Of a DNA stretch of 64,000 bases, positions 1 through 64,000 are shown piece by piece. Source of the DNA: Candidatus Halocynthiibacter alkanivorans (GTDB taxonomy: Bacteria; Pseudomonadota; Alphaproteobacteria; Rhodobacterales; Rhodobacteraceae); the NCBI RefSeq assembly GCF_003333265.1, contig NZ_QOLB01000143.1, positions 1 through 64,000 on the forward strand. Reading direction: 5' to 3'. Each line of letters begins with the position of its first letter. Within the stretch, counting starts at the first letter, position 1. The notes beneath the pieces were generated by a model that ran no database searches, was not told where the DNA came from, and worked only from the letters and a program-made list of their open reading frames with translations. A program made the position numbers and the translations under genes.

Positions 1-836
1 GCTTCAGGCGCTCCCGTGGGCGCGGCGCTCCGCAGCGCATCCAGCGCTGCCTTGCCAGCATCCCCTGCAGGTGCCTCCTCCGGTGCGCGCGCGGCCAGCG
101 CATCCAGCGCTGCCGCCTGATCATCTGAGACCGTAACGTCCTCCGTCGCGCTCTCGCGCAAAGCGTCCAGCGTGGCGTCCGGGCTGTCTTCTGTGGTAGG
201 CTCAGGTGGAGCTGCTGCGCGCAGCGCCCCAAGAGTGGCGTCCGACGTCTCCTCTGCCGCTGCCGCGGCATCCGCCGGCGCGGCGGCGCGCAATGCGTCC
301 AGAGCGACATCCGCGGGAACATCTTCAGTGGTCGCGGTAACAGTGTCGGGCCGTGTGGCGGCGCTGAGACTGCGCAGCAGGTCCGGGTTCTGCAGCACCG
401 TTTCGATCAGGCTCTCCGCCCCCGTTTTGCCATCCATATAGGTCATCAGATCCGCCAGTTCTGTGCGGGCCTGCAGCAACCGGCGCAGCGGCTCCACCTT
501 GTTTGCAATGGCGGCGGGTTCAAAATCGCTGATTTGTTCAAACGTCAGATCGACCGGAAGATTGCCTTCGCCGCTCAGCGTATTGGGCACAGAAAAGGCG
601 GCGCGCGGCTGCATCGCTTTCATCCGCGCATCAAAGTTATCCACGTCAATTTCCAGAAAAGCGCGGTCCTGCACCGGCGGCTGTGGCACCGCAGACTTGC
701 CCGCCAGATCAGACAGCACTCCCATTACAAACGGCAGTTGCACCTTTTTCTCCGCGCCATACAGCTCGACGTCATATTCGATCTGCACCCGTGGCGCGCG
801 GTTGCGGGCGATGAATTTTTGCGAATTCCCGGCCAT
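1..836 (-). CDS. TssB paralogue (T6SS sheath small subunit) with repetitive Ala-rich C-terminal tail, partial
   Basis: The first ~150 residues closely match the TssB encoded at 12121-12645: same start (MAG.SQKFIARNRAPR), same IEYDVELYGAEKK and MTYMDGKTGAE blocks. TssB forms the contractile sheath with TssC. Unlike the 174-aa paralogue, this protein continues for at least 120 residues of Ala/Asp/Glu-rich sequence with recurring ALDALRAAAP-like units about 20-30 residues apart. The gene is open at the left edge, so the true end is not seen. Start ATG 836-834 overlaps the channel stop codon by one base (TGATG), so translation is probably coupled. It could be a second sheath subunit, a regulator that caps or decorates the sheath, or a TssB carrying a cargo or anchor tail; the last two are inference. 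Confidence 0.85.
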   Translation of the reverse strand, partial: MAGNSQKFIARNRAPRVQIEYDVELYGAEKKVQLPFVMGVLSDLAGKSAVPQPPVQDRAFLEIDVDNFDARMKAMQPRAAFSVPNTLSGEGNLPVDLTFEQISDFEPAAIANKVEPLRRLLQARTELADLMTYMDGKTGAESLIETVLQNPDLLRSLSAATRPDTVTATTEDVPADVALDALRAAAPADAAAAAEETSDATLGALRAAAPPEPTTEDSPDATLDALRESATEDVTVSDDQAAALDALAARAPEEAPAGDAGKAALDALRSAAPTGAPE

Positions 837-1726
837 CACAGGGCCTTTCTGAGCGCAGTAAGCTCACTGCGCATCAATTTGATTTCCGCATGCATTTCAG
901 CCACATGGCTGTCCACAATATCGGTTTCGGTGCGCACCAGATTGCGCAGCTCTTCCAGCTCCTTTTCGGTTTCGTCTTCCACCGCAGACTGCATCGTGTT
1001 GACCAGCAAGCCGATGAACAGGTTCAGCACCGAAAAGGCAGTGATGATGATGAAAGGCACAAAAAACGCCCAGGCATAGGGAAATTCCAGCATCACCGGG
1101 CGCACGATGCCCATCGACCAGCTTTCCAGCGTCATGATCTGAAACAGGGAATAGAGCGAACGCCCGAGCGTGCCGAACCAGTCGGGAAAGGCGTCGCCAT
1201 ACATGATCGTCGCCATCACTGCGAAGACATAATAGACGATGCTGAGCATGATGATCACCGCCCCCATACCAGGCAGCGCGTCCAGCAGCGCCTGGACCAC
1301 GGCGCGCATTTGCGGCACCACCGAGAGCAGCCTCAGCGCCCGGATCACCCGCAGCCCGCGCAGCGCCGACAGACCGCTGGTTTGCGGCATCAGGCCGATG
1401 CTGACGACGAAGAAATCAAAGATGTTCCACGGGTCGCGCCAGAAGGACCAGCCAAACGCGTAGAGCTTCAGGCTGAGTTCCAGCACAAAGATCCCCAGCA
1501 CCGCCCGGTCAATCAATGTCATCAACGGACCAAAATTGGCCATAACAGCGTCTGATGTCGACATGCCAAGGGTGATTGCGTTGAAGATGATCACGGCAAG
1601 AACGGTATTTTTTACCGCGTCACGGACCACAAACTTGCGCAGGTTTTCCCGGCTGAATCTGCCGGGTTTGCGGCTTTCATATGTTGAATTTTCACCCATG
1701 TTTCGGCCCCCCGGCTCTGCAGTCAT
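836..1726 (-). CDS. NaChBac-type voltage-gated sodium channel
   Basis: A 296-aa one-domain six-helix channel of the bacterial Nav family. The S4 segment has arginines every third residue (R123, R126, R129, R132 in ALRGLRVIRALRLL). The selectivity filter TLESWSM (199-205) is that of NaChBac/NavAb. S5, S6 (FSVLNLFIGLLVNTM) and a C-terminal charged coiled coil (about 243-296) follow, as in channels that tetramerise through that coil. It is expected to be a homotetramer in the inner membrane passing Na+ on depolarisation. The first ATG overlaps the stop of the upstream gene (ATGA). A second ATG at 1699 has a better Shine-Dalgarno (GGGGGG, 7 bases upstream) and may be the real start. Its place inside a T6SS operon, translationally coupled on both sides, is highly unusual. 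Confidence 0.95.
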   Translation of the reverse strand: MTAEPGGRNMGENSTYESRKPGRFSRENLRKFVVRDAVKNTVLAVIIFNAITLGMSTSDAVMANFGPLMTLIDRAVLGIFVLELSLKLYAFGWSFWRDPWNIFDFFVVSIGLMPQTSGLSALRGLRVIRALRLLSVVPQMRAVVQALLDALPGMGAVIIMLSIVYYVFAVMATIMYGDAFPDWFGTLGRSLYSLFQIMTLESWSMGIVRPVMLEFPYAWAFFVPFIIITAFSVLNLFIGLLVNTMQSAVEDETEKELEELRNLVRTETDIVDSHVAEMHAEIKLMRSELTALRKAL

Positions 1727-2781
1727 TTTTTCAGATCACGGTCAACAGTCGCGAATGACTTGGCGAATTGTTTGACCAGTTTTTCCACTGCCGCGGCCGA
1801 GCTTTTGCGCCCCTTATTGGCGGTGCCGAACTGTTGCAGTTTCTTTTTAAACGCGGCGGCGCCATTGCCCTGGCTTTCTTCGCGTTTGGATTTGATAAAA
1901 GCGCAGATGCCGCTCACATCGGTGCCAAAGGCGGCCAGATCGCTTTCCAGTTTCACGATCAGGGAGCGGTTTTTCTCCATGTCGGCGGCGAGCACTTTCA
2001 GAAGATCATTGACGTCATCGTTCTTTTTGATGCCGCTGAGCATCTTGGCCAGCGCGGTGAGCGCGCCATCGGCGTCTTTTTTCGCTTTGTCGAAAGTCGC
2101 CTTGACCAGGTCCATGCGATTGGCGGCCGCGGCAAAGACCTTGTCGGCGGATTTTTCAGCGCGGCTGAGTATACGTTCGGCTTCGGCTTCGGCCTCTTTG
2201 TCACCTTTTTTCTCCGCCCGTTCCAGCGCGTCGTCGGCGATGGCCATGGTTTTTTCGATGCCGGTCAGCTCCTGCACCAGGTCTTTGAGCACCGCGCAAC
2301 TGTCCTGAAACGGTTTCACAAACAGCGTGGCAGCGCTGATGTCTTTCAGATCCGAGAGCGTCGCTTTGCCCTCTTTCAGCGCCTTGGTATTGTCGCCCTT
2401 GTCCCCGGCGACCTCTTCCACCGCCAGCGAACATTTATCAGCCATGTCCTTGCTGGCCCGCGCGTGGATTTTCACCAGGGCTTTATAGGCACCATCGTCG
2501 GTTTCGGAGTTTTTCTGAACTTTTTTATGCACCTGGGCGACGCCGGTCGCCATCAGCTTCAACTCATAGCGCACCAGCCCCAGCAGCGCCTTGCTGAGCT
2601 TTTTTTCGCTCCATTTGCGGGTATCGAGTTCCGGATCAGGGTTCTCGCGCCAGGTGAATTTGCCAAACAATTTGGCGCGGTCCTTGTCCGCCACCACCCA
2701 TTTTTTAACGGCGGCGTCCATTTCAGATGTCAGTTCAAGTACCAGCTGAGCTTTCATTTTCTTTTTGCTGACAACGGCCAT
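1723..2781 (-). CDS. Unknown charged helical protein in the T6SS operon
   Basis: A 352-aa soluble protein, very rich in Lys, Asp, Glu and Ala, with long heptad-like helical stretches (KKGDKEAEAEAERILSRAEK region) and no signal peptide or membrane segment. The start at 2781 (MAVVSKKK) is chosen because GGAG lies about 9 bases upstream; an ATG 27 bases earlier has no such site. It lies 50 bases after clpV and its stop overlaps the start of the sodium channel gene. I recognise no family. Position suggests a T6SS accessory or a cargo/effector protein, or a cytoplasmic partner of the channel; none of this is shown by sequence. Confidence 0.8.
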   Translation of the reverse strand: MAVVSKKKMKAQLVLELTSEMDAAVKKWVVADKDRAKLFGKFTWRENPDPELDTRKWSEKKLSKALLGLVRYELKLMATGVAQVHKKVQKNSETDDGAYKALVKIHARASKDMADKCSLAVEEVAGDKGDNTKALKEGKATLSDLKDISAATLFVKPFQDSCAVLKDLVQELTGIEKTMAIADDALERAEKKGDKEAEAEAERILSRAEKSADKVFAAAANRMDLVKATFDKAKKDADGALTALAKMLSGIKKNDDVNDLLKVLAADMEKNRSLIVKLESDLAAFGTDVSGICAFIKSKREESQGNGAAAFKKKLQQFGTANKGRKSSAAAVEKLVKQFAKSFATVDRDLKK

Positions 2782-2831
2782 TTTTAAACTCCAAGCAATT
2801 ATTAACACATCGCGGGCGCCCGCGCCGGGGT

Positions 2832-5618
2832 TTAGCCAAACGCGTAGGTGAATTCCCCGTCTTTGGCGTCGATCGAAACACTGGCAATATCGATCCCCTC
2901 CATCATACGTTTGAGAAACTCAGCAGAAATATCGGGCAGCATGGTGTTGGTGACGATGGCGTCGATCATGCGGCCGCCGCTTTCCAGCTCCTGGCAGCGC
3001 TCGACAATCGTATCCACCACCGCATCGCTGTAGCTGAACCCGACCCCGTGGGAGTCCTGAATGCGTTTCTGGATGCGCTTGAGCTGCAGTTTGGTGATTT
3101 CAGCGATCATATAAGGCGACAGGGGATAAAACGGGATCGTCACCAGCCGGCCCAGCAGCGCGGCGGGGAAGATTTTCAGCAATGGCTCCCGCAGGGCGGT
3201 GGCCAGGCCTTCCGGTTCGGGCAGCAATTCCGGGTCGGAACACATGTCCATGATCAGCTCTGAGCCCGCGTTGGACGTCAGAAGGATCAGGGTGTTTTTA
3301 AAGTCGATCACCCGGCCTTCGCCATCCTCCATCACGCCCTTGTCAAACACCTGGAAGAAGATCTCATGCACATCCGGGTGGGCTTTTTCCACCTCATCCA
3401 GCAGCACAACGGAGTAGGGTTTGCGCCGCACTGCTTCGGTAAGCACCCCGCCTTCGCCATAACCGACATAGCCGGGAGGCGCACCTTTCAGGCTGCTGAC
3501 GGTGTGGGCTTCCTGATATTCCGACATGTTGATGGTGATGACATTGTGCTCGCCGCCATACAGCACTTCGGCCAGCGCCAGCGCGGTTTCGGTTTTGCCG
3601 ACGCCTGAGGTGCCCGCCAGCATAAAGACCCCGATCGGTTTGGACGGGTTGTCAAGGCCGGCGCGGCTGGTCTGGATGCGTTTGGCGATCATTTCCATCG
3701 CGTGGTCCTGGCCGATGACCCGTTTGGCCAGCCGTTTTTCCAGCTCCAGCACGGTTTTCAACTCGTCGCGCAACATGCGCCCCACCGGGATGCCGGTCCA
3801 GTCGCCAATGACGCTGGCCACGGCCTGGGCGTCAACGATGGGCAGGATCAGCGGGTCTTCGCCCTGCAGTGTCAGCAATTCGGCGTTTTTCGCCCGCAGC
3901 GTGTCCAGCAGATCGGCGCGTTCTTTGGCGCTCAGGGGGGAGGCCCCTGCCCCGGTCGGATCGATGGGCTCAGCACCTGCGGTTTCCTGCGCCTCGCCCG
4001 GAGCGTCACCGGCGGCGCCCGCGACCTCATCCATGGGTTCGTCGGTGGGCGTATCCACTGGAAGACCGCCCTCACGCAACTGCGCCCGGATATCGAGGAT
4101 CTCCACCACCACCACTTTTTCCGCTTCCCAGCGGCTGTTCAGCTCCTCCAGCCGGGCTTCTTCGGTGGTTTTAGCGGTTAAAACCTCGTCACGTCGGGTG
4201 CCAATGTCATAGCCGGCGGTTTCATCGCGACCGATAATCTCCAACTCGGTCTCAAAAGCGCTGATGCGTTTGCGGCTGTCGTCCACCTCGGCGGGCACCG
4301 CGTGCTGGCTGACACCGACACGGGCGCAGGCGGTGTCCAGCACACTGACCGATTTGTCCGGCAGCTGGCGGGCGGGAATATAGCGCGCCGACAGTTTCAC
4401 CGCCGCTTCAATGCCCTCATCCAGCACCTGAACCTTATGGTGGCTTTCCAGCATTGAGGCGATGCCGCGCATCATCAGCACAGCCTTGGTTACGTCAGGT
4501 TCGTCAATCTGAACCACCTGAAAGCGCCGGCTCAGCGCCGGGTCTTTTTCGATGTGTTTTTTATATTCCGCCCAGGTGGTGGCGCCGATGGTGCGCAGAG
4601 TGCCGCGCGCCAGAGCAGGTTTCAGCAGGTTGGCGGCGTCGCCGGTGCCTGCCGCACCCCCGGCCCCGACCAGCGTGTGGGTCTCGTCAATGAACATGAT
4701 GATCGGCACCGGGCTGGCCTGCACCTCGTCAATCACCGAGCGCAGGCGGTTTTCAAATTCCCCCTTCATCGAGGCGCCGGCCTGGAGCAGTCCAATGTCC
4801 AGCGACAGCAGCCGCGCATCTTTCAAGGCCGGTGGCACGTCACCGCGCGCAATGCGGGAGGCAAAGCCTTCCACCACCGCGGTCTTGCCGACACCCGCTT
4901 CGCCGGTGAGGATCGGGTTGTTCTGGCGCCGCCGCATCAGCACGTCGACGATCTGACGGATCTCCTCGTCGCGGCCGACGATGCGGTCAATCTCGCCCTT
5001 GCGCGCCTGTTCGGTCATATCGGTGCAGAACTGCGCCAAAGCCTCTTCTTTGCCCATCTGCGCCGGGGCAATGGCGTCGGAAGCCTCGCCGGGCTGCGCG
5101 CCGCCGCCGGTGGAGGAGCCGTCCTGGGGCCGCAGCCCATCTTCGGGCGAACCTGAGGTGATGCTGGCAAACTCATCTGCCAGAGTGTCAGCGCTGACCT
5201 TTTTGAATTCGCCGGAAATATTATAAAGGATGTTGCGCAGCGGCGTTGTTTTCAGCATGCCCAGCATCAGATGGCCGGTGCGCACCTGGGGCGAGCTGTA
5301 GAGCAGGGATCCATAGACCCAGGCCCGCTCCATCGCGTCAGAGATATGTTCCGAGAGATCGGTGATGGTGCTGGCACCGCGCGGCAACTGGTCCAGCGCC
5401 CGGGTCATGTCGGCGGCTAGCCGCGCCGGTTCCAGCTCGAAATGGCCAATGATGCGGTGGATATCGCTGTCCTGGCCCTGGACGATCTGATGCAGCCAGT
5501 GCACCAGTTCCACATAAGGATTGCCACGCATCTTGCAAAAGACGGTGGCGCTTTCGACCGCCTGATATCCGGGCTTGTTCAGTTTTCCAAACAGGGCGAC
5601 GCGGCTGATCTCACTCAT
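2832..5618 (-). CDS. tssH: T6SS sheath-recycling AAA+ ATPase ClpV/TssH
   Basis: A 928-aa Clp/Hsp100 ATPase. It has the ClpV N-domain (1-150), a first AAA module with Walker A GEAGVGKT (239-246) and Walker B MFIDETH, a coiled-coil middle region, and a second AAA module with Walker A GTSGVGKT and Walker B VVLLDEVEKAH. ClpV disassembles contracted TssB/TssC sheaths in the cytosol, so its presence supports a functioning contractile machine. Between the middle region and the second module there is an acidic Pro/Ala/Gly-rich stretch of about 40 residues (after LREGGLPVDTP). The start overlaps the tssG stop by 8 bases. Confidence 0.97.
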   Translation of the reverse strand: MSEISRVALFGKLNKPGYQAVESATVFCKMRGNPYVELVHWLHQIVQGQDSDIHRIIGHFELEPARLAADMTRALDQLPRGASTITDLSEHISDAMERAWVYGSLLYSSPQVRTGHLMLGMLKTTPLRNILYNISGEFKKVSADTLADEFASITSGSPEDGLRPQDGSSTGGGAQPGEASDAIAPAQMGKEEALAQFCTDMTEQARKGEIDRIVGRDEEIRQIVDVLMRRRQNNPILTGEAGVGKTAVVEGFASRIARGDVPPALKDARLLSLDIGLLQAGASMKGEFENRLRSVIDEVQASPVPIIMFIDETHTLVGAGGAAGTGDAANLLKPALARGTLRTIGATTWAEYKKHIEKDPALSRRFQVVQIDEPDVTKAVLMMRGIASMLESHHKVQVLDEGIEAAVKLSARYIPARQLPDKSVSVLDTACARVGVSQHAVPAEVDDSRKRISAFETELEIIGRDETAGYDIGTRRDEVLTAKTTEEARLEELNSRWEAEKVVVVEILDIRAQLREGGLPVDTPTDEPMDEVAGAAGDAPGEAQETAGAEPIDPTGAGASPLSAKERADLLDTLRAKNAELLTLQGEDPLILPIVDAQAVASVIGDWTGIPVGRMLRDELKTVLELEKRLAKRVIGQDHAMEMIAKRIQTSRAGLDNPSKPIGVFMLAGTSGVGKTETALALAEVLYGGEHNVITINMSEYQEAHTVSSLKGAPPGYVGYGEGGVLTEAVRRKPYSVVLLDEVEKAHPDVHEIFFQVFDKGVMEDGEGRVIDFKNTLILLTSNAGSELIMDMCSDPELLPEPEGLATALREPLLKIFPAALLGRLVTIPFYPLSPYMIAEITKLQLKRIQKRIQDSHGVGFSYSDAVVDTIVERCQELESGGRMIDAIVTNTMLPDISAEFLKRMMEGIDIASVSIDAKDGEFTYAFG

Positions 5619-6762
5619 CTGACTGACCTCTCACTGATGTAACCTGGGGAATATGTATGTCCGGGCCGGCACTTCTGGTGCTGACTGTGGCTGGGGGCGC
5701 GGCGGCGGGGCGGTGCACCGGTGCAAGATAGAGATCCACCGCGTCCCGCCCGTCTGCTGCCGGATCGCCAATCCAGCTGGTGTGACCGAGACGGGTGTCC
5801 TGGCCCAGCACCGCCGGCGGCACGTCGCGCGCCAGCAGAACAAGGTTCAGATCCCAGTCCAGCGTATCGCCCACATAATTGCGCACGATGGCGCTGAGCC
5901 GTTCCAGCGATGCCGCCGACGGCAGGAGCCGTTTATAGGCCTCAAGCGACAGCGGCCCGACACGAAGACGGAATTTGGCAGAGCGCGACCAGACCCGGTC
6001 GCCAATGCTGGTGGTCTGGCCCAGGCCGGCGGGCGCGCCAAGCTGCCAGCGGTCGCCGGGTTCAAGTTCAAGCCAGCTGCCGACAAATTGCTGCAGGCGA
6101 ACGGGCGCGTTGAAAAACCCCGACAGAATGGAAATCAACCCCTCAGGGTGTTTGCTGCCCGACGCCAGATGCGCGGTGAAATGGCGCTTGGCCAGCTCCG
6201 GCATCGCGTCCCGTTCGCGCAGGTCCCGCCCGTGCAGCCCGGCAAAAGCGGCGATATGGTCCTGCACCTCGTCCTGGCCGGGCCGGTCAAACGAGGGCGC
6301 CGGCTGCCCGGCCCGCCAGGCCCGGTAAAACAGGCTGGTAAAGCGGTGCGTCAGCATGTCGGCAAAGGCGATAAAGGTGGAATCACGAAAGTTGCGTTTG
6401 CGGTCGCGGGCATATTCGGTCAGGTGCAGCGGCAACGGGCCCTGGGGGCCAAAAAAGCCAAAAAACCGGTTGGTCAGCACGCCGGGCGCGCCGGGGCGAG
6501 CGGGCGCATCGCCGGTGGCAGCCACCGCCGCCTGTGGCGGGTGGAACGCGGCAATCGAAGACGGCGGGAACTGCAGTTCCGCCTCCTGGCCAAAGCGCAC
6601 CGGGTCCTGAGACGGGCGGCGCGACAGACCCAGACGCGGCGCGTCCTGATACTGTGCTTCAATCACCCGTAAGGCATGAAAGAAGTGGTGTTTTTCCGGC
6701 GCGTCGATCAGTCGCTTAAAATGCGTCAGATCGTCCGTGCGAGCCCGTTCTCTGGTCTCCAT
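5611..6762 (-). CDS. tssG: T6SS baseplate protein TssG
   Basis: A 383-aa ImpH/VasB-family protein. The N-terminal FFHALRVIEAQY block followed by PRLGLSRRPSQDPVRFGQ is the usual TssG signature. TssG joins TssF and TssE in the baseplate wedge that anchors the sheath. The start lies inside the end of tssF (37-base overlap) and the stop overlaps the clpV start, so expression is tightly coupled. The last ~50 residues are Pro/Ala-rich and probably disordered. Length is at the upper end for the family. Confidence 0.93.
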   Translation of the reverse strand: METRERARTDDLTHFKRLIDAPEKHHFFHALRVIEAQYQDAPRLGLSRRPSQDPVRFGQEAELQFPPSSIAAFHPPQAAVAATGDAPARPGAPGVLTNRFFGFFGPQGPLPLHLTEYARDRKRNFRDSTFIAFADMLTHRFTSLFYRAWRAGQPAPSFDRPGQDEVQDHIAAFAGLHGRDLRERDAMPELAKRHFTAHLASGSKHPEGLISILSGFFNAPVRLQQFVGSWLELEPGDRWQLGAPAGLGQTTSIGDRVWSRSAKFRLRVGPLSLEAYKRLLPSAASLERLSAIVRNYVGDTLDWDLNLVLLARDVPPAVLGQDTRLGHTSWIGDPAADGRDAVDLYLAPVHRPAAAPPATVSTRSAGPDIHIPQVTSVRGQSDE

Positions 6763-8603
6763 CTGGCAATCTCTCCGCGTTGTTCAGTAAAAAGTACGGT
6801 TTCAGTGAAACTGTTGATCGTCACATATTTCCGAAAAAACCGCTCTAAAACGGCACCGAGCAGATAGACGCTGGTGCCTTCAAAAAAGCTTTCATCAAAG
6901 GTCAGTTTTATCTCCAGCCCGCGCACGGCGGTGGACATCAGCTCGTCGCTCATCCGGCGCACGATCGGGCGGCTGGCCACGGCGGTCAGACCCTCCATCT
7001 GCTTTGCAATCACCCGGTCGCCGTCGGGCGCATAGATGCCGATCAGCTCGCGCAGCGCCGAGGCGCCGCCGCCCTGTTCGGTGTCCACAAGCGACAGGTA
7101 ATTCAGGCTGAGATGGGAAATCAGCCGCCAGGCGCTGTCGCCCTGGGCCAGCGTCGGACGCGGTCTTGTCGGCGTCACCGGAGTGCGGATCGCCAGCACA
7201 GGGCCGCCGTCGGGCAGATGAAACACCCCGTCCCCGCCCGTGTTCATCAGCATCGGCAGATCGCGGTTGGAACAGAGCGCGCGCACCGCCAGCTGGCCCA
7301 GTTCGGCGCTGTAGGGCGCCTGTTTCTGATCCACCAGCGACAGGTAAAGCTCTGAGCCCAGATACGAGGTGCGCACCCCGTGCAGGCGTTCATTTTCACT
7401 GCGTTGGCGCATGCGGCGGCGCTGGGTGTAATAACAGCTGTAACTGTCGCCCGCCGGCGTGAAATCATCCGTGGAATAAAACGGCCGGAAGGCGACATCA
7501 TCGGCGCCTTCGCCCGAAATCCCCACCACCGAGCGCAGAGCGTAGATCTCGTAATCCAGCGGCGCGGTGCGGTCGGGCACCACATGCTGTTCCACGTCTT
7601 TGCTGCTGACGTGCACCCGGTCACAGCGTTTTTCAAACAGGTTCACTGCCGGGGTGGCAAACAGGGTAAAGGCCGCCGGTGTGATGGTATCGGCCAGGCT
7701 GGCGCGCCCGTCGCGCAGCAGGATATAGATATCCACATCCGCATCCGTGGCGCGCGCTAAGGCCGGGGCAAGGCCGGACAGTTCCACAAAATGAAACCGT
7801 TCGGGCATCGCGAAATATTCTTGCAACAGCCGGTAGCCGTCAAAGGACTGGCGCGGCGTCGGCAGCAGGGATTCATCAGACGCAAAGCCAACCGGCGTCA
7901 CCGCGCCATCGCGCAAAGGTTCGGCCCAGTCGGCGCGCCGGTCAGTGGAGCGGCCGCACAGGCCTGTGACGGCGGTGCTGAGCAATTCGTGCAACTGCCA
8001 GCTTTGGGCTGACTGGTTGTTGAGATAGAGCGTCAGATCCTGCAGCGGCAGTTTTGCGATCGGTGCCCCATCGGTGCGGTGCAGCCGCAGACGGATGGCG
8101 GCACGCGCCTCATGGCTGCCGGCCACTCCGGCGGCGACCAGTGGGCCGCGCCCGTCGATATATTCCGCCTCTGTTATTTCCAGCGGCCACAGTGTCACAT
8201 CGCGCGCAGTTTCAAAGATACAGGCGGTTTGCTCGCCTTCGCCCGGGGTGCTGCGCAGCTGGCTGTGGCGCGGCAGCACATGGCCATCGCGCACCGCAGA
8301 ATTTTCACGATCCGGTACAAATTCCGCGATCATCATTGAAGGCGTTGGCGCCAGGTAATGCGGATAGACGATTTCCAGCAGGTTGCTGGTCAGTTCGGGG
8401 AACTGCAGTTCAAGTTCCAACTGCACCCGGGCCGAAAGAAAGGCTGTGCCCTCCAGAATGCGTTCCACATAAGGATCAAGGACTTCAACGCCTTCCATGC
8501 CGAGACGAGCGGCGATCTTGGGGTACGACGCAGCGAATTCCGCGCCCATATCGCGCAGGAAAGCCAGTTCGCCTTCGTAATGTCTGAGCAGCCTTGTATC
8601 CAT
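6726..8603 (-). CDS. tssF: T6SS baseplate protein TssF
   Basis: A 625-aa ImpG/VasA-family protein, normal length. The N-terminal LLRHYEGELAFLRDMGAEFA and KIAARLGMEG blocks are diagnostic. TssF is the largest wedge component of the T6SS baseplate and binds TssG. The gene begins 5 bases after the tssE stop and ends within tssG. Nothing looks broken. Confidence 0.96.
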   Translation of the reverse strand: MDTRLLRHYEGELAFLRDMGAEFAASYPKIAARLGMEGVEVLDPYVERILEGTAFLSARVQLELELQFPELTSNLLEIVYPHYLAPTPSMMIAEFVPDRENSAVRDGHVLPRHSQLRSTPGEGEQTACIFETARDVTLWPLEITEAEYIDGRGPLVAAGVAGSHEARAAIRLRLHRTDGAPIAKLPLQDLTLYLNNQSAQSWQLHELLSTAVTGLCGRSTDRRADWAEPLRDGAVTPVGFASDESLLPTPRQSFDGYRLLQEYFAMPERFHFVELSGLAPALARATDADVDIYILLRDGRASLADTITPAAFTLFATPAVNLFEKRCDRVHVSSKDVEQHVVPDRTAPLDYEIYALRSVVGISGEGADDVAFRPFYSTDDFTPAGDSYSCYYTQRRRMRQRSENERLHGVRTSYLGSELYLSLVDQKQAPYSAELGQLAVRALCSNRDLPMLMNTGGDGVFHLPDGGPVLAIRTPVTPTRPRPTLAQGDSAWRLISHLSLNYLSLVDTEQGGGASALRELIGIYAPDGDRVIAKQMEGLTAVASRPIVRRMSDELMSTAVRGLEIKLTFDESFFEGTSVYLLGAVLERFFRKYVTINSFTETVLFTEQRGEIARWRPENGLARTI

Positions 8604-8608
8604 CCGCG

Positions 8609-9106
8609 TTACATCTTCCGCTCAAGTTTGAATTCGCCGGTGGTAATGTCGGTCTGAGAGCGCAGATACAGTTCCATCGGCAGCGGCTGCGCCCACATAA
8701 AGGCGCGGATATCAAAGGTCACCACCGATTCTCCATTGCCTTCACTGGCGCGGAATTCGACCTCACACGAGCCTTTTTCAAGCCGCGGTTCAAAGCGTTC
8801 AATGGCGCGCAGCACCGACAGGCGGATCTGTTCGGCTTTTTCAACCGAACTGAATTCGCCTGCGACTTCGCGCACGCCATAGTTCAGCACCGAATGTGCC
8901 ACATTGGGATAGCGCACCGGGTCGAGCCCGCTTTCATTGTTGTTGGTGTTCAGAAGCCAGGACAGGTCGCGCTGAATAATGTCGCGCAGACGCCGGATGT
9001 CGATCACCCGGGAGTCGCGGGTTTCCTTGAGACTGTCCGGATCCTGATCGGTGAGACGATCCAGCAGAGAGGGCTGCAGCCGGTCTGTCAGAGTAATGTC
9101 AGCCAT
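8609..9106 (-). CDS. tssE: T6SS baseplate protein TssE (gp25-like)
   Basis: A 165-aa gp25-like wedge protein. After the start MADITLTDRLQ the sequence carries the gp25 features: RDIIQRDLSWLLNTN and YPNVAHSVLNYGVR, followed by a central IERFEPRLEKGS stretch. It connects the sheath to the baseplate. An ATG at 9133 is possible, but the one at 9106 gives the usual TssE N-terminus and overlaps the tagJ end by 8 bases. Confidence 0.94.
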   Translation of the reverse strand: MADITLTDRLQPSLLDRLTDQDPDSLKETRDSRVIDIRRLRDIIQRDLSWLLNTNNNESGLDPVRYPNVAHSVLNYGVREVAGEFSSVEKAEQIRLSVLRAIERFEPRLEKGSCEVEFRASEGNGESVVTFDIRAFMWAQPLPMELYLRSQTDITTGEFKLERKM

Positions 9107-9932
9107 TGCCAACGCTATCCCCGCCCGAAGCATCCGCCCCGGTCAACGGATCCATTTTCAGGCTGCGCAGGTCCATAAGCGCGGTGTCGCCCGCATCCGT
9201 GGCCAGCAGACGTTGCCCGAGACCGGCAAACGTGTCCTCGCCCAGATCGCGCCAGTCGGTGGCACGTGCCAGTTTCAGCCCATCCTTGTCCTGACTGGCG
9301 GTACCGGCATACCGCGTCGGGATCAGCGCCACGATGTTGCCGCCGTTCTGAAGCGTGATCGTCACCGGCGTCCACACCGTGTCGCGCAGGTCTTCGGGCG
9401 GCTCGGCTTCAAGTAAGGAAATCACCGAGAAGGGCATCCAGAAATATTTGCCGTTGACCACCACCTCAAGCATCGGCCCGAGCCGCATATCCGCATCTGC
9501 AATCCAGTCAAAGCGGGTGCCGTTCAATTCACCGCCCAGCGCCGGCGCGGCTTCAAACGCCTGGGTGCGCAATGCCGCGGCCGCGGCGGTATTGCCGCCG
9601 GCCTGGAGCTTGAGCGCCTCCACCAGCAGCGCCGTCCACGCCTGGGGTTCCCCAAAGATCAGCGGCTCTTTTTCGCCAGAAAAGACTTTCTCGCGATAGA
9701 CTTCGCAGATGATGCCTTCGCGGTAGGTCTGCGCCATCGGCACCGCCATCGCATCCAGTTCGCCGCAGAGTTTCAACTGGGTGATAGCGCGTTTCCAGTC
9801 GCCGAGAACACAAAGCAGCTGAAACAGGAAGATACGCAGTTTCGGGTCCGAAGCCCGCGCCCGGACCTGGGTCTGCAACGCGTCCAGCGTTGCGGCCAGA
9901 TCGCCGGATTTCAGATGCTCTTCTGCAGTCAT
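9099..9932 (-). CDS. tagJ: T6SS accessory protein TagJ/ImpE
   Basis: A 277-aa ImpE-family protein: an N-terminal TPR-like helical half (AEEHLKSGDLAATLDALQTQV) and a C-terminal half containing the ImpE block (FDWIADADMRLGP, GKYFWMPF). In Pseudomonas, TagJ binds the TssB N-terminal helix and modulates ClpV-driven disassembly. Its presence places the cluster with TagJ-containing T6SS types. The start at 9932 is preferred because GGGGGG lies 7 bases upstream; the frame is open 9 codons further up. Confidence 0.92.
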   Translation of the reverse strand: MTAEEHLKSGDLAATLDALQTQVRARASDPKLRIFLFQLLCVLGDWKRAITQLKLCGELDAMAVPMAQTYREGIICEVYREKVFSGEKEPLIFGEPQAWTALLVEALKLQAGGNTAAAAALRTQAFEAAPALGGELNGTRFDWIADADMRLGPMLEVVVNGKYFWMPFSVISLLEAEPPEDLRDTVWTPVTITLQNGGNIVALIPTRYAGTASQDKDGLKLARATDWRDLGEDTFAGLGQRLLATDAGDTALMDLRSLKMDPLTGADASGGDSVGNG

Positions 9933-10008
9933 ACATACCCCCCACCGGGTCCGGTTCACTCATAAATCCCGCGCAGGCATACCGCCCTGCGCGGGCTGGT
10001 CTGATCGC

Positions 10009-10533
10009 TCAGACGTCCATCGTTGCCTGGTTGGTGACGCGGCTCCACTGGGCCACTTTGGGCGCAGCCATTTCACCGGTGGCTTTTTGCTGGGAATATT
10101 CCACCCGGATGGCACCGTATTGAAAGATTACGGTTTCTTCGCAAATATCGTCGCCGTCAGACCCGGACCAGGAAATGTCCTGCACCATGACAAAGGCAAA
10201 CTTGAAGATCAGGAAGGGTTTGCCCGAGGCGCTGGCTTCACCGCTGGAGCGGCGCAGGTGAATTTCCAGGTCAGTGAAATGTTTGCCTGTCACCAGGTTG
10301 TGGAACAATCCCGGCGAGGCGGTGTCGGTTTTTTTGGTCACGGTAAATTCTTTGAACGTCGCTTTGCCGGCGCCGCCCCCGGCCGAGATGGACCCGATAT
10401 TGATGTTGTTTTCAGCGCCCAGCTCAAACGACAGGATTTCGAACGCTTTTTTATCTTTGTAAGTCGTGTCCTGGGTTTCGCCGGGTATCAGATCGCCCTG
10501 GCTTGGGGAGTAACAGAATGCATCGAATGACAT
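10009..10533 (-). CDS. hcp: T6SS tube protein Hcp/TssD
   Basis: A 174-aa Hcp-family protein (normal length) with the family's AFEILSFELGA, TVTKKTDTASP and EETVIFQYGAIRVEY stretches. Hcp hexamers stack into the inner tube that is expelled on contraction. The gene is separated from tssC by 85 bases that include a hairpin plus U-run (10556-10581), and from tagJ by 76 bases, so its mRNA level is probably set separately from the rest of the operon. Confidence 0.96.
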   Translation of the reverse strand: MSFDAFCYSPSQGDLIPGETQDTTYKDKKAFEILSFELGAENNINIGSISAGGGAGKATFKEFTVTKKTDTASPGLFHNLVTGKHFTDLEIHLRRSSGEASASGKPFLIFKFAFVMVQDISWSGSDGDDICEETVIFQYGAIRVEYSQQKATGEMAAPKVAQWSRVTNQATMDV

Positions 10534-10555
10534 GGTTCAGATCTCCAGTACTTGT

Positions 10556-10581
10556 AAAAACCGGCCCTATAGGCCGCGGTT
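10556..10581 (-). terminator. Hairpin plus U-run between tssC and hcp (likely attenuator)
   Basis: Read on the minus strand, AACC-GC-GGCC, loop TATAG, GGCC-GGTT is followed at once by TTTTT. The stem is 8 base pairs with a two-base bulge. It lies after the tssC stop and before the hcp start, so it could terminate part of the transcripts or protect an hcp-containing mRNA end. Confidence 0.55.
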
Positions 10582-10618
10582 GCAACAATAGACGCGCCGA
10601 GACAGCGCGCCTGCCTGA

Positions 10619-12118
10619 TCACCCTTTTTCGGTGGGCAATTTGGACACCAGACGGAGGGACACCGAGAGGCCTTCGAGCTGGTAATGAGGTTTGAGGAAA
10701 AACTTAGAGGTGTAATAGCCCGGGTTTCCTTCGACCTCTTCCACGACCACTTCTGCGGCCGCGAGCGGTTTGCGCGCTTTTTCCGATTCCGGCGAGGTAT
10801 CGGCGGTGAAATCAACATATTCGTTGATCCATTCCTGCAGCCAGTTCTGCATATCATCGCGCGATTTGTAGGAGCCGACTTTGTCGCGCACGATACATTT
10901 CAGGTAATGGGCAAAACGGCAGGTGGCGAAAAGATAGGGCAGCCGCGCCGCCAGATTGGCGTTGGAGGTGGCGTCCGGATCATTATATTCCGCCGGTTTA
11001 TGCAGCGACTGCGCCCCGATAAACGCCGCAACATCCGAGTTTTTGCGGTGGATCAGAGGCATCATGCCGTTCTTGGCCAGCTCGGCTTCGCGCCGGTCTG
11101 AAATGGCAATTTCGGTGGGGCATTTCATATCGACACCGCCATCATCGGTCGGGAAAGTATGCGAGGGCAGATTTTCCACCGCACCGCCGGATTCCACCCC
11201 GCGGATGCGGGAGCACCAGCCATATTCCTTGAACGACTTGTTGATGTTCACTGCCATGCCGTACGCAGCATTGACCCAGCCGTACTTGGTGGCATCAGTC
11301 CCGTCGGTGTCCTCTTCAAAGGCAAACGCCTCCACCGGATCGGTTTTGGCACCGTAAGGCAGACGGCCAAGGAAACGCGGCATCGCCAGGCCGACGTATT
11401 TGGAATCTTCGCTTTCGCGCAGGCTGCGCCAGGCGGCATATTCCGGGGTCTGGAAGATCTTGGTCAAATCGCGCGGATTGGCCAGTTCTGACCAGCTGTC
11501 CATCTGGAACAATTCGGGCTTGGCACCGGTAATCAGCGGCGCATGGGCGGCGGCGGCGATTTTGGACATTTCGCCCAGCAGCTCCAGGTCGGGCGGAGAG
11601 TGGTCAAAATGGTAATCCGCCACCAGGGTGCCATAGGGTTCACCACCGAACTGGCCGAATTCCTCTTCATAGACTTTCTTGAAGATCGGCGACTGGTCCC
11701 AGGCGGTGCCTTTGAATTTGCGCAGGGTTTTGTGCATATCCTTTTTGGAGATGTTCAGCACCCGGATCTTCAGCATCTCGTCGGTCTCGGTGTTGTTCAC
11801 CAGGTAATGCAGCCCGCGCCAGGCGCTTTCGAGCTGCTGGAACTCCGCATTGTGCAGGATCAGATTGACCTGTTCGGTCAGTTTCTGGTCGATCTGAGCC
11901 ACAATGCTTTCAATCGAGCGCAGCGCGTCATCCGAGATCAGGTCGGTGTTGACCAGCGCCTGTTCGGCAAGCGTTTTCACCGCTTGTTCAACGGCGGTTT
12001 TGGCCTGGTCAGACTTGGGGCGGAATTCTTTTTGCAGCAGGCTTTCAAATTCAGAAGAACCAAAGGCGGTTGCACCTTCGGCAGCGGTTTGCAGGTCGTC
12101 TGTGTCGCTATCTGCCAT
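10619..12118 (-). CDS. tssC: T6SS sheath large subunit TssC
   Basis: A 499-aa EvpB/VipB-family protein of normal length. Family blocks include FQQLESAWRGLHYLV, KIRVLNISKKDM, PYGTLVADYHFDH, RFLGRLPYG and the C-terminal LEGLSVSLRLVSKLP. With TssB it forms the cytoplasmic contractile sheath. It starts 2 bases after tssB stops, as usual for the pair. No second tssC is visible, although a second tssB is present at the left edge. Confidence 0.97.
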   Translation of the reverse strand: MADSDTDDLQTAAEGATAFGSSEFESLLQKEFRPKSDQAKTAVEQAVKTLAEQALVNTDLISDDALRSIESIVAQIDQKLTEQVNLILHNAEFQQLESAWRGLHYLVNNTETDEMLKIRVLNISKKDMHKTLRKFKGTAWDQSPIFKKVYEEEFGQFGGEPYGTLVADYHFDHSPPDLELLGEMSKIAAAAHAPLITGAKPELFQMDSWSELANPRDLTKIFQTPEYAAWRSLRESEDSKYVGLAMPRFLGRLPYGAKTDPVEAFAFEEDTDGTDATKYGWVNAAYGMAVNINKSFKEYGWCSRIRGVESGGAVENLPSHTFPTDDGGVDMKCPTEIAISDRREAELAKNGMMPLIHRKNSDVAAFIGAQSLHKPAEYNDPDATSNANLAARLPYLFATCRFAHYLKCIVRDKVGSYKSRDDMQNWLQEWINEYVDFTADTSPESEKARKPLAAAEVVVEEVEGNPGYYTSKFFLKPHYQLEGLSVSLRLVSKLPTEKG

Positions 12119-12120
12119 GC

Positions 12121-12645
12121 TTATTCACCGTCCTTTTCAGTGTCCTGATCTGCGCCCGGGGCCGGTTGTGCCGCCAGGGTTTTCAACAGGGTGGGATCCT
12201 GGATGATCTTGCCGATCAGGTCTTCCGCCCCGGTTTTGCCGTCCATATAGGTCATCAGGTTGGACAGTTCGGTGCGCGCCTCCAGCAGTTTGCGCAGCGG
12301 CTCAACGTTTTTGGCGATCGCCGCGGGTGAGAAATCATCCATGCTTTCAAAGGTGATATCCACCGCCATATTGCCCTCCCCGGTCAGGGTGTTGGGCACG
12401 GTGAAAGCGGCACGCGGCTTCATCGATTTCATCCGGTCGTCGAAATTATCGACGTCGATTTCCAGAAATTTGCGATCCGCGACGGCGGGCTGAGGTTCTT
12501 CGGATTTGCCGGAAAGATCGGAGATCACCCCCATCACGAACGGCAGCTGAACCTTTTTCTCGGCGCCATAAAGTTCAACATCATATTCGATCTGAACACG
12601 GGGCGCGCGATTGCGCGCTATGAATTTTTGTGAACTACCGGCCAT
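12121..12645 (-). CDS. tssB: T6SS sheath small subunit TssB
   Basis: A 174-aa ImpB/VipA-family protein of normal length. It has RVQIEYDVELYGAEKKVQLPF, FLEIDVDNFDDRM and LMTYMDGKTGAEDL, typical of the family. The N-terminal helix is the expected TagJ/ClpV contact. It is a close paralogue of the partial gene at 1-836 but lacks the long Ala-rich tail. Confidence 0.96.
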   Translation of the reverse strand: MAGSSQKFIARNRAPRVQIEYDVELYGAEKKVQLPFVMGVISDLSGKSEEPQPAVADRKFLEIDVDNFDDRMKSMKPRAAFTVPNTLTGEGNMAVDITFESMDDFSPAAIAKNVEPLRKLLEARTELSNLMTYMDGKTGAEDLIGKIIQDPTLLKTLAAQPAPGADQDTEKDGE

Positions 12646-12702
12646 TTAGAACTCCTCGTCTGAACATAGATTTACAAATCGCAAGCCGCCGGAGAGCGGT
12701 TG

Positions 12703-13728
12703 CTAGAACTCTTCCCGAATGCCTCCGATGCGCCGGACACTGTCCAGCGCCTCTGGCGCCATATCTTTGATGATCGCCATGAAATCGGCGCCAACCAGGC
12801 GTTTGGCGCGCAGCAGCAGCACCGGAACCGGACTCGCCGGTTCTTCGCGCTCATAATAGGCGACGATGCGGTCAATGGCGTTGGAGACGTCATTGGTCGA
12901 ATTGATCGCCCCCGGGACCGATGCCGCAGCCATTGCAACGGCTGGTGCCGCCCCTGCCGGGCTCCCGTCTTCTGCGGTGCCCTCCTCAACTTCGACCTCA
13001 AGCCCGCTGTGTTGCTGCAATTTTCCGGTGATCTGTTTCAGGGTCTTGACCAGTTCGTCCAGATCCGGCCCCTGGCCGGGCAGCTCCTCGTCAAACTTTG
13101 CCGAAATCGCCGCCGCGCTGGCCTGCGCCGCAACTGCAGCAGCCAGCCCCTGGCTCAGATACTCATCATCAGTGTCCTGAAACGCCGCCGAAACACTGGC
13201 GGTATCAGGCACGTTGTCCATTTTCGCCGGCGCGGCGATTTCGCCTTCGGCAATGTTGATATCGCGCAGGGACAGCTTGCCAAAGGTGCGGCTGTCGGTG
13301 AGCGGCGCCAGCCGCAGCGCCCGCAGGATGGTATCGCGGTCCGCCAGCGCCTGCACCGCGTTGACGCGCATCGTCGGGTCACCGTCATCTTCATCCAGCT
13401 GTGGATGGCAACTGTCCCAATACTGATCGAGACAGCCCTGAATATACTCCAGCACGCCGGCAAACCCGGTGAGCCCCTCAAGCCGCAGAGTGGCGCCGGC
13501 CAGGTAGACTGCCGCGCGCAGATCATTGCTACGCTCCAGCACCTCAACGGCCTTGGCGGAAATCTCGCGGAAATCAGGGTCTTCGGCCGCAAGGATCTCC
13601 TCCCCCGCCTGACGTTCTTCGCCAGGCTGGGCCACGATTTCAAGCTCGGTAAAAACCGGATCGTACTCAAGGTTTTCACCGCTTGGAGCATCGTCACTGT
13701 GGCTTTTCAGCAGCGACAGAATTTCCAT
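12703..13728 (-). CDS. tssA: T6SS assembly protein TssA (ImpA N-terminal domain)
   Basis: A 341-aa ImpA/TssA protein. The N-terminal DDAPSGENLEYDPVFTELE block is diagnostic for the ImpA_N domain; the middle is Ala-rich and the C-terminus helical. TssA caps the growing sheath-tube or primes the baseplate. The start at 13728 is chosen because TTAGGGGGCCAA precedes it; the frame is open a further 58 codons upstream, but that part is not TssA-like. It is the first gene of the T6SS operon, with an AT-rich region ahead of it. Confidence 0.92.
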   Translation of the reverse strand: MEILSLLKSHSDDAPSGENLEYDPVFTELEIVAQPGEERQAGEEILAAEDPDFREISAKAVEVLERSNDLRAAVYLAGATLRLEGLTGFAGVLEYIQGCLDQYWDSCHPQLDEDDGDPTMRVNAVQALADRDTILRALRLAPLTDSRTFGKLSLRDINIAEGEIAAPAKMDNVPDTASVSAAFQDTDDEYLSQGLAAAVAAQASAAAISAKFDEELPGQGPDLDELVKTLKQITGKLQQHSGLEVEVEEGTAEDGSPAGAAPAVAMAAASVPGAINSTNDVSNAIDRIVAYYEREEPASPVPVLLLRAKRLVGADFMAIIKDMAPEALDSVRRIGGIREEF

Positions 13729-14040
13729 TTGGCCCCCTAACAAATTCAGGCAATCTAATTGGATATCAGTAATTAAACCAACGGTAGCATATACGTTGCG
13801 CAAATCTATAAATCTTTTTTTAATGGTTTGATTTCCCGGAAAATTGAGGGCTTGACCCAATGCGGAACTTCTCGTTTTCTGGCAATATTGCCCGGGCCGC
13901 ACCTGATGCGCCCCTGTTAGACCCGTTGAGATGCCGGCCTGAAGAACAGCCCCTGACTGTCCGCTTTCGTAAGTTCTGAATCGCGCACAGCCCTGGTTTT
14001 ACTGTTCCGGACCGCAAAACAAGCAGATAAGGAGACACCT
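13729..14040. promoter_or_regulatory. Divergent intergenic region between tssA and the exbB-exbD block
   Basis: About 310 bases without a credible gene, clearly more AT-rich than its surroundings near 13740-13860. It must hold the T6SS operon promoter (minus) and the promoter of the gene at 14041 (plus). A possible minus-strand sigma70-like pair (TTGGTT, 17 bases, TTAGAT) lies near 13750-13780 and a plus-strand TTGACC is at about 13852; both are weak matches. Confidence 0.4.
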
Positions 14041-14466
14041 ATGCGGCAGATGAGCAGAGGCGCGGTGGCGCTGATTTTGGCGCTGTTCAGCGCCGCCCCG
14101 GTACTTTCGGCAGAGGGCCGGCTGACGGTGGAGCTGAACAAGTTTGAGCAGGATGAAGGCGGCGGCTGCCGGGCATTTTTCCTGTTCCGCAATCAGACTG
14201 GCCTGACGCTGGAAGGATTTGAAATGTCCTTGGCAGTGCTAAACACTCAGGGGGTGATTGACCGGTTGTTATCCATTGATGCCGCGCCACTGCCGGCAGC
14301 GCGGACCACGTTGAAATTGTTTGAAATTCCAGAAACTGCCTGCGGTGACATTTCTGAAATTCTACTGCATGATATTCCCAGTTGCAGACCGCAGAATGAG
14401 GCCGAGACCGATTGTTTTGCGCTGATTGATCTGGACAGCAAAACCAGCGCCGCATTGGTGAAATAG
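14041..14466 (+). CDS. Secreted protein of unknown function, first gene of the exbB-exbD block
   Basis: A 141-aa protein with a clear signal peptide (cleavage probably after VLSA, residue 24). The mature part of about 115 residues looks beta-rich and has four cysteines (43, 101, 115, 125), enough for two periplasmic disulfides. AAGGAGACACCT precedes the ATG. It ends 3 bases before exbB, so it is probably the first gene of the same transcript. I do not recognise a family; a periplasmic partner of the ExbBD complex or a chaperone-like beta-sandwich is possible. Confidence 0.75.
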   Translation: MRQMSRGAVALILALFSAAPVLSAEGRLTVELNKFEQDEGGGCRAFFLFRNQTGLTLEGFEMSLAVLNTQGVIDRLLSIDAAPLPAARTTLKLFEIPETACGDISEILLHDIPSCRPQNEAETDCFALIDLDSKTSAALVK

Positions 14467-14469
14467 ATC

Positions 14470-15087
14470 ATGTTGCGCAGTTATGCAGAGAGCCTTGGCA
14501 CCGCCGGTCCGATCATCCTTATCCTGCTGCTCTTATCGCTTCTGTCCCTGGGGCTGATCGTGGCCAAGACCATGCAGCTCTGGTCCTGCCGCTCTGGAAA
14601 GGAGCTGCGCGAGTTGGCGCTGGACCAGTGGCGCGATGGCGAGCACGCCGCGGCGGTGGCGACGCTTCGGGCGGGAAAATCGCCGGCCGACCGGGTGGCC
14701 GCCTTTGCGGCACAGGGGCTGGTGGACGGCATTGAGCGCCAGGATCTCGAAGGCGAGCTGACCAGGCGCGGCAATGAGGAGCTTGATGAAATGAACCGGC
14801 ATATCCGCCTGCTGGAGCTGGTGGCGATGATCAGCCCGCTTTTAGGCCTCCTCGGCACGGTTCTGGGGATGATTCAGTCGTTTCAGGAGCTGGAACTGGC
14901 CCAGGGCGCGGCCAATGCCTCGCTTCTGGCGGGCGGTATATGGCAGGCGCTGCTGACCACCGCCGCCGGCCTGGTCGTGGCGATCCCCGCCGCCATCGGC
15001 GCCACGTTGCTGTCTGCGCGAATTGAGGGCGCCGGACAAATGATTGAAAGCGCGGCGGGGCGGATGCTGATGAGCAAAAGCCGCTAA
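14470..15087 (+). CDS. MotA/TolQ/ExbB-family proton channel protein
   Basis: A 205-aa protein with three predicted membrane helices: residues ~14-33, then ISPLLGLLGTVLGMIQSF and WQALLTTAAGLVVAIPAA. The last two are the conserved ExbB/TolQ pore helices. With ExbD it forms an inner-membrane channel that converts proton (in some relatives sodium) flow into mechanical work on a periplasm-spanning partner. A cytoplasmic loop lies between helices 1 and 2. It is followed by two exbD genes and a TonB-like gene, giving a complete energising unit. Confidence 0.9.
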   Translation: MLRSYAESLGTAGPIILILLLLSLLSLGLIVAKTMQLWSCRSGKELRELALDQWRDGEHAAAVATLRAGKSPADRVAAFAAQGLVDGIERQDLEGELTRRGNEELDEMNRHIRLLELVAMISPLLGLLGTVLGMIQSFQELELAQGAANASLLAGGIWQALLTTAAGLVVAIPAAIGATLLSARIEGAGQMIESAAGRMLMSKSR

Positions 15088-15156
15088 GTCCCGCGCGCCC
15101 CGCGTGGCCACGTCGCGCAACGGCGCCAGTCCGCAAGCAGAGGAGCAGATTCCGCT

Positions 15157-15591
15157 ATGGAACTCAGACGATCCCGGCCGCAAAAGACGCTGATTTCGCT
15201 GGTGCCGATGATCGACGTCATGTTGATATTGCTGGTGTTTTTCATGGTGACCTCCACATACCTGGATCTGGACATCATCCCCACGGTTGAACAATCAGAG
15301 GAGCGCGCACCAGAGGATCCGGCGCCGCCGACTGCAGGGGCGCAAGCGGCCGTGAACACGTTGCTGGTGCGGATATCTCCTGCCGGCGATCCGGTGATCC
15401 GGGGCCAGAGCCTGTCCGTCGCCGGGCTGATCGCGCGCGTTGAGGAGGCTCAGACGCAACAGGCAGGACTGCAGGTTCTGGTACTGCCCTCGGGTCAGGC
15501 GACGCTGCAGGCACTGGTTTCGGTGGTGGATGCGCTGACCCGGGCCGGCGTGCAGCGCCTGCGGGTGATTCGCCTTGAGGTCGCGCCATGA
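15157..15591 (+). CDS. ExbD/TolR-family protein (first copy)
   Basis: A 144-aa single-pass inner-membrane protein: a basic N-terminus (MELRRSRPQKT), then the ExbD helix PMIDVMLILLVFFMV with the essential Asp in IDV, then a ~100-residue periplasmic domain with the TolR-like fold pattern. It works with the ExbB protein encoded 69 bases upstream. Its stop overlaps the start of the second exbD (ATGA), so the two are made together. Confidence 0.9.
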   Translation: MELRRSRPQKTLISLVPMIDVMLILLVFFMVTSTYLDLDIIPTVEQSEERAPEDPAPPTAGAQAAVNTLLVRISPAGDPVIRGQSLSVAGLIARVEEAQTQQAGLQVLVLPSGQATLQALVSVVDALTRAGVQRLRVIRLEVAP

Positions 15592-15995
15592 AGCTGCGCC
15601 GCAACCGGCAAAGGGTCGTGCCCGAAACCATTGTGGCGCTGATCGACGTGGTGTTTTTCCTGCTGGTGTTTTTCATGCTGATCGGGCGGATGGACGCCTC
15701 ATCGCCGTTTGAAGTGGCGCCGCCGCTGGCGCTCAGCGGTGCCGATATGCCTGCCGGCGGTGTCACCGTGTCGATTGGCCAGGACGGTGCCCTGGCGCTC
15801 GACGGGTTTGCGACAGACCGTGCCGCGGTGCTGGCCGGGATAAGCGCCCGGCTTGACGTCAGCCCACAGCTGCTGATCCGGATCAACGCCCATAAAGACA
15901 CCGCTCTGAGGCGGGTGATGCCACTGATCAGCGCGATCGAAGCGCTGGGGGCACAAAACGTCGCCCTGGTGGTCACCCCGGCGCCGCTGCCATGA
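15588..15995 (+). CDS. ExbD/TolR-family protein (second copy)
   Basis: A 135-aa paralogue of the preceding gene: basic N-terminus, helix TIVALIDVVFFLLVFFMLI with the conserved Asp, and a periplasmic domain with INAHKDTALRRVMPLISAIEALG, the usual ExbD C-terminal pattern. Two different ExbDs after one ExbB suggests a heterodimeric ExbD in the pore. Overlaps the next start by 4 bases (ATGA). Confidence 0.9.
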   Translation: MKLRRNRQRVVPETIVALIDVVFFLLVFFMLIGRMDASSPFEVAPPLALSGADMPAGGVTVSIGQDGALALDGFATDRAAVLAGISARLDVSPQLLIRINAHKDTALRRVMPLISAIEALGAQNVALVVTPAPLP

Positions 15996-17902
15996 CGCTG
16001 GCACCGCGCATATGGCTGAGCGCTGCCGGCGTCTCTGTCGCGGTACATGTGGCCGGGTTTTTCCTGCTGCCACTGTCCGTGACGCCAGAGCCGGTGCCGG
16101 ATCAGGAGATGCCGGAGTCCCGCCTCGACATCAGCGCTTATCCGGTGGAGCAAAGCCAGGCCCAGGTGGCAGAGCCCGAGGTTGAAAGCAGCCAGCCGGG
16201 AGAGTTGCGCCCGGCAACAGCGGCACAGTACGGCGTGCCGCAATCCCGCTCTGAGGCGCTGAGCCCCGATGCGGAGACGCTGAACGCCAGTGCCGCGCCG
16301 GCGGAACAGACATCAGTGACACCTCCGTCGGGCACACGTTTGAGCAACAGGCCGGCCGCGGCAGAGGCGCTGACAGCAAGTGCCGCCCCGCTTGAAAACC
16401 TGACTGCATCCCGCGCGCGCCCACAGGTGCTGACAGCCACGGCAGCGACCGGGGCGGACGGCCAGGCGGCGCTGTCACTGGAGGCGGAGGAGGCACTGGC
16501 CAGCCCCCTGCCCGGCGGCGCCCAACTGCGTGACAGCGCGATGCAGTCTGAGCGACTGAGCGAAGGCGCCATGCTGCCCGAGCGATTGAATGACAGCGCA
16601 GTGCAGCCCGAGCGGCTGGCGGACAGCGCCGTGCAGCCCGAACGGCTGATGGACAGTACCGTACAGCCAGAGCGGCTGGCGGACAGCGCAGTTCAGCCCG
16701 AAATGTTGATGGACAGTACCGTGCAGACCGAACGGTTGATGGAGAGCGCCGCGCAGCCCGAGCGGTTGGCAAGCCAGGCCAGTCGCGCGGATGCTCTGAT
16801 GGCGGAACAGGTCGCACCCGAGGCGCTGATGGCCGCAGCCGCCCGCGCGGAACGCCTGGCAGCGGCGGCAGTGCCCCGTCGCACCGCCGCGCCGGCAGCT
16901 TTGAACGCTTCGGCACTGCCTGCGGCGACGCAAAGCGGCAGCCGGCTGGACAGCCGTGCGCCCGCTGCAGAGCCGGCGCGCCGTCAGGATGCCAGCGGCG
17001 TGGCTGCTACCAACAGCGCCGCCGCCGTGACTGCGCGGCTGAGCGATCTGCCACCGCCGTCTGAGCGCGGCCGTGCCACCCTGGCCTGGAGTGGTGAGGA
17101 CGGCACGGTCGACCCGGTGTCGCTTGCGGCGATCCAGTCCTTTATGCGCCCCGGCGATCTGGCCGGATCCGAGAGCAATGCCGGTTCAGTGCGGGACGGT
17201 ATCGCGGCGTTTCTGCAATCGGTGCCCTGCGCCCGCATTCAGGCGGCGTTTATTCCGGAAACAGGGTCTCTGGAGCTGCGCGGCCATATCCCTGAGAACG
17301 GGCTGCGCGGCCCGGTTCTGAGCGCACTCCAAGAGCAGATCGGAGATGCGATCCCGGTGACCGACAATCTGTTGATCTTGCCGCGACCACAGTGCGGCGC
17401 GCTCAGCGGCATCGCCGGTGTCGGGCTGCCGCAATCCACTGACCAGGACAGCGACGAACGCCTGGTCGGGCCGGATGCCCATGCCCGCGCCTATGATTAC
17501 AGCGAAGGCCAACGGCTGAGTTTCGATCTGTCGGCGCCGGATTATGACGCTTATCTCTATGTCGATTATTTTGACGCCGAGGGTCAGGTGCTGCATCTGG
17601 TGCCCAACGAGATTGTCGGGCTGGAAAAGCTGGACGCCAAAACCACCATCGGCATTGGTAAGGAACGTGTCGGATTTCCGTCGCTGTCGATCACGGTGGG
17701 GCCGCCCTTTGGCCAGGAAATCGCGGTGGCCTTTGCCGCCTCCACGCCGCTTTACGACGGGCTGCGGCCGATCCGCGAGCCGGCAGAACCCTATTTGACC
17801 TTCCTGAAAGACCGGGTGGCGCGGGCGCGGGCACTGGACAGTGAATTTAAGGGGGAATGGGTCTATTTTTTCATCACCACGGCGCCGGCGCCGCTGAACT
17901 GA
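15992..17902 (+). CDS. TonB-like periplasm-spanning protein with decapeptide repeats and DUF4384-like C-terminus
   Basis: A 636-aa protein. The N-terminal membrane anchor has S15-x3-H19 (SVAVH) within a hydrophobic helix, the pattern that TonB uses to contact ExbD. A Pro/Ala/Glu-rich linker follows, then twelve tandem 10-residue units (181-300, consensus DSAVQPERLA; degenerate units begin near 127). After that comes a ~50-residue BON-like stretch with two Cys (about 408-470), and a C-terminal domain (about 500-636: LSFDLSAPDYDAYLYVDYFD, GQVLHLVPN) resembling DUF4384. It lacks a recognisable TonB C-terminal domain. It probably transmits ExbBD-driven movement across the periplasm to an unknown target. 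Translation is coupled to the second exbD. Confidence 0.8.
   Translation: MTLAPRIWLSAAGVSVAVHVAGFFLLPLSVTPEPVPDQEMPESRLDISAYPVEQSQAQVAEPEVESSQPGELRPATAAQYGVPQSRSEALSPDAETLNASAAPAEQTSVTPPSGTRLSNRPAAAEALTASAAPLENLTASRARPQVLTATAATGADGQAALSLEAEEALASPLPGGAQLRDSAMQSERLSEGAMLPERLNDSAVQPERLADSAVQPERLMDSTVQPERLADSAVQPEMLMDSTVQTERLMESAAQPERLASQASRADALMAEQVAPEALMAAAARAERLAAAAVPRRTAAPAALNASALPAATQSGSRLDSRAPAAEPARRQDASGVAATNSAAAVTARLSDLPPPSERGRATLAWSGEDGTVDPVSLAAIQSFMRPGDLAGSESNAGSVRDGIAAFLQSVPCARIQAAFIPETGSLELRGHIPENGLRGPVLSALQEQIGDAIPVTDNLLILPRPQCGALSGIAGVGLPQSTDQDSDERLVGPDAHARAYDYSEGQRLSFDLSAPDYDAYLYVDYFDAEGQVLHLVPNEIVGLEKLDAKTTIGIGKERVGFPSLSITVGPPFGQEIAVAFAASTPLYDGLRPIREPAEPYLTFLKDRVARARALDSEFKGEWVYFFITTAPAPLN
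16532..16861 (+). repeat. 30-bp coding tandem repeats (decapeptide units)
   Basis: Eleven to twelve in-frame 30-base units, best conserved at 16592-16770 (GACAGCGCAGTGCAGCCCGA-like core). They encode DS(A/T)VQPERL(A/M) units; later copies drift to Ala-rich sequence. Regular length with no frameshifts argues for selection on the protein. Confidence 0.9.
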
Positions 17903-17929
17903 TCCGCTGAGCAGGTGAGCACGTGAACA

Positions 17930-18080
17930 GAGCCACAGGAGCGACGTGCAGAACCATGCCGCAGGAACGAAGCGCAGCACCTCGTCGCAGAGCCGCAGCG
18001 CGGGGCCTGGTCGCAGAACTGAACCAGGTAGCAGAGCCAGCAAACTGAACCGCAGAACGGGTCTGACAAGCAGCAGGCGA
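17930..18080. repeat. Degenerate short repeats between convergent genes
   Basis: About 150 non-coding bases built from imperfect GCAGAACC / GCAGAGCC / CTGAACC units recurring every 10-20 bases. They lie between the stop codons of the TonB-like gene (plus) and the caspase-like gene (minus). No T-run terminator is evident. Confidence 0.45.
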
Positions 18081-18104
18081 ACTCAGTATCGCGCCGCGCC
18101 CCCG

Positions 18105-19643
18105 CTAACTGCAGCCGCCATCGGCCCAGCGTTTCAGGCTTTGCTTAAAGGTGCCACCCAGCGGGTGTTCTTTGCTCAGGGCGCGTTGATTGTTCATGCC
18201 GAGATAAAACTTGCCCTGGTCACAGAGCGCTTCGCGGGTCCAGGCATGGCAATTGGCGCAGGTTTTGGTTTTCCAGAAGGCTTCCGGCAAACCTTCGACC
18301 GGTGCGAACAGCGGCGTCAGCTTCACAACGTCCGCAATGGTTTTGCCAACGATTTCCGGAGCGCCAAATGTCAGAACGGTATCAAAGTTGATCACCTGCC
18401 CCGCACCCGGCCCGGCAGGAGCGGCGGGCGCGGTGGCGGTCTGCGTGCTGTCCGGCTCTGTCGCGACGGTCGACGGGGTGGCGGCAACAGCGGCGGCCTG
18501 GCTGGCGGCTTTTTGCTCGATCACGGAGATTTCAAACCTGGCAAGTTCGGCATATGCCCCGTCGGGAAAAGCGGCGAGGTAGGCCTGGTAGTCCACGATT
18601 TCACCAGAGGCCTGCGCCAGGCCGATCAGCTCGCGTTCACGGTCTGCGGGCGCGAGAATTGGTGGCGGCGCCGGAACGGCAACAACCGGGGCGGCTGCGG
18701 TCCCACTGCCAGCCCCGCCACTGAGTTCTTTCTGCATGATCTGCGCCAGAAGTGCGCGGGCTTCATCGACGAAAGCGCTGTCGGGATAGGCGCGCAGGAA
18801 CAGCATGATCTGCACCGGGTCGCGGGTCTGGTTCAGCGACTGCCACAGCTGCGCGTCGGCGATTTCTGCCCCGGACTGCACTTCGGCCTGGACAAAATAG
18901 AAATCCGCTGTCAGCGAGGAGGCATCCCAGGGCGTCTGCATACCGTTGGTGGTTTTCAGCACTGCGTTGCGGACCTGTTTGAACATTTGCTCAATCGGCA
19001 CGCCAGGGCTGGAGATCGCCGACGCCAGTGCGGCGCTGAACGGGCTGTTGCCGTCTAGCCCGTCAAGGGCCACGGCACCGGGTGCGGTGGAATAGGACAG
19101 GAAGGTGCCGGTCGGGGACTTCATCTCGGCCAGCCCGTTGTCATCCATGTCCTGCACGTTTTCAAACGGGTTGTTGCGGCAGGCGTCCAGGATCACAATA
19201 TTGGTGCGGTTGCGGGCGGAATTCATCTGGCGCAGCACTGACTGCGCCTCGATTGCCACCAGATCGAGATCTGCCGCGTCGGTAAGTTCAACATCGACCG
19301 GGATCATATAATTGGTGCCAAACGACTGCACGCCGTGGCCGGCGTAATAAAACAGGCCGGTGGCCTCAGGGCCTGCGGCGCGCAAGTCGCGGCCAAATTG
19401 AGCAATCGCGCGTTTCAGCATGACCTGGCTGGTATCCGTCCTCAGCGTCACTTCAAAGCCGGACTGTTCGAGGCTGGCAGCGATCAGCGTGGCATCCGAG
19501 ACCGGATTGTCCAGCTGCGGCACGCTGGCATAGGCGCCGTTGCCGACGACGAGGGCGATCCGGACCTGGGCGCTGGCAGCGCTGACGGCAGCTGCGGCCA
19601 GCCACAGGCTCAGCAAAAAAGTCACGATTTTGAAAATTGGCAC
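18105..19643 (-). CDS. Secreted caspase-family (C14) protease with C-terminal CxxCH motif
   Basis: A 512-aa protein with signal peptide (cleavage near SAASA, residue 25). Residues ~27-250 form a caspase p20-like domain: RIALVVGNGAY start, catalytic His103 in YYAGHG and catalytic Cys155 in ILDACRNNP. Middle repeats resemble TPR/Sel1-type helices (FLRAYPDSAFVDEARALL; YLAAFPDGAYAELARF). A Pro/Ala/Thr linker leads to a ~95-residue C-terminal domain containing CANCH (462-466), the motif that binds haem c, with further Cys at 474 and 511. Bacterial caspase homologues are mostly orthocaspase- or metacaspase-like, preferring Lys/Arg or acting in signalling. Last gene of the minus-strand block, 153 bases after the YceI-OmpA gene. 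Confidence 0.88.
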   Translation of the reverse strand: MPIFKIVTFLLSLWLAAAAVSAASAQVRIALVVGNGAYASVPQLDNPVSDATLIAASLEQSGFEVTLRTDTSQVMLKRAIAQFGRDLRAAGPEATGLFYYAGHGVQSFGTNYMIPVDVELTDAADLDLVAIEAQSVLRQMNSARNRTNIVILDACRNNPFENVQDMDDNGLAEMKSPTGTFLSYSTAPGAVALDGLDGNSPFSAALASAISSPGVPIEQMFKQVRNAVLKTTNGMQTPWDASSLTADFYFVQAEVQSGAEIADAQLWQSLNQTRDPVQIMLFLRAYPDSAFVDEARALLAQIMQKELSGGAGSGTAAAPVVAVPAPPPILAPADRERELIGLAQASGEIVDYQAYLAAFPDGAYAELARFEISVIEQKAASQAAAVAATPSTVATEPDSTQTATAPAAPAGPGAGQVINFDTVLTFGAPEIVGKTIADVVKLTPLFAPVEGLPEAFWKTKTCANCHAWTREALCDQGKFYLGMNNQRALSKEHPLGGTFKQSLKRWADGGCS

Positions 19644-19796
19644 GGCAGCTCCTGTAGTCGGGGCGTTCTGCGCCCCCGGTTATTGCAAAACGAGGCGTCC
19701 CGCCCGCTCTGTGGTTTCGATATGCGTTCCGGACCGCCACTCCATTTTGCACAGGGCCGGGTGGTATAAGGCGCGGTCCGGGTCGTGGATCGGAAC

Positions 19797-20909
19797 TCAG
19801 TTGTTCAGCACCGAGAATTCAATGCGGCGGTTGCGGGCCTTGTTGGCACGGCTGTCATTGGGCGCCACCGGGCGGGTCTCTCCATACCCGGCGACCACAA
19901 AAGCGTCCGGTGACATGCCTTTGTGGGTGAGGAATTCGGCGACCGATGCGGCGCGGCGCACGGACAGGCGCTGATTGGTGGCGTCAGAGCCGTCACTGTC
20001 AGTATGGCCGGCAATTTCAATGCGCAGACCAGGGCAGCGCGAAACGATGTCAAACAGGGTTTCCAGCAGCGGCGTTGAATTTGCATTCAGCCGGGCGCTG
20101 GCGGGGCCAAAATTGATGTTGCCGGTGCGCGACAAGATTTCAAAACGACCGATACAGGCTTCAAGGCTGAAGTTACCGGTCGTTTCCAGTGCGGCCAGCG
20201 CCGGTTTGACGGGCTCAGCGGCGACCGGCGGCGCGGTGGTGGGCGCGGTTGTGGTCCCGGCGTCGGTGTTTTTGCCAAACAGCAGATCAAAGGTCACCGC
20301 GCCCGACGGCACCAGTTTCACATTGGCAGCCGCTTCCAGTTTCGCCACCCCTTCCATCAGGGCAAAATCCGCTGCGGCAATGGTCACCGGCGCCGAGGAG
20401 GACACCGCCACCAGATCGTCGGTGATCAGGGTCAGCGCCACTTCGGTGCTCAGTTCGCGTTTGACGCCGTGCAATTCGAGCGTGAAGGGCAAGGTCAGGA
20501 TCTTGCGCCGCACCTGCGGCAGGTCCTCCACCATTTCGCGCGTCAGCTGCAACTTCAGCGTGGCTTCGGGATAGAGAAAGGTTTCAAAAAACAAAAACCG
20601 CATGCGCACGTTGCGCAGGTCAATTTTGGTATCGACGGAATCGAGCAGCACTTTCAGTTCGGCGCGGCCCAGACTGTCGATACTGCCGGAAAAACTGGCA
20701 AAGGAGCTGGATTCCACTTTTGTCTGGTTTTTCACCGACTGAAAGCGCAGCGCCGAACTGCCTGGCTGCAAGACCCAGCCACCGGCAAAAGGGTTTTCCT
20801 GCGCGCGCAGCGGCGCCACAGTCGCCAGGGCGGCGGCCAGGGTCAGCGCGGCGCCCAGGGTGAATTTACGCAAAAAAGACAGGGTTTTCCCGGGATACAG
20901 ATCCATCAT
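19797..20909 (-). CDS. YceI-like / OmpA peptidoglycan-binding fusion protein
   Basis: A 370-aa exported protein (signal peptide ending near PLRAQ, residue 37). Residues ~42-215 have a YceI-like beta-barrel pattern (WVLQPGSSALRFQSVKNQ, FTLELHGVKRELS). After a Thr/Ala/Pro linker, residues ~245-370 form an OmpA C-terminal domain (IEIAGHTDSDGSDATNQRLS, VVAGYGETRPVAPNDS, NRRIEFSV), which binds peptidoglycan. The start overlaps the stop of the 869-aa gene (ATGA), linking it to the three large proteins. It probably anchors part of this system to the cell wall. Confidence 0.88.
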   Translation of the reverse strand: MMDLYPGKTLSFLRKFTLGAALTLAAALATVAPLRAQENPFAGGWVLQPGSSALRFQSVKNQTKVESSSFASFSGSIDSLGRAELKVLLDSVDTKIDLRNVRMRFLFFETFLYPEATLKLQLTREMVEDLPQVRRKILTLPFTLELHGVKRELSTEVALTLITDDLVAVSSSAPVTIAAADFALMEGVAKLEAAANVKLVPSGAVTFDLLFGKNTDAGTTTAPTTAPPVAAEPVKPALAALETTGNFSLEACIGRFEILSRTGNINFGPASARLNANSTPLLETLFDIVSRCPGLRIEIAGHTDSDGSDATNQRLSVRRAASVAEFLTHKGMSPDAFVVAGYGETRPVAPNDSRANKARNRRIEFSVLNN

Positions 20910-23515
20910 ACCTTTTCGCTTTCTGCTTTGATCAGAGGTTGCAGTGTCTCAGCATTCACCCGCAGCACTTCGCGGCGCTGCAATGTCGCCCGCGCCACCA
21001 GGGTTTTGATATAGCTGTCCATTTCAGCATGTGCCTTGTTTTCCTCGTCCTTTGCTTTGTAGGGCTTGAGCGCTTTGATCAGCCCGGTGATCGCGTCCTC
21101 GGCGCTCTTGAGCACCGCCGGATCCGGCAGGGTCTTGTCCTTGCCGGCCGCCGCGACCGCCGCATCCCAGGTCGATTTGTTGCTGTCCCAACTGGCGAGA
21201 TCCGCCTTGATGCGGCCAACGTCCGAGGCGGCAACAAGCGGGTCGGCTTTGCTGGTGGCTTTCAGGTAGAACAGGCAGAAACTGGCATAGGTGAGCTCGA
21301 TGTCACCGGGGTGCCAGTCATTGTCGATGCCGACCGCATGCATGATCACCGGGTCCTGGTCGTACATCTGCTCCAGATAATCGACCACCTTGCTGACATT
21401 GGTGTCGGCCTGGGCGAGGGTGCGGTCGTTCAGCCCGCAGCGGTTCATCGCCATTTTCGCCATGGCGTTACCTTCGACCACCGCTCCGTAGGCCATGGCG
21501 TACTTGGACAGGGTCGGGTTTTTGCGCAGCGCCTGACGCGCCAGTTTGCGGTTTTGCGGGTTGGCCAGAGCGTCTTTGTAGATTTTCCAGGCCTCACGCG
21601 CCTGCACATTGTCGGCGATGGCGACGCCAAGATCGATGGCCGCCTCGGCGACATCGGCGCCGGCGGAAATCGCCAGACCGATCGGCGCGGCGGGTGACAG
21701 GGCGGTGGCCTGCCCCGCGACTTTCACCGCTTTCACCCCGACTTTGATATCGGCGATAATGTTTTGTTTTCCTTCCAGATTATAGCGGCTCATCATCGCG
21801 TCCAGCTGCACTGTGGCGGCTTTGCCGGTGGCTTCAACAATGCCCATCCATTTTAACATTTGCTGGGCGCGTTTCACCGCTTCGGCGATAGAAAAGGCCA
21901 GTTCGGCGCAGGCCTGGACCAGGCCCATACCGGGCACCAGATCGGCGATCAGCCCGGGGCCTTTGGTGGCGATTTTTTCCGCCAGAGCGAAGATCTTTTT
22001 GTCCCGCGCCATGATCGCAATCAGGTTTTCAATCGACTCCATACGCCGTTGTTCGGCCTCGGCAATGGCTTCGGCTTCGCTGGTCGGGGGCGGAAATCCG
22101 GTGGAGAGCACCTCGGCAAACATCGCGTCATCGCGTTCCATCATCACCCGCAAAGTCTCTTCCTGGGCGCGGGCGGCTTTGAAGTCCTCCGCCGCCTGCA
22201 GATCCTTCAGCTTTTGCAGGCTTTCCGCGGTGATCGGGGCACGGCGGTCCTTGTCGCCCTCGCGGATTTCATTGCCCTCTTCAGCGACTTCTTTGGCGAA
22301 GCTGAGGATTTCGATGGTTTTGTTCACCTCAGGCGAGTTGATTACCCCAGCGATTTCACCGATGGCGATTTCCAGCGCTTTGCCCGGCTGCGGCGGATCG
22401 GCCCGCAGCGCATCCAGCACTGCTTTGCCGGTGATGATCTTGCCAAAGATCGAATTGATCTCTTTACCGCTGTCGGCCAGCGCCTTGTCGCCGGTGCTGC
22501 CCAGCGCAGATTCGATGGCGTCGCCAAGGTTGGTGAACGCGCCCTCCAGATCGCCATCGGCGAGCGCTTTGCCCATGCCGGCGCTGCGGGCACTGGCGGT
22601 GACGATACCGGTGACCATGTCGGCGACATTCTGATCCACACCACCGGCCTTCAGCGCCGCGCCCAGCATGGTGTTGCAGATGTCGACAGCTTTAATCGCG
22701 TCGCGTTCTTTGACCACCGTTGGCACCAGGGCGCAGGTCGAGGTAAACACCACATTGACCAGCTCCAGCACCTCGCCAGCCTCTTTGGCGTTGGTCAGAA
22801 CCTGGGCGTTTTTAGTGACCTCAGCGATGCTGCCGGCAAAGCCGGCTGATGACGCCGCCAGATTGATCACCTTACCGCCGATGTCCGCCACGATACCGAA
22901 TTTGGCCAACAGTTTGTCAGTGCCATCCAGCCCGGCGGAATATTCCTGCAGCCGTTTGTCATATTCGTCAGAGGCGGCGTTAAAAGTCTGCACCACTTCG
23001 GAATAATCGTCGGGGATGAAGTTTTCCGGGATGATGCCTTCGCGCATCAGGGGCTGCCAGAGGTCACGGGCGATGCGGTCTTTGTACTCTTTCATCGCCT
23101 GTTCTTCCTCATAGCTGGGGAAGTCAGGGTCCTCCATTCCGGGCTTTTTATAAAAGTCCAGCGCCTCCATTTCGCGTTGAATATCCATGATTTTCTGCAC
23201 TTGAGCTGTCAGCAACTTCAGCTTGGCCGGATCAATAGATTTGGCGTCTTGCAGATCAGCCCAGCTGTCCACTTCGCGCAGCGGATCGCCCTTGGCAAAA
23301 TCCAGCAGCGGCATCGGCTTGCTGCCGTCGGTATATTCCACTGTGATCGCCCGGAATGCGTTTTGCATCTCCAGCAGAGCCGCCGGGTCGAGCTGTTGCT
23401 CAATCAGCGCCATGCCTTCCTCGCGACTGGCGAAGTCCGTGTCCGCCTGCGCCAGGCTGGCCTCGATATTGCCAACCGCATTGACCCAGGTCACTTGTTT
23501 GTCTGTTAAAGCCAT
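20906..23515 (-). CDS. Large protein of unknown function with Gly/Ala-rich hydrophobic segments
   Basis: An 869-aa protein without a signal peptide. Mostly charged helical sequence, but with three Gly/Ala-rich, moderately hydrophobic segments (about 206-233, 520-548 and 597-635) that could insert in or associate with membranes. I recognise no domain. It is translationally coupled to the YceI-OmpA gene downstream and begins 8 bases after the 807-aa gene ends, so it is part of a four- or five-gene operon next to the T6SS. Possible roles: a large effector, a structural part, or a cytoplasmic scaffold. Colicin-like or pore-forming activity is only a thought based on the hydrophobic segments. Confidence 0.8.
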   Translation of the reverse strand: MALTDKQVTWVNAVGNIEASLAQADTDFASREEGMALIEQQLDPAALLEMQNAFRAITVEYTDGSKPMPLLDFAKGDPLREVDSWADLQDAKSIDPAKLKLLTAQVQKIMDIQREMEALDFYKKPGMEDPDFPSYEEEQAMKEYKDRIARDLWQPLMREGIIPENFIPDDYSEVVQTFNAASDEYDKRLQEYSAGLDGTDKLLAKFGIVADIGGKVINLAASSAGFAGSIAEVTKNAQVLTNAKEAGEVLELVNVVFTSTCALVPTVVKERDAIKAVDICNTMLGAALKAGGVDQNVADMVTGIVTASARSAGMGKALADGDLEGAFTNLGDAIESALGSTGDKALADSGKEINSIFGKIITGKAVLDALRADPPQPGKALEIAIGEIAGVINSPEVNKTIEILSFAKEVAEEGNEIREGDKDRRAPITAESLQKLKDLQAAEDFKAARAQEETLRVMMERDDAMFAEVLSTGFPPPTSEAEAIAEAEQRRMESIENLIAIMARDKKIFALAEKIATKGPGLIADLVPGMGLVQACAELAFSIAEAVKRAQQMLKWMGIVEATGKAATVQLDAMMSRYNLEGKQNIIADIKVGVKAVKVAGQATALSPAAPIGLAISAGADVAEAAIDLGVAIADNVQAREAWKIYKDALANPQNRKLARQALRKNPTLSKYAMAYGAVVEGNAMAKMAMNRCGLNDRTLAQADTNVSKVVDYLEQMYDQDPVIMHAVGIDNDWHPGDIELTYASFCLFYLKATSKADPLVAASDVGRIKADLASWDSNKSTWDAAVAAAGKDKTLPDPAVLKSAEDAITGLIKALKPYKAKDEENKAHAEMDSYIKTLVARATLQRREVLRVNAETLQPLIKAESEKV

Positions 23516-23523
23516 GTCACCGC

Positions 23524-25947
23524 CTAAATACTGGTAAGAACGTCATATTCGATGGAATTCAGTGCCTGCACGACCGGTGTGGCGATGCCGTTCACCGAAA
23601 ATGGATTGGTCGCGGCGCGTTTAACGCCGTCGTTATTTTTGAGAAAATCGCGGTAGAGGCGCACCGTTTTTAAGGCCTGTTCGCGGTTGCGTTTGCGCAG
23701 AGCAGCATCGTTGCCAGACACTTTGAGCACCTCCATCGACGCATCAAAGGCGGTTTTTTCCAGCTTGCCACTGATCAGGACCATCGCCGCAAGACCCTTG
23801 TTCAGTTTCGTCAGTTCGCCCGCAGGCAATTCGCTGGCGTCACTGCTGACCTTTGTCTGCAACTCCTGAAATTTGGCGGTGAAATTGTCGATCTGGCGCA
23901 CCCAGTTGCCCGGAATATTGCCAAGATTTTCAAAACTGTCCTTGGCGCGTTCCTTAATCTTCAGTTCTTCATCCAGGCGGAACTTCACCCGCGACAGGAT
24001 CGCCTCTGCGGCTTCAAATTCACCAGCTTTGGCCTGGGGGATGCCAGCTTTGTTGTAGTCCAGGATGCTTTGATATTCCTGGGTCTTCGCCTTGTCCTTG
24101 CTGTCGGAAATCAGCTTTTCCAGCATCTTGTCGGCCAGTTTGCTGGCCTGGGTATAGTGTTCCAGCTGACGTTCGGTGGCTTCACGCGCTTCCACCCCGG
24201 CCTTGTGATCGTTGAGCATGCCCATCACCGCACTCATGTCCCCGGACGTCGGCGCCTGGCCTGCATCGGCCGCGGCACGCAGCTTGTCGGCTGAGCCCAG
24301 CCAGTTGATAATCTTGGCCTGCAGCTGGTCCAGTTTTTTGTCCGCCGGGCTTTGATAACTGATGTCTTCAGTGCTGATCCAGCCGCGTATGGTGGTGAGA
24401 TCTTCGCGCATGGAGCCCTCATATTTATCGCCGCCCATGCCGAATTTTTCCCGCATGAATGTGGCGAAACTGCCGTGATCATCCTTGCCAAAATCAAAGA
24501 GCGCTTTGGACAGGTCGTTGACCTTCTTCTCCAGTTCGTCGGCGCGTTTAGCGGCGATTTTGCGCCAGGCCACCTGGTCTGTGACCGTTTTGGCGAAGGT
24601 GTCACAGCGTTTTTTCAGACCCTCAAAGGCGCTGGCGGCCTTGTCTGGCGACAGGCTTAACCAGCTGTCATGCAGGGAATTGAATTCATTCTTCAGCTCG
24701 GTAAACTCGGCCGGGCGGGTTTGCGAATTCAGTTTATTGTTGGCGCCGCCGGGCTTGCCTAGCACCTCTGATATGGCATCGATACATCTGCTCGTGGTGG
24801 TATTTATGACCTCAAAATGCGCCAGTTCGTCCAAAAGCGTATTGGCCCGCGCCAGAAAGCCCTCCATCGGGGCAAGCGCGCCGATGTTTTTACCGCCAAG
24901 CAGGGTTTGTTTGGCGATATCAATCAGGTCCTGCAATTGTTCGCGCTGTTGCGGCGGCACCGATTTGTCGATGCCTGCCAGGCTGTTTTCGATTTTGAGC
25001 AGGGTGTTCTGGTGTTTGGTCGCCTCCAGATCAAAGGCATCAGCGATCGATTTGTGCTCCGCATCGACCTGCTTGCGCCAGTCCTCCAGCGCGGTGATGC
25101 CGGTGGTGTAATCTACCGCAGCAAACGCTGTGGTGGAGATTTTGAACAACTCCTTCTGCCTGGCGTCTGCCTCGGGATAGCCCCAGCGCTCCAGTTCAGC
25201 GAGGCGCAGCCGACAGTCTTCACTCAGGCGCAGGAATTCGGGTTTCTTCTCCAGGCTGGCGAACAGATCAACGGCGGAGTTTTTCACACCGCGCGATTCA
25301 ATCAACAGCGTCTCGGCGGCGGCGGTGAAATCGTCATAAACTTTCTGCATTTGCGCGATCACCGCATCGGCATTGCCAACGCCATTGATTTCCAGCGTGC
25401 TGATATCCTCGACTGCCTGATTCAGAGCCGTATTATACTTGCCCTCGACGGCGTCTTTGGCGTCCTTGCCAAGGCCTTTTGCCGCAGCGATATCCTGGTC
25501 TGAGGCCAGCTTCATCAGCTCACCCAGGGTGCGTTCAAATTCGCCCGACGCTTCAAGCGCGCGGTTCTCAAGCTTGCCGTGGAGCCGTTCGCGGGCTTTG
25601 GTTTTAAGCCCTTTCTCGCTTTCGCTCAGCTTATTGTCGCGCAGTTGGGCATTGATGTCTTCAAGCAGGGTTGCGAGCACTTTGGCGCTCTGAATAAAAT
25701 CACCTTTGGTTGAGGTCTCGGACTGAATTCCCTGCGCGCGGATATCATAAAGGTAGTGGCCCTGGCCGCCTTTGAGCGTGGCCAGGGCATTTTCCACGTC
25801 TTTGCTGAGGTTCAGATAGGCTTCATAGCCCTCAATCAGCGCCATATTGGCTTTTGATTTCCGCCTCTTACCGCTGAACATGCCGCGTTTTTCAAAGTAA
25901 CTGTAGATAAATTTCTGCTGGTTATTATTCAGGTCTTCCCAAGGCAT
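23524..25947 (-). CDS. Large coiled-coil-type protein of unknown function
   Basis: An 807-aa protein, no signal peptide and no membrane segment. Almost entirely charged, Leu/Ala/Lys/Glu-rich helical sequence with repeated heptad-like stretches, so long coiled coils or helical bundles are likely. It starts MPWEDLNNNQQKF after GAGGG on the minus strand. It sits between the proline-rich 591-aa gene (23-base gap) and the 869-aa gene (8-base gap). No family recognised. The composition resembles the 352-aa protein at 1723-2781, but I see no convincing alignment by eye. Confidence 0.8.
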   Translation of the reverse strand: MPWEDLNNNQQKFIYSYFEKRGMFSGKRRKSKANMALIEGYEAYLNLSKDVENALATLKGGQGHYLYDIRAQGIQSETSTKGDFIQSAKVLATLLEDINAQLRDNKLSESEKGLKTKARERLHGKLENRALEASGEFERTLGELMKLASDQDIAAAKGLGKDAKDAVEGKYNTALNQAVEDISTLEINGVGNADAVIAQMQKVYDDFTAAAETLLIESRGVKNSAVDLFASLEKKPEFLRLSEDCRLRLAELERWGYPEADARQKELFKISTTAFAAVDYTTGITALEDWRKQVDAEHKSIADAFDLEATKHQNTLLKIENSLAGIDKSVPPQQREQLQDLIDIAKQTLLGGKNIGALAPMEGFLARANTLLDELAHFEVINTTTSRCIDAISEVLGKPGGANNKLNSQTRPAEFTELKNEFNSLHDSWLSLSPDKAASAFEGLKKRCDTFAKTVTDQVAWRKIAAKRADELEKKVNDLSKALFDFGKDDHGSFATFMREKFGMGGDKYEGSMREDLTTIRGWISTEDISYQSPADKKLDQLQAKIINWLGSADKLRAAADAGQAPTSGDMSAVMGMLNDHKAGVEAREATERQLEHYTQASKLADKMLEKLISDSKDKAKTQEYQSILDYNKAGIPQAKAGEFEAAEAILSRVKFRLDEELKIKERAKDSFENLGNIPGNWVRQIDNFTAKFQELQTKVSSDASELPAGELTKLNKGLAAMVLISGKLEKTAFDASMEVLKVSGNDAALRKRNREQALKTVRLYRDFLKNNDGVKRAATNPFSVNGIATPVVQALNSIEYDVLTSI

Positions 25948-25970
25948 TGTGCGTAGTCCCTCTCAAAATA

Positions 25971-27746
25971 TCAGGCCGCCAGAACGCTTTCGATCCTCTT
26001 CAGTGCATCGGTTGCGGTTGAAGTGATCGCAACATTTGCAAAGCCGTTGCCTGCATCGACATCGGCAAAGAAGGGCGCCTGCAACTCGGACTGATATTCA
26101 GTAAGCAATTTGCGCGCCTCGTCCTTCAGCTTGTCACGCGCACTGCCGGCCTCAGTGTTCACCACCTCATCCAACTTGTCTTCCAGACGCACATCCAGCG
26201 CCTTGATATAGTCAAACAGCGAATTGACGTTGTCGGCGACCTCCTGGAGTTCCTCATCGCCGGAACAGACGGAAAGAATTGCGGCTTTCAGCTTGTCCAT
26301 TTCCGCGTTCATTTTGCCACGCGCACCGACCCAGTTCAGCCGGGAGGTGGCGATTGGTTGCACCTCGGGGGAAATGTCCTCGCCATGGGTGGATTTCCCC
26401 ATCGCCTCGCCAGCCCGGATCATCTCTTTTATCTTGGCGACGAGCTCCCAGGCCTTGTCCAGCGCAAGGGGGCTGGGGATCTCGGTCAGCTGGTCCATGA
26501 AAAATTTAAAGCTGACGGCATTTTCGATCATGCCCGTGGAGCTTGCCCTGGCCGCCAGCGGCGACAGGCGATCGATCTCTCTCTGCAAGGCCGCACGGTC
26601 GCCACCCTCTTCTCCTGCCGGATCTGCCGGTGGTGGCGCTGGCGCGGTTTCTGCGCCGGTTTCGGCTGCGGTTTCTGCGGCGGGCGCAGCTTCAGGTGCG
26701 GCTTCTGCGGCGGGCGCGGATTCCGGGGCCGGCGCCGCCCGCAGTTCAGTGAGTTTGGCTTCGATCTTATCCACCGCCTGGGCGGCCCTGGCTGTGTCGC
26801 CGGCTTTGATCACATCGACGACGGATTTGATCGCTTTCATCAACTGTTGCGCAACCGCGTCCGGCAGCCCGCCGAGCTGCGCCTGGATTGCTTTCAGCCG
26901 GGTGGCGAGTTCACGGGCATCCGGCACTGCCGCGGCGGCAGGTTCTTTGGGCGTGTCCTCTGTGTCCGGCGCGGCGGCGGGCGCCGCCCGTGCCTCAAGC
27001 CCGTCCAGTGCGGCTTCGAGCTTTTGTATCAGCGCGGCGGCCTTGTCGAGGTCTTGCGCCTTGACCAGCTCCACGGCGGCTTTGAATGCGGGCGCGAGTT
27101 TTTCAACCGCGGCAGGTGGCGCGGCTTTGATCCGGGGTGCCAGCGCTTTCAGCTGCGCCGCGATCGCATTAACGTCGGGTTCTGCAGCGGCAGCTTCCGG
27201 TTCAGCGGCGGCAGGTGCCGCAGCTGGCGCGGCCGCGGCCTCGGGTGGTGGCGGTGGCGGAGGGGGCACCTCGGGCGCCGATCCGGCCGGTGGTGGCGGA
27301 GGGGGCGCCTCGGGCGCTGATCCGGCAGGTGGTGGCGGAGGCGGTGCTTCCGCGGCTTCGTCCTCTTCGTCCAGCTCGGGATCATAGGGCAGCTCTTCAA
27401 TATCCTCTTCCAGAAGATTGCCATTGGCATCGAGGATCTGGATGTTTACCGCCACCTTTTCGGACTTGAGATATTTTTTGAGTTTGCGTGCCATCGCCGG
27501 CACTTCGCGTTCGCAGGTCAACGACAGGATTTTGCCCGTCAGCTGGCAGGTGCCAAAGGCGACCTTATTACCAACACCGTCTGCTTTGGTCGCTTTGGCG
27601 ATGGTCTTGGGCTGTTTGATCCGGTGCATCGCGAACAGATGTTCGTCATTGTTGCTGCCGGGATTAAAAGCAAAAGGCATCGGCCCCTTGCGCGCCAGCT
27701 TGATCATTTTTTTAAGTTCAGGCCCTTCAACGCCAAATTCAGACAT
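25971..27746 (-). CDS. Modular protein: conserved-looking N-domain, proline tracts, two helical repeats
   Basis: A 591-aa cytoplasmic-type protein and first gene of the minus-strand block. The start at 27746 (MSEFGVEG) has GGGG 8-9 bases upstream; a TTG 12 bases earlier is less likely. Layout: residues 1-125 a compact domain (KGPMPFAFNPG, TCQLTGKILSLTCERE, VNIQILDANGN); an acidic patch; 135-169 runs of 6-8 prolines separated by AGSAPE; two homologous helical units at 191-252 and 275-337 (pattern LKAL..., AVEKL..AFKAAVELVKAQDLDKA); an Ala/Pro/Glu linker; and a C-terminal helical domain. The DNA of the proline region carries two to three ~39-bp tandem units near 27244-27345. Function unknown; the linker-and-module design suits an adaptor or effector. 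Confidence 0.8.
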   Translation of the reverse strand: MSEFGVEGPELKKMIKLARKGPMPFAFNPGSNNDEHLFAMHRIKQPKTIAKATKADGVGNKVAFGTCQLTGKILSLTCEREVPAMARKLKKYLKSEKVAVNIQILDANGNLLEEDIEELPYDPELDEEDEAAEAPPPPPPAGSAPEAPPPPPPAGSAPEVPPPPPPPPEAAAAPAAAPAAAEPEAAAAEPDVNAIAAQLKALAPRIKAAPPAAVEKLAPAFKAAVELVKAQDLDKAAALIQKLEAALDGLEARAAPAAAPDTEDTPKEPAAAAVPDARELATRLKAIQAQLGGLPDAVAQQLMKAIKSVVDVIKAGDTARAAQAVDKIEAKLTELRAAPAPESAPAAEAAPEAAPAAETAAETGAETAPAPPPADPAGEEGGDRAALQREIDRLSPLAARASSTGMIENAVSFKFFMDQLTEIPSPLALDKAWELVAKIKEMIRAGEAMGKSTHGEDISPEVQPIATSRLNWVGARGKMNAEMDKLKAAILSVCSGDEELQEVADNVNSLFDYIKALDVRLEDKLDEVVNTEAGSARDKLKDEARKLLTEYQSELQAPFFADVDAGNGFANVAITSTATDALKRIESVLAA

Positions 27747-28385
27747 CTCATACCCCAAAAAATTACACGGAATAAATATGTTAACGTAATAAAGGTTAGC
27801 CGCTCTATCAAATTTAGGGAAGCCACTTTAACTACAGGCGAGTCCAAGAATGCAAACTCGCCTTTATTACAATCGATTTTCTCATATTTCAAACAAATCA
27901 TACCTGACACGGTGAGATTCTTCGCCGGATCGCGACTCAGTACAATTTAGCTGAGCTAATAAATTCCACGCTAAACCACCGCGCAGCTCGGCGTTTTCGC
28001 GCTGGTCCGACGGACTGTTAAACAGGCCAGCGCCCGCCCCGGGCATCGTATCCGGCGATAAGGCAAGACACCAAGGTGCTGATAAACAGATCTAAATCTG
28101 AGCATTGCGGAAAAGGTTTGAGTTCCAGTTGCGGCAGGACCTGAGGCGCAACAAGCCCGCTGATCAGACACTTCAGCACCGGTGTCAGGCGCCAGCACAT
28201 CCCCCGGCACTGCGGTCTGAAACCGGTGGAACCTTCATTTCTGATGCGGCCCGGTGACACTGAGCCCGGGCAGCGCCGGGACGGGCACGCCAGAGGCGCG
28301 AACGCCGGGCTGTTGTGTTAACCTTGGTAAATTCGGCGCCGGAATATTTCACCGGCACCTTCGGGTGAAACAGATTGGATTTATA
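27747..28385. other. Long divergent intergenic region with a hairpin
   Basis: About 640 bases without a gene I can support. 27760-27960 is strikingly AT-rich for this genome and probably holds the promoter of the minus-strand block. An 8-bp inverted repeat AGGCGAGT / ACTCGCCT (27836-27843 and 27856-27863, 12-base loop) followed by TTATT resembles an intrinsic terminator or an RNA element on the plus strand. 27970-28380 is GC-rich with only short unconvincing reading frames. Confidence 0.5.
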
Positions 28386-29120
28386 ATGCGATGTTTAGTA
28401 CCTTCGTTTTCTGTTCTGATGGCGGCGTTGGCCGCGGGGACAGCACTCGCCGGCAGCAACGATGACCCATGGCAGAAAAACGTAACTTTACTGGCGATCC
28501 CTTCGGCGACGGTGGCCCCGTCCGGACTGGTGTTTACCTCCCTTTCCGCGCCGACCAATGGAGACAACGCGTCTGCCGCAATCGGGGTCGGTTTTGGCGA
28601 TGCCACAGATGGCATCGGGCTGCAACTTACCAGCGTGGTGAGCGCCCCGGCCAACGGGCTCGACAGTTCCGGTTATTTCAGCCTGCGTGGTTCGGCCCGT
28701 ATTGGCCAGGGTGCCACACCGGTCTACCTGGGTATTGGAGCCGACCACATCGGCATCTGGGGCGATACGCCTGACCGCGACGTAGGTTTAACAGCGATGC
28801 TGACTGCCTTCCCGGTACTCACAGCGGCAAACAGTGGCAATCGTTACCCGATGATGGTGACCCTTGGCGGCGGCACCCATGTGCGCAACGGCGACACGGA
28901 TCCGGGCCTGTTTCTGGGCGCGGGCATCGGGCTGAGTGAAAGCATTGGCGTCAGCGCGGCCTGGAGCGGCGACAGCTTCGATATTGGCGCGTCTTTCCGG
29001 CCCGCAAACATTGACAATATGCGCATAAGCGCGGTGGTCACCGATGCGTTTGACAGCGACGACAATCAGCGGCTGACGCTGTCTTTCAGCTGGTTCTTCA
29101 ACAATATGTTTGGCGGGTAG
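28386..29120 (+). CDS. Secreted beta-rich protein of unknown function
   Basis: A 244-aa protein with a signal peptide (MRCLVPSFSVLMAALAAG..., cleavage near ALAGS). The mature part is Gly/Ser/Asp-rich with alternating hydrophobic strands and ends in LTLSFSWFF, followed by a few residues, which is suggestive of an outer-membrane beta-barrel. The frame is open 44 codons upstream, but only the ATG at 28386 starts a signal peptide. It overlaps nothing and lies just ahead of another secreted gene. No family recognised. Confidence 0.7.
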   Translation: MRCLVPSFSVLMAALAAGTALAGSNDDPWQKNVTLLAIPSATVAPSGLVFTSLSAPTNGDNASAAIGVGFGDATDGIGLQLTSVVSAPANGLDSSGYFSLRGSARIGQGATPVYLGIGADHIGIWGDTPDRDVGLTAMLTAFPVLTAANSGNRYPMMVTLGGGTHVRNGDTDPGLFLGAGIGLSESIGVSAAWSGDSFDIGASFRPANIDNMRISAVVTDAFDSDDNQRLTLSFSWFFNNMFGG

Positions 29121-29124
29121 CGTG

Positions 29125-29784
29125 ATGAAAACTTTCAGAAAAAAAATGGCGGTAATTTGCCTGACCGGCGCGGTGTCGCTGACGGGTTCAGAATTGGTGG
29201 CGCAGGAAGGCGGAGAGGGAGACACTTCGCCCCCACCAGTGATCCCTGTCAGCCCGGTTGAGCCGGTGTTTGTGCCGCCCTTTGTGCCGCCGGCACCGCC
29301 CCCCGGCACCCCGGGCGCGCCAACGGCAACCTTTGATGAAATCACCGACAGTATCGTCGCCAGCCTGGAACAGGCGAGTGCCTTCTGTAGCCGACTGAGC
29401 GAAAACGCCTATGTGGTTGATTGTCTGTCTGAACGGCTGGAGCAAGTGGCGGCGGCGATGCCGGACAGCGGTGAATTCGCTGAAGCGCGCGCCACGATCA
29501 AAGACACCGCCGCGAAGCTGAACCGGCTGGCACGGGCGCACCGCGACTTTGATCTGCCGCGCGGCCGGGCCCGGGTTGGTGGAGAAGGACCGCCGACTAC
29601 GTCCCGCGCCCTGACCCCGGTTGAAAGTGCCTCACTTGCCGCTGTGAATACTGAGGCGCTGGCCATTCTGAACGAAGCGCAAACCCTGCTTCTGCGCTCG
29701 GCGGAAAGTTCGCAAGCGCGCCAGATCCAGTATCAGCGCATCGCTGAGGCGCTCGGCTCAAACAAGGTTCTGCTGCGCTCCTGA
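29125..29784 (+). CDS. Secreted protein of unknown function with proline-rich segment
   Basis: A 219-aa protein with a signal peptide (MKTFRKKMAVICLTGAVSLTG) and a Pro/Val-rich stretch (residues ~40-65), then a helical domain with two cysteines (in FCSRL and VDCLS) that could pair. The start at 29125 is preferred over a TTG at 29110. It follows the previous gene by 4 bases, so both are probably co-transcribed and act together in the envelope. Function unknown. Confidence 0.7.
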   Translation: MKTFRKKMAVICLTGAVSLTGSELVAQEGGEGDTSPPPVIPVSPVEPVFVPPFVPPAPPPGTPGAPTATFDEITDSIVASLEQASAFCSRLSENAYVVDCLSERLEQVAAAMPDSGEFAEARATIKDTAAKLNRLARAHRDFDLPRGRARVGGEGPPTTSRALTPVESASLAAVNTEALAILNEAQTLLLRSAESSQARQIQYQRIAEALGSNKVLLRS

Positions 29785-29882
29785 AGACGGCCTGTTCTGC
29801 GGCACTCCGGACCGGGGCGCCCTGCCCCCTTCCCTGACGGCGCGCTCCCAAAAGGCGGCGCGGCGCAAAACACGGAGTGGAA

Positions 29883-30425
29883 ATGCGGAGTTTTCTCGCC
29901 ATAGAGCTTCCGGAATCGCTCGTTTCCGAGCTGACAGAACTTCAGGCACGGCTGCCGGTCGGGCGCAAAATGCCGGAAGAAAACCTGCATCTGACGCTGG
30001 CCTTTCTTGGCGATCAATCCGGCGAGGCGCTGGAGGATCTGCATTTCCGCCTGCAGCGGCTGCAGGCGGCGCCGTTTGAGCTGACGCTCAGCGGGCTGGA
30101 TTGCTTTGGCGGCCGCAATCCCAGGGGGCTGGCGATCATGGCGGATAAGAACCGTGCGATTGCGCAGTTGCACCACCAGATCCATAGCGCGCTTAATGCC
30201 TCCGGGCTGCAGCCACGCCGCGAGCGGTTCCGGCCGCATGTGACCCTGGCCCGCTTTGGCCGCAGCCTTTCAGAGGCAGAATTGCACAGGTTGCAGGGTT
30301 TTTTGGGCGAATGGCTGGATTACCGCGCCCGCCCGGTTCTGGTGCACAGCTTTTCCATGTTCCGCTCGACGCTTGGCCCTGGTGGAGCGGTGCACGACAT
30401 ACTGGGGCAGTATTCCCTGAATTGA
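29883..30425 (+). CDS. thpR: RNA 2',3'-cyclic phosphodiesterase (ThpR)
   Basis: A 180-aa 2H phosphoesterase with both catalytic HxT motifs, HLTL (His36) and HVTL (His119), and the family start MRSFLAIELP. It hydrolyses 2',3'-cyclic ends of RNA to 2'-phosphates; relatives were first described as 2'-5' RNA ligases. Typical length. Stands alone between the secreted genes and manC. Confidence 0.93.
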   Translation: MRSFLAIELPESLVSELTELQARLPVGRKMPEENLHLTLAFLGDQSGEALEDLHFRLQRLQAAPFELTLSGLDCFGGRNPRGLAIMADKNRAIAQLHHQIHSALNASGLQPRRERFRPHVTLARFGRSLSEAELHRLQGFLGEWLDYRARPVLVHSFSMFRSTLGPGGAVHDILGQYSLN

Positions 30426-30574
30426 GCGCGGGCTTCCTCCGCGCCGCAGCCCGTCAGCGGCGCTCTGATTGCCGGGTGGGGCCGGAATTTGTCACAACAG
30501 GATATTATCTGGTGCGTTGCAACTATAGGTTGGCAGCGGAACTGTTTTGATTCGGACCATAGATAAGAGACGTT

Positions 30575-32002
30575 ATGACCATTACCCCCATTCTTCTCGC
30601 CGGTGGATCCGGTACCCGTTTGTGGCCATTGTCACGCAAAAGCTATCCCAAACAGTTTTCCACCCTGATTGGCGACGAGACCCTGTTTCAGGGCTCGGTC
30701 AAACGGCTGACCAGCGGCGCGTCGGTGTCCTTTGCGCCGCCGTTGGTGCTGACCAATTCGGACTTCCGTTTCATTGTCACCGAACAGCTGGCTGGCGTTG
30801 GCATCGATCCCGGCGCTGTTCTGATCGAGCCTCAGGGCCGCAACACGGCCCCTGCGGTGCTGGCAGCGGCGCTGCATCTGGCGGCGACGGACCCGGAGGC
30901 CATCATGCTGGTGGCGCCTTCCGATCATATCATCCCCGATACTGAAGCCTTTCACGCAGCGATTGCGGAGGGGCTGAAGGAGGTCGCCCGCGGGCAGCTG
31001 GTGACATTCGGCATCACCCCGGACCGTGCCGAGACCGGATACGGGTATCTGGAACTGGCGGCGGAACCCGCAGGACCGGAGGCCGTGCCGCTGAACTCGT
31101 TTGTCGAAAAACCTGACAGTGACCGCGCCGAAGAAATGCTCGCGGCGGGAAATTACCTGTGGAACGCCGGGATATTCCTGTTCTCGGTCCGTGACATCGT
31201 TGCCGCCTATCAGCGCCATGCCCGTACTTTGTTTGAACCGGTGAAAGCGGCGGTGGACAATGCCCGCGCTGATCTTGGTTTTCTGCGGCTGGCGCCAGAA
31301 GACTGGGACCGGGCGGTCGATATTTCCATCGACTATGCGGTGATGGAAAAGGCCGACAACCTGTCGGTGGTGCCGTTCAGCAGTGGCTGGTCTGACCTTG
31401 GGGGCTGGGACGCGGTCTGGCGCGAGGGGGACGCTGACAAAAACGGCGTGGTGCTGAGCGGGCCGGCAACGGCGATCGACTGCTCCGGCAGCCTGCTGCG
31501 CTCAGAAAGCGAAGGCCAGCAGATCGTCGGCATTGGCCTGGAGAACATCGTAGCGGTGGCACTGCCGGACGCGGTTCTGGTCGCCGATATGAGCCGGGCC
31601 CAGGATGTGAAACTGGCGGTGCAGGCGCTGAAGGACAAAGGCGCAGTCCAGGCCCAGTCCTTTCCCAAAGATCACCGGCCCTGGGGCTGGTTTGAAAGCC
31701 TTGTTGCGGGCGAGCGTTTTCAGGTGAAACGCATTCACGTACACCCGGGCGCGGCGCTGTCGCTGCAAAGCCATTTCCACCGCTCCGAGCACTGGATTGT
31801 GGTTGAGGGCACCGCCCGTGTGACGATCAGTGACGAGGTGAAGCTGGTGACCGAAAACCAGTCGGTCTATATCCCGCTCGGGGCGCAGCACCGGCTGGAA
31901 AACCCTGGCAAGCTGCCGATGGTGCTGATTGAAGTGCAGACCGGCGCCTATGTCGGCGAAGACGACATCGTGCGCTACGAGGATGTTTACGCACGCGACT
32001 GA
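30575..32002 (+). CDS. manC: Mannose-1-phosphate guanylyltransferase / mannose-6-phosphate isomerase
   Basis: A 475-aa bifunctional type II PMI/GMP enzyme. The N-terminal nucleotidyltransferase has LLAGGSGTRLWPLSRKSYPK and NSFVEKP; the C-terminal cupin isomerase domain (~350-475) has QSHFHRSEHWIVVEGTA. It makes GDP-mannose for polysaccharide or glycan synthesis. AGAGACGTT precedes the ATG. No other polysaccharide gene is next to it, so the end product cannot be told. Confidence 0.95.
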   Translation: MTITPILLAGGSGTRLWPLSRKSYPKQFSTLIGDETLFQGSVKRLTSGASVSFAPPLVLTNSDFRFIVTEQLAGVGIDPGAVLIEPQGRNTAPAVLAAALHLAATDPEAIMLVAPSDHIIPDTEAFHAAIAEGLKEVARGQLVTFGITPDRAETGYGYLELAAEPAGPEAVPLNSFVEKPDSDRAEEMLAAGNYLWNAGIFLFSVRDIVAAYQRHARTLFEPVKAAVDNARADLGFLRLAPEDWDRAVDISIDYAVMEKADNLSVVPFSSGWSDLGGWDAVWREGDADKNGVVLSGPATAIDCSGSLLRSESEGQQIVGIGLENIVAVALPDAVLVADMSRAQDVKLAVQALKDKGAVQAQSFPKDHRPWGWFESLVAGERFQVKRIHVHPGAALSLQSHFHRSEHWIVVEGTARVTISDEVKLVTENQSVYIPLGAQHRLENPGKLPMVLIEVQTGAYVGEDDIVRYEDVYARD

Positions 32003-32020
32003 GTGACCTGGTGACCGTTA

Positions 32021-32045
32021 AAGGGCATGTCGGTGACATGCCCTT
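32021..32045. terminator. Bidirectional hairpin between manC and the hydroxylase gene
   Basis: Perfect 11-bp stem AAGGGCATGTC / GACATGCCCTT with a 3-base loop, centred between two convergent stop codons. On the minus strand it is followed by TAACGG, so the U-run is poor; the location strongly suggests transcription termination in both directions. Confidence 0.7.
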
Positions 32046-32076
32046 CTGATCAGAGTTGGCAGGCGCAGGCGCGCAC

Positions 32077-32922
32077 TCAGCTGTCGTCGGACCTTTTGCG
32101 GTTGATGGAATAGTTGCTGGCGGCACCGCGCAGCGGCTGGACCAGCATCCGGTCCAGCCAGAGATCCCGGCGGGTGCGGAATTGCTTGATGCCAATGGCC
32201 ATGTCTTCATGCCCGTCACGTGGCTGCGCCAGATAGGTGCCCAGCAGCCGGTCCCACCAGGGCACATTAAAGCCAAAATTACTGTTGGTCTCTTTCGGGT
32301 GGATCGAGTGGTGCACCCGGTGCATGTCCGGCGTCACCACCAGCAGGCGCAGCACCCGGTCAACTCCAAACGGGATGCGGATGTTGGAATGGTTGAACAG
32401 CGCGGTGGCGTTGAGCACCACTTCAAACACCAGCACCGCAACCGCCGGCGGGCCCAGCGCAATGATGACCATGAATTTGATCCCCATAGAAAGCAGAATC
32501 TCAATGGGGTGGAACCGCAGCCCGGTGGTGACGTCGAAATCCAGATCGGTATGGTGCATCCGGTGCAGCCGCCAAAGGGCGGGCACCGCGTGGAACATCA
32601 CGTGCTGCAGATAAATCGCCAGATCAAGCACCAGCATGGAGAGCAAAAAAGCGGCCCAGCCCGGCAGGTCAAACAGATTGAACAGGCCCCAGCCCTGCTG
32701 CTGCGCACTCAGTGCCAGCCCGACCGCCGCCACCGGAAAGGTCAGCCGCACAAAGATCGTGTCCACCACAACCAGAGCCAGATTGTTGCTCCAGCGCAAG
32801 AGCCGGGGGATTTCGTTGCGGCGCCGCGGTGCGGCCAGTTCCCAGAGCGCCATGGCGGCAAGGATGCCAAGAAAAAACGACAAACGGATCACCGGTTCAT
32901 TGCCAAGCAGAAGCTCACTCAT
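32077..32922 (-). CDS. Sterol desaturase / fatty acid hydroxylase family membrane protein
   Basis: A 281-aa integral membrane di-iron enzyme. It has the histidine clusters HVMFH, HRMHH and HRVHHS and about four to five membrane helices. This family hydroxylates or desaturates lipids (sterols, carotenoids, ornithine or sphingo-type lipids); the substrate is not evident. Convergent with manC and divergent from the ArsR-rhodanese gene. Confidence 0.92.
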   Translation of the reverse strand: MSELLLGNEPVIRLSFFLGILAAMALWELAAPRRRNEIPRLLRWSNNLALVVVDTIFVRLTFPVAAVGLALSAQQQGWGLFNLFDLPGWAAFLLSMLVLDLAIYLQHVMFHAVPALWRLHRMHHTDLDFDVTTGLRFHPIEILLSMGIKFMVIIALGPPAVAVLVFEVVLNATALFNHSNIRIPFGVDRVLRLLVVTPDMHRVHHSIHPKETNSNFGFNVPWWDRLLGTYLAQPRDGHEDMAIGIKQFRTRRDLWLDRMLVQPLRGAASNYSINRKRSDDS

Positions 32923-33018
32923 AATACTGGTCCTTCATGGTCCTGATCCTTGCTATTCAGCGGCCCGCCCGCTACAATCAATAAGTCGCTTGAATGTTAT
33001 ATTGTGAGGAAATGCTGA

Positions 33019-33678
33019 ATGTCAACCGGACCCAAACAGGCTTTATTTGCCGAGTTCGCCACCATCGGCCGAGCCCTGGGCAATGCGCACCGGATTGAAA
33101 TGCTGGAACATCTGGCCCAGGGCGAACGCGGGGTGGACGCGCTGGCGCAGCGGGTCGGCCTGTCGGTCGCCAACACCTCGCAACATCTGCAACACCTGCG
33201 GCGCGCCGGTCTGGTCACGTCCCGGCGCGACGGCAAGTTTATTCTGTACCGGCTGAGCGACGATTCTGTGACCGGGCTGCTACGCACATTGTTTGAGCTC
33301 GGCGAGCGCAATCTGACCGGCGTGGATTACGTCCTGCGCGGCTATTTTGAGGACCGCGACAATATGGAGCCGATCACCCGGGAGGCGCTGCTGGAGCGCA
33401 GCCGCAGTGGCCAGGTCACGGTTCTGGACCTGCGCCCGGAAGACGAATTTGCCGCCGGCCATCTGCCCGGTGCAGTCAATATACCGCTGGAGGAGCTGGA
33501 AGCCCGTTTGGCGGAGCTGCCGGACGGTTGCGAAGTGATTGCCTATTGCCGCGGTCGCTACTGCGTGTTGTCTTTTGAAGCGGTGGCCACATTGCGCGCC
33601 AAAGGTATCAAGGCCCGGCGGCTGGAAGAAGGCATGCCGGAATGGCGCGCGGCCGGGCTTCCGGTTGAATACGTCTGA
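33019..33678 (+). CDS. ArsR-type transcriptional regulator fused to a rhodanese domain
   Basis: A 219-aa fusion. Residues ~5-95 form a winged helix of the ArsR family (VDALAQRVGLSVANTSQHLQHLRRAGLV). Residues ~115-219 form a rhodanese domain with DLRPEDEFAAGHLPGAVNIP and active-site loop YCRGRYC, whose first Cys is the usual persulfide carrier. No extra metal-binding Cys pair is visible in the HTH part. Proteins of this design are thought to sense sulfane sulfur or redox state. GAGG lies 9 bases before the ATG. Targets are unknown. Confidence 0.92.
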   Translation: MSTGPKQALFAEFATIGRALGNAHRIEMLEHLAQGERGVDALAQRVGLSVANTSQHLQHLRRAGLVTSRRDGKFILYRLSDDSVTGLLRTLFELGERNLTGVDYVLRGYFEDRDNMEPITREALLERSRSGQVTVLDLRPEDEFAAGHLPGAVNIPLEELEARLAELPDGCEVIAYCRGRYCVLSFEAVATLRAKGIKARRLEEGMPEWRAAGLPVEYV

Positions 33679-33971
33679 GACACGGCAGACAGGCGGATAG
33701 CAAGCCTCACCCACCCACCGGCCGCAGCACCGTGACACCGCCCGCGCCACGCCCGGTACGCACGTTTGCAGCACAGACTGCCGCCGGCCCGGGCGCCGCC
33801 CCTGTGCCGGCACCAATGCCACCGGAGATCTGCATTTCCGCCAGGTCTGGCCGGATTTGACTCTGAGCACGCTCTCACTCTATTTTGACGGCGTTTTAAC
33901 GACGTGCGTTTTTCCGCCCGAACAACTAAATAGATATTTGATCGCTCACATAGAACCGGCTTGGGGAGAAA

Positions 33972-35105
33972 ATGGCCTTTCTGGAACATTCGCACAATCC
34001 ATGGCTGGTTCTGGCCTCTCTTTGCATCGCGCTGATGGCTGGGTTTACCGGCTTGTCGCTGACAAAAGGGCTGTCAGAACAAAGTTTTGCCCAGCGCAAG
34101 ATCAGCATTTCTTTCGCCTCCATCGCTTTGGGCGGCGGCATCTGGGCGATGCATTTTGTCGCCATGCTGGGGCTGCAACTGCCGGTGTTGTTCTATTATG
34201 ACCTGCTGACCACGCTGGTCTCGGCGCTGGTGGCCATCCTGATGATGGGCTGTGCGCTGCTGCTTCTGCATTTTCGCCAGCGCACCCCGGCCTCGATCAT
34301 CCTGGCGGGCGGGATCGTCGGCGCGGGCATCCTGGCAATGCATTTTATCGGCATGTCAGGGCTGGAGCCCTACCGCGCGGTCTATACCGCGCCTGGTATC
34401 GCAATAACGATTGTGGCCTCTGTCGCCCTGAGCATCGGCGCCTTTTGGGTGGCCTATGGTCATCGCACCCGGCGCAATATTGTGCTGGGCACCCTCTGTT
34501 TTGGCCTCGCGGTCTTTCTGGTCCATTTCATCGCCATTTCCGGCACCGGGTTTGCGGTGGCCGAAGACGGTGTCACCAGTGGCGCGCTGATCAGCAACGA
34601 AGTGCTGGCCATTGGGGTTGTGCTTGCCAGTTTTGTCATATGTGCCGGATTTCTGATGATGAGCGCGACGTTCCTGCCCACAGATGGCACTTTAGAGCCG
34701 CGCCCCGCCCCTGCGCCGGACGGTGCCGAGGACGCGCCCGGAAAAACAGCCGTTGTTCCTGCAACAGAAGTGCAGCCCCACATCCCCTATGAACACTCGG
34801 GGCGCACTTTGTTCATTGACCGCTCTGAAGTGGCAGCGGTGCGTGCCGAGGGGCGCTATACCGTGCTCTATACCCGCAAGGACAAGCTGTTCTGCATCTG
34901 GCCAATCTCAGAAGCAGAGTCGCGGCTCTCGGGCAGCCAGTTTGTAAAAGCCCACCGCTCCTATCTGATCAACCCGGCCCATGTCAGCGGTTTTGAGCGG
35001 CTCAAGGACAACGGCGTGTGTCACTTTGACGAGATCGAAACCCTGAGTAAGGTTCCGGTCAGCCGGTCCTGTCTGGTGGCCGTGCGCGAGTCCCTCGGGC
35101 TGTAG
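33972..35105 (+). CDS. coxC: MHYT-LytTR regulator, CoxC/CoxH-like
   Basis: A 377-aa membrane regulator. Seven hydrophobic helices (residues 1-235) contain repeated MHYT-domain motifs with conserved His (MHFVAMLGL, MHFIGMSGL, VHFIAISG), thought to bind a metal and a diatomic gas. A linker leads to a LytTR DNA-binding domain (~275-377: FVKAHRSYLINPAHV). The same architecture is found in CoxC and CoxH of the Oligotropha carboxidovorans CO-oxidation cluster, and the gene lies directly ahead of coxMSL. It probably senses CO or O2 and activates the structural genes. coxC versus coxH is decided only by position. Confidence 0.85.
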   Translation: MAFLEHSHNPWLVLASLCIALMAGFTGLSLTKGLSEQSFAQRKISISFASIALGGGIWAMHFVAMLGLQLPVLFYYDLLTTLVSALVAILMMGCALLLLHFRQRTPASIILAGGIVGAGILAMHFIGMSGLEPYRAVYTAPGIAITIVASVALSIGAFWVAYGHRTRRNIVLGTLCFGLAVFLVHFIAISGTGFAVAEDGVTSGALISNEVLAIGVVLASFVICAGFLMMSATFLPTDGTLEPRPAPAPDGAEDAPGKTAVVPATEVQPHIPYEHSGRTLFIDRSEVAAVRAEGRYTVLYTRKDKLFCIWPISEAESRLSGSQFVKAHRSYLINPAHVSGFERLKDNGVCHFDEIETLSKVPVSRSCLVAVRESLGL

Positions 35106-35318
35106 CCGGCCCTTCGCCTCCGCACCCCCGGTCCGTTTCCGTCCTGCGCGCCCGCGCCTTTTCTCCTGCGTCACCGGCCGCCTTACCTCTGCCGCCGCCC
35201 TCCCTCTGCCGCCGTCTTTCCCCAACAGCCGCATTCCTTCTGTGTCCCGATCTGCTGTCTGCCTGCGCCCGCCCTGGCGGCGCGCGCCGCGCCTGCCTTG
35301 CCTCCACGCCGCCGCCCC
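35106..35318 (+). other. Polypyrimidine-rich intergenic stretch upstream of coxM
   Basis: About 200 bases of strongly C/T-biased sequence after the coxC-like stop. Open frames exist only on the other strand as low-complexity Arg/Gly-rich readings. No gene is supported. It may be an untranslated leader or simply strand-biased spacer, and it separates the regulator from the operator-like repeats. Confidence 0.5.
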
Positions 35319-35352
35319 ACTCATTCGCAACTCATTCGCAACTCATGCGGCA
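35319..35352 (+). promoter_or_regulatory. Three 11-bp tandem repeats, candidate cox operator
   Basis: ACTCATTCGCA occurs twice exactly (35319-35329, 35330-35340), then once imperfectly as ACTCATGCGGC (35341-35351). An 11-bp period puts all copies on one face of the helix. The array lies 114 bases before the coxM start, where an activator site for a LytTR regulator would be expected; LytTR proteins bind repeated short boxes. Confidence 0.55.
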
Positions 35353-35465
35353 ATGGCGCATTTCATGACTTTATCGGAGCGTTTTGTTCCGTAAGCACGG
35401 CTCCTCTCCAGATTGATGCCTAGGTTCCCTCAATAGTATTTGTGACGGATTTGGGAGGAACCAGA

Positions 35466-36320
35466 ATGATACCGGGTGCATTTGAATATTATCGTCCGCG
35501 CGGCGTGGAAGATGCGATCGCCATTCTTCAGCAGCACGGGGACGATGCAAGGGTGATGGCCGGCGGCCACAGCCTGATCCCGATGATGAAACTGCGGATG
35601 GCAGATGTTCCGCATCTGATCGACCTGCAGGACATCGCATCGCTGAAAGGGATTACCGTGTCAGCCGGCCAGGTGACGCTCGGGGCAATGGTGACCCAGC
35701 ACGAGCTGATCAACAGCGCTGAACTGCGCGAGGCCGCGCCGGTGCTGCGTGAGACCGCGCTGCAGATCGCCGACCCGCAGGTGCGCTATTGCGGCACCAT
35801 CGGCGGCAATGTGGCCAATGGCGATCCGGGCAATGACATGCCGGCGCTGATGCAGTGCCTCGACGCGGAATTCACTCTGGTTGGCCCCAACGGAAGCCGG
35901 GCAATCAAAGCACGCGAATTCTATGAGGCGGCTTATATGACCGGACGCGAGGATGATGAAATTCTCACCGCGATCCGCTTTGACGTCAGCGGCGCCGGCT
36001 ATGCCTATGAAAAGCAAAAACGCAAAATCGGTGATTATGCCACCGCTGCGGCGGCGGTCCTGCTGACGCGCGAAAACGGCATGTGCACCGGGGCCTCTGT
36101 GGCGCTGACAAATCTCAGCGATGTGCCGGTCTGGTCTCAGGCTGCGGGCGCCGCGCTTGAGGGCACAGACTGCAATGACGCGGCGATCAAAGCGGCGGTC
36201 AAAGCGGCGCTGGCGGAAGCGGATCCCACTGAGGACAACCGCGGCCCGGTCGCATTCAAGCTTCATGTTGCCGGTATCATTATTGAGCGCGCGATCAGAA
36301 CCGCATGGCAGCGGGCATAG
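35466..36320 (+). CDS. coxM: CO dehydrogenase medium subunit (FAD-binding) CoxM
   Basis: A 284-aa flavoprotein of the molybdenum hydroxylase medium-subunit family. FAD-binding motifs [13 protein letters not shown] (31-43) and [14 protein letters not shown] are present. It passes electrons from the CoxS iron-sulfur centres to FAD and on to the quinone pool. The start at 35466 has GGGAGGA 6 bases upstream. First gene of the cox structural operon, 11 bases ahead of coxS. Confidence 0.94.
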
Positions 36321-36331
36321 GGGGGAATACA

Positions 36332-36823
36332 ATGTCAAAGATGCAAATAAAACTGACCGTGAACGGCCGCGAACGTGAACTGCTGGCTGAGCCGCGTGAG
36401 TTGCTCATCCACCTACTGCGCGAAGAGCTGAACCTCACCGGGCCCCATATTGGCTGCGACACCTCGCACTGCGGTGCCTGCACCGTGGAGATGGACGGCA
36501 AGTCAGTGAAATCCTGCACCGTTTTTGCCGCCCAGGCCAATGGCGCTGAGGTCACCACCATTGAGGGGCTGGCGGAGCCCGGCAGCCTGAATGTGCTGCA
36601 AAGCGCCTTTCGCGAACATCACGGGCTGCAATGTGGCTTCTGCACTCCGGGTATGATCACCCGCGCCCATCGCCTGCTGCAGGAAAACCCGGATCCGAGC
36701 GAAGAAGAGGTCCGCTTTGGCATGGCCGGCAATCTGTGCCGCTGCACCGGGTACCAAAATATCGTGAAATCAATTCTGGCCGCAGCGACTGAGCTCAACG
36801 CCGCCAAGGAGGCTGCAGAATGA
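36332..36823 (+). CDS. coxS: CO dehydrogenase small subunit (2x[2Fe-2S]) CoxS
   Basis: A 163-aa iron-sulfur protein. The plant-type N-terminal cluster ligands are in [10 protein letters not shown] and KSC; the four-helix C-terminal cluster ligands are in CGFCTPGM and CRCTGY. It carries electrons from the Mo/Cu site of CoxL to FAD in CoxM. Normal length. The stop overlaps the coxL start by 4 bases (ATGA). Confidence 0.95.
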
Positions 36824-39246
36824 ACGATCTGACCCCTGACAGCGCCGCACGCGCTGCAAAACTCAAAGGTCTTGGCTGTTCGCGCAAACGCGTGGAAGAC
36901 GTGCGTTTCACCCAGGGCAAAGGCAATTATGTCGATGACATCAAATTGCCGGACATGCTGTTTGGTGACTTTGTGCGTTCGCCCTATGCCCATGCCCGTA
37001 TTAAATCGATCAACATTGACGCGGCGATGGCGCTGCCGGGTGTGATTGCGGTGCTGACCGCCAAGGATCTGGAGCCTTTAGGCCTGCACTGGATGCCGAC
37101 ACTTGCCGGCGACAAACAAATGGTTCTGGCAGATGGAAAAGTACTGTTCCAGGGCCAGGAGGTCGCTTTTGTCATCGCTGAGGACCGCTATATCAACGCG
37201 GATGCGATTGAGCTGGTTGAGGTAGAATACGAAGAACTGCCGGTGCTCACAGACGCCAACAAGGCGATGGATGCGGATGCGGTTGTGCTGCGCGAAGACC
37301 TTGCGGGTCAGACCAGCGGCGCGCATGGCGAACGCCGCCATCACAACCATATTTTCCGCTGGGAAGCCGGCGACGAGGCCGCCACCAATGAGGTGCTGGA
37401 AGCGGCCGACGTCGTGGTCGAAGAAACCGTCTATTACCACCGCACCCATCCCTGCCCGCTTGAAACCTGTGGCTCTGTCGCCTCAATGGACAAGACCACC
37501 GGCAAGCTGACGCTGTGGGGCACCTTCCAGGCGCCACATGTGGTGCGCACAGTGGCCTCGCTGATTTCCGGCATTGAAGAGCATAATATCCGGGTGATTT
37601 CACCCGATATCGGCGGTGGGTTTGGCAACAAGGTCGGGGTTTACCCGGGCTATGTTTGTTCCATCGTGGCCTCTATTGTCACTGGCCGGCCAGTGAAATG
37701 GGTTGAGGACCGGATGGACAATCTGATGGCCACAGCCTTTGCGCGCGACTATTGGATGAAGGGCAAGATCAGCGCCACCAAAGAGGGCAAAATCACCGGC
37801 TTGCATTGTCATGTGGTGGCCGATCACGGCGCCTTTGATGCCTGCGCCGATCCGACCAAATTCCCCGCCGGTTTCATGAGCATCTGCACCGGCTCCTATG
37901 ATATTCCCACTGCGTGGCTGGGTGTGGACGGGGTCTATACCAACAAAGCACCGGGTGGTGTTTCCTACCGCTGCTCGTTCCGGGTGACGGAAGCGGCCTA
38001 TTTCATTGAGCGTATGATTGAAGTGCTGGCGATTGAGCTGGGCATGGATGCGGCGGAATTGCGGGCCAAAAACTTTATCGCAAAAGACCAGTTCCCTTAT
38101 GAATCCGCGCTGGGCTGGGAATATGATTCCGGCGATTACCACACTGCCTGGACCAAAGCGCTGAAGGCGGTTGGCTACGATGATCTGCGTGCGGAGCAGG
38201 CCGAACGGATTGAGGCGTTTAAACGCGGCGAGACCCGCAAGCTGCTGGGCATTGGCCTCAGCCATTTCACCGAAATCGTTGGCGCGGGTCCGGTGAAAAA
38301 CTGCGACATTCTCGGTATGGGCATGTTTGACAGCTGCGAAATCCGCATCCACCCGACTGGATCGGCTGTAGCGCGGTTTGGCACTATCAGCCAGGGTCAG
38401 GGTCATGCCACCACTTTTGCCCAGATCCTTGCCAGCGAGATTGGCATTGCGGCTGACAGTATCACCGTGGAAGAAGGCGATACCGACACCGCGCCGTACG
38501 GTCTGGGCACCTACGGGTCACGCACCACACCGGTTGCAGGCGCTGCCGCCGCGATGGCCGGGCGCAAGATCAGGGCCAAGGCCCAGATGATCGCCGCCTA
38601 TCTGCTGGAGGTGCATGACGGCGACCTGGAATGGGACGTCGACCGCTTTGTGGTGAAAGGCGCGCCGGAGCAGTTCAAAACCATGACCGAGATCGCCTAT
38701 GCCTCTTACAACCAGGCGATCCCCGGGCTGGAACCTGGTCTTGAAGCGGTCAGCTATTATGATCCGCCGAACATGACCTACCCGTTTGGCGCTTATATCT
38801 GTGTGATGGAGATCGATGTCGACACCGGCACCCATGAGATCCGTCAGTTCTATGCGCTGGACGATTGTGGCACCCGGATCAACCCGATGATCATTGAAGG
38901 GCAGATTCATGGCGGGCTGACCGAAGCGCTGGCGATCGCGATGGGTCAGGAGATTGCCTATGATGACATCGGCAATGTCAAAACCGGCACGCTGATGGAC
39001 TTCTTCCTGCCCACCGCCTGGGAAACGCCGACCTACACCACGGACTTTACCGAAACCCCAAGCCCGCATCACCCGATCGGGGCCAAAGGTGTCGGCGAAA
39101 GCCCCAATGTTGGTGGTGTGCCCGCCTTTTCCAACGCGGTGCATGACGCCTTCCGCCCCTTTGGGCTGAAACAGGCGCATATGCCCCACGACCACTGGCG
39201 GGTCTGGAAAATTGCCAATGATCTGGGCCTGCACACGCAGGGTTAA
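36820..39246 (+). CDS. coxL: CO dehydrogenase large subunit (Mo/Cu) CoxL, form I
   Basis: An 808-aa molybdopterin subunit. The active-site loop reads SYRCSFR (382-388) with Cys385 as the Cu-binding cysteine. Form I, true aerobic CO dehydrogenases have AYxCSFR; only the first residue differs here (Ala to Ser). The catalytic Glu lies in [10 protein letters not shown] near the C-terminus; GGGFGNK and QGQGH are cofactor-contact motifs. It oxidises CO + H2O to CO2. Together with coxD, E, F and G this is a complete maturation cluster. Confidence 0.95.
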
Positions 39247-39307
39247 GCCGAACTGAGACGCAGCTGCCCCGCCCCCGGGGCAGCTGACCCAACACGACGG
39301 ACATGAC

Positions 39308-40183
39308 ATGACCTGGACCACACTTAAAACGGACATGGCCGCCAAAGGCTATATCGCCTCTGATGACCTGGCGATGGCGATCCATATTGCGCTGACGCTG
39401 GAGAGGCCCCTGCTGGTGGAGGGCGCCGCAGGCGTAGGCAAAACCGAGATTGCAAAAGTGCTGTCTGACCTGCGCAATTGCGAGCTGATCCGGCTGCAAT
39501 GTTATGAGGGGCTGGACGCGTCCCATGCGATTTATGAATGGAATTATCAGCGGCAATTGCTGGCGATCCGCGCCGCCGCCGAGGACGGCGAGACCGGGCG
39601 GGCAGTAGAGTCGCGCATTTTCTCGGAAGAATTTCTGCTGCAGCGGCCCTTGTTGCGGGCGATCCGGCAGAACACGCCGCCGGTATTGCTGATTGATGAG
39701 ATTGACCGGGCGGATGAGGAATTTGAAGCCTATCTGCTGGAGATCCTGTCGGAGTTTCAAATCACCGTGCCGGAACTGGGGACCCTTAAAGCGATCAGCC
39801 GTCCGGTGGTCATCCTGACCGCCAATGGCACACGCGACCTGTCAGACGCTCTGCGCAGACGTTGTATCTACGCCCATGTGGACTATCCGGACCCGCAGGC
39901 CGAGCTGGCAATTCTGCAGGCGCGCTGCCCCGGGGTCGAAACAGCGCTGGCGCGGCAGATTATCGCATTTGTGCAATCTTTGCGCAAAGAAGAGCTGGAA
40001 AAGCCACCTGGCGTGGCGGAAATGTTGGATTTTGCAGCGGCGCTGGCGGGGTTGGGGCTGAATGATCTGACCCGGGACCCGGTGATCCTGCAGGCAACAC
40101 TGGCCACTTTGCTGAAAACGCAGCTGGATCGTGCCTCCATTACCACCGAGGTGGCCCAGCGGCTGGCCGGGGTCGCGGCATGA
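39308..40183 (+). CDS. coxD: CoxD, MoxR-type AAA+ ATPase for Mo/Cu centre maturation
   Basis: A 291-aa AAA+ protein of the MoxR family: Walker A GAAGVGKT (43-50), Walker B LLIDEIDRADEEFE, arginine finger region RRRCIYAHVDYPDP. In O. carboxidovorans CoxD is a membrane-bound ATPase needed to insert sulfur and copper in CoxL. The stop overlaps the coxE start (ATGA). Confidence 0.93.
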   Translation: MTWTTLKTDMAAKGYIASDDLAMAIHIALTLERPLLVEGAAGVGKTEIAKVLSDLRNCELIRLQCYEGLDASHAIYEWNYQRQLLAIRAAAEDGETGRAVESRIFSEEFLLQRPLLRAIRQNTPPVLLIDEIDRADEEFEAYLLEILSEFQITVPELGTLKAISRPVVILTANGTRDLSDALRRRCIYAHVDYPDPQAELAILQARCPGVETALARQIIAFVQSLRKEELEKPPGVAEMLDFAAALAGLGLNDLTRDPVILQATLATLLKTQLDRASITTEVAQRLAGVAA

Positions 40184-41367
40184 GCCAGGTCACCCGTTTC
40201 AGCGCCCGTGACAGCGGACCTGCCGCGCGGGTTGCCGGTTTTCTCGCCCATCTGCGCGCCCATGGTCTGCGTCTGGGCGTGGCGGAAACCGAGACTGCGC
40301 TGCGGGCCCTCCTGGTGATCGACGCCTGTGACGCGGAGCAAACCCGGCTGGCGCTAAAAGCGGTCTGCGCCGGTTGTTCTGAGGATGCGGAGCGCTTTGA
40401 TCAGCTGTTTGACAGCTATTGGCGCAACGGGGGGCGTGTGCGGCAGAAAGTCGTCGCCAGCGCACCGAAAGCCGCGCCCAAACATACAAGGACCTCCCGC
40501 GAGCAGAGCGGGTCATCTGTCGACGGGCGTGGCGAGATTGACAGCCCGGACAGCGGCAATGAGCGTGGCGAAGCCAATAACGATGGCGACGGCAAGCTGG
40601 TGGCCTCGCAAGTGCAGAACCTGATGAAAAAAGACCTGCGCGAGCTGGTATCACCACAAGACATTGCTGCCGCCGAACTGGTGGCACGGCGTCTGGGGCT
40701 GGCGTTTCGCGACCACAGATCGCGGCGGCGCAAAGCCGCAAGCAAGGGCGATCAGATCGATTTCCGCCGGGTCGTGCGCAAGAGCCTGGCCACCGGTGGC
40801 GAGCCATTAAGCCTGCCGCGCCGTCGCCGTCCGGCGCGTCCGGTGCGCCTGGTGACGCTCTGTGATGTGTCCGGATCTATGACGGTCTATGCGCGGGTGT
40901 TTCTGTCGTTTCTCGCTGGGTTACTGCGCGCCGATACGACCTCTGACGCCTGGCTGTTTCACACCCGGCTGGTGCGGATCAGCGATGCGCTGCGTGATCC
41001 CGATCCGCTGCGGGCGCTGAACCGGCTGACGCTGCTGGCGGACGGGTTTGGCGGTGGTTCAAAAATCGGTGCGGCGCTGGATCAGTTCTCAAAATCCGCC
41101 GCCAAAAAATACGTAAACGGGCGCACGGTGGTGGTCATCCTGTCCGATGGATACGACACCGATCCGCCAGCGCTGATGGCCAGCGCCTTGCAGCGGATCA
41201 AAAAACGCGGCTGCAAAGTGATCTGGCTGAACCCGCTGAAAGGCTGGAAAGACTATGCCCCGGTTGCGGCTGGCATGGCGGCGGCGCTGCCGTTTCTGGA
41301 CCTGTTTGCGGCGGCCAATACGCTGGCGGATCTGTCAGCACTGGAGACAAAGGTGGCACGGCTATGA
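40180..41367 (+). CDS. coxE: CoxE, von Willebrand factor A domain protein
   Basis: A 395-aa vWA protein. The C-terminal half has a MIDAS motif (CDVSGSM) and a metal-contact strand ending in ILSDGYDTDPP. The N-terminal half is helical with a charged, Ser/Asp/Gly-rich linker. CoxE is the usual partner of the CoxD ATPase in Cu/S insertion. Overlaps both neighbours by 4 bases. Confidence 0.93.
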   Translation: MSQVTRFSARDSGPAARVAGFLAHLRAHGLRLGVAETETALRALLVIDACDAEQTRLALKAVCAGCSEDAERFDQLFDSYWRNGGRVRQKVVASAPKAAPKHTRTSREQSGSSVDGRGEIDSPDSGNERGEANNDGDGKLVASQVQNLMKKDLRELVSPQDIAAAELVARRLGLAFRDHRSRRRKAASKGDQIDFRRVVRKSLATGGEPLSLPRRRRPARPVRLVTLCDVSGSMTVYARVFLSFLAGLLRADTTSDAWLFHTRLVRISDALRDPDPLRALNRLTLLADGFGGGSKIGAALDQFSKSAAKKYVNGRTVVVILSDGYDTDPPALMASALQRIKKRGCKVIWLNPLKGWKDYAPVAAGMAAALPFLDLFAAANTLADLSALETKVARL

Positions 41368-42227
41368 ATACATCCGACATGCTGGAAGACGAGATCACTG
41401 GCTGCGCCCATGATCTGCGTAAAAAAGGCACTGCTTTTGCCATTGCGACAGTGGTGCGCACCGTGGATGCGACCTCGGTGAAGCCCGGTGCGAAAGCGCT
41501 GTTGCTGCAGGACGGCGAGGTTTTAGAAGGCTGGATCGGTGGCGGCTGTGTGCGCGGTGCGATTGCACGCGCGGCAGTTGAAGCGCTGCGCGAGGGCACG
41601 CCGCGGCTGATTTCGCTGCGCCCGGAGGAGGTATTGGAACGCGAGGGGCTGCGCGCGGGCGACCGGGTGGACGGGGTTGAATACGCCCGCAACGGCTGCC
41701 CCAGTAAAGGCTCGATGGATATTTTCATTGAGCCGGTCCTGCCAAAACCCGTGCTGATGGTGCTCGGCAACAGCCCGGTGGCGCTGGCGCTGGCGGAGCT
41801 GGCGGCGGCGTTTGAGTTTCAGGTCACAGTGGAGGCGGATCCGGGCACGCCTGAGGACGGTGCAGAGACGCCGGACACGGCTGGCTCTCCCGACACACCG
41901 GGTTTACCGCGGCGTTTTATTGTTGTCGCCTCCCAAGGCAAGGGCGACCAGGCCCATCTGAAACGGGCGCTGGACCTGCGTGCTGACTACATTGCTTTTG
42001 TGGGCAGCAAACGCAAATTTTCCACCCTGGTGGACAAGTTGGTGGGCCAGGGGGCCGACCGGGAGCCTCTGCAACAGATTGTGGCGCCCGCCGGGCTCGA
42101 TATCCAGGCGGTCACCCCGAAAGAAATTGCTTTGTCCATTCTGGCCCAGGTGGTGCAGCGCCACCGCCAGGGGCACCGGCAGGGCCACCGTCCGGATACG
42201 CAACAAAACCCGCATTCTGAGGGCTGA
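41364..42227 (+). CDS. coxF: CoxF, XdhC/CoxI-family molybdenum cofactor maturation protein
   Basis: A 287-aa XdhC/CoxI-type protein. The N-terminal XdhC motif (AIATVVRTVDATSVKPGAKA, GWIGGGCVRG) is followed by a Rossmann-like C-terminal half (VLMVLGNSPVALALAELAA). Relatives load or sulfurate the Mo cofactor for xanthine- and CO-dehydrogenase-type enzymes. The last ~15 residues are His/Gln/Arg-rich (RQGHRQGHRP). Confidence 0.9.
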   Translation: MNTSDMLEDEITGCAHDLRKKGTAFAIATVVRTVDATSVKPGAKALLLQDGEVLEGWIGGGCVRGAIARAAVEALREGTPRLISLRPEEVLEREGLRAGDRVDGVEYARNGCPSKGSMDIFIEPVLPKPVLMVLGNSPVALALAELAAAFEFQVTVEADPGTPEDGAETPDTAGSPDTPGLPRRFIVVASQGKGDQAHLKRALDLRADYIAFVGSKRKFSTLVDKLVGQGADREPLQQIVAPAGLDIQAVTPKEIALSILAQVVQRHRQGHRQGHRPDTQQNPHSEG

Positions 42228-42324
42228 ATCCGCGCTCCCGCCCCCCTGCCCCACATCATTGCCGCCGCCAGAGCTTTTGCCTGGCCGGCCACATCAAACA
42301 CCCTGCATCTGAAAGGCTACAGAC

Positions 42325-42774
42325 ATGGAACTGAGCGACGAAATCGAAATCAACGCACCACAGGAACTGGTATATCAGGCCCTGAATGACCCGGAGATCC
42401 TGCGCCAGTGCATTCCCGGCTGCGAAGAACTGATCAAACATTCAGATACCGAACTGGAAGCCATCGTGGTGCTCAAAATCGGTCCGGTGAAAGCCCGGTT
42501 CAGCGGCAATGTCACGCTCGATACCGCCGGTGCACCGGATGGGTTTTCCCTTAGCGGCCAGGGCAATGGCGGCAAAGCGGGCCATGCCAAAGGCGGCGCC
42601 GATGTCACGCTGGAAAACAAGGGCGATGTCACCGTGCTCAGATACACCGCCAAGGCGGAAATCGGCGGCAAGCTGGCGCAGCTGGGCAGCCGGCTGATTG
42701 CAGGCACCGCCAAACGGCTGGCGGCGAAGTTTTTCAAAAAATTCGCGGACATCGTCGGCACTGTTGACGCCTGA
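42325..42774 (+). CDS. coxG: CoxG, SRPBCC-family CO dehydrogenase accessory protein
   Basis: A 149-aa START/SRPBCC-fold protein with the CoxG signature: EINAPQELVYQALNDPEILRQCIPGC, and a C-terminal helix (GTAKRLAAKFFKKFADIV). CoxG is linked to membrane recruitment of CO dehydrogenase and was recently shown in relatives to carry quinone. Last gene of the cox operon, 97 bases after coxF. Confidence 0.92.
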   Translation: MELSDEIEINAPQELVYQALNDPEILRQCIPGCEELIKHSDTELEAIVVLKIGPVKARFSGNVTLDTAGAPDGFSLSGQGNGGKAGHAKGGADVTLENKGDVTVLRYTAKAEIGGKLAQLGSRLIAGTAKRLAAKFFKKFADIVGTVDA

Positions 42775-43072
42775 ACGGAGGCCTGAACACACGCCTCAAA
42801 AGGGGCGCCGATCCGGAGCCGCGTGATGGTCGCAGCCAGCACAATTCCGCGCGGCCACCGGCGGCCACCGGCGGCCTCCAGGCTGATCTCCGGCGATCTC
42901 CAAGCCCCCCCTGTTTGCCGGCAACAGCGGCTGGCAAGCAGGCGGCCCCGGCCCCGGCGGCAGAAAAAACTGCTTTAACTCCGCCCCGCCCTGCCCCTAT
43001 CTGTTACGGGCCTGACCGGCTTTCCGGCAAGGCCCATAGTCAGACGGCCAGATGAGCGGAGCGCATACAGTT

Positions 43073-44200
43073 ATGGAACCTTTTAAGAACTGGCTTTCAC
43101 CGGAATTGGTGGTTTGTATTGCCGATCATCTGCAAACGCATGTCGACGAGTTTGACCGGCCGTCGTTCGAGCAACCGGTGCTGGCGGCGCTGCCGGCGCT
43201 AGAACTGAAACAGCGAGCGCAATGTATCGCCGATCATATCCACGCGGCGCTTCCGGCTGATTTTGCCAGCCGCAACAAGATCCTGCGGGCGATGCTGCAC
43301 CCGGACGCGGAAAACGGCTTTGAAGGCGGCAGTGATGGCGCCGGGCTGCGCGGCTGGGGTATTTATCCGCTCACCATAGTGGTGGGACAACATGGGCTGG
43401 CGGATTTTGACGCCTCGCTGGAGCTGCTCAAAGAGATGACCAAACGCGGCACCTCTGAATTTGACGTGCGCCCCTTTCTGATGGCGGATCAGGCGCGCGC
43501 CCTGGCGATCATCACAGACTGGACGGTTGACGCGAACCAGCATGTGCGTCGCTGCGCCTCGGAAGGCACCAGGCCAAGACTGCCATGGGGCATGCAATTA
43601 AGCGGTCTGGTGGCGGATCCCGCGCCGCTGTTGCCGCTGTTGCGCGCCCTGCGGGACGACCCGGAAGAATATGTGCGCCGTTCAGTTGCCAATAGTCTGA
43701 ACGATATCGCCAAAGACCATCCCGACCTTGTGGCAGACCTGACGCATGACTGGATGAAAGACGCCTCTAAGCCGCGTGAACGCCTGTTGCGTCACGCCTG
43801 TCGCACCCTGATCAAACAGGGGCACAGCCATGCGCTTGCGGCGTTTGGCATTGCGCCGCCGCAGCTGGAATTCGGGCCGCTGACGGTGCTGAGCCCGGTG
43901 GTGGAATTTGGTGGCGCGGTGGAATTCAGCGCGTCCATTGCCTCGACAGTTGCACTGCCTCAGGCGCTGATCATCGACTATATCGTGCATTTCAAAAAGG
44001 CGAACGGCACGCAGGCAGGCAAAGTGTTCAAATGGAAAAAGCTGACGCTTGAGGCCGGACAATCGCTGAAGCTGTCGCGCAAACATCCGATCCGGGCGAT
44101 CACCACGCGGAAGTATTATGCCGGGCAACAGGCGGTGTCGCTGCGGATCAATGGCACGGATTTTGGCCGCGCGGAATTTGAGCTGCGCATGCCGGAGTAG
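43073..44200 (+). CDS. AlkC-type DNA glycosylase (alkylation repair) with Ig-like domain
   Basis: A 375-aa protein. The N-terminal ~250 residues are HEAT-like repeats of the DNA alkylation repair family (FLMADQARALAIITDWTVDAN, RRCASEGTRPRLPW, DDPEEYVRRSVANSLNDIAKD). The remaining ~120 residues form a beta-sandwich (VVEFGGAVEFSASI, YIVHFKKANGTQ, QQAVSLRINGTDFG), as in AlkC enzymes with an added Ig-like domain. It excises N3-alkyl purines from DNA. An ATG at 43052 would add 7 residues. Monocistronic, following ~300 bases of GC-rich spacer with short GGCGGCCACC repeats and no gene. Confidence 0.9.
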   Translation: MEPFKNWLSPELVVCIADHLQTHVDEFDRPSFEQPVLAALPALELKQRAQCIADHIHAALPADFASRNKILRAMLHPDAENGFEGGSDGAGLRGWGIYPLTIVVGQHGLADFDASLELLKEMTKRGTSEFDVRPFLMADQARALAIITDWTVDANQHVRRCASEGTRPRLPWGMQLSGLVADPAPLLPLLRALRDDPEEYVRRSVANSLNDIAKDHPDLVADLTHDWMKDASKPRERLLRHACRTLIKQGHSHALAAFGIAPPQLEFGPLTVLSPVVEFGGAVEFSASIASTVALPQALIIDYIVHFKKANGTQAGKVFKWKKLTLEAGQSLKLSRKHPIRAITTRKYYAGQQAVSLRINGTDFGRAEFELRMPE

Positions 44201-44320
44201 AGCTGCGACAGCTTGAGAAAATCTGTGGTGGCCGCGATCAGGGCGCCTTTGGCGACAACGCTGCTGAAACCGCGTCAGCGGCCGGGGGTGGCCACAGCGT
44301 CATTGCCATCCGGGACTGGT

Positions 44321-45706
44321 CTAAGACGCCGCGCCCGTGGTTGCATCCGCCAGCGCCTGGCGCACGTCGTCTTCGGTCATCAGACCTTCCAGCACGATAT
44401 TATCGGCCAGCGAAATGCCTTTGACCACGGAAGATTTTGCCAGTTCAGAAACCCGCACATAGCCAAGCTTGTGCAACAGAACCGTTGAAATCGCGAAAGA
44501 GGAGGCAAGGTTGGCATAGGAGCGGTTTTCGTCAACCCGCAGGCCTTCGATGCATTTGGATCGGAAAATCGTGCAGCCGTTGATCAGCAGATCCATCGCG
44601 TTGAACAGAGAATGCGCCATGACCGGCTCGAAGTGGTTGATCTCCATCTGGCCGCTCAGCGCCGCGATCGAAACCGTTGCGTCATGGCCCTGCACCATAA
44701 ACGCCACCTGCTGCACCATCATGCAGATCACCGGGTTGACCTTGCCGGCCATGATGGAAGAGCCGGGCTGAACCGAGGGCAGGATAATCTCGCCAATGCC
44801 GGAATTGCCGCCGCTGCCAAGGATGACCAGATCAGCGGCGATCTTGCCGATGGTTTCGGAGAGGATTTTCAATTCACCAGAGAAGCGCGAAAACCCGTCG
44901 GCCGCCTGCATCGCGTCGAAATAATCATCCGGCAGGGTGATCCCGGTGGCGAATTCTTCCGACAGAGTGGCGGCGATATGGTCGTGATACCCGGCGGCGG
45001 CCCCCAGCCCGGTGCCAATGGCAGTGCCGCCCATGGGCACGGCCTGCAGCCCGCATCTCGCTTCGTTCAGATGGGAGATGGCGCGCTCCAGCGTGGCGGC
45101 ATAACCGTTAAACAGCTGACCATAGCTCATCGGTTGCGCCGCCTGCATACAGGTCCGTCCCAGGCGCAGGACATCGCGGTATTCATCTGCCTTGGCGCGG
45201 AAGGCCTGCACCAGATCGCCGGCCGCATCAATCAGAGGCACCGCGCCGGTGACGCAGGCCAGTTTGACCGCCGTTGGAATCACATCATTGGTGGACTGGC
45301 TCAGGTTGATATGATCGTTGGGATTGATCCGTTTGAACGAGCCTAGAGGATCGCCGAGGATCTGACCGGCCCGGTTGGCGATCACCTCGTTAAAATTCAT
45401 GTTGATTGAGGTGCCGCCGGAGCCCTCGGCCAGTGCCACGATAAAGTTGTCGTGGTGCTGGCCTGCGATGATCTCGTCGCAGGCGGAGTTGATCGCGTCG
45501 GCCAGATCAGGCGGCAGCGCGCCGGCACGTTTATTTGCCTGCGCCGCTGCTTTCTTCACTTTGGCCATCGCGATCACGAAGTTCGGGTAGGCGCTGGTGG
45601 CGCGCCCGATCAGACGGAAATTCTCCGCCCCCCGAACCGTGTTTGAGCTGTAAAGTGCTCCATCGGGGATGCTGACCGTGCCAAGGCTGTCTTTGTCTTT
45701 ACGCAT
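44321..45706 (-). CDS. Aspartase/fumarase-superfamily C-N or C-O lyase
   Basis: A 461-aa lyase with the superfamily signature GSSIMAGKVNP and the HINLSQSTNDVIPTA and EGSGGTS blocks. It most resembles aspartate ammonia-lyase, which splits aspartate to fumarate and ammonia. Superfamily relatives also cleave N-substituted aspartates (EDDS lyase, iminodisuccinate C-N lyase, argininosuccinate lyase). Its place at the end of an ABC transporter operon, with MmgE/PrpD and sarcosine-oxidase-like genes upstream, favours a special amino acid substrate over general aspartate metabolism; this is inference. Confidence 0.88.
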   Translation of the reverse strand: MRKDKDSLGTVSIPDGALYSSNTVRGAENFRLIGRATSAYPNFVIAMAKVKKAAAQANKRAGALPPDLADAINSACDEIIAGQHHDNFIVALAEGSGGTSINMNFNEVIANRAGQILGDPLGSFKRINPNDHINLSQSTNDVIPTAVKLACVTGAVPLIDAAGDLVQAFRAKADEYRDVLRLGRTCMQAAQPMSYGQLFNGYAATLERAISHLNEARCGLQAVPMGGTAIGTGLGAAAGYHDHIAATLSEEFATGITLPDDYFDAMQAADGFSRFSGELKILSETIGKIAADLVILGSGGNSGIGEIILPSVQPGSSIMAGKVNPVICMMVQQVAFMVQGHDATVSIAALSGQMEINHFEPVMAHSLFNAMDLLINGCTIFRSKCIEGLRVDENRSYANLASSFAISTVLLHKLGYVRVSELAKSSVVKGISLADNIVLEGLMTEDDVRQALADATTGAAS

Positions 45707-45744
45707 TGTGTTACCTCAGCCGGTCAGATCGCCAACGGATTAAT

Positions 45745-46491
45745 TTACAGAATTTGACCGAGGAACTCGACGGTTCTCGGGTCTTTGGCGGCGTCAAAGA
45801 AGACGTCCGGCGCGCCATGTTCGACGATCACGCCCCGGTCGGTAAAGTAGATATGGTCGGCCACTTCACGGGCAAACCCCATCTCGTGGGTCACCAGAAT
45901 GCAGGTCATACCGTCCTTGGCCAGATCCTTGATCGTGGTCAGAACCTCGTTGACGGTTTCCGGATCCAGCGCCGCGGTCACCTCGTCAAACAGCATCACA
46001 TCCGGGTTCATTGCCAATGAGCGGGCGATAGCAACACGTTGTTGCTGCCCCCCGGACAATTCACCGGGATAGCTGTCTTCTTTGCCTTCCAGACGCACTT
46101 TCTTAATCAGCCGGCGGGCCAGTTTTTCAACAGCGGCCTTGTCATCCTTCAACACCAGAAGCGGGGCCATCATGATGTTTTCAAGCGCAGTTTTATGCGG
46201 GAACAGGTTGTACTGCTGGAACACCATGCCCACTTTTTTGCGCAGCTCCAGCTTGTCCAGATCCGGGTCGTTCACCTCCTGGCCTTCGACCAGGATAGAG
46301 CCGCCCTGAATGTCGTTCAGCGCATTGATACAGCGGATCAGCGTCGATTTTCCAGAGCCTGACGGGCCGATGATACAGATCACCTCGCCCTTCATCACAT
46401 CCAGTGAAACGCCTTTCAATACTTCCAGGGCACCGAAGGACTTACGCACGTCCTTCACCGAAACCATCGGTTGATCATCAGTCCAGGTCAT
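45745..46491 (-). CDS. Polar amino acid ABC transporter ATPase
   Basis: A 248-aa ABC ATPase: Walker A GPSGSGKST, signature LSGGQQQR, Walker B VMLFDEVTAALDPE, and H-loop VTHEMGFA. It resembles GlnQ/HisP. Ends 38 bases before the lyase gene and begins 12 bases after the second permease, so it is part of the same transcript. Confidence 0.96.
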   Translation of the reverse strand: MTWTDDQPMVSVKDVRKSFGALEVLKGVSLDVMKGEVICIIGPSGSGKSTLIRCINALNDIQGGSILVEGQEVNDPDLDKLELRKKVGMVFQQYNLFPHKTALENIMMAPLLVLKDDKAAVEKLARRLIKKVRLEGKEDSYPGELSGGQQQRVAIARSLAMNPDVMLFDEVTAALDPETVNEVLTTIKDLAKDGMTCILVTHEMGFAREVADHIYFTDRGVIVEHGAPDVFFDAAKDPRTVEFLGQIL

Positions 46492-46503
46492 AGCGGGTAT
46501 CCT

Positions 46504-47349
46504 TTAGGTTTTAACTGCAAACTTCTTCTCCAGACGGAGAGTCAGTCGCGCAATGGGGTAACAATAGATGAAGAACATAAGCAGCACGGTCGAGTAGATC
46601 GGCAGCAGCAGATCGGTGCGCCCGCCTTCGGCCGCCAGCACCTGACCGGTCAGGGTCATCACTTCGGAGACCCCCACGATCGAGGCCAGAACAGTTGCCA
46701 TGGTCAGGATGGAATACAGGTTCATCCATGGCGGCAGCATGCGTTTCACACATTGCGGCAGGATGATGCGCCACAGCACCTGAGTGCGTGTAAACGCAAG
46801 GCTTTCCGCCGCTTCCCACTGGCCGCTGGGCAGCGATACAACCGCGCCGCGCACGATCTCAGACACATTGGCCATCACCGGCAAAGACAGGCCGATAATC
46901 GCTTTCAGATAGTCGGGCAGCGGGATGATTATGCCGCCGATGCGCAGCTCAAACGGCAGCAGGAACATGGCAAAGAACAACAGCACCAGCCAGGGGGCGT
47001 TGCGGAAAAACTGGGTCACAAACCAGGAGGTCTTGCGCACCCAGCTGCTCAGCGAGATCTGCCCGAGACCAAGCGCCGCCCCGGCCAGGGTTCCGATCGC
47101 CATGGCGCTGATCGAAATGACCACATTAAAGATGAAGCCTTTCAGCAGCAGCGGCATCCATCGTGCCAGCGCGGTAAATACCGAATCTCTGGCACCGTCC
47201 GCCTGAGCGAAGGCCGGGATTGAAACCAGGACAACAAAGGCCGCCAGCGCAGCCCCGTGCCAGGCTTTGAGTCGGATCGGGTCAGTGGCGCGCGCACGTG
47301 GCGCCATCATCACCGGCATGATTTTAGGATTGGTTTTGTTCATATTCAT
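46504..47349 (-). CDS. Amino acid ABC transporter permease
   Basis: A 281-aa HisM/GlnP-type permease with about five membrane helices. The cytoplasmic coupling loop is in the EAAESLAFTRTQVLWRIILP region. The N-terminal ~30 residues before the first helix (KAWHGAALAAFVVLV) are polar; the start could be a later Met. Paired with the permease encoded upstream to form a heterodimeric channel. Confidence 0.93.
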   Translation of the reverse strand: MNMNKTNPKIMPVMMAPRARATDPIRLKAWHGAALAAFVVLVSIPAFAQADGARDSVFTALARWMPLLLKGFIFNVVISISAMAIGTLAGAALGLGQISLSSWVRKTSWFVTQFFRNAPWLVLLFFAMFLLPFELRIGGIIIPLPDYLKAIIGLSLPVMANVSEIVRGAVVSLPSGQWEAAESLAFTRTQVLWRIILPQCVKRMLPPWMNLYSILTMATVLASIVGVSEVMTLTGQVLAAEGGRTDLLLPIYSTVLLMFFIYCYPIARLTLRLEKKFAVKT

Positions 47350-47355
47350 ATCCCC

Positions 47356-48102
47356 TCAAGCCCCGAAACCAGGAATTTTCAAAGCCCGCTCCCAACGGTT
47401 CATGCCCCAGACGAGCACACCGACAAGAACAAAATAGACCAGCAGCATGAACACCATCATCTCGGTCACATTCACGTTGTCGGACCAGATCTGATTGGCC
47501 TCATAAAGCATTTCCGGCACCGCAATTGCGTAGGCCAGGGTGGTGGTTTTCACGAGATTCACAAGGTTGTTGTTGAGCGCAGGCAACGCCACCCGGATTG
47601 CCAGAGGCAGGGTGATGTCCTTGTAAATGTGAAACCGGGAAAAGCCGAGCGCTTCGGCGGCCTCTACAGTGGAATCGGGAACCGCTTCCAGACCGGAGCG
47701 GAAAATCTCCACATTGTAAGCACCGGCAAAGAATGACAGTGAAATCACCGCCCAGGCAAAGCCGCCGAGGATGGGTTCCTGCCCGCCCCAGTCATTGGTG
47801 ACCTTTGGCAGCATGGTGCCAATGGCAAAATAGAAGAAATACAGCTGCACCAGGGGTGGCGTATTGCGAAACAGCTGGATGTAGCCGTTGACGATGCGGC
47901 GGGTCCATTTCAGCGGCGAGTTTTGCAGCCAGGCCCCAGCCATACCGATGATCACCGAGAGGACCAGACACAGAACCGACAATTTCACTGTCATGAAAAA
48001 GCCGGAAATCATCCGGCCCCGGTCGTAACTGTCGTAAATAAATGGAAGATTAATCCCGGTATTGTCGTAGAGCAGACGAAACCACTCGTAGATTGCTTCC
48101 AT
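47356..48102 (-). CDS. Amino acid ABC transporter permease
   Basis: A 248-aa HisM/GlnP-type permease (VEAAEALGFSRFHIYKDITLPLA coupling loop, several helices). It starts after the substrate-binding protein gene, separated by 89 bases that hold a strong hairpin. The two permeases are 6 bases apart. Confidence 0.95.
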   Translation of the reverse strand: MEAIYEWFRLLYDNTGINLPFIYDSYDRGRMISGFFMTVKLSVLCLVLSVIIGMAGAWLQNSPLKWTRRIVNGYIQLFRNTPPLVQLYFFYFAIGTMLPKVTNDWGGQEPILGGFAWAVISLSFFAGAYNVEIFRSGLEAVPDSTVEAAEALGFSRFHIYKDITLPLAIRVALPALNNNLVNLVKTTTLAYAIAVPEMLYEANQIWSDNVNVTEMMVFMLLVYFVLVGVLVWGMNRWERALKIPGFGA

Positions 48103-48144
48103 TTTGCTTCCCCTTGCGATCGTTTTTGGTCAGTCGGACTATAA

Positions 48145-48175
48145 AGCGGCGGGCACAGTATATGTTCCCGCCGCT
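48145..48175 (-). terminator. Hairpin between the binding-protein and permease genes
   Basis: Perfect 9-bp stem AGCGGCGGG / CCCGCCGCT with a 13-base loop, located between the stop of the binding-protein gene and the start of the permease gene, both read on the minus strand. Such hairpins commonly protect or partly terminate so that the binding protein is made in excess. Confidence 0.6.
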
Positions 48176-48191
48176 CCAAAGTTACTTCAGG

Positions 48192-49004
48192 TTACTGGTA
48201 TTTGGCATTCATTGCGGTCGCAAACGGTGTGTTCTCGACACCCCATTTGGTTTCCAGCTCCAGAATGCGGCCAGATTTGTGCCACTCAACGATCATTTCA
48301 GACATCAGCGTGTTGAAACCTTCTTCCCCAAGTTTCACAGCCAGACCCCATGGTGCGTCATCAATGGTCGGCAGCGGCATTTCGTAGTCTGACCACTGTG
48401 GCTGAGCGAGGCTGGCGATGATGGAGGAGTCATCATACACAAACCCCACACAGTTGCCGGCCTGCAAAGCCGCATACGCTTCGGCGGTGCCTTTGAATGC
48501 TACGATATTCGCGCCAAAATCCCGGCCGGTTTTCTTGTTGTAGAACGCGCCCTGGATGCCACAAACAGGCTTGCCGCGCAGGTCTTCCCAGGCTGTAAAG
48601 CCGAACGATTTCGCCGCCAGGATATTGGTGCCAGAGGAATAGTAGTTAGGGTCCACAATCGAAACCACTTTGCGACGGTCAGGTTTGTCGGTCATGGTTG
48701 CGATCATCAGGTCAACTTTGCCCTGCTCAAGGAACTGCATCCGGTTGGAGCTGACCACGGGGATGAATTCGACCGCAACACCAAGCTTGTCAGCCACGTC
48801 CTGCGCCAGATCGGGCTCGATACCAATGATCGCACCGGAGGTATCGCGGAAACCGTAAGGTTTATAATCGGCTTTAACGCCAACCCGCAGCACGCCGCGC
48901 TCTTTGATGTCGTCAAGAACATCGGCCTGGGCCGGAACCGCGGCGAATGCAAATGCACCCAGGGCGACAGCGGTCGTCAGACCTTTCAGAAATTTGTTGA
49001 TCAT
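48192..49004 (-). CDS. Family 3 solute-binding protein for polar amino acids
   Basis: A 270-aa periplasmic binding protein with signal peptide (MINKFLKGLTTAVALGAFAF..., cleavage near AQA). The mature start DDIKERGVLRVGVKADYKPYGFRD is typical of SBP_bac_3. It has AAGGAG 8 bases before the ATG and a sigma70-like promoter in front. It is the receptor of the transporter encoded downstream. The bound ligand cannot be read by eye; an acidic or N-substituted amino acid fits the neighbours. Confidence 0.95.
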   Translation of the reverse strand: MINKFLKGLTTAVALGAFAFAAVPAQADVLDDIKERGVLRVGVKADYKPYGFRDTSGAIIGIEPDLAQDVADKLGVAVEFIPVVSSNRMQFLEQGKVDLMIATMTDKPDRRKVVSIVDPNYYSSGTNILAAKSFGFTAWEDLRGKPVCGIQGAFYNKKTGRDFGANIVAFKGTAEAYAALQAGNCVGFVYDDSSIIASLAQPQWSDYEMPLPTIDDAPWGLAVKLGEEGFNTLMSEMIVEWHKSGRILELETKWGVENTPFATAMNAKYQ

Positions 49005-49064
49005 TTAGTTTCTCCTTGTTGAAACCGCCTGTTGTTGGGTTGATGGCGGAAATTTTTTTTGGGT

Positions 49065-49093
49065 TCATTAAGCAGTTTGTTCGAGTGTCACAA
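49065..49093 (-). promoter_or_regulatory. Candidate promoter of the ABC transporter genes
   Basis: On the minus strand TTGTGA (49093-49088), 17-base spacer, TAATGA (49070-49065), about 60 bases before the binding-protein start. A T-rich tract and AAGGAG follow. It lies between prpD and the transporter, so the latter may be transcribed on its own as well as from the sox promoter. Confidence 0.45.
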
Positions 49094-49127
49094 GCCTGTT
49101 ACAAACCGAGTAGAGCATTGGTAAGTT

Positions 49128-50489
49128 TTATTTACCCTCCCCGTTGATTGCAAACAAATTGCCTGCCAGTTGTAAAATGTTATCCTGGTCTAAATCAAAG
49201 GCTTGACCATGAATTTCCGCAAATTTCAGACAGTTCCGAAACTTCGCTGAGAAGTCCACATCAGTCAATTTTCGATGGGGCATACCATAAGCTTCGCCAC
49301 AAAATCCGCTTCGCCGGGAGCCGTCTTGAAGAATAATTATCGCCCGGGCGCTCTCAGGAAAGCGCGCGCGCATATCCTCGGCAGACAGATCGTCAGCCAC
49401 AGAAATCTGTATTTTTTGTACCACAGATTGATGCAGTGCGGAATTTAATGTCTCTGCCGTCAGATCCGCCAGGCGTACGGCGCCATATCTGACTGCGCAG
49501 GCAGCGGCAAATGGCAGGCTGAACTGGGCTTCTGAGGGTGTCTGAGGATTGTCATGCACCAGGCTGATACGCACAAGCTCCGGGATTTCAAACCGGATGG
49601 CATTGATGTCTTCCGGTTTGATGCCCGCCTCAAATGTCAGCTCCGCAATCAGGTCAATCGCCGCTTGTGCAGCGGAGCAGACCGGATAACGTTTGACCAG
49701 CAGGCCGGGATCCACCAGCCGCCAGCGCTGCCCCAATGTTTCGATTTCGCTGATCTGTTCCACGCCGTTGTTCAACAGTTTAAGAAAGCCGGTGGCGCCG
49801 TGGAAACTGTTGGTCGGGGCCGACAGGCCGCTTTTGGCAAAACGGGCAAATGTGATTGCGCGCTGCGCCGTCTCCCCGCAGAGAAACGGTTTCGCGCAGG
49901 TGCCAAAAACCGATTTGGCGCCACCTGCCGCGCTTGCGGCCAGACCGATCGCCTGGGCGGTCTCGTCCTCATCGCAGCCTTGCAGAAAGGCGGTCGCCGC
50001 GGTGGCGCCGATCAGACCAAAGGTAGAGGTGCTCCACCAGCCTTCGAAATAATGTTGATGGGTACAGATATCGGCCAGCACATAGGCAATTTCCGAGCCG
50101 ATGATAAACGCGGTGCGCACGTCCTCGTCGCTGGAGCCAAGCTCTTGCGCCATGGCGGCGACCGCCGGGAAAACCACCGCCGATCCATGCATGATACCGG
50201 TGTAGCTGGTATCATCAAAATCCCAGACATGCGCGGCGCTGCCGTTGATCAGCGCTGCGGTTTCTGCTGTGGATGTGCCGCCCGTCACCAGGCTGCAGAC
50301 GCCCGTGCCCAGTGGCCAGCCGGCCGCCAGTTTGCGAATGTCGCCATGAGCGCCACCGGCGACAGTGACCGCCAGCGTGTCCAGCATCGCCCGGCGCGCG
50401 GTGGCCTGGACCGGCGCCGGTATGTCGGCGCTACGGAGCCCGCAGGCCCAGCGGGCAAAATGGAAGGCGATACCGCGCGGGTCCATCAC
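49128..50489 (-). CDS. MmgE/PrpD-family protein (possible epimerase or dehydratase)
   Basis: A 453-aa MmgE/PrpD-fold protein. Family features: RRAMLDTLAVTVAGG, NGSAAHVWDFDDT, KPFLCGETAQRAITFA and KRYPVCSAAQAAID. Known members are 2-methylcitrate dehydratase, cis-aconitate decarboxylase and iminodisuccinate epimerase. It starts on the ATGA shared with soxG and lies between the oxidase and transporter genes, so a methylcitrate cycle role is unlikely: no prpB or prpC is near. An epimerase acting on an N-substituted amino acid is the more attractive idea, but that is inference. Confidence 0.88.
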   Translation of the reverse strand: MMDPRGIAFHFARWACGLRSADIPAPVQATARRAMLDTLAVTVAGGAHGDIRKLAAGWPLGTGVCSLVTGGTSTAETAALINGSAAHVWDFDDTSYTGIMHGSAVVFPAVAAMAQELGSSDEDVRTAFIIGSEIAYVLADICTHQHYFEGWWSTSTFGLIGATAATAFLQGCDEDETAQAIGLAASAAGGAKSVFGTCAKPFLCGETAQRAITFARFAKSGLSAPTNSFHGATGFLKLLNNGVEQISEIETLGQRWRLVDPGLLVKRYPVCSAAQAAIDLIAELTFEAGIKPEDINAIRFEIPELVRISLVHDNPQTPSEAQFSLPFAAACAVRYGAVRLADLTAETLNSALHQSVVQKIQISVADDLSAEDMRARFPESARAIIILQDGSRRSGFCGEAYGMPHRKLTDVDFSAKFRNCLKFAEIHGQAFDLDQDNILQLAGNLFAINGEGK

Positions 50490-51076
50490 GCGGCCTCCAG
50501 CACGTCATAGCCAAACGGCGCCGCATTCAGACCGATAAACTGCCAGAGTCCCCGGGCAAAAGTGACCGGCACCATGAGTTCAAACCGCGTTGCGGATGTG
50601 CGGTGGATCAGAACGCCGATGTGATGGATACCGGTTTGCACGAATGATCCGATTGGCATGGCGTTGAGGCGGAAATCGATCGGGGCGAGCTGCGCCATCA
50701 GCCCTTCAGCGTTGCGACCTTCCACATTGATCTGCAAGCGTGCATGGCTCAGGTCCAGCACCGCGAGTTCCGCATTGGCGCCCGCAATTTCCAAGACGTC
50801 ACCAGCGGAGGCCCCGGTGATCAGCACCCGGTCCGGTGCAGTGCGGAACAGGGTTGCGTCGCCGCTCTGACGGCTGCAGCAGAAATCACCGGCATCACTG
50901 AAACCGAGCGTTTTCAGCGCCGGCTTAACGGCAGTTTCAAACCCGTCCCAGCCGGCAATCTGAACCAGGCCTGACAGCGGCGCGTCTGAAAGGGTGATGC
51001 CAGGCCCGGCATCAAAAGACGCGCCAAAGCGGCCAGGAGTACGCACGGCAGCAAGGGGGGATTGGATATCAGGCAT
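50486..51076 (-). CDS. soxG: Sarcosine oxidase gamma subunit SoxG-like
   Basis: A 196-aa protein of the SoxG family: RFGASFDAGPGITLSDAPL start, DAGDFCCSRQSGDATLFRTAP, and LMVPVTFARGLWQFI near the end. It is the fourth subunit of heterotetrameric sarcosine oxidase and resembles part of the glycine-cleavage T-protein fold. The start at 51076 has GGGGAG 7 bases upstream and overlaps the soxA stop by 8 bases; an ATG 24 bases earlier is less good. Confidence 0.87.
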   Translation of the reverse strand: MPDIQSPLAAVRTPGRFGASFDAGPGITLSDAPLSGLVQIAGWDGFETAVKPALKTLGFSDAGDFCCSRQSGDATLFRTAPDRVLITGASAGDVLEIAGANAELAVLDLSHARLQINVEGRNAEGLMAQLAPIDFRLNAMPIGSFVQTGIHHIGVLIHRTSATRFELMVPVTFARGLWQFIGLNAAPFGYDVLEAA

Positions 51077-54074
51077 TTTGGCGCTCCCCGGCAGGGTCAT
51101 AGAAATGGGACGACACGATTTTTGCGCTCAGGGTCTGGTTTTCCAGATGATTGACCACCTGGACCTCCTCGCCGGTGCGGGATTTGCCACTCTGAACCAG
51201 AGCCAGCGCGATATACTTGCCCAGCGCCGGTGACCAGGTGGTGGAAGACACCCAGCCTTCGCCGTGGCCTTTGGCAGCCACGCCTTTGGCATAGATCAGA
51301 GATCCCGATTTGGCGCCCTGGGCACTGCCAAGTTCCAGCCCGACCAGGGTGGGGCGCGACGCTTCTGTCAGCACTTCACGCCCGCGCAGGACCGATCCGA
51401 CAAACGGTTTTTTGGAGGAGGCAAACCCGTTCAGACCGAGGTCATTCAAGGTGGTGCGTCCTTCGATTTCCGGCCCGGCCACGTGGCCTTTTTCGATGCG
51501 CAATGCGCCCATCGCCTCGGTGCCATAGGGTTTCAGATTGAACGGGGTGCCGGCGGCATGCAGCGCGTTCCAGACCTGCTGGGCATAACCCGAGGCCACA
51601 TAGACCTCATAGGCAAGTTCGCCGGAATAGCTCATCCGGTGGATGCGCACAGGGATGCCGTTGATCACCGCGTTCACAAAGTGGTTGTTGGGCATCGCTT
51701 CGCGGCTGAGATCGGCGCCGCTGACAACCGATTGTAGCAGATCGCGCGCTTTGGGACCGGCGACGGCAAAAGCGGCCCATTGGTCAGTGACGGTGGTGAC
51801 ATGCACTTTCATGTCTTTCCACGCCGTCTGCAGCAGATGTTCGGCAAAGGCCAGAACCCGGGCGGCATTGGCGGTGGTGGTGGACATGAAATAGTCGTTT
51901 TCACCAAGACAGGCGGTGGCGCCGTCATCCATCACATAGCCGTCTTCGCGCAGCATCACGCCATAGCGCAACCGCCCGCTTTTCAGGCTCTTCCAGCCGT
52001 TGATATAGACACGGTTCAGGAATTCAGCCGCGTCCGGTCCCTGCACTGCGATTTTTCCCAGCGTGGAAACGTCAACGATGCCAACATGCTGGCGCACATG
52101 CGCCGCTTCGCGCCGGTAAGCCTCTGACAGGGTTTCGCTGCCGTCCGGGTAATACCAGGGCCGCATCCAGGCGCCGGCCTCGGTCATTTTGGCACCCTGC
52201 GCCAGGTGCCAGTCATGGATTGGCGAATAGCGTGTTGCGGTGAAATGAAGGCCGTGTTCGTGGCCCACCAGGGCACCGATTGCTACCGGAGTATAGGGTG
52301 GTCTGAAGGTGGTGGTCCCGGTCTGGGGAATGGTTTTGCCGCTAAGTTCCGCCATACGCGCCAAGGCGATAATGTTGGAGGTCTTGCCCTGGTCGGTCGC
52401 CATGCCGGAGGTGGTATAGCGTTTCAGATGCTCGACCGAGACATAGCCTTCGCGATGGGCCTGATCGATGTCGGTCAGTTTCACGTCATGCTGGATATCG
52501 ACAAAGGCTTTGCCAAGCGTCTTGCCTTTGGCGTCTGTAACGGACCAGACCGGCAGAATGTCGTCCGCCCAGCCGGTATCAAACGGCAGTGCCGGCGCGG
52601 CAGGAACCGATGTGTCCACGGCGTCCAGCGACAGGTCCGCCAGTGCCGCCTGCGCGGCGGTGACACCCGACGCGATGCGGTCCGCCAGAGTTTGCGCCGC
52701 CACCATGCGACCGGCACATTTCACTGTTTCGCGCCCGAGCTCCGCAGGGATGAATGAACCCGAATTATCGTCAAAGACCGGCTTTTTGAAGCGCTGGCTC
52801 CAGAGATGCACCACCGGCGACCAGCCACCGGACAGGCCGATGACATCACAAGTCACCTTCTGCGCAGCGCCAGTTGCCCGTCCAGCTGCATCCACGGGCA
52901 CGATCAGCGCCGCGTTCACTTTGCGCCGGCCAATGGCTTTGATCACCAGTTTGCCCGTCAACAGCGTGACCCCGGCCGCAAGCAGTGGGTCTGAAAGTTC
53001 GGCGGGCAGTGTTGGCCTTGCATCACAAAGCGTGACATCCGCGCCGGCGCGCGCCAGATGAAGCGCCACCTGGGCCGCGCTGTTGTTGTTGCTGCTCAGC
53101 ACGATGCGCTGCCCGGGCAAGACGCCAAAGCGGTTCACATATGTCTGCACCGCCCCGGCCAACATCACGCCTGGCAAGTCGTTGTTAGCAAAGACCAGCG
53201 GGCGCTCAATGGCACCGGTGGCCAGCACCGCTTGTTTGCTGCGCACCAGCCAGTAGCGCTGGCGCGGCTGATCGTTTTCAGGCGCCAGAAGGTGATCGCT
53301 GACATTCTCAATCAGACCGTAGACATCTTCGTCATAGGCGCCAAAGGCCGTTGTGCGGGTCAGAATGCGGACATTGGTCAGGCTTTTCAACTCCAGGAGC
53401 ACGTCTTCGAGCCAGTCATCAGAGGCTTCGCCCACCGGCTGGGACAGCAGCGAACCACCCGGTTCAAAATCCTGATCTACCAGTATTACGTCGGCCCCGG
53501 CCCGTCCTGCGGTCAGCGCCGCGCTCAGCCCGGAGGCGCCACCCCCGACCACCAGCAGATCGCAAAACGCGTTGAGCTTGTCGTAATTATCGGGGTCGTT
53601 GATTTTCACCGCACGCCCCATGCCAGCAGCTTTGCGGATGAAGCTTTCGCAGAACATCCAGTAACGGGTGCCTTTGAACGGGCCGATGAAGGTTTTGTAG
53701 TAGAATCCTGCGCTCAGGAACGGTGACAGCAAACCAATGCCGGCGCTGGCATCAAAACGCACGTCCGGCCAGGAATTCTGGGCGAACGATTCCAGCCCGT
53801 CAAACACCTGGGTGGTGGTGGCGCGGGCATTGGGTTCATGCCGGGCGCCGGTGCGCAGATGCACCAGCGCATTGGGATCCTCAGAGCCTGCCGCATAAAC
53901 GCCGCGGGCGCGATGATATTTGAAACCACGTGCCACGATCATTTCGCCAGACGCAATCAGCGCCGAGGCAAGTGTATCGCCCGGATGCGCCTGCAGTTTG
54001 CGCCCGTCAAAACGCACATTCAGGGTCTTGCGGCGGTCGATCCGCCCCCCCTGTTTCAACCGTTGACCAGCCAT
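51069..54074 (-). CDS. soxA: Sarcosine oxidase alpha subunit SoxA-like
   Basis: A 1001-aa protein in the family's normal layout. N-terminal 2Fe-2S-like fold without cluster Cys (NVRFDGRKLQAHPGDTLASALIA); NAD(P)-binding FAD/NAD domain (LLVVGGGASGLSAALTAGRAGAD); and a C-terminal aminomethyltransferase (GcvT) domain that takes the one-carbon unit onto tetrahydrofolate. The start at 54074 forms TGATG with the soxD stop. Heterotetrameric enzymes oxidise sarcosine or related N-methyl/N-alkyl amino acids. Confidence 0.94.
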   Translation of the reverse strand: MAGQRLKQGGRIDRRKTLNVRFDGRKLQAHPGDTLASALIASGEMIVARGFKYHRARGVYAAGSEDPNALVHLRTGARHEPNARATTTQVFDGLESFAQNSWPDVRFDASAGIGLLSPFLSAGFYYKTFIGPFKGTRYWMFCESFIRKAAGMGRAVKINDPDNYDKLNAFCDLLVVGGGASGLSAALTAGRAGADVILVDQDFEPGGSLLSQPVGEASDDWLEDVLLELKSLTNVRILTRTTAFGAYDEDVYGLIENVSDHLLAPENDQPRQRYWLVRSKQAVLATGAIERPLVFANNDLPGVMLAGAVQTYVNRFGVLPGQRIVLSSNNNSAAQVALHLARAGADVTLCDARPTLPAELSDPLLAAGVTLLTGKLVIKAIGRRKVNAALIVPVDAAGRATGAAQKVTCDVIGLSGGWSPVVHLWSQRFKKPVFDDNSGSFIPAELGRETVKCAGRMVAAQTLADRIASGVTAAQAALADLSLDAVDTSVPAAPALPFDTGWADDILPVWSVTDAKGKTLGKAFVDIQHDVKLTDIDQAHREGYVSVEHLKRYTTSGMATDQGKTSNIIALARMAELSGKTIPQTGTTTFRPPYTPVAIGALVGHEHGLHFTATRYSPIHDWHLAQGAKMTEAGAWMRPWYYPDGSETLSEAYRREAAHVRQHVGIVDVSTLGKIAVQGPDAAEFLNRVYINGWKSLKSGRLRYGVMLREDGYVMDDGATACLGENDYFMSTTTANAARVLAFAEHLLQTAWKDMKVHVTTVTDQWAAFAVAGPKARDLLQSVVSGADLSREAMPNNHFVNAVINGIPVRIHRMSYSGELAYEVYVASGYAQQVWNALHAAGTPFNLKPYGTEAMGALRIEKGHVAGPEIEGRTTLNDLGLNGFASSKKPFVGSVLRGREVLTEASRPTLVGLELGSAQGAKSGSLIYAKGVAAKGHGEGWVSSTTWSPALGKYIALALVQSGKSRTGEEVQVVNHLENQTLSAKIVSSHFYDPAGERQNA

Positions 54075-54337
54075 CAGCAGGCCTCCTTTGCCAGATGGCA
54101 CTCGCCGACCTCATGGGTCAGCGTATTGCGTTCCATCACCAGCCATTGGCGGCACCCCTGCACGTGGTGCCAGTATTCGGTGTGCGGGCCGCGCGGATTG
54201 TCCCGGTTGAACACATAATCAAGCCAGAGCTGCGCCCGGGTCTCATCCATCGCTGGGCGCACCACGGTGGCGTCGCCGCCATAGGTGAATTCGGTTTCAT
54301 CGCGGGTCCCGCAGACGGGACAGTTGATCCTCAGCAT
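54074..54337 (-). CDS. soxD: Sarcosine oxidase delta subunit SoxD-like
   Basis: An 87-aa small zinc-binding subunit. Cys6 and Cys9 (CPVC) with His57/58 and Cys62 (WHHVQGC) match the zinc ligands of known SoxD. Family blocks YGGDATV and PRGPHTEYWHHVQGCR are present. Sits between soxB and soxA, as in other sox operons. Confidence 0.94.
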   Translation of the reverse strand: MLRINCPVCGTRDETEFTYGGDATVVRPAMDETRAQLWLDYVFNRDNPRGPHTEYWHHVQGCRQWLVMERNTLTHEVGECHLAKEAC

Positions 54338-54346
54338 GTCATTTCC

Positions 54347-55603
54347 TCAATGCGCGTTCGGTTTCGGGCCGACACCCTTTTCGTCAATCTGATAACCCCG
54401 CTCAAAGCGGTTCAGCGTGAATTCGGCATTGTCCGGATGGGGCTCATCTTTGGCGATGGTCCAGGCGAAACACCAGCCCGCCGCTGGAGTGGCTTTGAAG
54501 CCGCCGTAACACCAGCCGCCGTTGAGATAGAGCCCGTCGACCGAGGTCTTGGTGATGAAGGGCGAGCCGTCCATAGACATGTCCATAACGCCCGCCCAGT
54601 GGCGCAGCAGCTTAAGGCGGGACAGCGACGGCATCAGCGCCTTGGCGCTGGCCAGCGTATGTTCGACGATCGGCAGGCCACCGCGCTGCGCATAGGAATT
54701 ATAGCCGTCCAGATCGCCGCCCAGCACGAGGCCGCCCTTGTCTGACTGGCTGATATAGAAATGCGCCGCGCCAAAGGAGATCACCGGATCGACCATCGGT
54801 TTCAGCGGCTCGGTAACATAGGCCTGCAGCGCGTGGGTTTCGATTGGCAGCCGCAGCCCGGCCATATCGGCCAGATGGCCGGTGTGCCCCGCCACCGCGA
54901 GGCCCACTTTGCCAGCCCGGATCTCGCCTTTGGTGGTCTGGACACCGGTGATTTTACCCTTGTCCCAGATGTAGCCAGTGACTTCGCATTGTTGGATGAT
55001 ATCGACGCCAAGCCGGTCAGCGCCCCGCGCATAACCCCAGGCCACCGCGTCATGGCGGGCGGTGCCGGCACGGGACTGAAAAATGGCGCCATGGATCGGG
55101 AAGCGCGCAGTTGCCGAATAGTCCAGATAGGGCAAACGGCGTTTGACTTCGGCACGGTCAAACAAATCCGCGTCAATGCCATTGGCGCGCATGATGTTGC
55201 CACGGCGCCGCGCCGCATCCATCTGGGCCGGGGAATGGCACAGGTTATACTGGCCGCGCTGGGAAATCATCACATTGTAGTTGAGATCCTGGCTGAGATT
55301 TTCCCACAGCTTCATCGAGCGCTCATAGAACATCGTATTGCCGGGCATCATGTAGTTTGAGCGCACGATAGTGGTATTGCGCCCGGTGTTGCCGCCACCG
55401 AGCCAGCCTTTTTCGATCACCGCGATATTGCGGATGCCGTGTTCTTTGGCGAGGTAATAGGCCGTCGCCAACCCGTGCCCGCCGCCGCCAACTATAACCA
55501 CGTCGTATTTCGGTTTTGGCGCCGGATCGCGCCAGGCGCGCTGCCAGTTCTGATTGCCTTTCAGTGCATTCAGAAAAACCGATAAGGCCGAATAATGTGA
55601 CAT
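54347..55603 (-). CDS. soxB: Sarcosine oxidase beta subunit SoxB-like
   Basis: A 418-aa FAD-dependent oxidase of the DAO family. The dinucleotide motif is VVIVGGGGHGLATAYYLAKEHG-like (residues 34-54); KGWLGGGNTGRNTTIVRSNY is the SoxB signature. This subunit holds FAD and the covalent FMN and oxidises the N-methyl or N-alkyl amino acid. First gene of the operon soxB-D-A-G-prpD, divergent from the rpiR-type regulator. The true substrate need not be sarcosine, given the atypical downstream genes. Confidence 0.95.
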   Translation of the reverse strand: MSHYSALSVFLNALKGNQNWQRAWRDPAPKPKYDVVIVGGGGHGLATAYYLAKEHGIRNIAVIEKGWLGGGNTGRNTTIVRSNYMMPGNTMFYERSMKLWENLSQDLNYNVMISQRGQYNLCHSPAQMDAARRRGNIMRANGIDADLFDRAEVKRRLPYLDYSATARFPIHGAIFQSRAGTARHDAVAWGYARGADRLGVDIIQQCEVTGYIWDKGKITGVQTTKGEIRAGKVGLAVAGHTGHLADMAGLRLPIETHALQAYVTEPLKPMVDPVISFGAAHFYISQSDKGGLVLGGDLDGYNSYAQRGGLPIVEHTLASAKALMPSLSRLKLLRHWAGVMDMSMDGSPFITKTSVDGLYLNGGWCYGGFKATPAAGWCFAWTIAKDEPHPDNAEFTLNRFERGYQIDEKGVGPKPNAH

Positions 55604-55646
55604 CTGACTGGACGTCCTCCAAGAGATTCTTTCGAGGCAAAATGTA

Positions 55647-55689
55647 TCATATGCTATTTTTTGTCAAAAGATATTTCATGTGCTACTTT
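55647..55689. promoter_or_regulatory. Direct repeats and candidate promoter between soxB and the RpiR gene
   Basis: TCATATGCTATTTT (55647-55660) and TCATGTGCTACTTT (55676-55689) are imperfect direct repeats 29 bases apart, about three helical turns. They lie in the AT-rich divergent region. A plus-strand sigma70-like pair TTGTCA (55661-55666), 17-base spacer, TACTTT (55684-55689) overlaps them. Such an arrangement fits binding by the RpiR-family protein and autoregulation. Confidence 0.45.
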
Positions 55690-55751
55690 ATTCCGAGCTG
55701 GAATTTATCACCCGGTTTGTTATCACTCACGCCATTGAGATGGGGAATTGA

Positions 55752-56597
55752 ATGTCGGACATCAAACAACGGCTGACTATGGCACTGCCGGACTTGCCCA
55801 AAAAGCTGGCGCATGCCGCGCGCTATGCGCTTGATAATCCACAATGCATTGCCTTTGATTCCATGCGCACGGTCGCGACCGCCTGTGGTGTGGCCTCGCC
55901 TACCATGCTGCGGCTGGCTCGGGCTCTGGACTTTGAAAGCTACGAGGATTTTCGGGGTGAATTTCAGCAAAGCGTCGCCTCCCGGGGCTTTGCCGACCGC
56001 GCCGCCGCCTTGCGGGATGTCTCCAGCACCAAGGGAAAAAGCACGGTTTCTGAACGCATTGCCCAGGCCGCTGAGGATAATATCGCCCTGACCATGCAAA
56101 GTCTTGACGCGACGGCGGTGGAGTATTTTGCCCAGAGCGTCAAAAATGCCGAGCGCACTTTCATTCTCGGCTCAGGTTCGATGCACTGGATGGCGGCTTT
56201 GATGGAATCAACCGGCCAGATGGCCATCCGCGGCCTGCGCACGGATCATTCCGGCAGTGCCACCCTGGTTGAAACCATTTCCTCAATTACGGAAAACGAC
56301 ACCATCCTGGTGCTGGCCTTCGCGCCCTACGCCAAAGAAACGGTGCATTCTGCATCCTATGCCAAATCACGTGGGGCAAAGGTGTTTGCCATCACGGACA
56401 AAGCCAGCTCACCGCTGGCGGAACATGCCGAGAAGGTCTTCATTGCCCCCACAGACAGCCCGCATTATTTTCCGTCGGTGGTCTCGGTGACCCTGATGAT
56501 TGAAATATTACTGTCCGCTGCGGTAGCGGCGTCAGATACGCTGGACCGGATCAAACAGAGAGAACGGATCCGGCGCGACAGCGGCGCTTATATGTGA
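55752..56597 (+). CDS. RpiR-family (HTH-SIS) transcriptional regulator
   Basis: A 281-aa regulator. An N-terminal HTH_6 domain (VATACGVASPTMLRLARALDFESYEDFRGEF) is followed by a SIS sugar-phosphate-type ligand domain (~130-260: RTFILGSGSMHWMAALM, NDTILVLAFAPYAKETV). It is divergent from soxB across ~150 bases, so it very likely regulates the sox-prpD-ABC genes. SIS domains usually sense phosphosugars, but relatives next to catabolic genes sense other metabolites. Confidence 0.93.
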   Translation: MSDIKQRLTMALPDLPKKLAHAARYALDNPQCIAFDSMRTVATACGVASPTMLRLARALDFESYEDFRGEFQQSVASRGFADRAAALRDVSSTKGKSTVSERIAQAAEDNIALTMQSLDATAVEYFAQSVKNAERTFILGSGSMHWMAALMESTGQMAIRGLRTDHSGSATLVETISSITENDTILVLAFAPYAKETVHSASYAKSRGAKVFAITDKASSPLAEHAEKVFIAPTDSPHYFPSVVSVTLMIEILLSAAVAASDTLDRIKQRERIRRDSGAYM

Positions 56598-56739
56598 CGG
56601 CCCGGGTGCCATTGTGCAGCCCGCCCCGTTTACCCTGCCCGCCCTGTTGTCGCACGGCCCTTCTGCCGCCCCGTCTGGTGAAGAACAAGACCAACGCTAA
56701 AAAAGGCGCGGCGGAAGCCATGCCTGCCCAGATGTAAAG

Positions 56740-57522
56740 TCAACCAGGGCGTGGCCTGCCGGCCGTGGCCATTGTCGGGCTGTTGGCAAACAGAAGCGGG
56801 TCATCGGTCAGCACCTGCTGCACCCCCGCCTCCAGCAACTGACGCGCCCGCAGCGGATCATTCACCGTCGCCACCCCGAATTCTACCGAGGAGGTCGCGA
56901 TGGTCTCCAACGCCTCTGCATCAACGAAGGCGTCATTCACATGAATAATCTGTACCCCGGCTTCTGCGGCCAGTTGATCGGGATTGCGCGGCACACAGGC
57001 CAGCGCCAGCGCCAGCGGCATTTTGGGCATTCTTTCCCGCACCCGGCGCAGACAGCGTTCAGAAAAGCCGGAGATAAAAATTTTGGAGGCCGTGTCTGCC
57101 GGCCAATGGGCTTCCAGTTCATCACAGACCAGATCCACCAACTCGTGCTCATGGCCTTTGGTTTCTTTCAGCTCCAGCTGAAGATTGAGCCCAAGGTCGC
57201 AAATCGTGCCGATGAATTCCCGCAGTGTCGGCACCTGCAGCCCGGAAAATTCCGGCGCCATCCAGGAGCCGTAGTCGAGCTTGCGGATGGTGGCCAGGTC
57301 ATTGAGCGCCACAAAACCGCTGCCGTTGCTCGTCCGGTCCAGCTCCATATCATGGAACATCACCAGATGGTTGTCGGCGGTGGCCTGCACATCGGTTTCG
57401 ATCCAGAACACCCCCATCTCTGCAGCCGCTTTCACGGATTCAAGAGAATTTTCCGGCCAGTATTTCGACGCGCCGCGATGGGCGATCAAACCTGTTTGAA
57501 CAAGGGGCGAAGACACTGTCAT
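56740..57522 (-). CDS. ugpQ: Glycerophosphodiester phosphodiesterase
   Basis: A 260-aa GDPD-family TIM-barrel protein without a signal peptide, thus cytoplasmic like UgpQ. Catalytic and metal motifs: IAHRGASKYWPENSLES, ETDVQATADNHLVMFHD, and the ELKE strand. It hydrolyses glycerophosphodiesters to glycerol-3-phosphate and an alcohol. No ugp transporter is near. Followed upstream by ~300 bases with no supported gene. Confidence 0.93.
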   Translation of the reverse strand: MTVSSPLVQTGLIAHRGASKYWPENSLESVKAAAEMGVFWIETDVQATADNHLVMFHDMELDRTSNGSGFVALNDLATIRKLDYGSWMAPEFSGLQVPTLREFIGTICDLGLNLQLELKETKGHEHELVDLVCDELEAHWPADTASKIFISGFSERCLRRVRERMPKMPLALALACVPRNPDQLAAEAGVQIIHVNDAFVDAEALETIATSSVEFGVATVNDPLRARQLLEAGVQQVLTDDPLLFANSPTMATAGRPRPG

Positions 57523-57821
57523 GGTCGTTGATTCCTGAATTCGGACTGACGCAGCAATACTACTTATCTCGTGACAAAACAGCTGAAATTAGCAACGGCA
57601 ACGGACCTTCATCTGTTGCGGCCAGGTCGCTTTCCGGACGCAAGCGCTATAATCTTTCAACTCAGGCCGGCAAAAGCACCGTCGTGATCCTGGCGTTGAA
57701 ACCGTCCATAAATTCCGGCCCCGGACTATCGCACCAGACATTGGGTGCAGGCCGTCGGGCGGGGCCGCTGACCATTTGTGGCCGCGAGGCGTCGCTCCAG
57801 AAAAAGCACCGCGCCGCACCT

Positions 57822-58241
57822 TCAGCCCGGCTCGAACAGAGTGTCCAGAATCGGGCATTCCGGCACATCGCCCCGGCTGCATTCGGCCGCCATTCCGGAC
57901 AGTGCCCGTTCCAGTTTTTTCAAGTTGGCGATTTTTTCTTTCACTGAAGCAAGGTGGCCGATGGTCATTTCATGGACCTCTCCGCAGGTGAAATCCTTGC
58001 GGTCGGCCATTTCGAGCAGGGCTCGAATCTCCCCAAGGCTAAAGCCGAGCTCCCGGGAGCGACGGACAAAATGCAGCCGTTTCAACTGGTCATGATTGTA
58101 TTGCCTGTTGCCACCAGCAGTGCGGTCAGGCGCAGGCATCACGCCAATGCGCTCATAATAGCGGATGGTCTCAATATTCACGCCGGTTCGTTTTGACATC
58201 TGGCCGATCGCATAGCCGCGCGTTTCCGTTAAGGTGCCCAT
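57822..58241 (-). CDS. merR: Mercury-responsive regulator MerR
   Basis: A 139-aa MerR-family regulator (start MGTLTETRGYAIGQMS; AGAGG 8 bases upstream). The HTH GQMSKRTGVNIETIRYYERIG leads to a dimerisation helix. Hg(II)-binding cysteines are present: one in DFTCGEVH and two in ECSRGDVPEC, matching Cys82, Cys117 and Cys126 of Tn501 MerR. Divergent from merT across a 23-bp dyad. Confidence 0.93.
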   Translation of the reverse strand: MGTLTETRGYAIGQMSKRTGVNIETIRYYERIGVMPAPDRTAGGNRQYNHDQLKRLHFVRRSRELGFSLGEIRALLEMADRKDFTCGEVHEMTIGHLASVKEKIANLKKLERALSGMAAECSRGDVPECPILDTLFEPG

Positions 58242-58275
58242 CAAAAATACCTCTTGCATCTATAGTCGCTACAGA

Positions 58276-58298
58276 TCGTATCTTAGTCTGAGATACGA
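58276..58298. promoter_or_regulatory. MerR operator dyad
   Basis: TCGTATCT-TAGTCTG-AGATACGA: eight-base perfect arms, eleven with one mismatch, in the short gap between merR and merT. MerR binds such dyads and untwists an over-long promoter spacer. I could not fix the -35 and -10 elements with confidence. Confidence 0.65.
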
Positions 58299-58315
58299 AA
58301 AACGCGAGCATTTAA

Positions 58316-58720
58316 ATGAGTGAGACAACCCCGTCATCCGGCCTGCAGCCGGACAGTGAAAGTAAAAAAACCAGGCTGGTGGCCGCCGGCGGCATTCTGG
58401 GCGCTCTTGGCGCTTCTGCCTGCTGTGTGGTGCCGCTGGTCCTGTTCAGCCTGGGCATCTCCGGCGCATGGATTGGCACTCTGACGGCGCTTTCGCCCTA
58501 CAAGCCGGTATTCATCACCATCACGCTCGGTTTTCTTGGCTACGGGTTCTGGCTTGTCTACCGCGCACCGCGACCATGTGCTGACGGGGCGGCCTGCGCC
58601 CGCCCGCTGCCCGGCCGGCTGGTGAAGACCGCGCTCTGGGTCTCGACCTTCCTGATCCTGCTGGCGACGTTCTGGACCTGGATCGCGCCTGTACTGGCGC
58701 CAATTCTTCTGAACCTGTGA
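58316..58720 (+). CDS. merT: Mercuric ion transport protein MerT
   Basis: A 134-aa inner-membrane protein with three helices. The vicinal pair ASACCVVPL in helix 1 and a second Cys pair (PCADGAAC) in the cytoplasmic loop are the Hg(II)-relay cysteines. It takes Hg(II) from MerP and passes it to MerA. First gene of the mer transcript. It ends 11 bases ahead of merP. Confidence 0.92.
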   Translation: MSETTPSSGLQPDSESKKTRLVAAGGILGALGASACCVVPLVLFSLGISGAWIGTLTALSPYKPVFITITLGFLGYGFWLVYRAPRPCADGAACARPLPGRLVKTALWVSTFLILLATFWTWIAPVLAPILLNL

Positions 58721-58731
58721 AAGGCTCTTAT

Positions 58732-59028
58732 ATGAAACACAAACTCTCAGCGCTGGCCCTGCTGGCGGCAGTCGTCGCCACCCCGGCGCTCGCGGCCGAG
58801 CAAACCATCAGACTGTCGGTGCCGGGCATGAGTTGCCCCAGCTGCCCCTTTATCATCCAGGCGGCCATCGGCGATGTTGACGGCGTGCGCAGTGTCGCGG
58901 TCAGTTTTGAAACCCGCAGCGCCGTGGTGGTCTTTGATGATGACATCACCACATCACGGGCGATCACCTCTTCGACGCTGTTTGTGGGCTACCCCTCGCA
59001 AGTCATCGAGAGTGGCGTGGGCTCATGA
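58732..59028 (+). CDS. merP: Periplasmic mercury-binding protein MerP
   Basis: A 98-aa exported HMA-domain protein: signal peptide (MKHKLSALALLAAVVATPALA), then GMSCPSCPF with the GMxCxxC Hg-binding motif. It scavenges Hg(II) for MerT. Start at 58732 preferred over a GTG 15 bases earlier. Overlaps merF by 4 bases. Confidence 0.94.
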   Translation: MKHKLSALALLAAVVATPALAAEQTIRLSVPGMSCPSCPFIIQAAIGDVDGVRSVAVSFETRSAVVVFDDDITTSRAITSSTLFVGYPSQVIESGVGS

Positions 59029-59237
59029 ACGACAAAAAACTTTTAAAGACCGGCCTGATCGGCACGGCGGTGATGTCGGTCTGTTGTTTTACGCCGCTAC
59101 TCGTCGTGATGTTTGGCCTCGCCGGTCTGACTGCTTTTGTCGGTTATCTTGATCCGGTGCTGTTGCCTGCACTCGGCGTGTTTATCCTTATGACTATTGT
59201 TGCCCTGATCCGCCGCAAGCGGCGCAGTCAGACCTGA
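59025..59237 (+). CDS. merF: Small mercury transporter MerF
   Basis: A 70-aa protein with two membrane helices. The vicinal pair VCCFTPLLV is the Hg site; MerF usually has a second pair, which is not seen here. Starts on the ATGA shared with merP. It offers a second Hg(II) uptake route next to MerT. Confidence 0.88.
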   Translation: MNDKKLLKTGLIGTAVMSVCCFTPLLVVMFGLAGLTAFVGYLDPVLLPALGVFILMTIVALIRRKRRSQT

Positions 59238-59253
59238 ATACGGACTTTTGAAA

Positions 59254-60684
59254 ATGCCAGAACAATCAACCACCTCGACACTTCCAACCGAATTCGATGT
59301 CGCTGTTATCGGCGCCGGCTCAGCGGGGTTTTCCGCAGCGATCACGGCGGCGGATGCGGGCGCGAAAGTCGCTCTGATCGGCTACGGCACCATTGGCGGC
59401 ACCTGCGTCAATGTGGGCTGCGTGCCCTCCAAAGCGATGATCCGGGCGGTGGAACCGCTGCATGTATCGCGTGCTGCTGAGCGTTTTGATGGCATCACAG
59501 CCAGCGCCAGTGTCACCGACTGGAAGGCGCTCGTGCGCCAGAAACAGGCACTGGTGGATGATCTGCGTCAGGCAAAATATCTCGATGTTCTGCCGAATTA
59601 TGATGCGGTCTCTTACCTGGAAGGCAAAGCACAGTTTAAGGCCGACGGTACGCTGATGGTCGGTGACATGCAGATCGCCGCCACCAAAATCATCATTGCC
59701 ACCGGATCGCGGCCGCATGTTCCCGATATAGACGGGCTGTCCGGGGTTGCATGGCTGGACAGCACCTCGGCGCTGGAGCTGGTGGAGTTGCCGGAGTCTT
59801 TGATGGTGATGGGAGGGGGCTATATCGGCGTTGAACTGGCGCAGATGTTCGCGCGGGCCGGATGCAAAGTCACCATTGTTACCCGCCGTGGTTTGTTGCC
59901 GGATGCCGAGCCCGAAATCAGTGAGGCTCTGCGTGGCTATTTTGCCGGGGAAGGCATCACCGTGCTGAGCGGTCTCAGCTACGATAGCCTGCGCGAAGCT
60001 GACGGCCAGGTGACGCTGAGCGCCGGGTATCAGGGACAGAGCATTGAGATCTCCGCACAAAACCTGCTGCTGGCAACCGGTCGGGTGCCAAACACCGAAG
60101 GCCTGGCGCTGGAGATGGCTGGGATTGCGACCGACGCCACCGGTGCGGTAATGGTGGATGCGATGATGCGCAGCAGCCGCGATGGCGTTTACGCGGCCGG
60201 CGACGTCACCGGACGGGACCAGTTTGTCTATATGGCCGCCTATGGCGCAAAACTGGCCGCCAAAAACGCCATGAACGGGGATACATTACCCTATGACAAT
60301 GCGGCGATGCCCGGTGTGGTGTTTTCCGATCCTCAGGTCGCCAGCGTCGGACTTACAGAAGCCGCCGCCAGGGCCCGGGGTTTTGATGCGGCCACCTCGG
60401 TGCTGGGGCTGGAACATGTGCCACGGGCGCTGGCCGCCCGCGACACGCGCGGTCTGATCAAACTGGTGGCAGAGCGCGGCAGCAAGAAACTTCTGGGGGC
60501 GCATATCCTTGCCCCGGAAGGTGCGGATTCGATCCAGACTGCGGCGATGGCGATCAGCGCCGGCCTGACTTATGAGCAGCTGGGCGACATGATCTTTCCC
60601 TATCTGACCACGGTTGAAGGGCTAAAATTGGCAGCACAGACCTTTGAAAAGGACGTTTCAAAACTGTCCTGCTGCGCCGGTTAG
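59254..60684 (+). CDS. merA: Mercuric reductase MerA
   Basis: A 476-aa FAD-disulfide reductase. FAD motif AVIGAGSAGFSAA, redox disulfide GGTCVNVGCVPSK, and the C-terminal vicinal cysteines (LSCCAG) that deliver Hg(II) to the active site. It reduces Hg(II) to volatile Hg(0) with NADPH. It lacks the N-terminal HMA domain (NmerA), as in some short MerAs. Start ATG at 59254; followed by a strong terminator. Confidence 0.96.
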   Translation: MPEQSTTSTLPTEFDVAVIGAGSAGFSAAITAADAGAKVALIGYGTIGGTCVNVGCVPSKAMIRAVEPLHVSRAAERFDGITASASVTDWKALVRQKQALVDDLRQAKYLDVLPNYDAVSYLEGKAQFKADGTLMVGDMQIAATKIIIATGSRPHVPDIDGLSGVAWLDSTSALELVELPESLMVMGGGYIGVELAQMFARAGCKVTIVTRRGLLPDAEPEISEALRGYFAGEGITVLSGLSYDSLREADGQVTLSAGYQGQSIEISAQNLLLATGRVPNTEGLALEMAGIATDATGAVMVDAMMRSSRDGVYAAGDVTGRDQFVYMAAYGAKLAAKNAMNGDTLPYDNAAMPGVVFSDPQVASVGLTEAAARARGFDAATSVLGLEHVPRALAARDTRGLIKLVAERGSKKLLGAHILAPEGADSIQTAAMAISAGLTYEQLGDMIFPYLTTVEGLKLAAQTFEKDVSKLSCCAG

Positions 60685-60743
60685 GCGCCATACGCAGACC
60701 CGGGCCTGGGGCGCAAGACGTGCCGGGATGCGTAAACGCGCTG

Positions 60744-60773
60744 CAACAAGCCGGTGTCAAAGCCGGCTTGTTG
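60744..60773 (+). terminator. Intrinsic-type terminator after merA
   Basis: Perfect 11-bp stem CAACAAGCCGG / CCGGCTTGTTG with an 8-base loop, starting 60 bases after the merA stop and followed by TCTT. The U-run is short but the stem is strong. Confidence 0.75.
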
Positions 60774-61223
60774 TCTTAAGGGGGAGCCGAAAGTGGCCGT
60801 TTCACCCCAGTTCAATCGCGCGTCAGGAGAGTAAAAACCCTGGCGCGGCGGGGCGCGGGAACCGGATTTGTGCCACTTGCACAAGACCAGAGCGGAACCA
60901 TCGAAAATGGAGCAGATCCGGGGATACGGGCCGCGTGGCGCCGGCTGGTGTGACAATACCCGCAGATTCTGCTCACAGTTCCTGACCAAAAAACGAATCA
61001 GCGTTTCAATGTCACTCAGCTCGCTCCTAAGGTGTCCTGCCGATATTGACGGTGTAATTTTTCGGAGAAAGATCGCGCCCACAGCAGGCCCGCGAAGCGT
61101 CCAGGGCCAAGCTCACACCGGTCGTTCTCCCAGGAGCTTCCACGCTGCAGACCGGAGTGACTGGCCATGTTCTCCGGGCAGTTTCAGCCAGCGGGATCAC
61201 GCCAGCCGGGTCAGTTTCTGCAA
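60774..61223. other. Intergenic region without a supported gene
   Basis: About 450 bases between the mer terminator and the end of the chemoreceptor-like gene. Short frames here have no recognisable content. No inverted-repeat ends or transposase remnants are visible. Confidence 0.4.
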
Positions 61224-62855
61224 TTACATCAGGAAATCCAAAAGGTCGTCATCCAGTTCCGGAGCCTCTGCCACCAGACCGCCGCCATCGCCAAACAGCA
61301 TCAGATGCAAAGCGCGTTCGGGTTCGGTGGTGTAGAACCCTGTGATCCACTGCACAGATCCGGCGGCAATACCCGTAGTATCGAAGCTTCCGAGTGTGCT
61401 CATCAGGCGTTCCAGATCCAGCTCCATTTTTTTGCTGTCCTCGATGGTCTGATGCGCGGCATGACAGGCTTCCAGAAGCGCACCAGCGCCCTCAGACAGG
61501 TATTGCCGCGCCTGGCGCAGCTCAAAGGTCAGAGATTGCGCCTGCTCCTGCTGGGCTTTGGCCATGTTCAGTTCACCGGCAAGTTGCCTGATCTTTTCCT
61601 CCATCCCGGACCGGTCGACCCGGGACAGCGAATCACTGACAACACACAGCACCGATGCGCCATCTGTCATTTGCCGTCCACATTGCAAGCCAACGCTCTG
61701 GACCTCGGCGGCCAAAGCATAAGAAACACTGTTCGTTCCCGATGAAGAACGCGACGCAAGCAGCGCACCGTTAAGGGCTGCGCAGTTCAACGACCGGACC
61801 AGAGGAACGAATTTGGAAATGATTTCATTCGCTTGCGCCATTGCGGTTTGCGCATCATCTATTTGCCGGAACGCGAACAACATCTCACCGCGCGAGGCTT
61901 CGATCACCATCCGGTTCAGCGCCACAGCTGATGCGTTTGCCTGTAACCAGGCCCCAAGCCCGTCATTGGCGTCATTTTCGGACAATAAGCGGACCGCGTG
62001 TTCCGTCGCGGTCAGCAGCGCCTCCAGCGCGGCGACGGACCCGTGCCGTTCTGCGCGGGTGTCCTCGTTCAGCGCTTTGACCTGTTGCGCCGCCACCGCC
62101 AGCACCTCTGCGGTTGAGGAGCCGGCGTGTGCGCCGGCATCATCGATGAACCGTTTGGTATTTTGCAGCCGCTGCACAAATGCATCCGCGAACTGAAGCC
62201 GCGGAATGAGCTGTGAAATCTGTTCTGCAGTGCTGCGCGAGACCTCACGGGCCTCCTGGCCCAGGGCCTGCATATGGGTGTCGCGCGCGCGCTGCAGCGC
62301 GTCGGCGTTCTCCCGTTCACCGGCGACCTCCGTGACCTGCTGTGTCAGGCTTTGAGCCGTGGCCTGCAGCGCCTGATCCGCCTCGCGGATCTTGCCCTGG
62401 ACCGGCCCCACCCGTTCTATCGCTGCTGCGGTTGTGTTGTCGAGGATACTGACGATGTTCAGGAGATCGTTGACAAATGCGGTTGACTGCTCTGTGTGTT
62501 GCGACGGCAAGGACGCTTCGATTTTGATCATCATTGCGATGAACTCGAGCTCTTTCATGTGCCGTTTGGCGTATCTGAGATGTTCAGAAAGTTTATGGGT
62601 GTCCAGCTCTTCCAACGTGCTGGCCGAGAGTTGTGCCGACCGGGAGGCACTGGCCAGCAATCCCGCCGTTTCAGACTGAGAGTCTGTATTCTCGAACTGC
62701 CCCAACAGCCCGTGCAAACTGTCTGAAGCGGACGTGATTAATTCGGAGGCACCGCGCACCGAGCGCAGGCGCGACAAAATGCTCGCAGACTTCGCAACCG
62801 CAAATTCAATAGCCCCATCAACCTGGAGCCCAATGTCCGTTGTCTCGTAAACCAT
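61224..62855 (-). CDS. Divergent soluble chemoreceptor-like coiled-coil protein
   Basis: A 543-aa cytoplasmic helical protein. No membrane helix or HAMP domain. Residues ~385-440 (FVPLVRSLNCAALNGALLAS, SYALAAEVQSVGL) resemble a degenerate MCP signalling hairpin, whose consensus is NLLALNAAIEAAR...VVADEVR. The start at 62855 has GGGTAGTGAG before it; the frame is open 33 codons upstream, but that part is hydrophobic and unlikely. It faces STAS-cheY-cheA across a divergent AT-rich region, so it probably works in that pathway. It ends in an acidic DDDLLDFLM tail. Confidence 0.75.
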   Translation of the reverse strand: MVYETTDIGLQVDGAIEFAVAKSASILSRLRSVRGASELITSASDSLHGLLGQFENTDSQSETAGLLASASRSAQLSASTLEELDTHKLSEHLRYAKRHMKELEFIAMMIKIEASLPSQHTEQSTAFVNDLLNIVSILDNTTAAAIERVGPVQGKIREADQALQATAQSLTQQVTEVAGERENADALQRARDTHMQALGQEAREVSRSTAEQISQLIPRLQFADAFVQRLQNTKRFIDDAGAHAGSSTAEVLAVAAQQVKALNEDTRAERHGSVAALEALLTATEHAVRLLSENDANDGLGAWLQANASAVALNRMVIEASRGEMLFAFRQIDDAQTAMAQANEIISKFVPLVRSLNCAALNGALLASRSSSGTNSVSYALAAEVQSVGLQCGRQMTDGASVLCVVSDSLSRVDRSGMEEKIRQLAGELNMAKAQQEQAQSLTFELRQARQYLSEGAGALLEACHAAHQTIEDSKKMELDLERLMSTLGSFDTTGIAAGSVQWITGFYTTEPERALHLMLFGDGGGLVAEAPELDDDLLDFLM

Positions 62856-63057
62856 CTCACTACCCACACCATATAATACAACGTCTGCTTGTATCTTGAC
62901 AGCCCTAACAAATCTGAAAATTGCCCCGGTACGCCGCACAAATTCTAGCAACACATTTAGTCAAATTCGGTATTTACTTTTACAAGCCCCAAATAGGCGC
63001 AACTAAATGTTGATGCTTTGCGTTTTATAAAAACCACACCAACTGATGGAGGTTCGA

Positions 63058-63345
63058 TTGACCCAGAGTGATTTTGATACCCCGGCTTTTCATGTTTCCG
63101 CTGACCTGCGGCCAGGAGATGCGCACGCTGTGCGTGTGGATCTGGCAGAATGGCTTGCAGCGCAGACGTCCACCGCAACTGTCGAGCTGGGGCCGGAGTC
63201 ATCCAGGCCGTCGGTCTCGGCTCTTCAGCTACTTCTTGCGGCGCGCCGCCGCACAAGTGGCCCCACTCCCGATTTAGGGGAGATCGCGACAGCGGCTCTC
63301 ACCGATCTCGCGGACACCGGGCTGAAGGAGTGGGAAGCACAATGA
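63058..63345 (+). CDS. STAS-domain protein in the chemotaxis cluster
   Basis: A 95-aa protein with a STAS-like pattern (VDLAEWLAAQTSTATVELGPESSRPSVSALQLLLAARRR). The start is placed at TTG 63058 because GGAGG lies 5 bases before it; the in-frame ATG at 63046 would put that site inside the gene. Overlaps cheY by 4 bases. Similar small STAS proteins precede CheY-CheA in several alphaproteobacterial chemotaxis operons. Confidence 0.72.
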   Translation: MTQSDFDTPAFHVSADLRPGDAHAVRVDLAEWLAAQTSTATVELGPESSRPSVSALQLLLAARRRTSGPTPDLGEIATAALTDLADTGLKEWEAQ

Positions 63346-63707
63346 CCAAGACCGTACTTAGTGTAGATGATTCTCCCAGTATCCGGGAAATGATGGCCTT
63401 CGCGCTGGAGCCGCACGGCTACACCGTGGTGCAGGCCGAGGATGGAAATGACGGGCTTCGCCAGATGAGCGCCAATAATATCGACCTGGTGATCACCGAT
63501 CTGAACATGCCCAATATGAACGGAATCGAAATGACCCGCGCCATTCGCGCCGATACCCGTTTTGATGGTGTGCCGATCGTTCTGCTGACCACCGAAGGGC
63601 AGCGGGAAAAGATGATCGAAGGTAAAGCTGCCGGCGCAGCGGGGTGGATCGTCAAACCGTTCGATGAACAGAAAATCTGCTCCATTGTGAAAAAAATGAT
63701 CGGATAG
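63342..63707 (+). CDS. cheY: Chemotaxis response regulator CheY
   Basis: A 121-aa single receiver domain. The acidic pair is in SVDDS, the phosphorylated Asp in VITDLNMPN, Thr in LLTTEG and Lys in VKPFDE. No output domain, so it acts by protein contact, on a flagellar motor or as a phosphate sink. Overlaps the STAS gene (ATGA) and is followed by cheA. Confidence 0.95.
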   Translation: MTKTVLSVDDSPSIREMMAFALEPHGYTVVQAEDGNDGLRQMSANNIDLVITDLNMPNMNGIEMTRAIRADTRFDGVPIVLLTTEGQREKMIEGKAAGAAGWIVKPFDEQKICSIVKKMIG

Positions 63708-63733
63708 AATTGTAAAATTAGTGATCGGATAGA
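63697..63733 (+). repeat. 12-bp direct repeat at the cheY-cheA junction
   Basis: TGATCGGATAGA occurs at 63697-63708 (end of cheY) and 63722-63733 (just before the cheA ATG), period 25 bases. Probably a short slippage duplication that also copied a weak ribosome-binding site. Confidence 0.6.
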
Positions 63734-63735
63734 GT

Positions 63736-64000
63736 ATGAGTAGCCCAAAAAGTACATTTATCCAGGAAGCCAACGATCTCCTCCAGATGCTTGAGGAAGT
63801 GTTGCTTGAACTGGAAACCGCCCCGGAAAGCCCCGGGCAGATCGACGCCGCATTTCGCGCCCTCCATACACTCAAAGGCTCAGGTGGCATGTTCGGCTTT
63901 GGCGAGCTGGCGGCGTTCAGCCACCATTTTGAAGACGCCTTTGACCAGCTGCGGGAAGGCCGGGCCACAGTGTCGCCCGAGCTGATCGCCGTCTCTCTGG
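63736..64000 (+). CDS. cheA: Chemotaxis histidine kinase CheA, 5' part
   Basis: The first 88 codons of a CheA. The N-terminal HPt domain has the phosphorylated His in ALHTLKGSGGMFGF, then FSHHFEDAFDQLREG. The gene continues beyond the right edge. Confidence 0.93.
   Translation, partial: MSSPKSTFIQEANDLLQMLEEVLLELETAPESPGQIDAAFRALHTLKGSGGMFGFGELAAFSHHFEDAFDQLREGRATVSPELIAVSL

Follow-up and report, generated by a model that had tools for sequence, protein, structure and literature searches.

Gene organization and protein architecture

The window, that is the whole stretch of 64,000 nucleotides analysed here, contains a gene for an exported protein in which a caspase-type protease is followed by a helical linker and a C-terminal domain with a CxxCH motif (Table 1). 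It is the last of five genes on the same strand, in the order 595-aa protein, 807-aa protein, 869-aa protein, YceI-OmpA and caspase, with gaps of 23, 8, -4 and 153 bp, and tss genes of a type VI secretion system (T6SS) are present nearby. The first-pass annotation, made from the sequence alone, had thus correctly placed the gene at the end of an operon beside a T6SS.

The open reading frame begins with GTG, and no in-frame start lies further upstream in the open frame. The predicted Sec-type signal peptide ends in ...AASAQ, and the relatives counted as similar have a hydrophobic stretch and an A-x-A/G site ahead of the caspase domain. Assignment of the protease half to C14 is supported by the PF00656 profile, the caspase fold and the His103-Cys155 dyad; the paracaspase MALT1 is its best match both in sequence (E 8.5e-15) and in fold (E 1.5e-17). 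Asp70 and Asp153 align with Asp residues of MALT1 which we take to line its Arg-selecting S1 pocket, and cleavage after Arg or Lys is therefore predicted. The open frame, the Pfam match and the predicted signal peptide agree with what had been claimed from the sequence, an exported C14 protease with intact His103 and Cys155. The C-terminal domain, estimated at about 95 residues with a CANCH motif and two further cysteines, was found to have 96, the additional cysteines being Cys474 and Cys511. Apart from these two, the protein contains only Cys155, C462 and C465, and exactly five cysteines, the catalytic one and four in the CxxCH domain, are found in 78 of 81 mature relatives.

Table 1. Features of the caspase-CxxCH locus, in window coordinates
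Feature	Position	Strand	Basis
Exported caspase-CxxCH protein, 512 aa	18105..19643	(-)	ORF and Pfam
Predicted Sec-type signal peptide, residues 1-25	19569..19643	(-)	Sequence; similar in 79/94 relatives
Caspase (C14) domain, residues 28-249	18897..19562	(-)	Pfam PF00656, E 2.3e-35; MALT1 paracaspase closest solved sequence and fold
Catalytic His103 (GTG=1)	19335..19337	(-)	Sequence; kept in 29/30 relatives
Catalytic Cys155	19179..19181	(-)	Sequence; kept in relatives; Asp153 before Cys155 aligns with Asp of MALT1 LLDMCRK motif
BamD/YbgF-like helical repeat linker, residues 256-388	18480..18878	(-)	Weak TIGR03302 match, E 0.09; helices in model
C-terminal CxxCH domain, residues 417-512 (96 aa)	18108..18395	(-)	110 distinct relatives; model pLDDT 90
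C462-A-N-C465-H466 motif, putative haem c attachment site	18246..18260	(-)	CxxCH invariant 110/110
His493 of HPxGG motif, candidate sixth haem ligand (putative role)	18165..18167	(-)	His-Pro invariant 110/110
Obligate partner, exported YceI-OmpA fusion, 370 aa	19797..20909	(-)	PF04264, E 8e-12, and PF00691
869-aa helical protein, 4 bp overlap with partner gene	20906..23515	(-)	Local to source genome
807-aa helical protein, same run	23524..25947	(-)	Local to source genome
T6SS genes tssH,G,F,E,tagJ,hcp,tssC,B,A	2832..13902	(-)	Pfam/NCBIfam; tssF by plasmid synteny
Hyp141-ExbB-ExbD-ExbD-DUF4384, Tol/Exb-like energiser	14041..17902	(+)	Pfam; same order in most T6SS-linked relatives

Conservation and distribution of the CxxCH domain

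The CxxCH domain alone was used as a query, as the first-pass annotation had proposed, against one genome per genus of the window's family, wider samples, 84,980 named species genomes and plasmids, and 126 copies were gathered, 110 of them distinct. A hit in genome G108 was left out of the counts as marginal (28% identity over 71 residues, with an internal stop). All 110 distinct copies are identical at C46, C49, H50, W52, C58, Q60, H77, P78, W90 and C95 of the domain, which in the window protein are the CxxCH motif, W468, C474, Q476, H493 and the Pro after it, W506 and C511, and the last Cys is followed by only one or two residues in every copy. This conservation of the CxxCH motif is far beyond chance, and the lack of CxxCH conservation in homologues that the first-pass annotation had named, along with absent haem binding, as refuting its reading is thus not what is found. 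Hosts with named records belong to the Rhodobacterales and to Roseibium/Stappia (Stappiaceae), and Mesorhizobium plasmids add a further alphaproteobacterial family; in phylum-wide sampling the domain was found in Alphaproteobacteria only, and the viral contigs searched contained no relative. In Pfam and NCBIfam no family matches the 96-aa domain, and scans of 31 of its members gave just a few scattered hits, none in more than three members, which were taken as chance. The C-terminal domain is real, undescribed and invariant at these positions.

An obligate YceI-OmpA partner

The neighbouring gene of the run encodes a fusion of a YceI domain and an OmpA domain of the peptidoglycan-binding type; the latter bears out the cell-wall-binding neighbour of the first-pass annotation, in which the YceI domain had been missed. 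Among 295 genomes, one per genus of the window's family, full-length YceI-OmpA and the CxxCH domain are found in the same 31 (31/31 versus 0/264, Fisher p about 1e-42); G161 and G078 were left out of the YceI-OmpA counts, as their hits cover the OmpA part only. Of 80 named loci, 76 have the two genes side by side, mostly on opposite strands and sometimes co-directional, as in the window, and the four exceptions comprise two loci at contig edges, one with an apparently split partner gene (L099) and one with an odd 1035-aa fusion (L056, see below).

Both the YceI profile and the homology to solved YceI proteins identify the partner as a YceI lipocalin. Its closest solved relatives are 2x32/2x34, the X158 domain of Saccharophagus (E 2e-18), and one X158 structure held ubiquinone-8 (PMC8981238). 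Judging from this homology, the partner's barrel probably holds a quinone or a similar isoprenoid lipid. Cbp2D of Cellvibrio combines an X158-type domain in one chain with two CxxCH c-type cytochrome domains, one of them shown with covalent haem and an extra disulfide (PMC8981238), and in other systems cytochrome b561 is fused or otherwise linked to YceI lipocalins, which shield lipids from peroxyl radicals (PMC9113575); thus, YceI has been joined to haem proteins in independent systems. The link to YceI-OmpA is a more important clue than the earlier functional guesses.

Retention and loss of the caspase domain

The caspase domain is present in 96 of the 110 distinct copies (about 87%), one of which (L123) has a broken frame. 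Four copies form a pseudo-caspase clade with a degenerate region, where L075 lacks both His and Cys, L062 lacks His, and L017 and L067 retain both in an altered context. The domain is absent from ten copies, nine small exported proteins, one of these with an SH3-like N-terminus, and L056. On the tree, which is weakly rooted and based on a short alignment, six changes of the caspase label are needed, at least four of them on well-supported branches. With the exception of L056, all caspase-less and pseudo-caspase forms adjoin a YceI-OmpA gene, and their CxxCH domain stays invariant. Since a dead or missing caspase leaves the CxxCH domain and the partner in place, the core function of the module is not proteolysis; it is these two that make up the core, with the protease as an output retained by most lineages. 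There, proteolysis is under selection, given that the caspase is retained in 96/110 and is the best conserved part of the protein (67% identity to the window, with 51% for the CxxCH domain and 38% for the poorly conserved linker between them).

In Mangrovicoccus ximenensis (L056, positions 7175-10279), the CxxCH domain terminates a 1035-aa adhesin-like open frame, which may be a real domain swap or a misassembly and was given no weight. In addition, extra caspase genes without a CxxCH domain occur in or near some loci (L009, 14122-15660; L128, 10645-12579 and 16396-17922; L127, 1992-3449), some of them beside M15 peptidase and Ser/Thr kinase-phosphatase T6SS genes.

Genomic setting

The TssB sheath gene was detected in 27 of the 31 genomes carrying the CxxCH domain and in 44 of the 264 non-carriers (p about 4e-15). 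No T6SS was detected in the remaining four carriers, and as one of them, G124, is a single-contig genome, the association is strong but falls short of obligate. The arrangement met most often has DUF4384-ExbD-ExbD-ExbB-Hyp and tssA-H after the pair. T6SS or Exb genes lie within 10 kb of live caspases in 50 of 72 named loci; where the caspase is dead or absent, this holds for 0 of 8, kinship being ignored in this comparison. Ser/Thr kinase/phosphatase T6SS loci are found nearby in Mesorhizobium and Ruegeria. The cluster of ExbB-ExbD-ExbD and DUF4384 is complete and Tol/TonB-like, with DUF4384 at the C-terminus, and is a conserved neighbour of such T6SSs.

The giant helical proteins of the run, which had been read as context indicative of a role, have no homologue within 10 kb of the 80 relatives' loci and were rejected as part of the module. 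Neither has a Pfam match, and the plasmid search returned one weak relative of the 869-aa protein, in Qingshengfaniella, and none of the 807-aa protein. The 807-aa protein has a weak ESAT-6-like NCBIfam hit (E 0.001), below cut-off.

Other observations concern the T6SS itself. At the contig edge (window 1-862, minus strand) lies part of a giant protein with full-length relatives elsewhere (e.g., L141 6232-9849, 1205 aa); many such T6SS loci encode a giant protein (frames of ~1050-1780 aa) about 10 kb from a normal TssB, with two TssB/VipA-like matches and annotated as sheath large subunit, which has VgrG and PAAR as neighbours on a Leisingera plasmid. At its end, the tss operon also has a voltage-gated-type ion channel (window 836-1726, minus strand, PF00520, E 6e-39) and a 361-aa protein with no assigned function (window 1723-2808, minus strand), and Leisingera and Parasedimentitalea plasmids have an ion transporter and a hypothetical protein at the equivalent position.

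Interpretation

The CxxCH domain most likely binds one covalent haem c. A CxxCH motif in an exported protein, as is characteristic of c-type cytochromes, is found here in the form of the invariant motif and the predicted signal peptide, with invariant His493 as candidate distal ligand and no invariant Met. The obligate YceI/CxxCH pair raises the haem reading above the bare motif, because such a pair is expected of a quinone-haem couple. The domain has no significant match to the class I cytochrome c family in Pfam or NCBIfam and is therefore called a probable haem domain, not a cytochrome. The PDB fold comparison of its model, from which haem is absent, gave no match, and similarity to solved cytochromes was not detectable. 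A match to cytochrome c555 in the PDB profile search was local to the CxxCH motif, with a score raised by three repeats (E 42 or worse with a single repeat), and was discarded. Zn binding or two disulfides would account equally well for the invariant set of four Cys and two His.

It is thus conceivable, and in our judgement somewhat unlikely, that the domain is a docking domain stabilised by disulfides or zinc, not haem, which ties the protease or helical repeat to YceI-OmpA at the peptidoglycan or outer membrane. The exact co-occurrence of the two proteins fits plain docking too, the four invariant Cys can make two periplasmic disulfides, and the haem-free model is confident and shows no likeness to cytochromes. 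However, neither the His that directly follows CxxC nor the His-Pro further on, both invariant, is needed for a disulfide pair, and CxxCH in an exported alphaproteobacterial protein is the normal substrate of cytochrome c maturation. Moreover, the YceI-type partner recurs with haem proteins (PMC8981238, PMC9113575).

The reading that we prefer, tentatively and short of calling it probable, is an obligate envelope module of a peptidoglycan-anchored YceI quinone lipocalin and a haem c CxxCH protein, with the paracaspase-like protease as gated output. The caspase-CxxCH protein would be the effector half of this two-protein module, whose probably lipid-carrying half is anchored to peptidoglycan through its OmpA domain. 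The single haem would have His466 as proximal and possibly His493 as distal ligand, Cys474-Cys511 would be a stabilising disulfide, and the haem domain would exchange electrons with the YceI lipid or dock on it. In most lineages, the CxxCH protein bears the exported protease, whose activity might change with redox or lipid conditions in the outer envelope or when the anchored complex is disturbed (e.g., by T6SS puncture); envelope puncture related to the T6SS or oxidative stress would be the likely trigger. The make-up of this module, which many marine alphaproteobacteria carry, usually beside a T6SS, suggests an envelope protease responsive to damage or redox state. That its activity depends on redox is made more plausible by the YceI domain of the obligate partner, which is closest to the ubiquinone-8-binding X158; we know of no relative of the caspase-CxxCH protein with redox or gas dependence. 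The narrower proposal, a haem c-caspase fusion read via the quinone-binding, peptidoglycan-anchored lipocalin, so that the protease is switched by envelope redox or lipid state, is rather doubtful, and control of a protease is not the universal role of the module, given the caspase-less forms.

These forms also speak for a quite improbable alternative, in which the CxxCH protein pairs with YceI-OmpA for electron transfer or antioxidant protection of outer-membrane lipids, the caspase fold being a mere tether or minor addition that haem does not regulate. YceI-OmpA adjoins the ten copies without a caspase and the four with a dead one, except L056, and YceI-cytochrome b561 systems counter lipid peroxyl radicals (PMC9113575), but the caspase is retained in 96/110 and is better conserved than the CxxCH domain (67% vs 51%). 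Finally, the suicide, defence or effector-processing role first suggested for the gene, or that of a T6SS-linked effector, agrees with the T6SS statistics and the kinase/phosphatase loci described above, but has no direct support and is very improbable, as the predicted signal peptide puts the protein in the producer's own periplasm, the loci examined show no immunity gene and no VgrG/PAAR or Hcp fusion (neither effector marker nor immunity gene nor absence of a Sec signal was found), four carrier genomes including G124 have no detected T6SS, a defence-island context was not seen, and the module persists without a live caspase.

To our knowledge, hardly anything is known of what exported bacterial caspases do. 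As the caspase is tied here to a partner with a putative quinone ligand and to an invariant CxxCH domain, regulator and sensor are both directly testable, and the natural caspase-less and dead-caspase variants set the sensor apart from the output. If haem is bound, the system would offer a defined example of a caspase-fold protease under redox control.

Comparison with known systems

The module, with its undescribed domain, its two obligately paired envelope genes and the caspase as output, is built from known kinds of parts. Literature on caspases with YceI, a cytochrome domain or a T6SS contained nothing about the caspase-CxxCH/YceI-OmpA module. With bacterial orthocaspases and MALT1 (C14), the window protein shares the caspase fold, the His-Cys dyad and the Asp before the active-site motif, whereas it is exported, fused to a CxxCH domain and has an obligate YceI-OmpA partner. 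The EACC1-type conflict systems also have a caspase variant in an obligate two-gene unit, but with a single-TM membrane protein and mostly in multicellular bacteria (PMC7159879); membership was rejected, since the NF047832 score is 59.6 against a cut-off of 140 bits and the partner is YceI-OmpA, not the EACC1 TM protein. A metacaspase survey of 2012 counted OmpA domains in 14 metacaspase operons, but mentions no haem, cytochrome or type VI link (PMC3501461).

On the partner side, Cbp2D/Cbp2E of Cellvibrio and X158 of Saccharophagus are among the closest known systems (PMC8981238), X158 being the nearest solved relative of the partner's YceI domain. In the Cbp2D type, YceI is joined to the CxxCH domains X183/X132, X183 having the covalent haem and extra disulfide, but in a single protein with carbohydrate-binding modules and a distal Met in X183, and without caspase, OmpA or T6SS (PMC8981238). 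BcnA-LcoA likewise couples a periplasmic YceI lipocalin tightly, at the genetic level, to a haem protein, which is however an inner-membrane b-type cytochrome, with neither caspase nor OmpA anchor (PMC9113575). If haem is bound, the module would be a third kind of YceI-haem coupling, and if its protease were indeed switched through the lipocalin, it would parallel, in a single protein and by independent origin, the link between cytochrome c and caspases in animal apoptosis.
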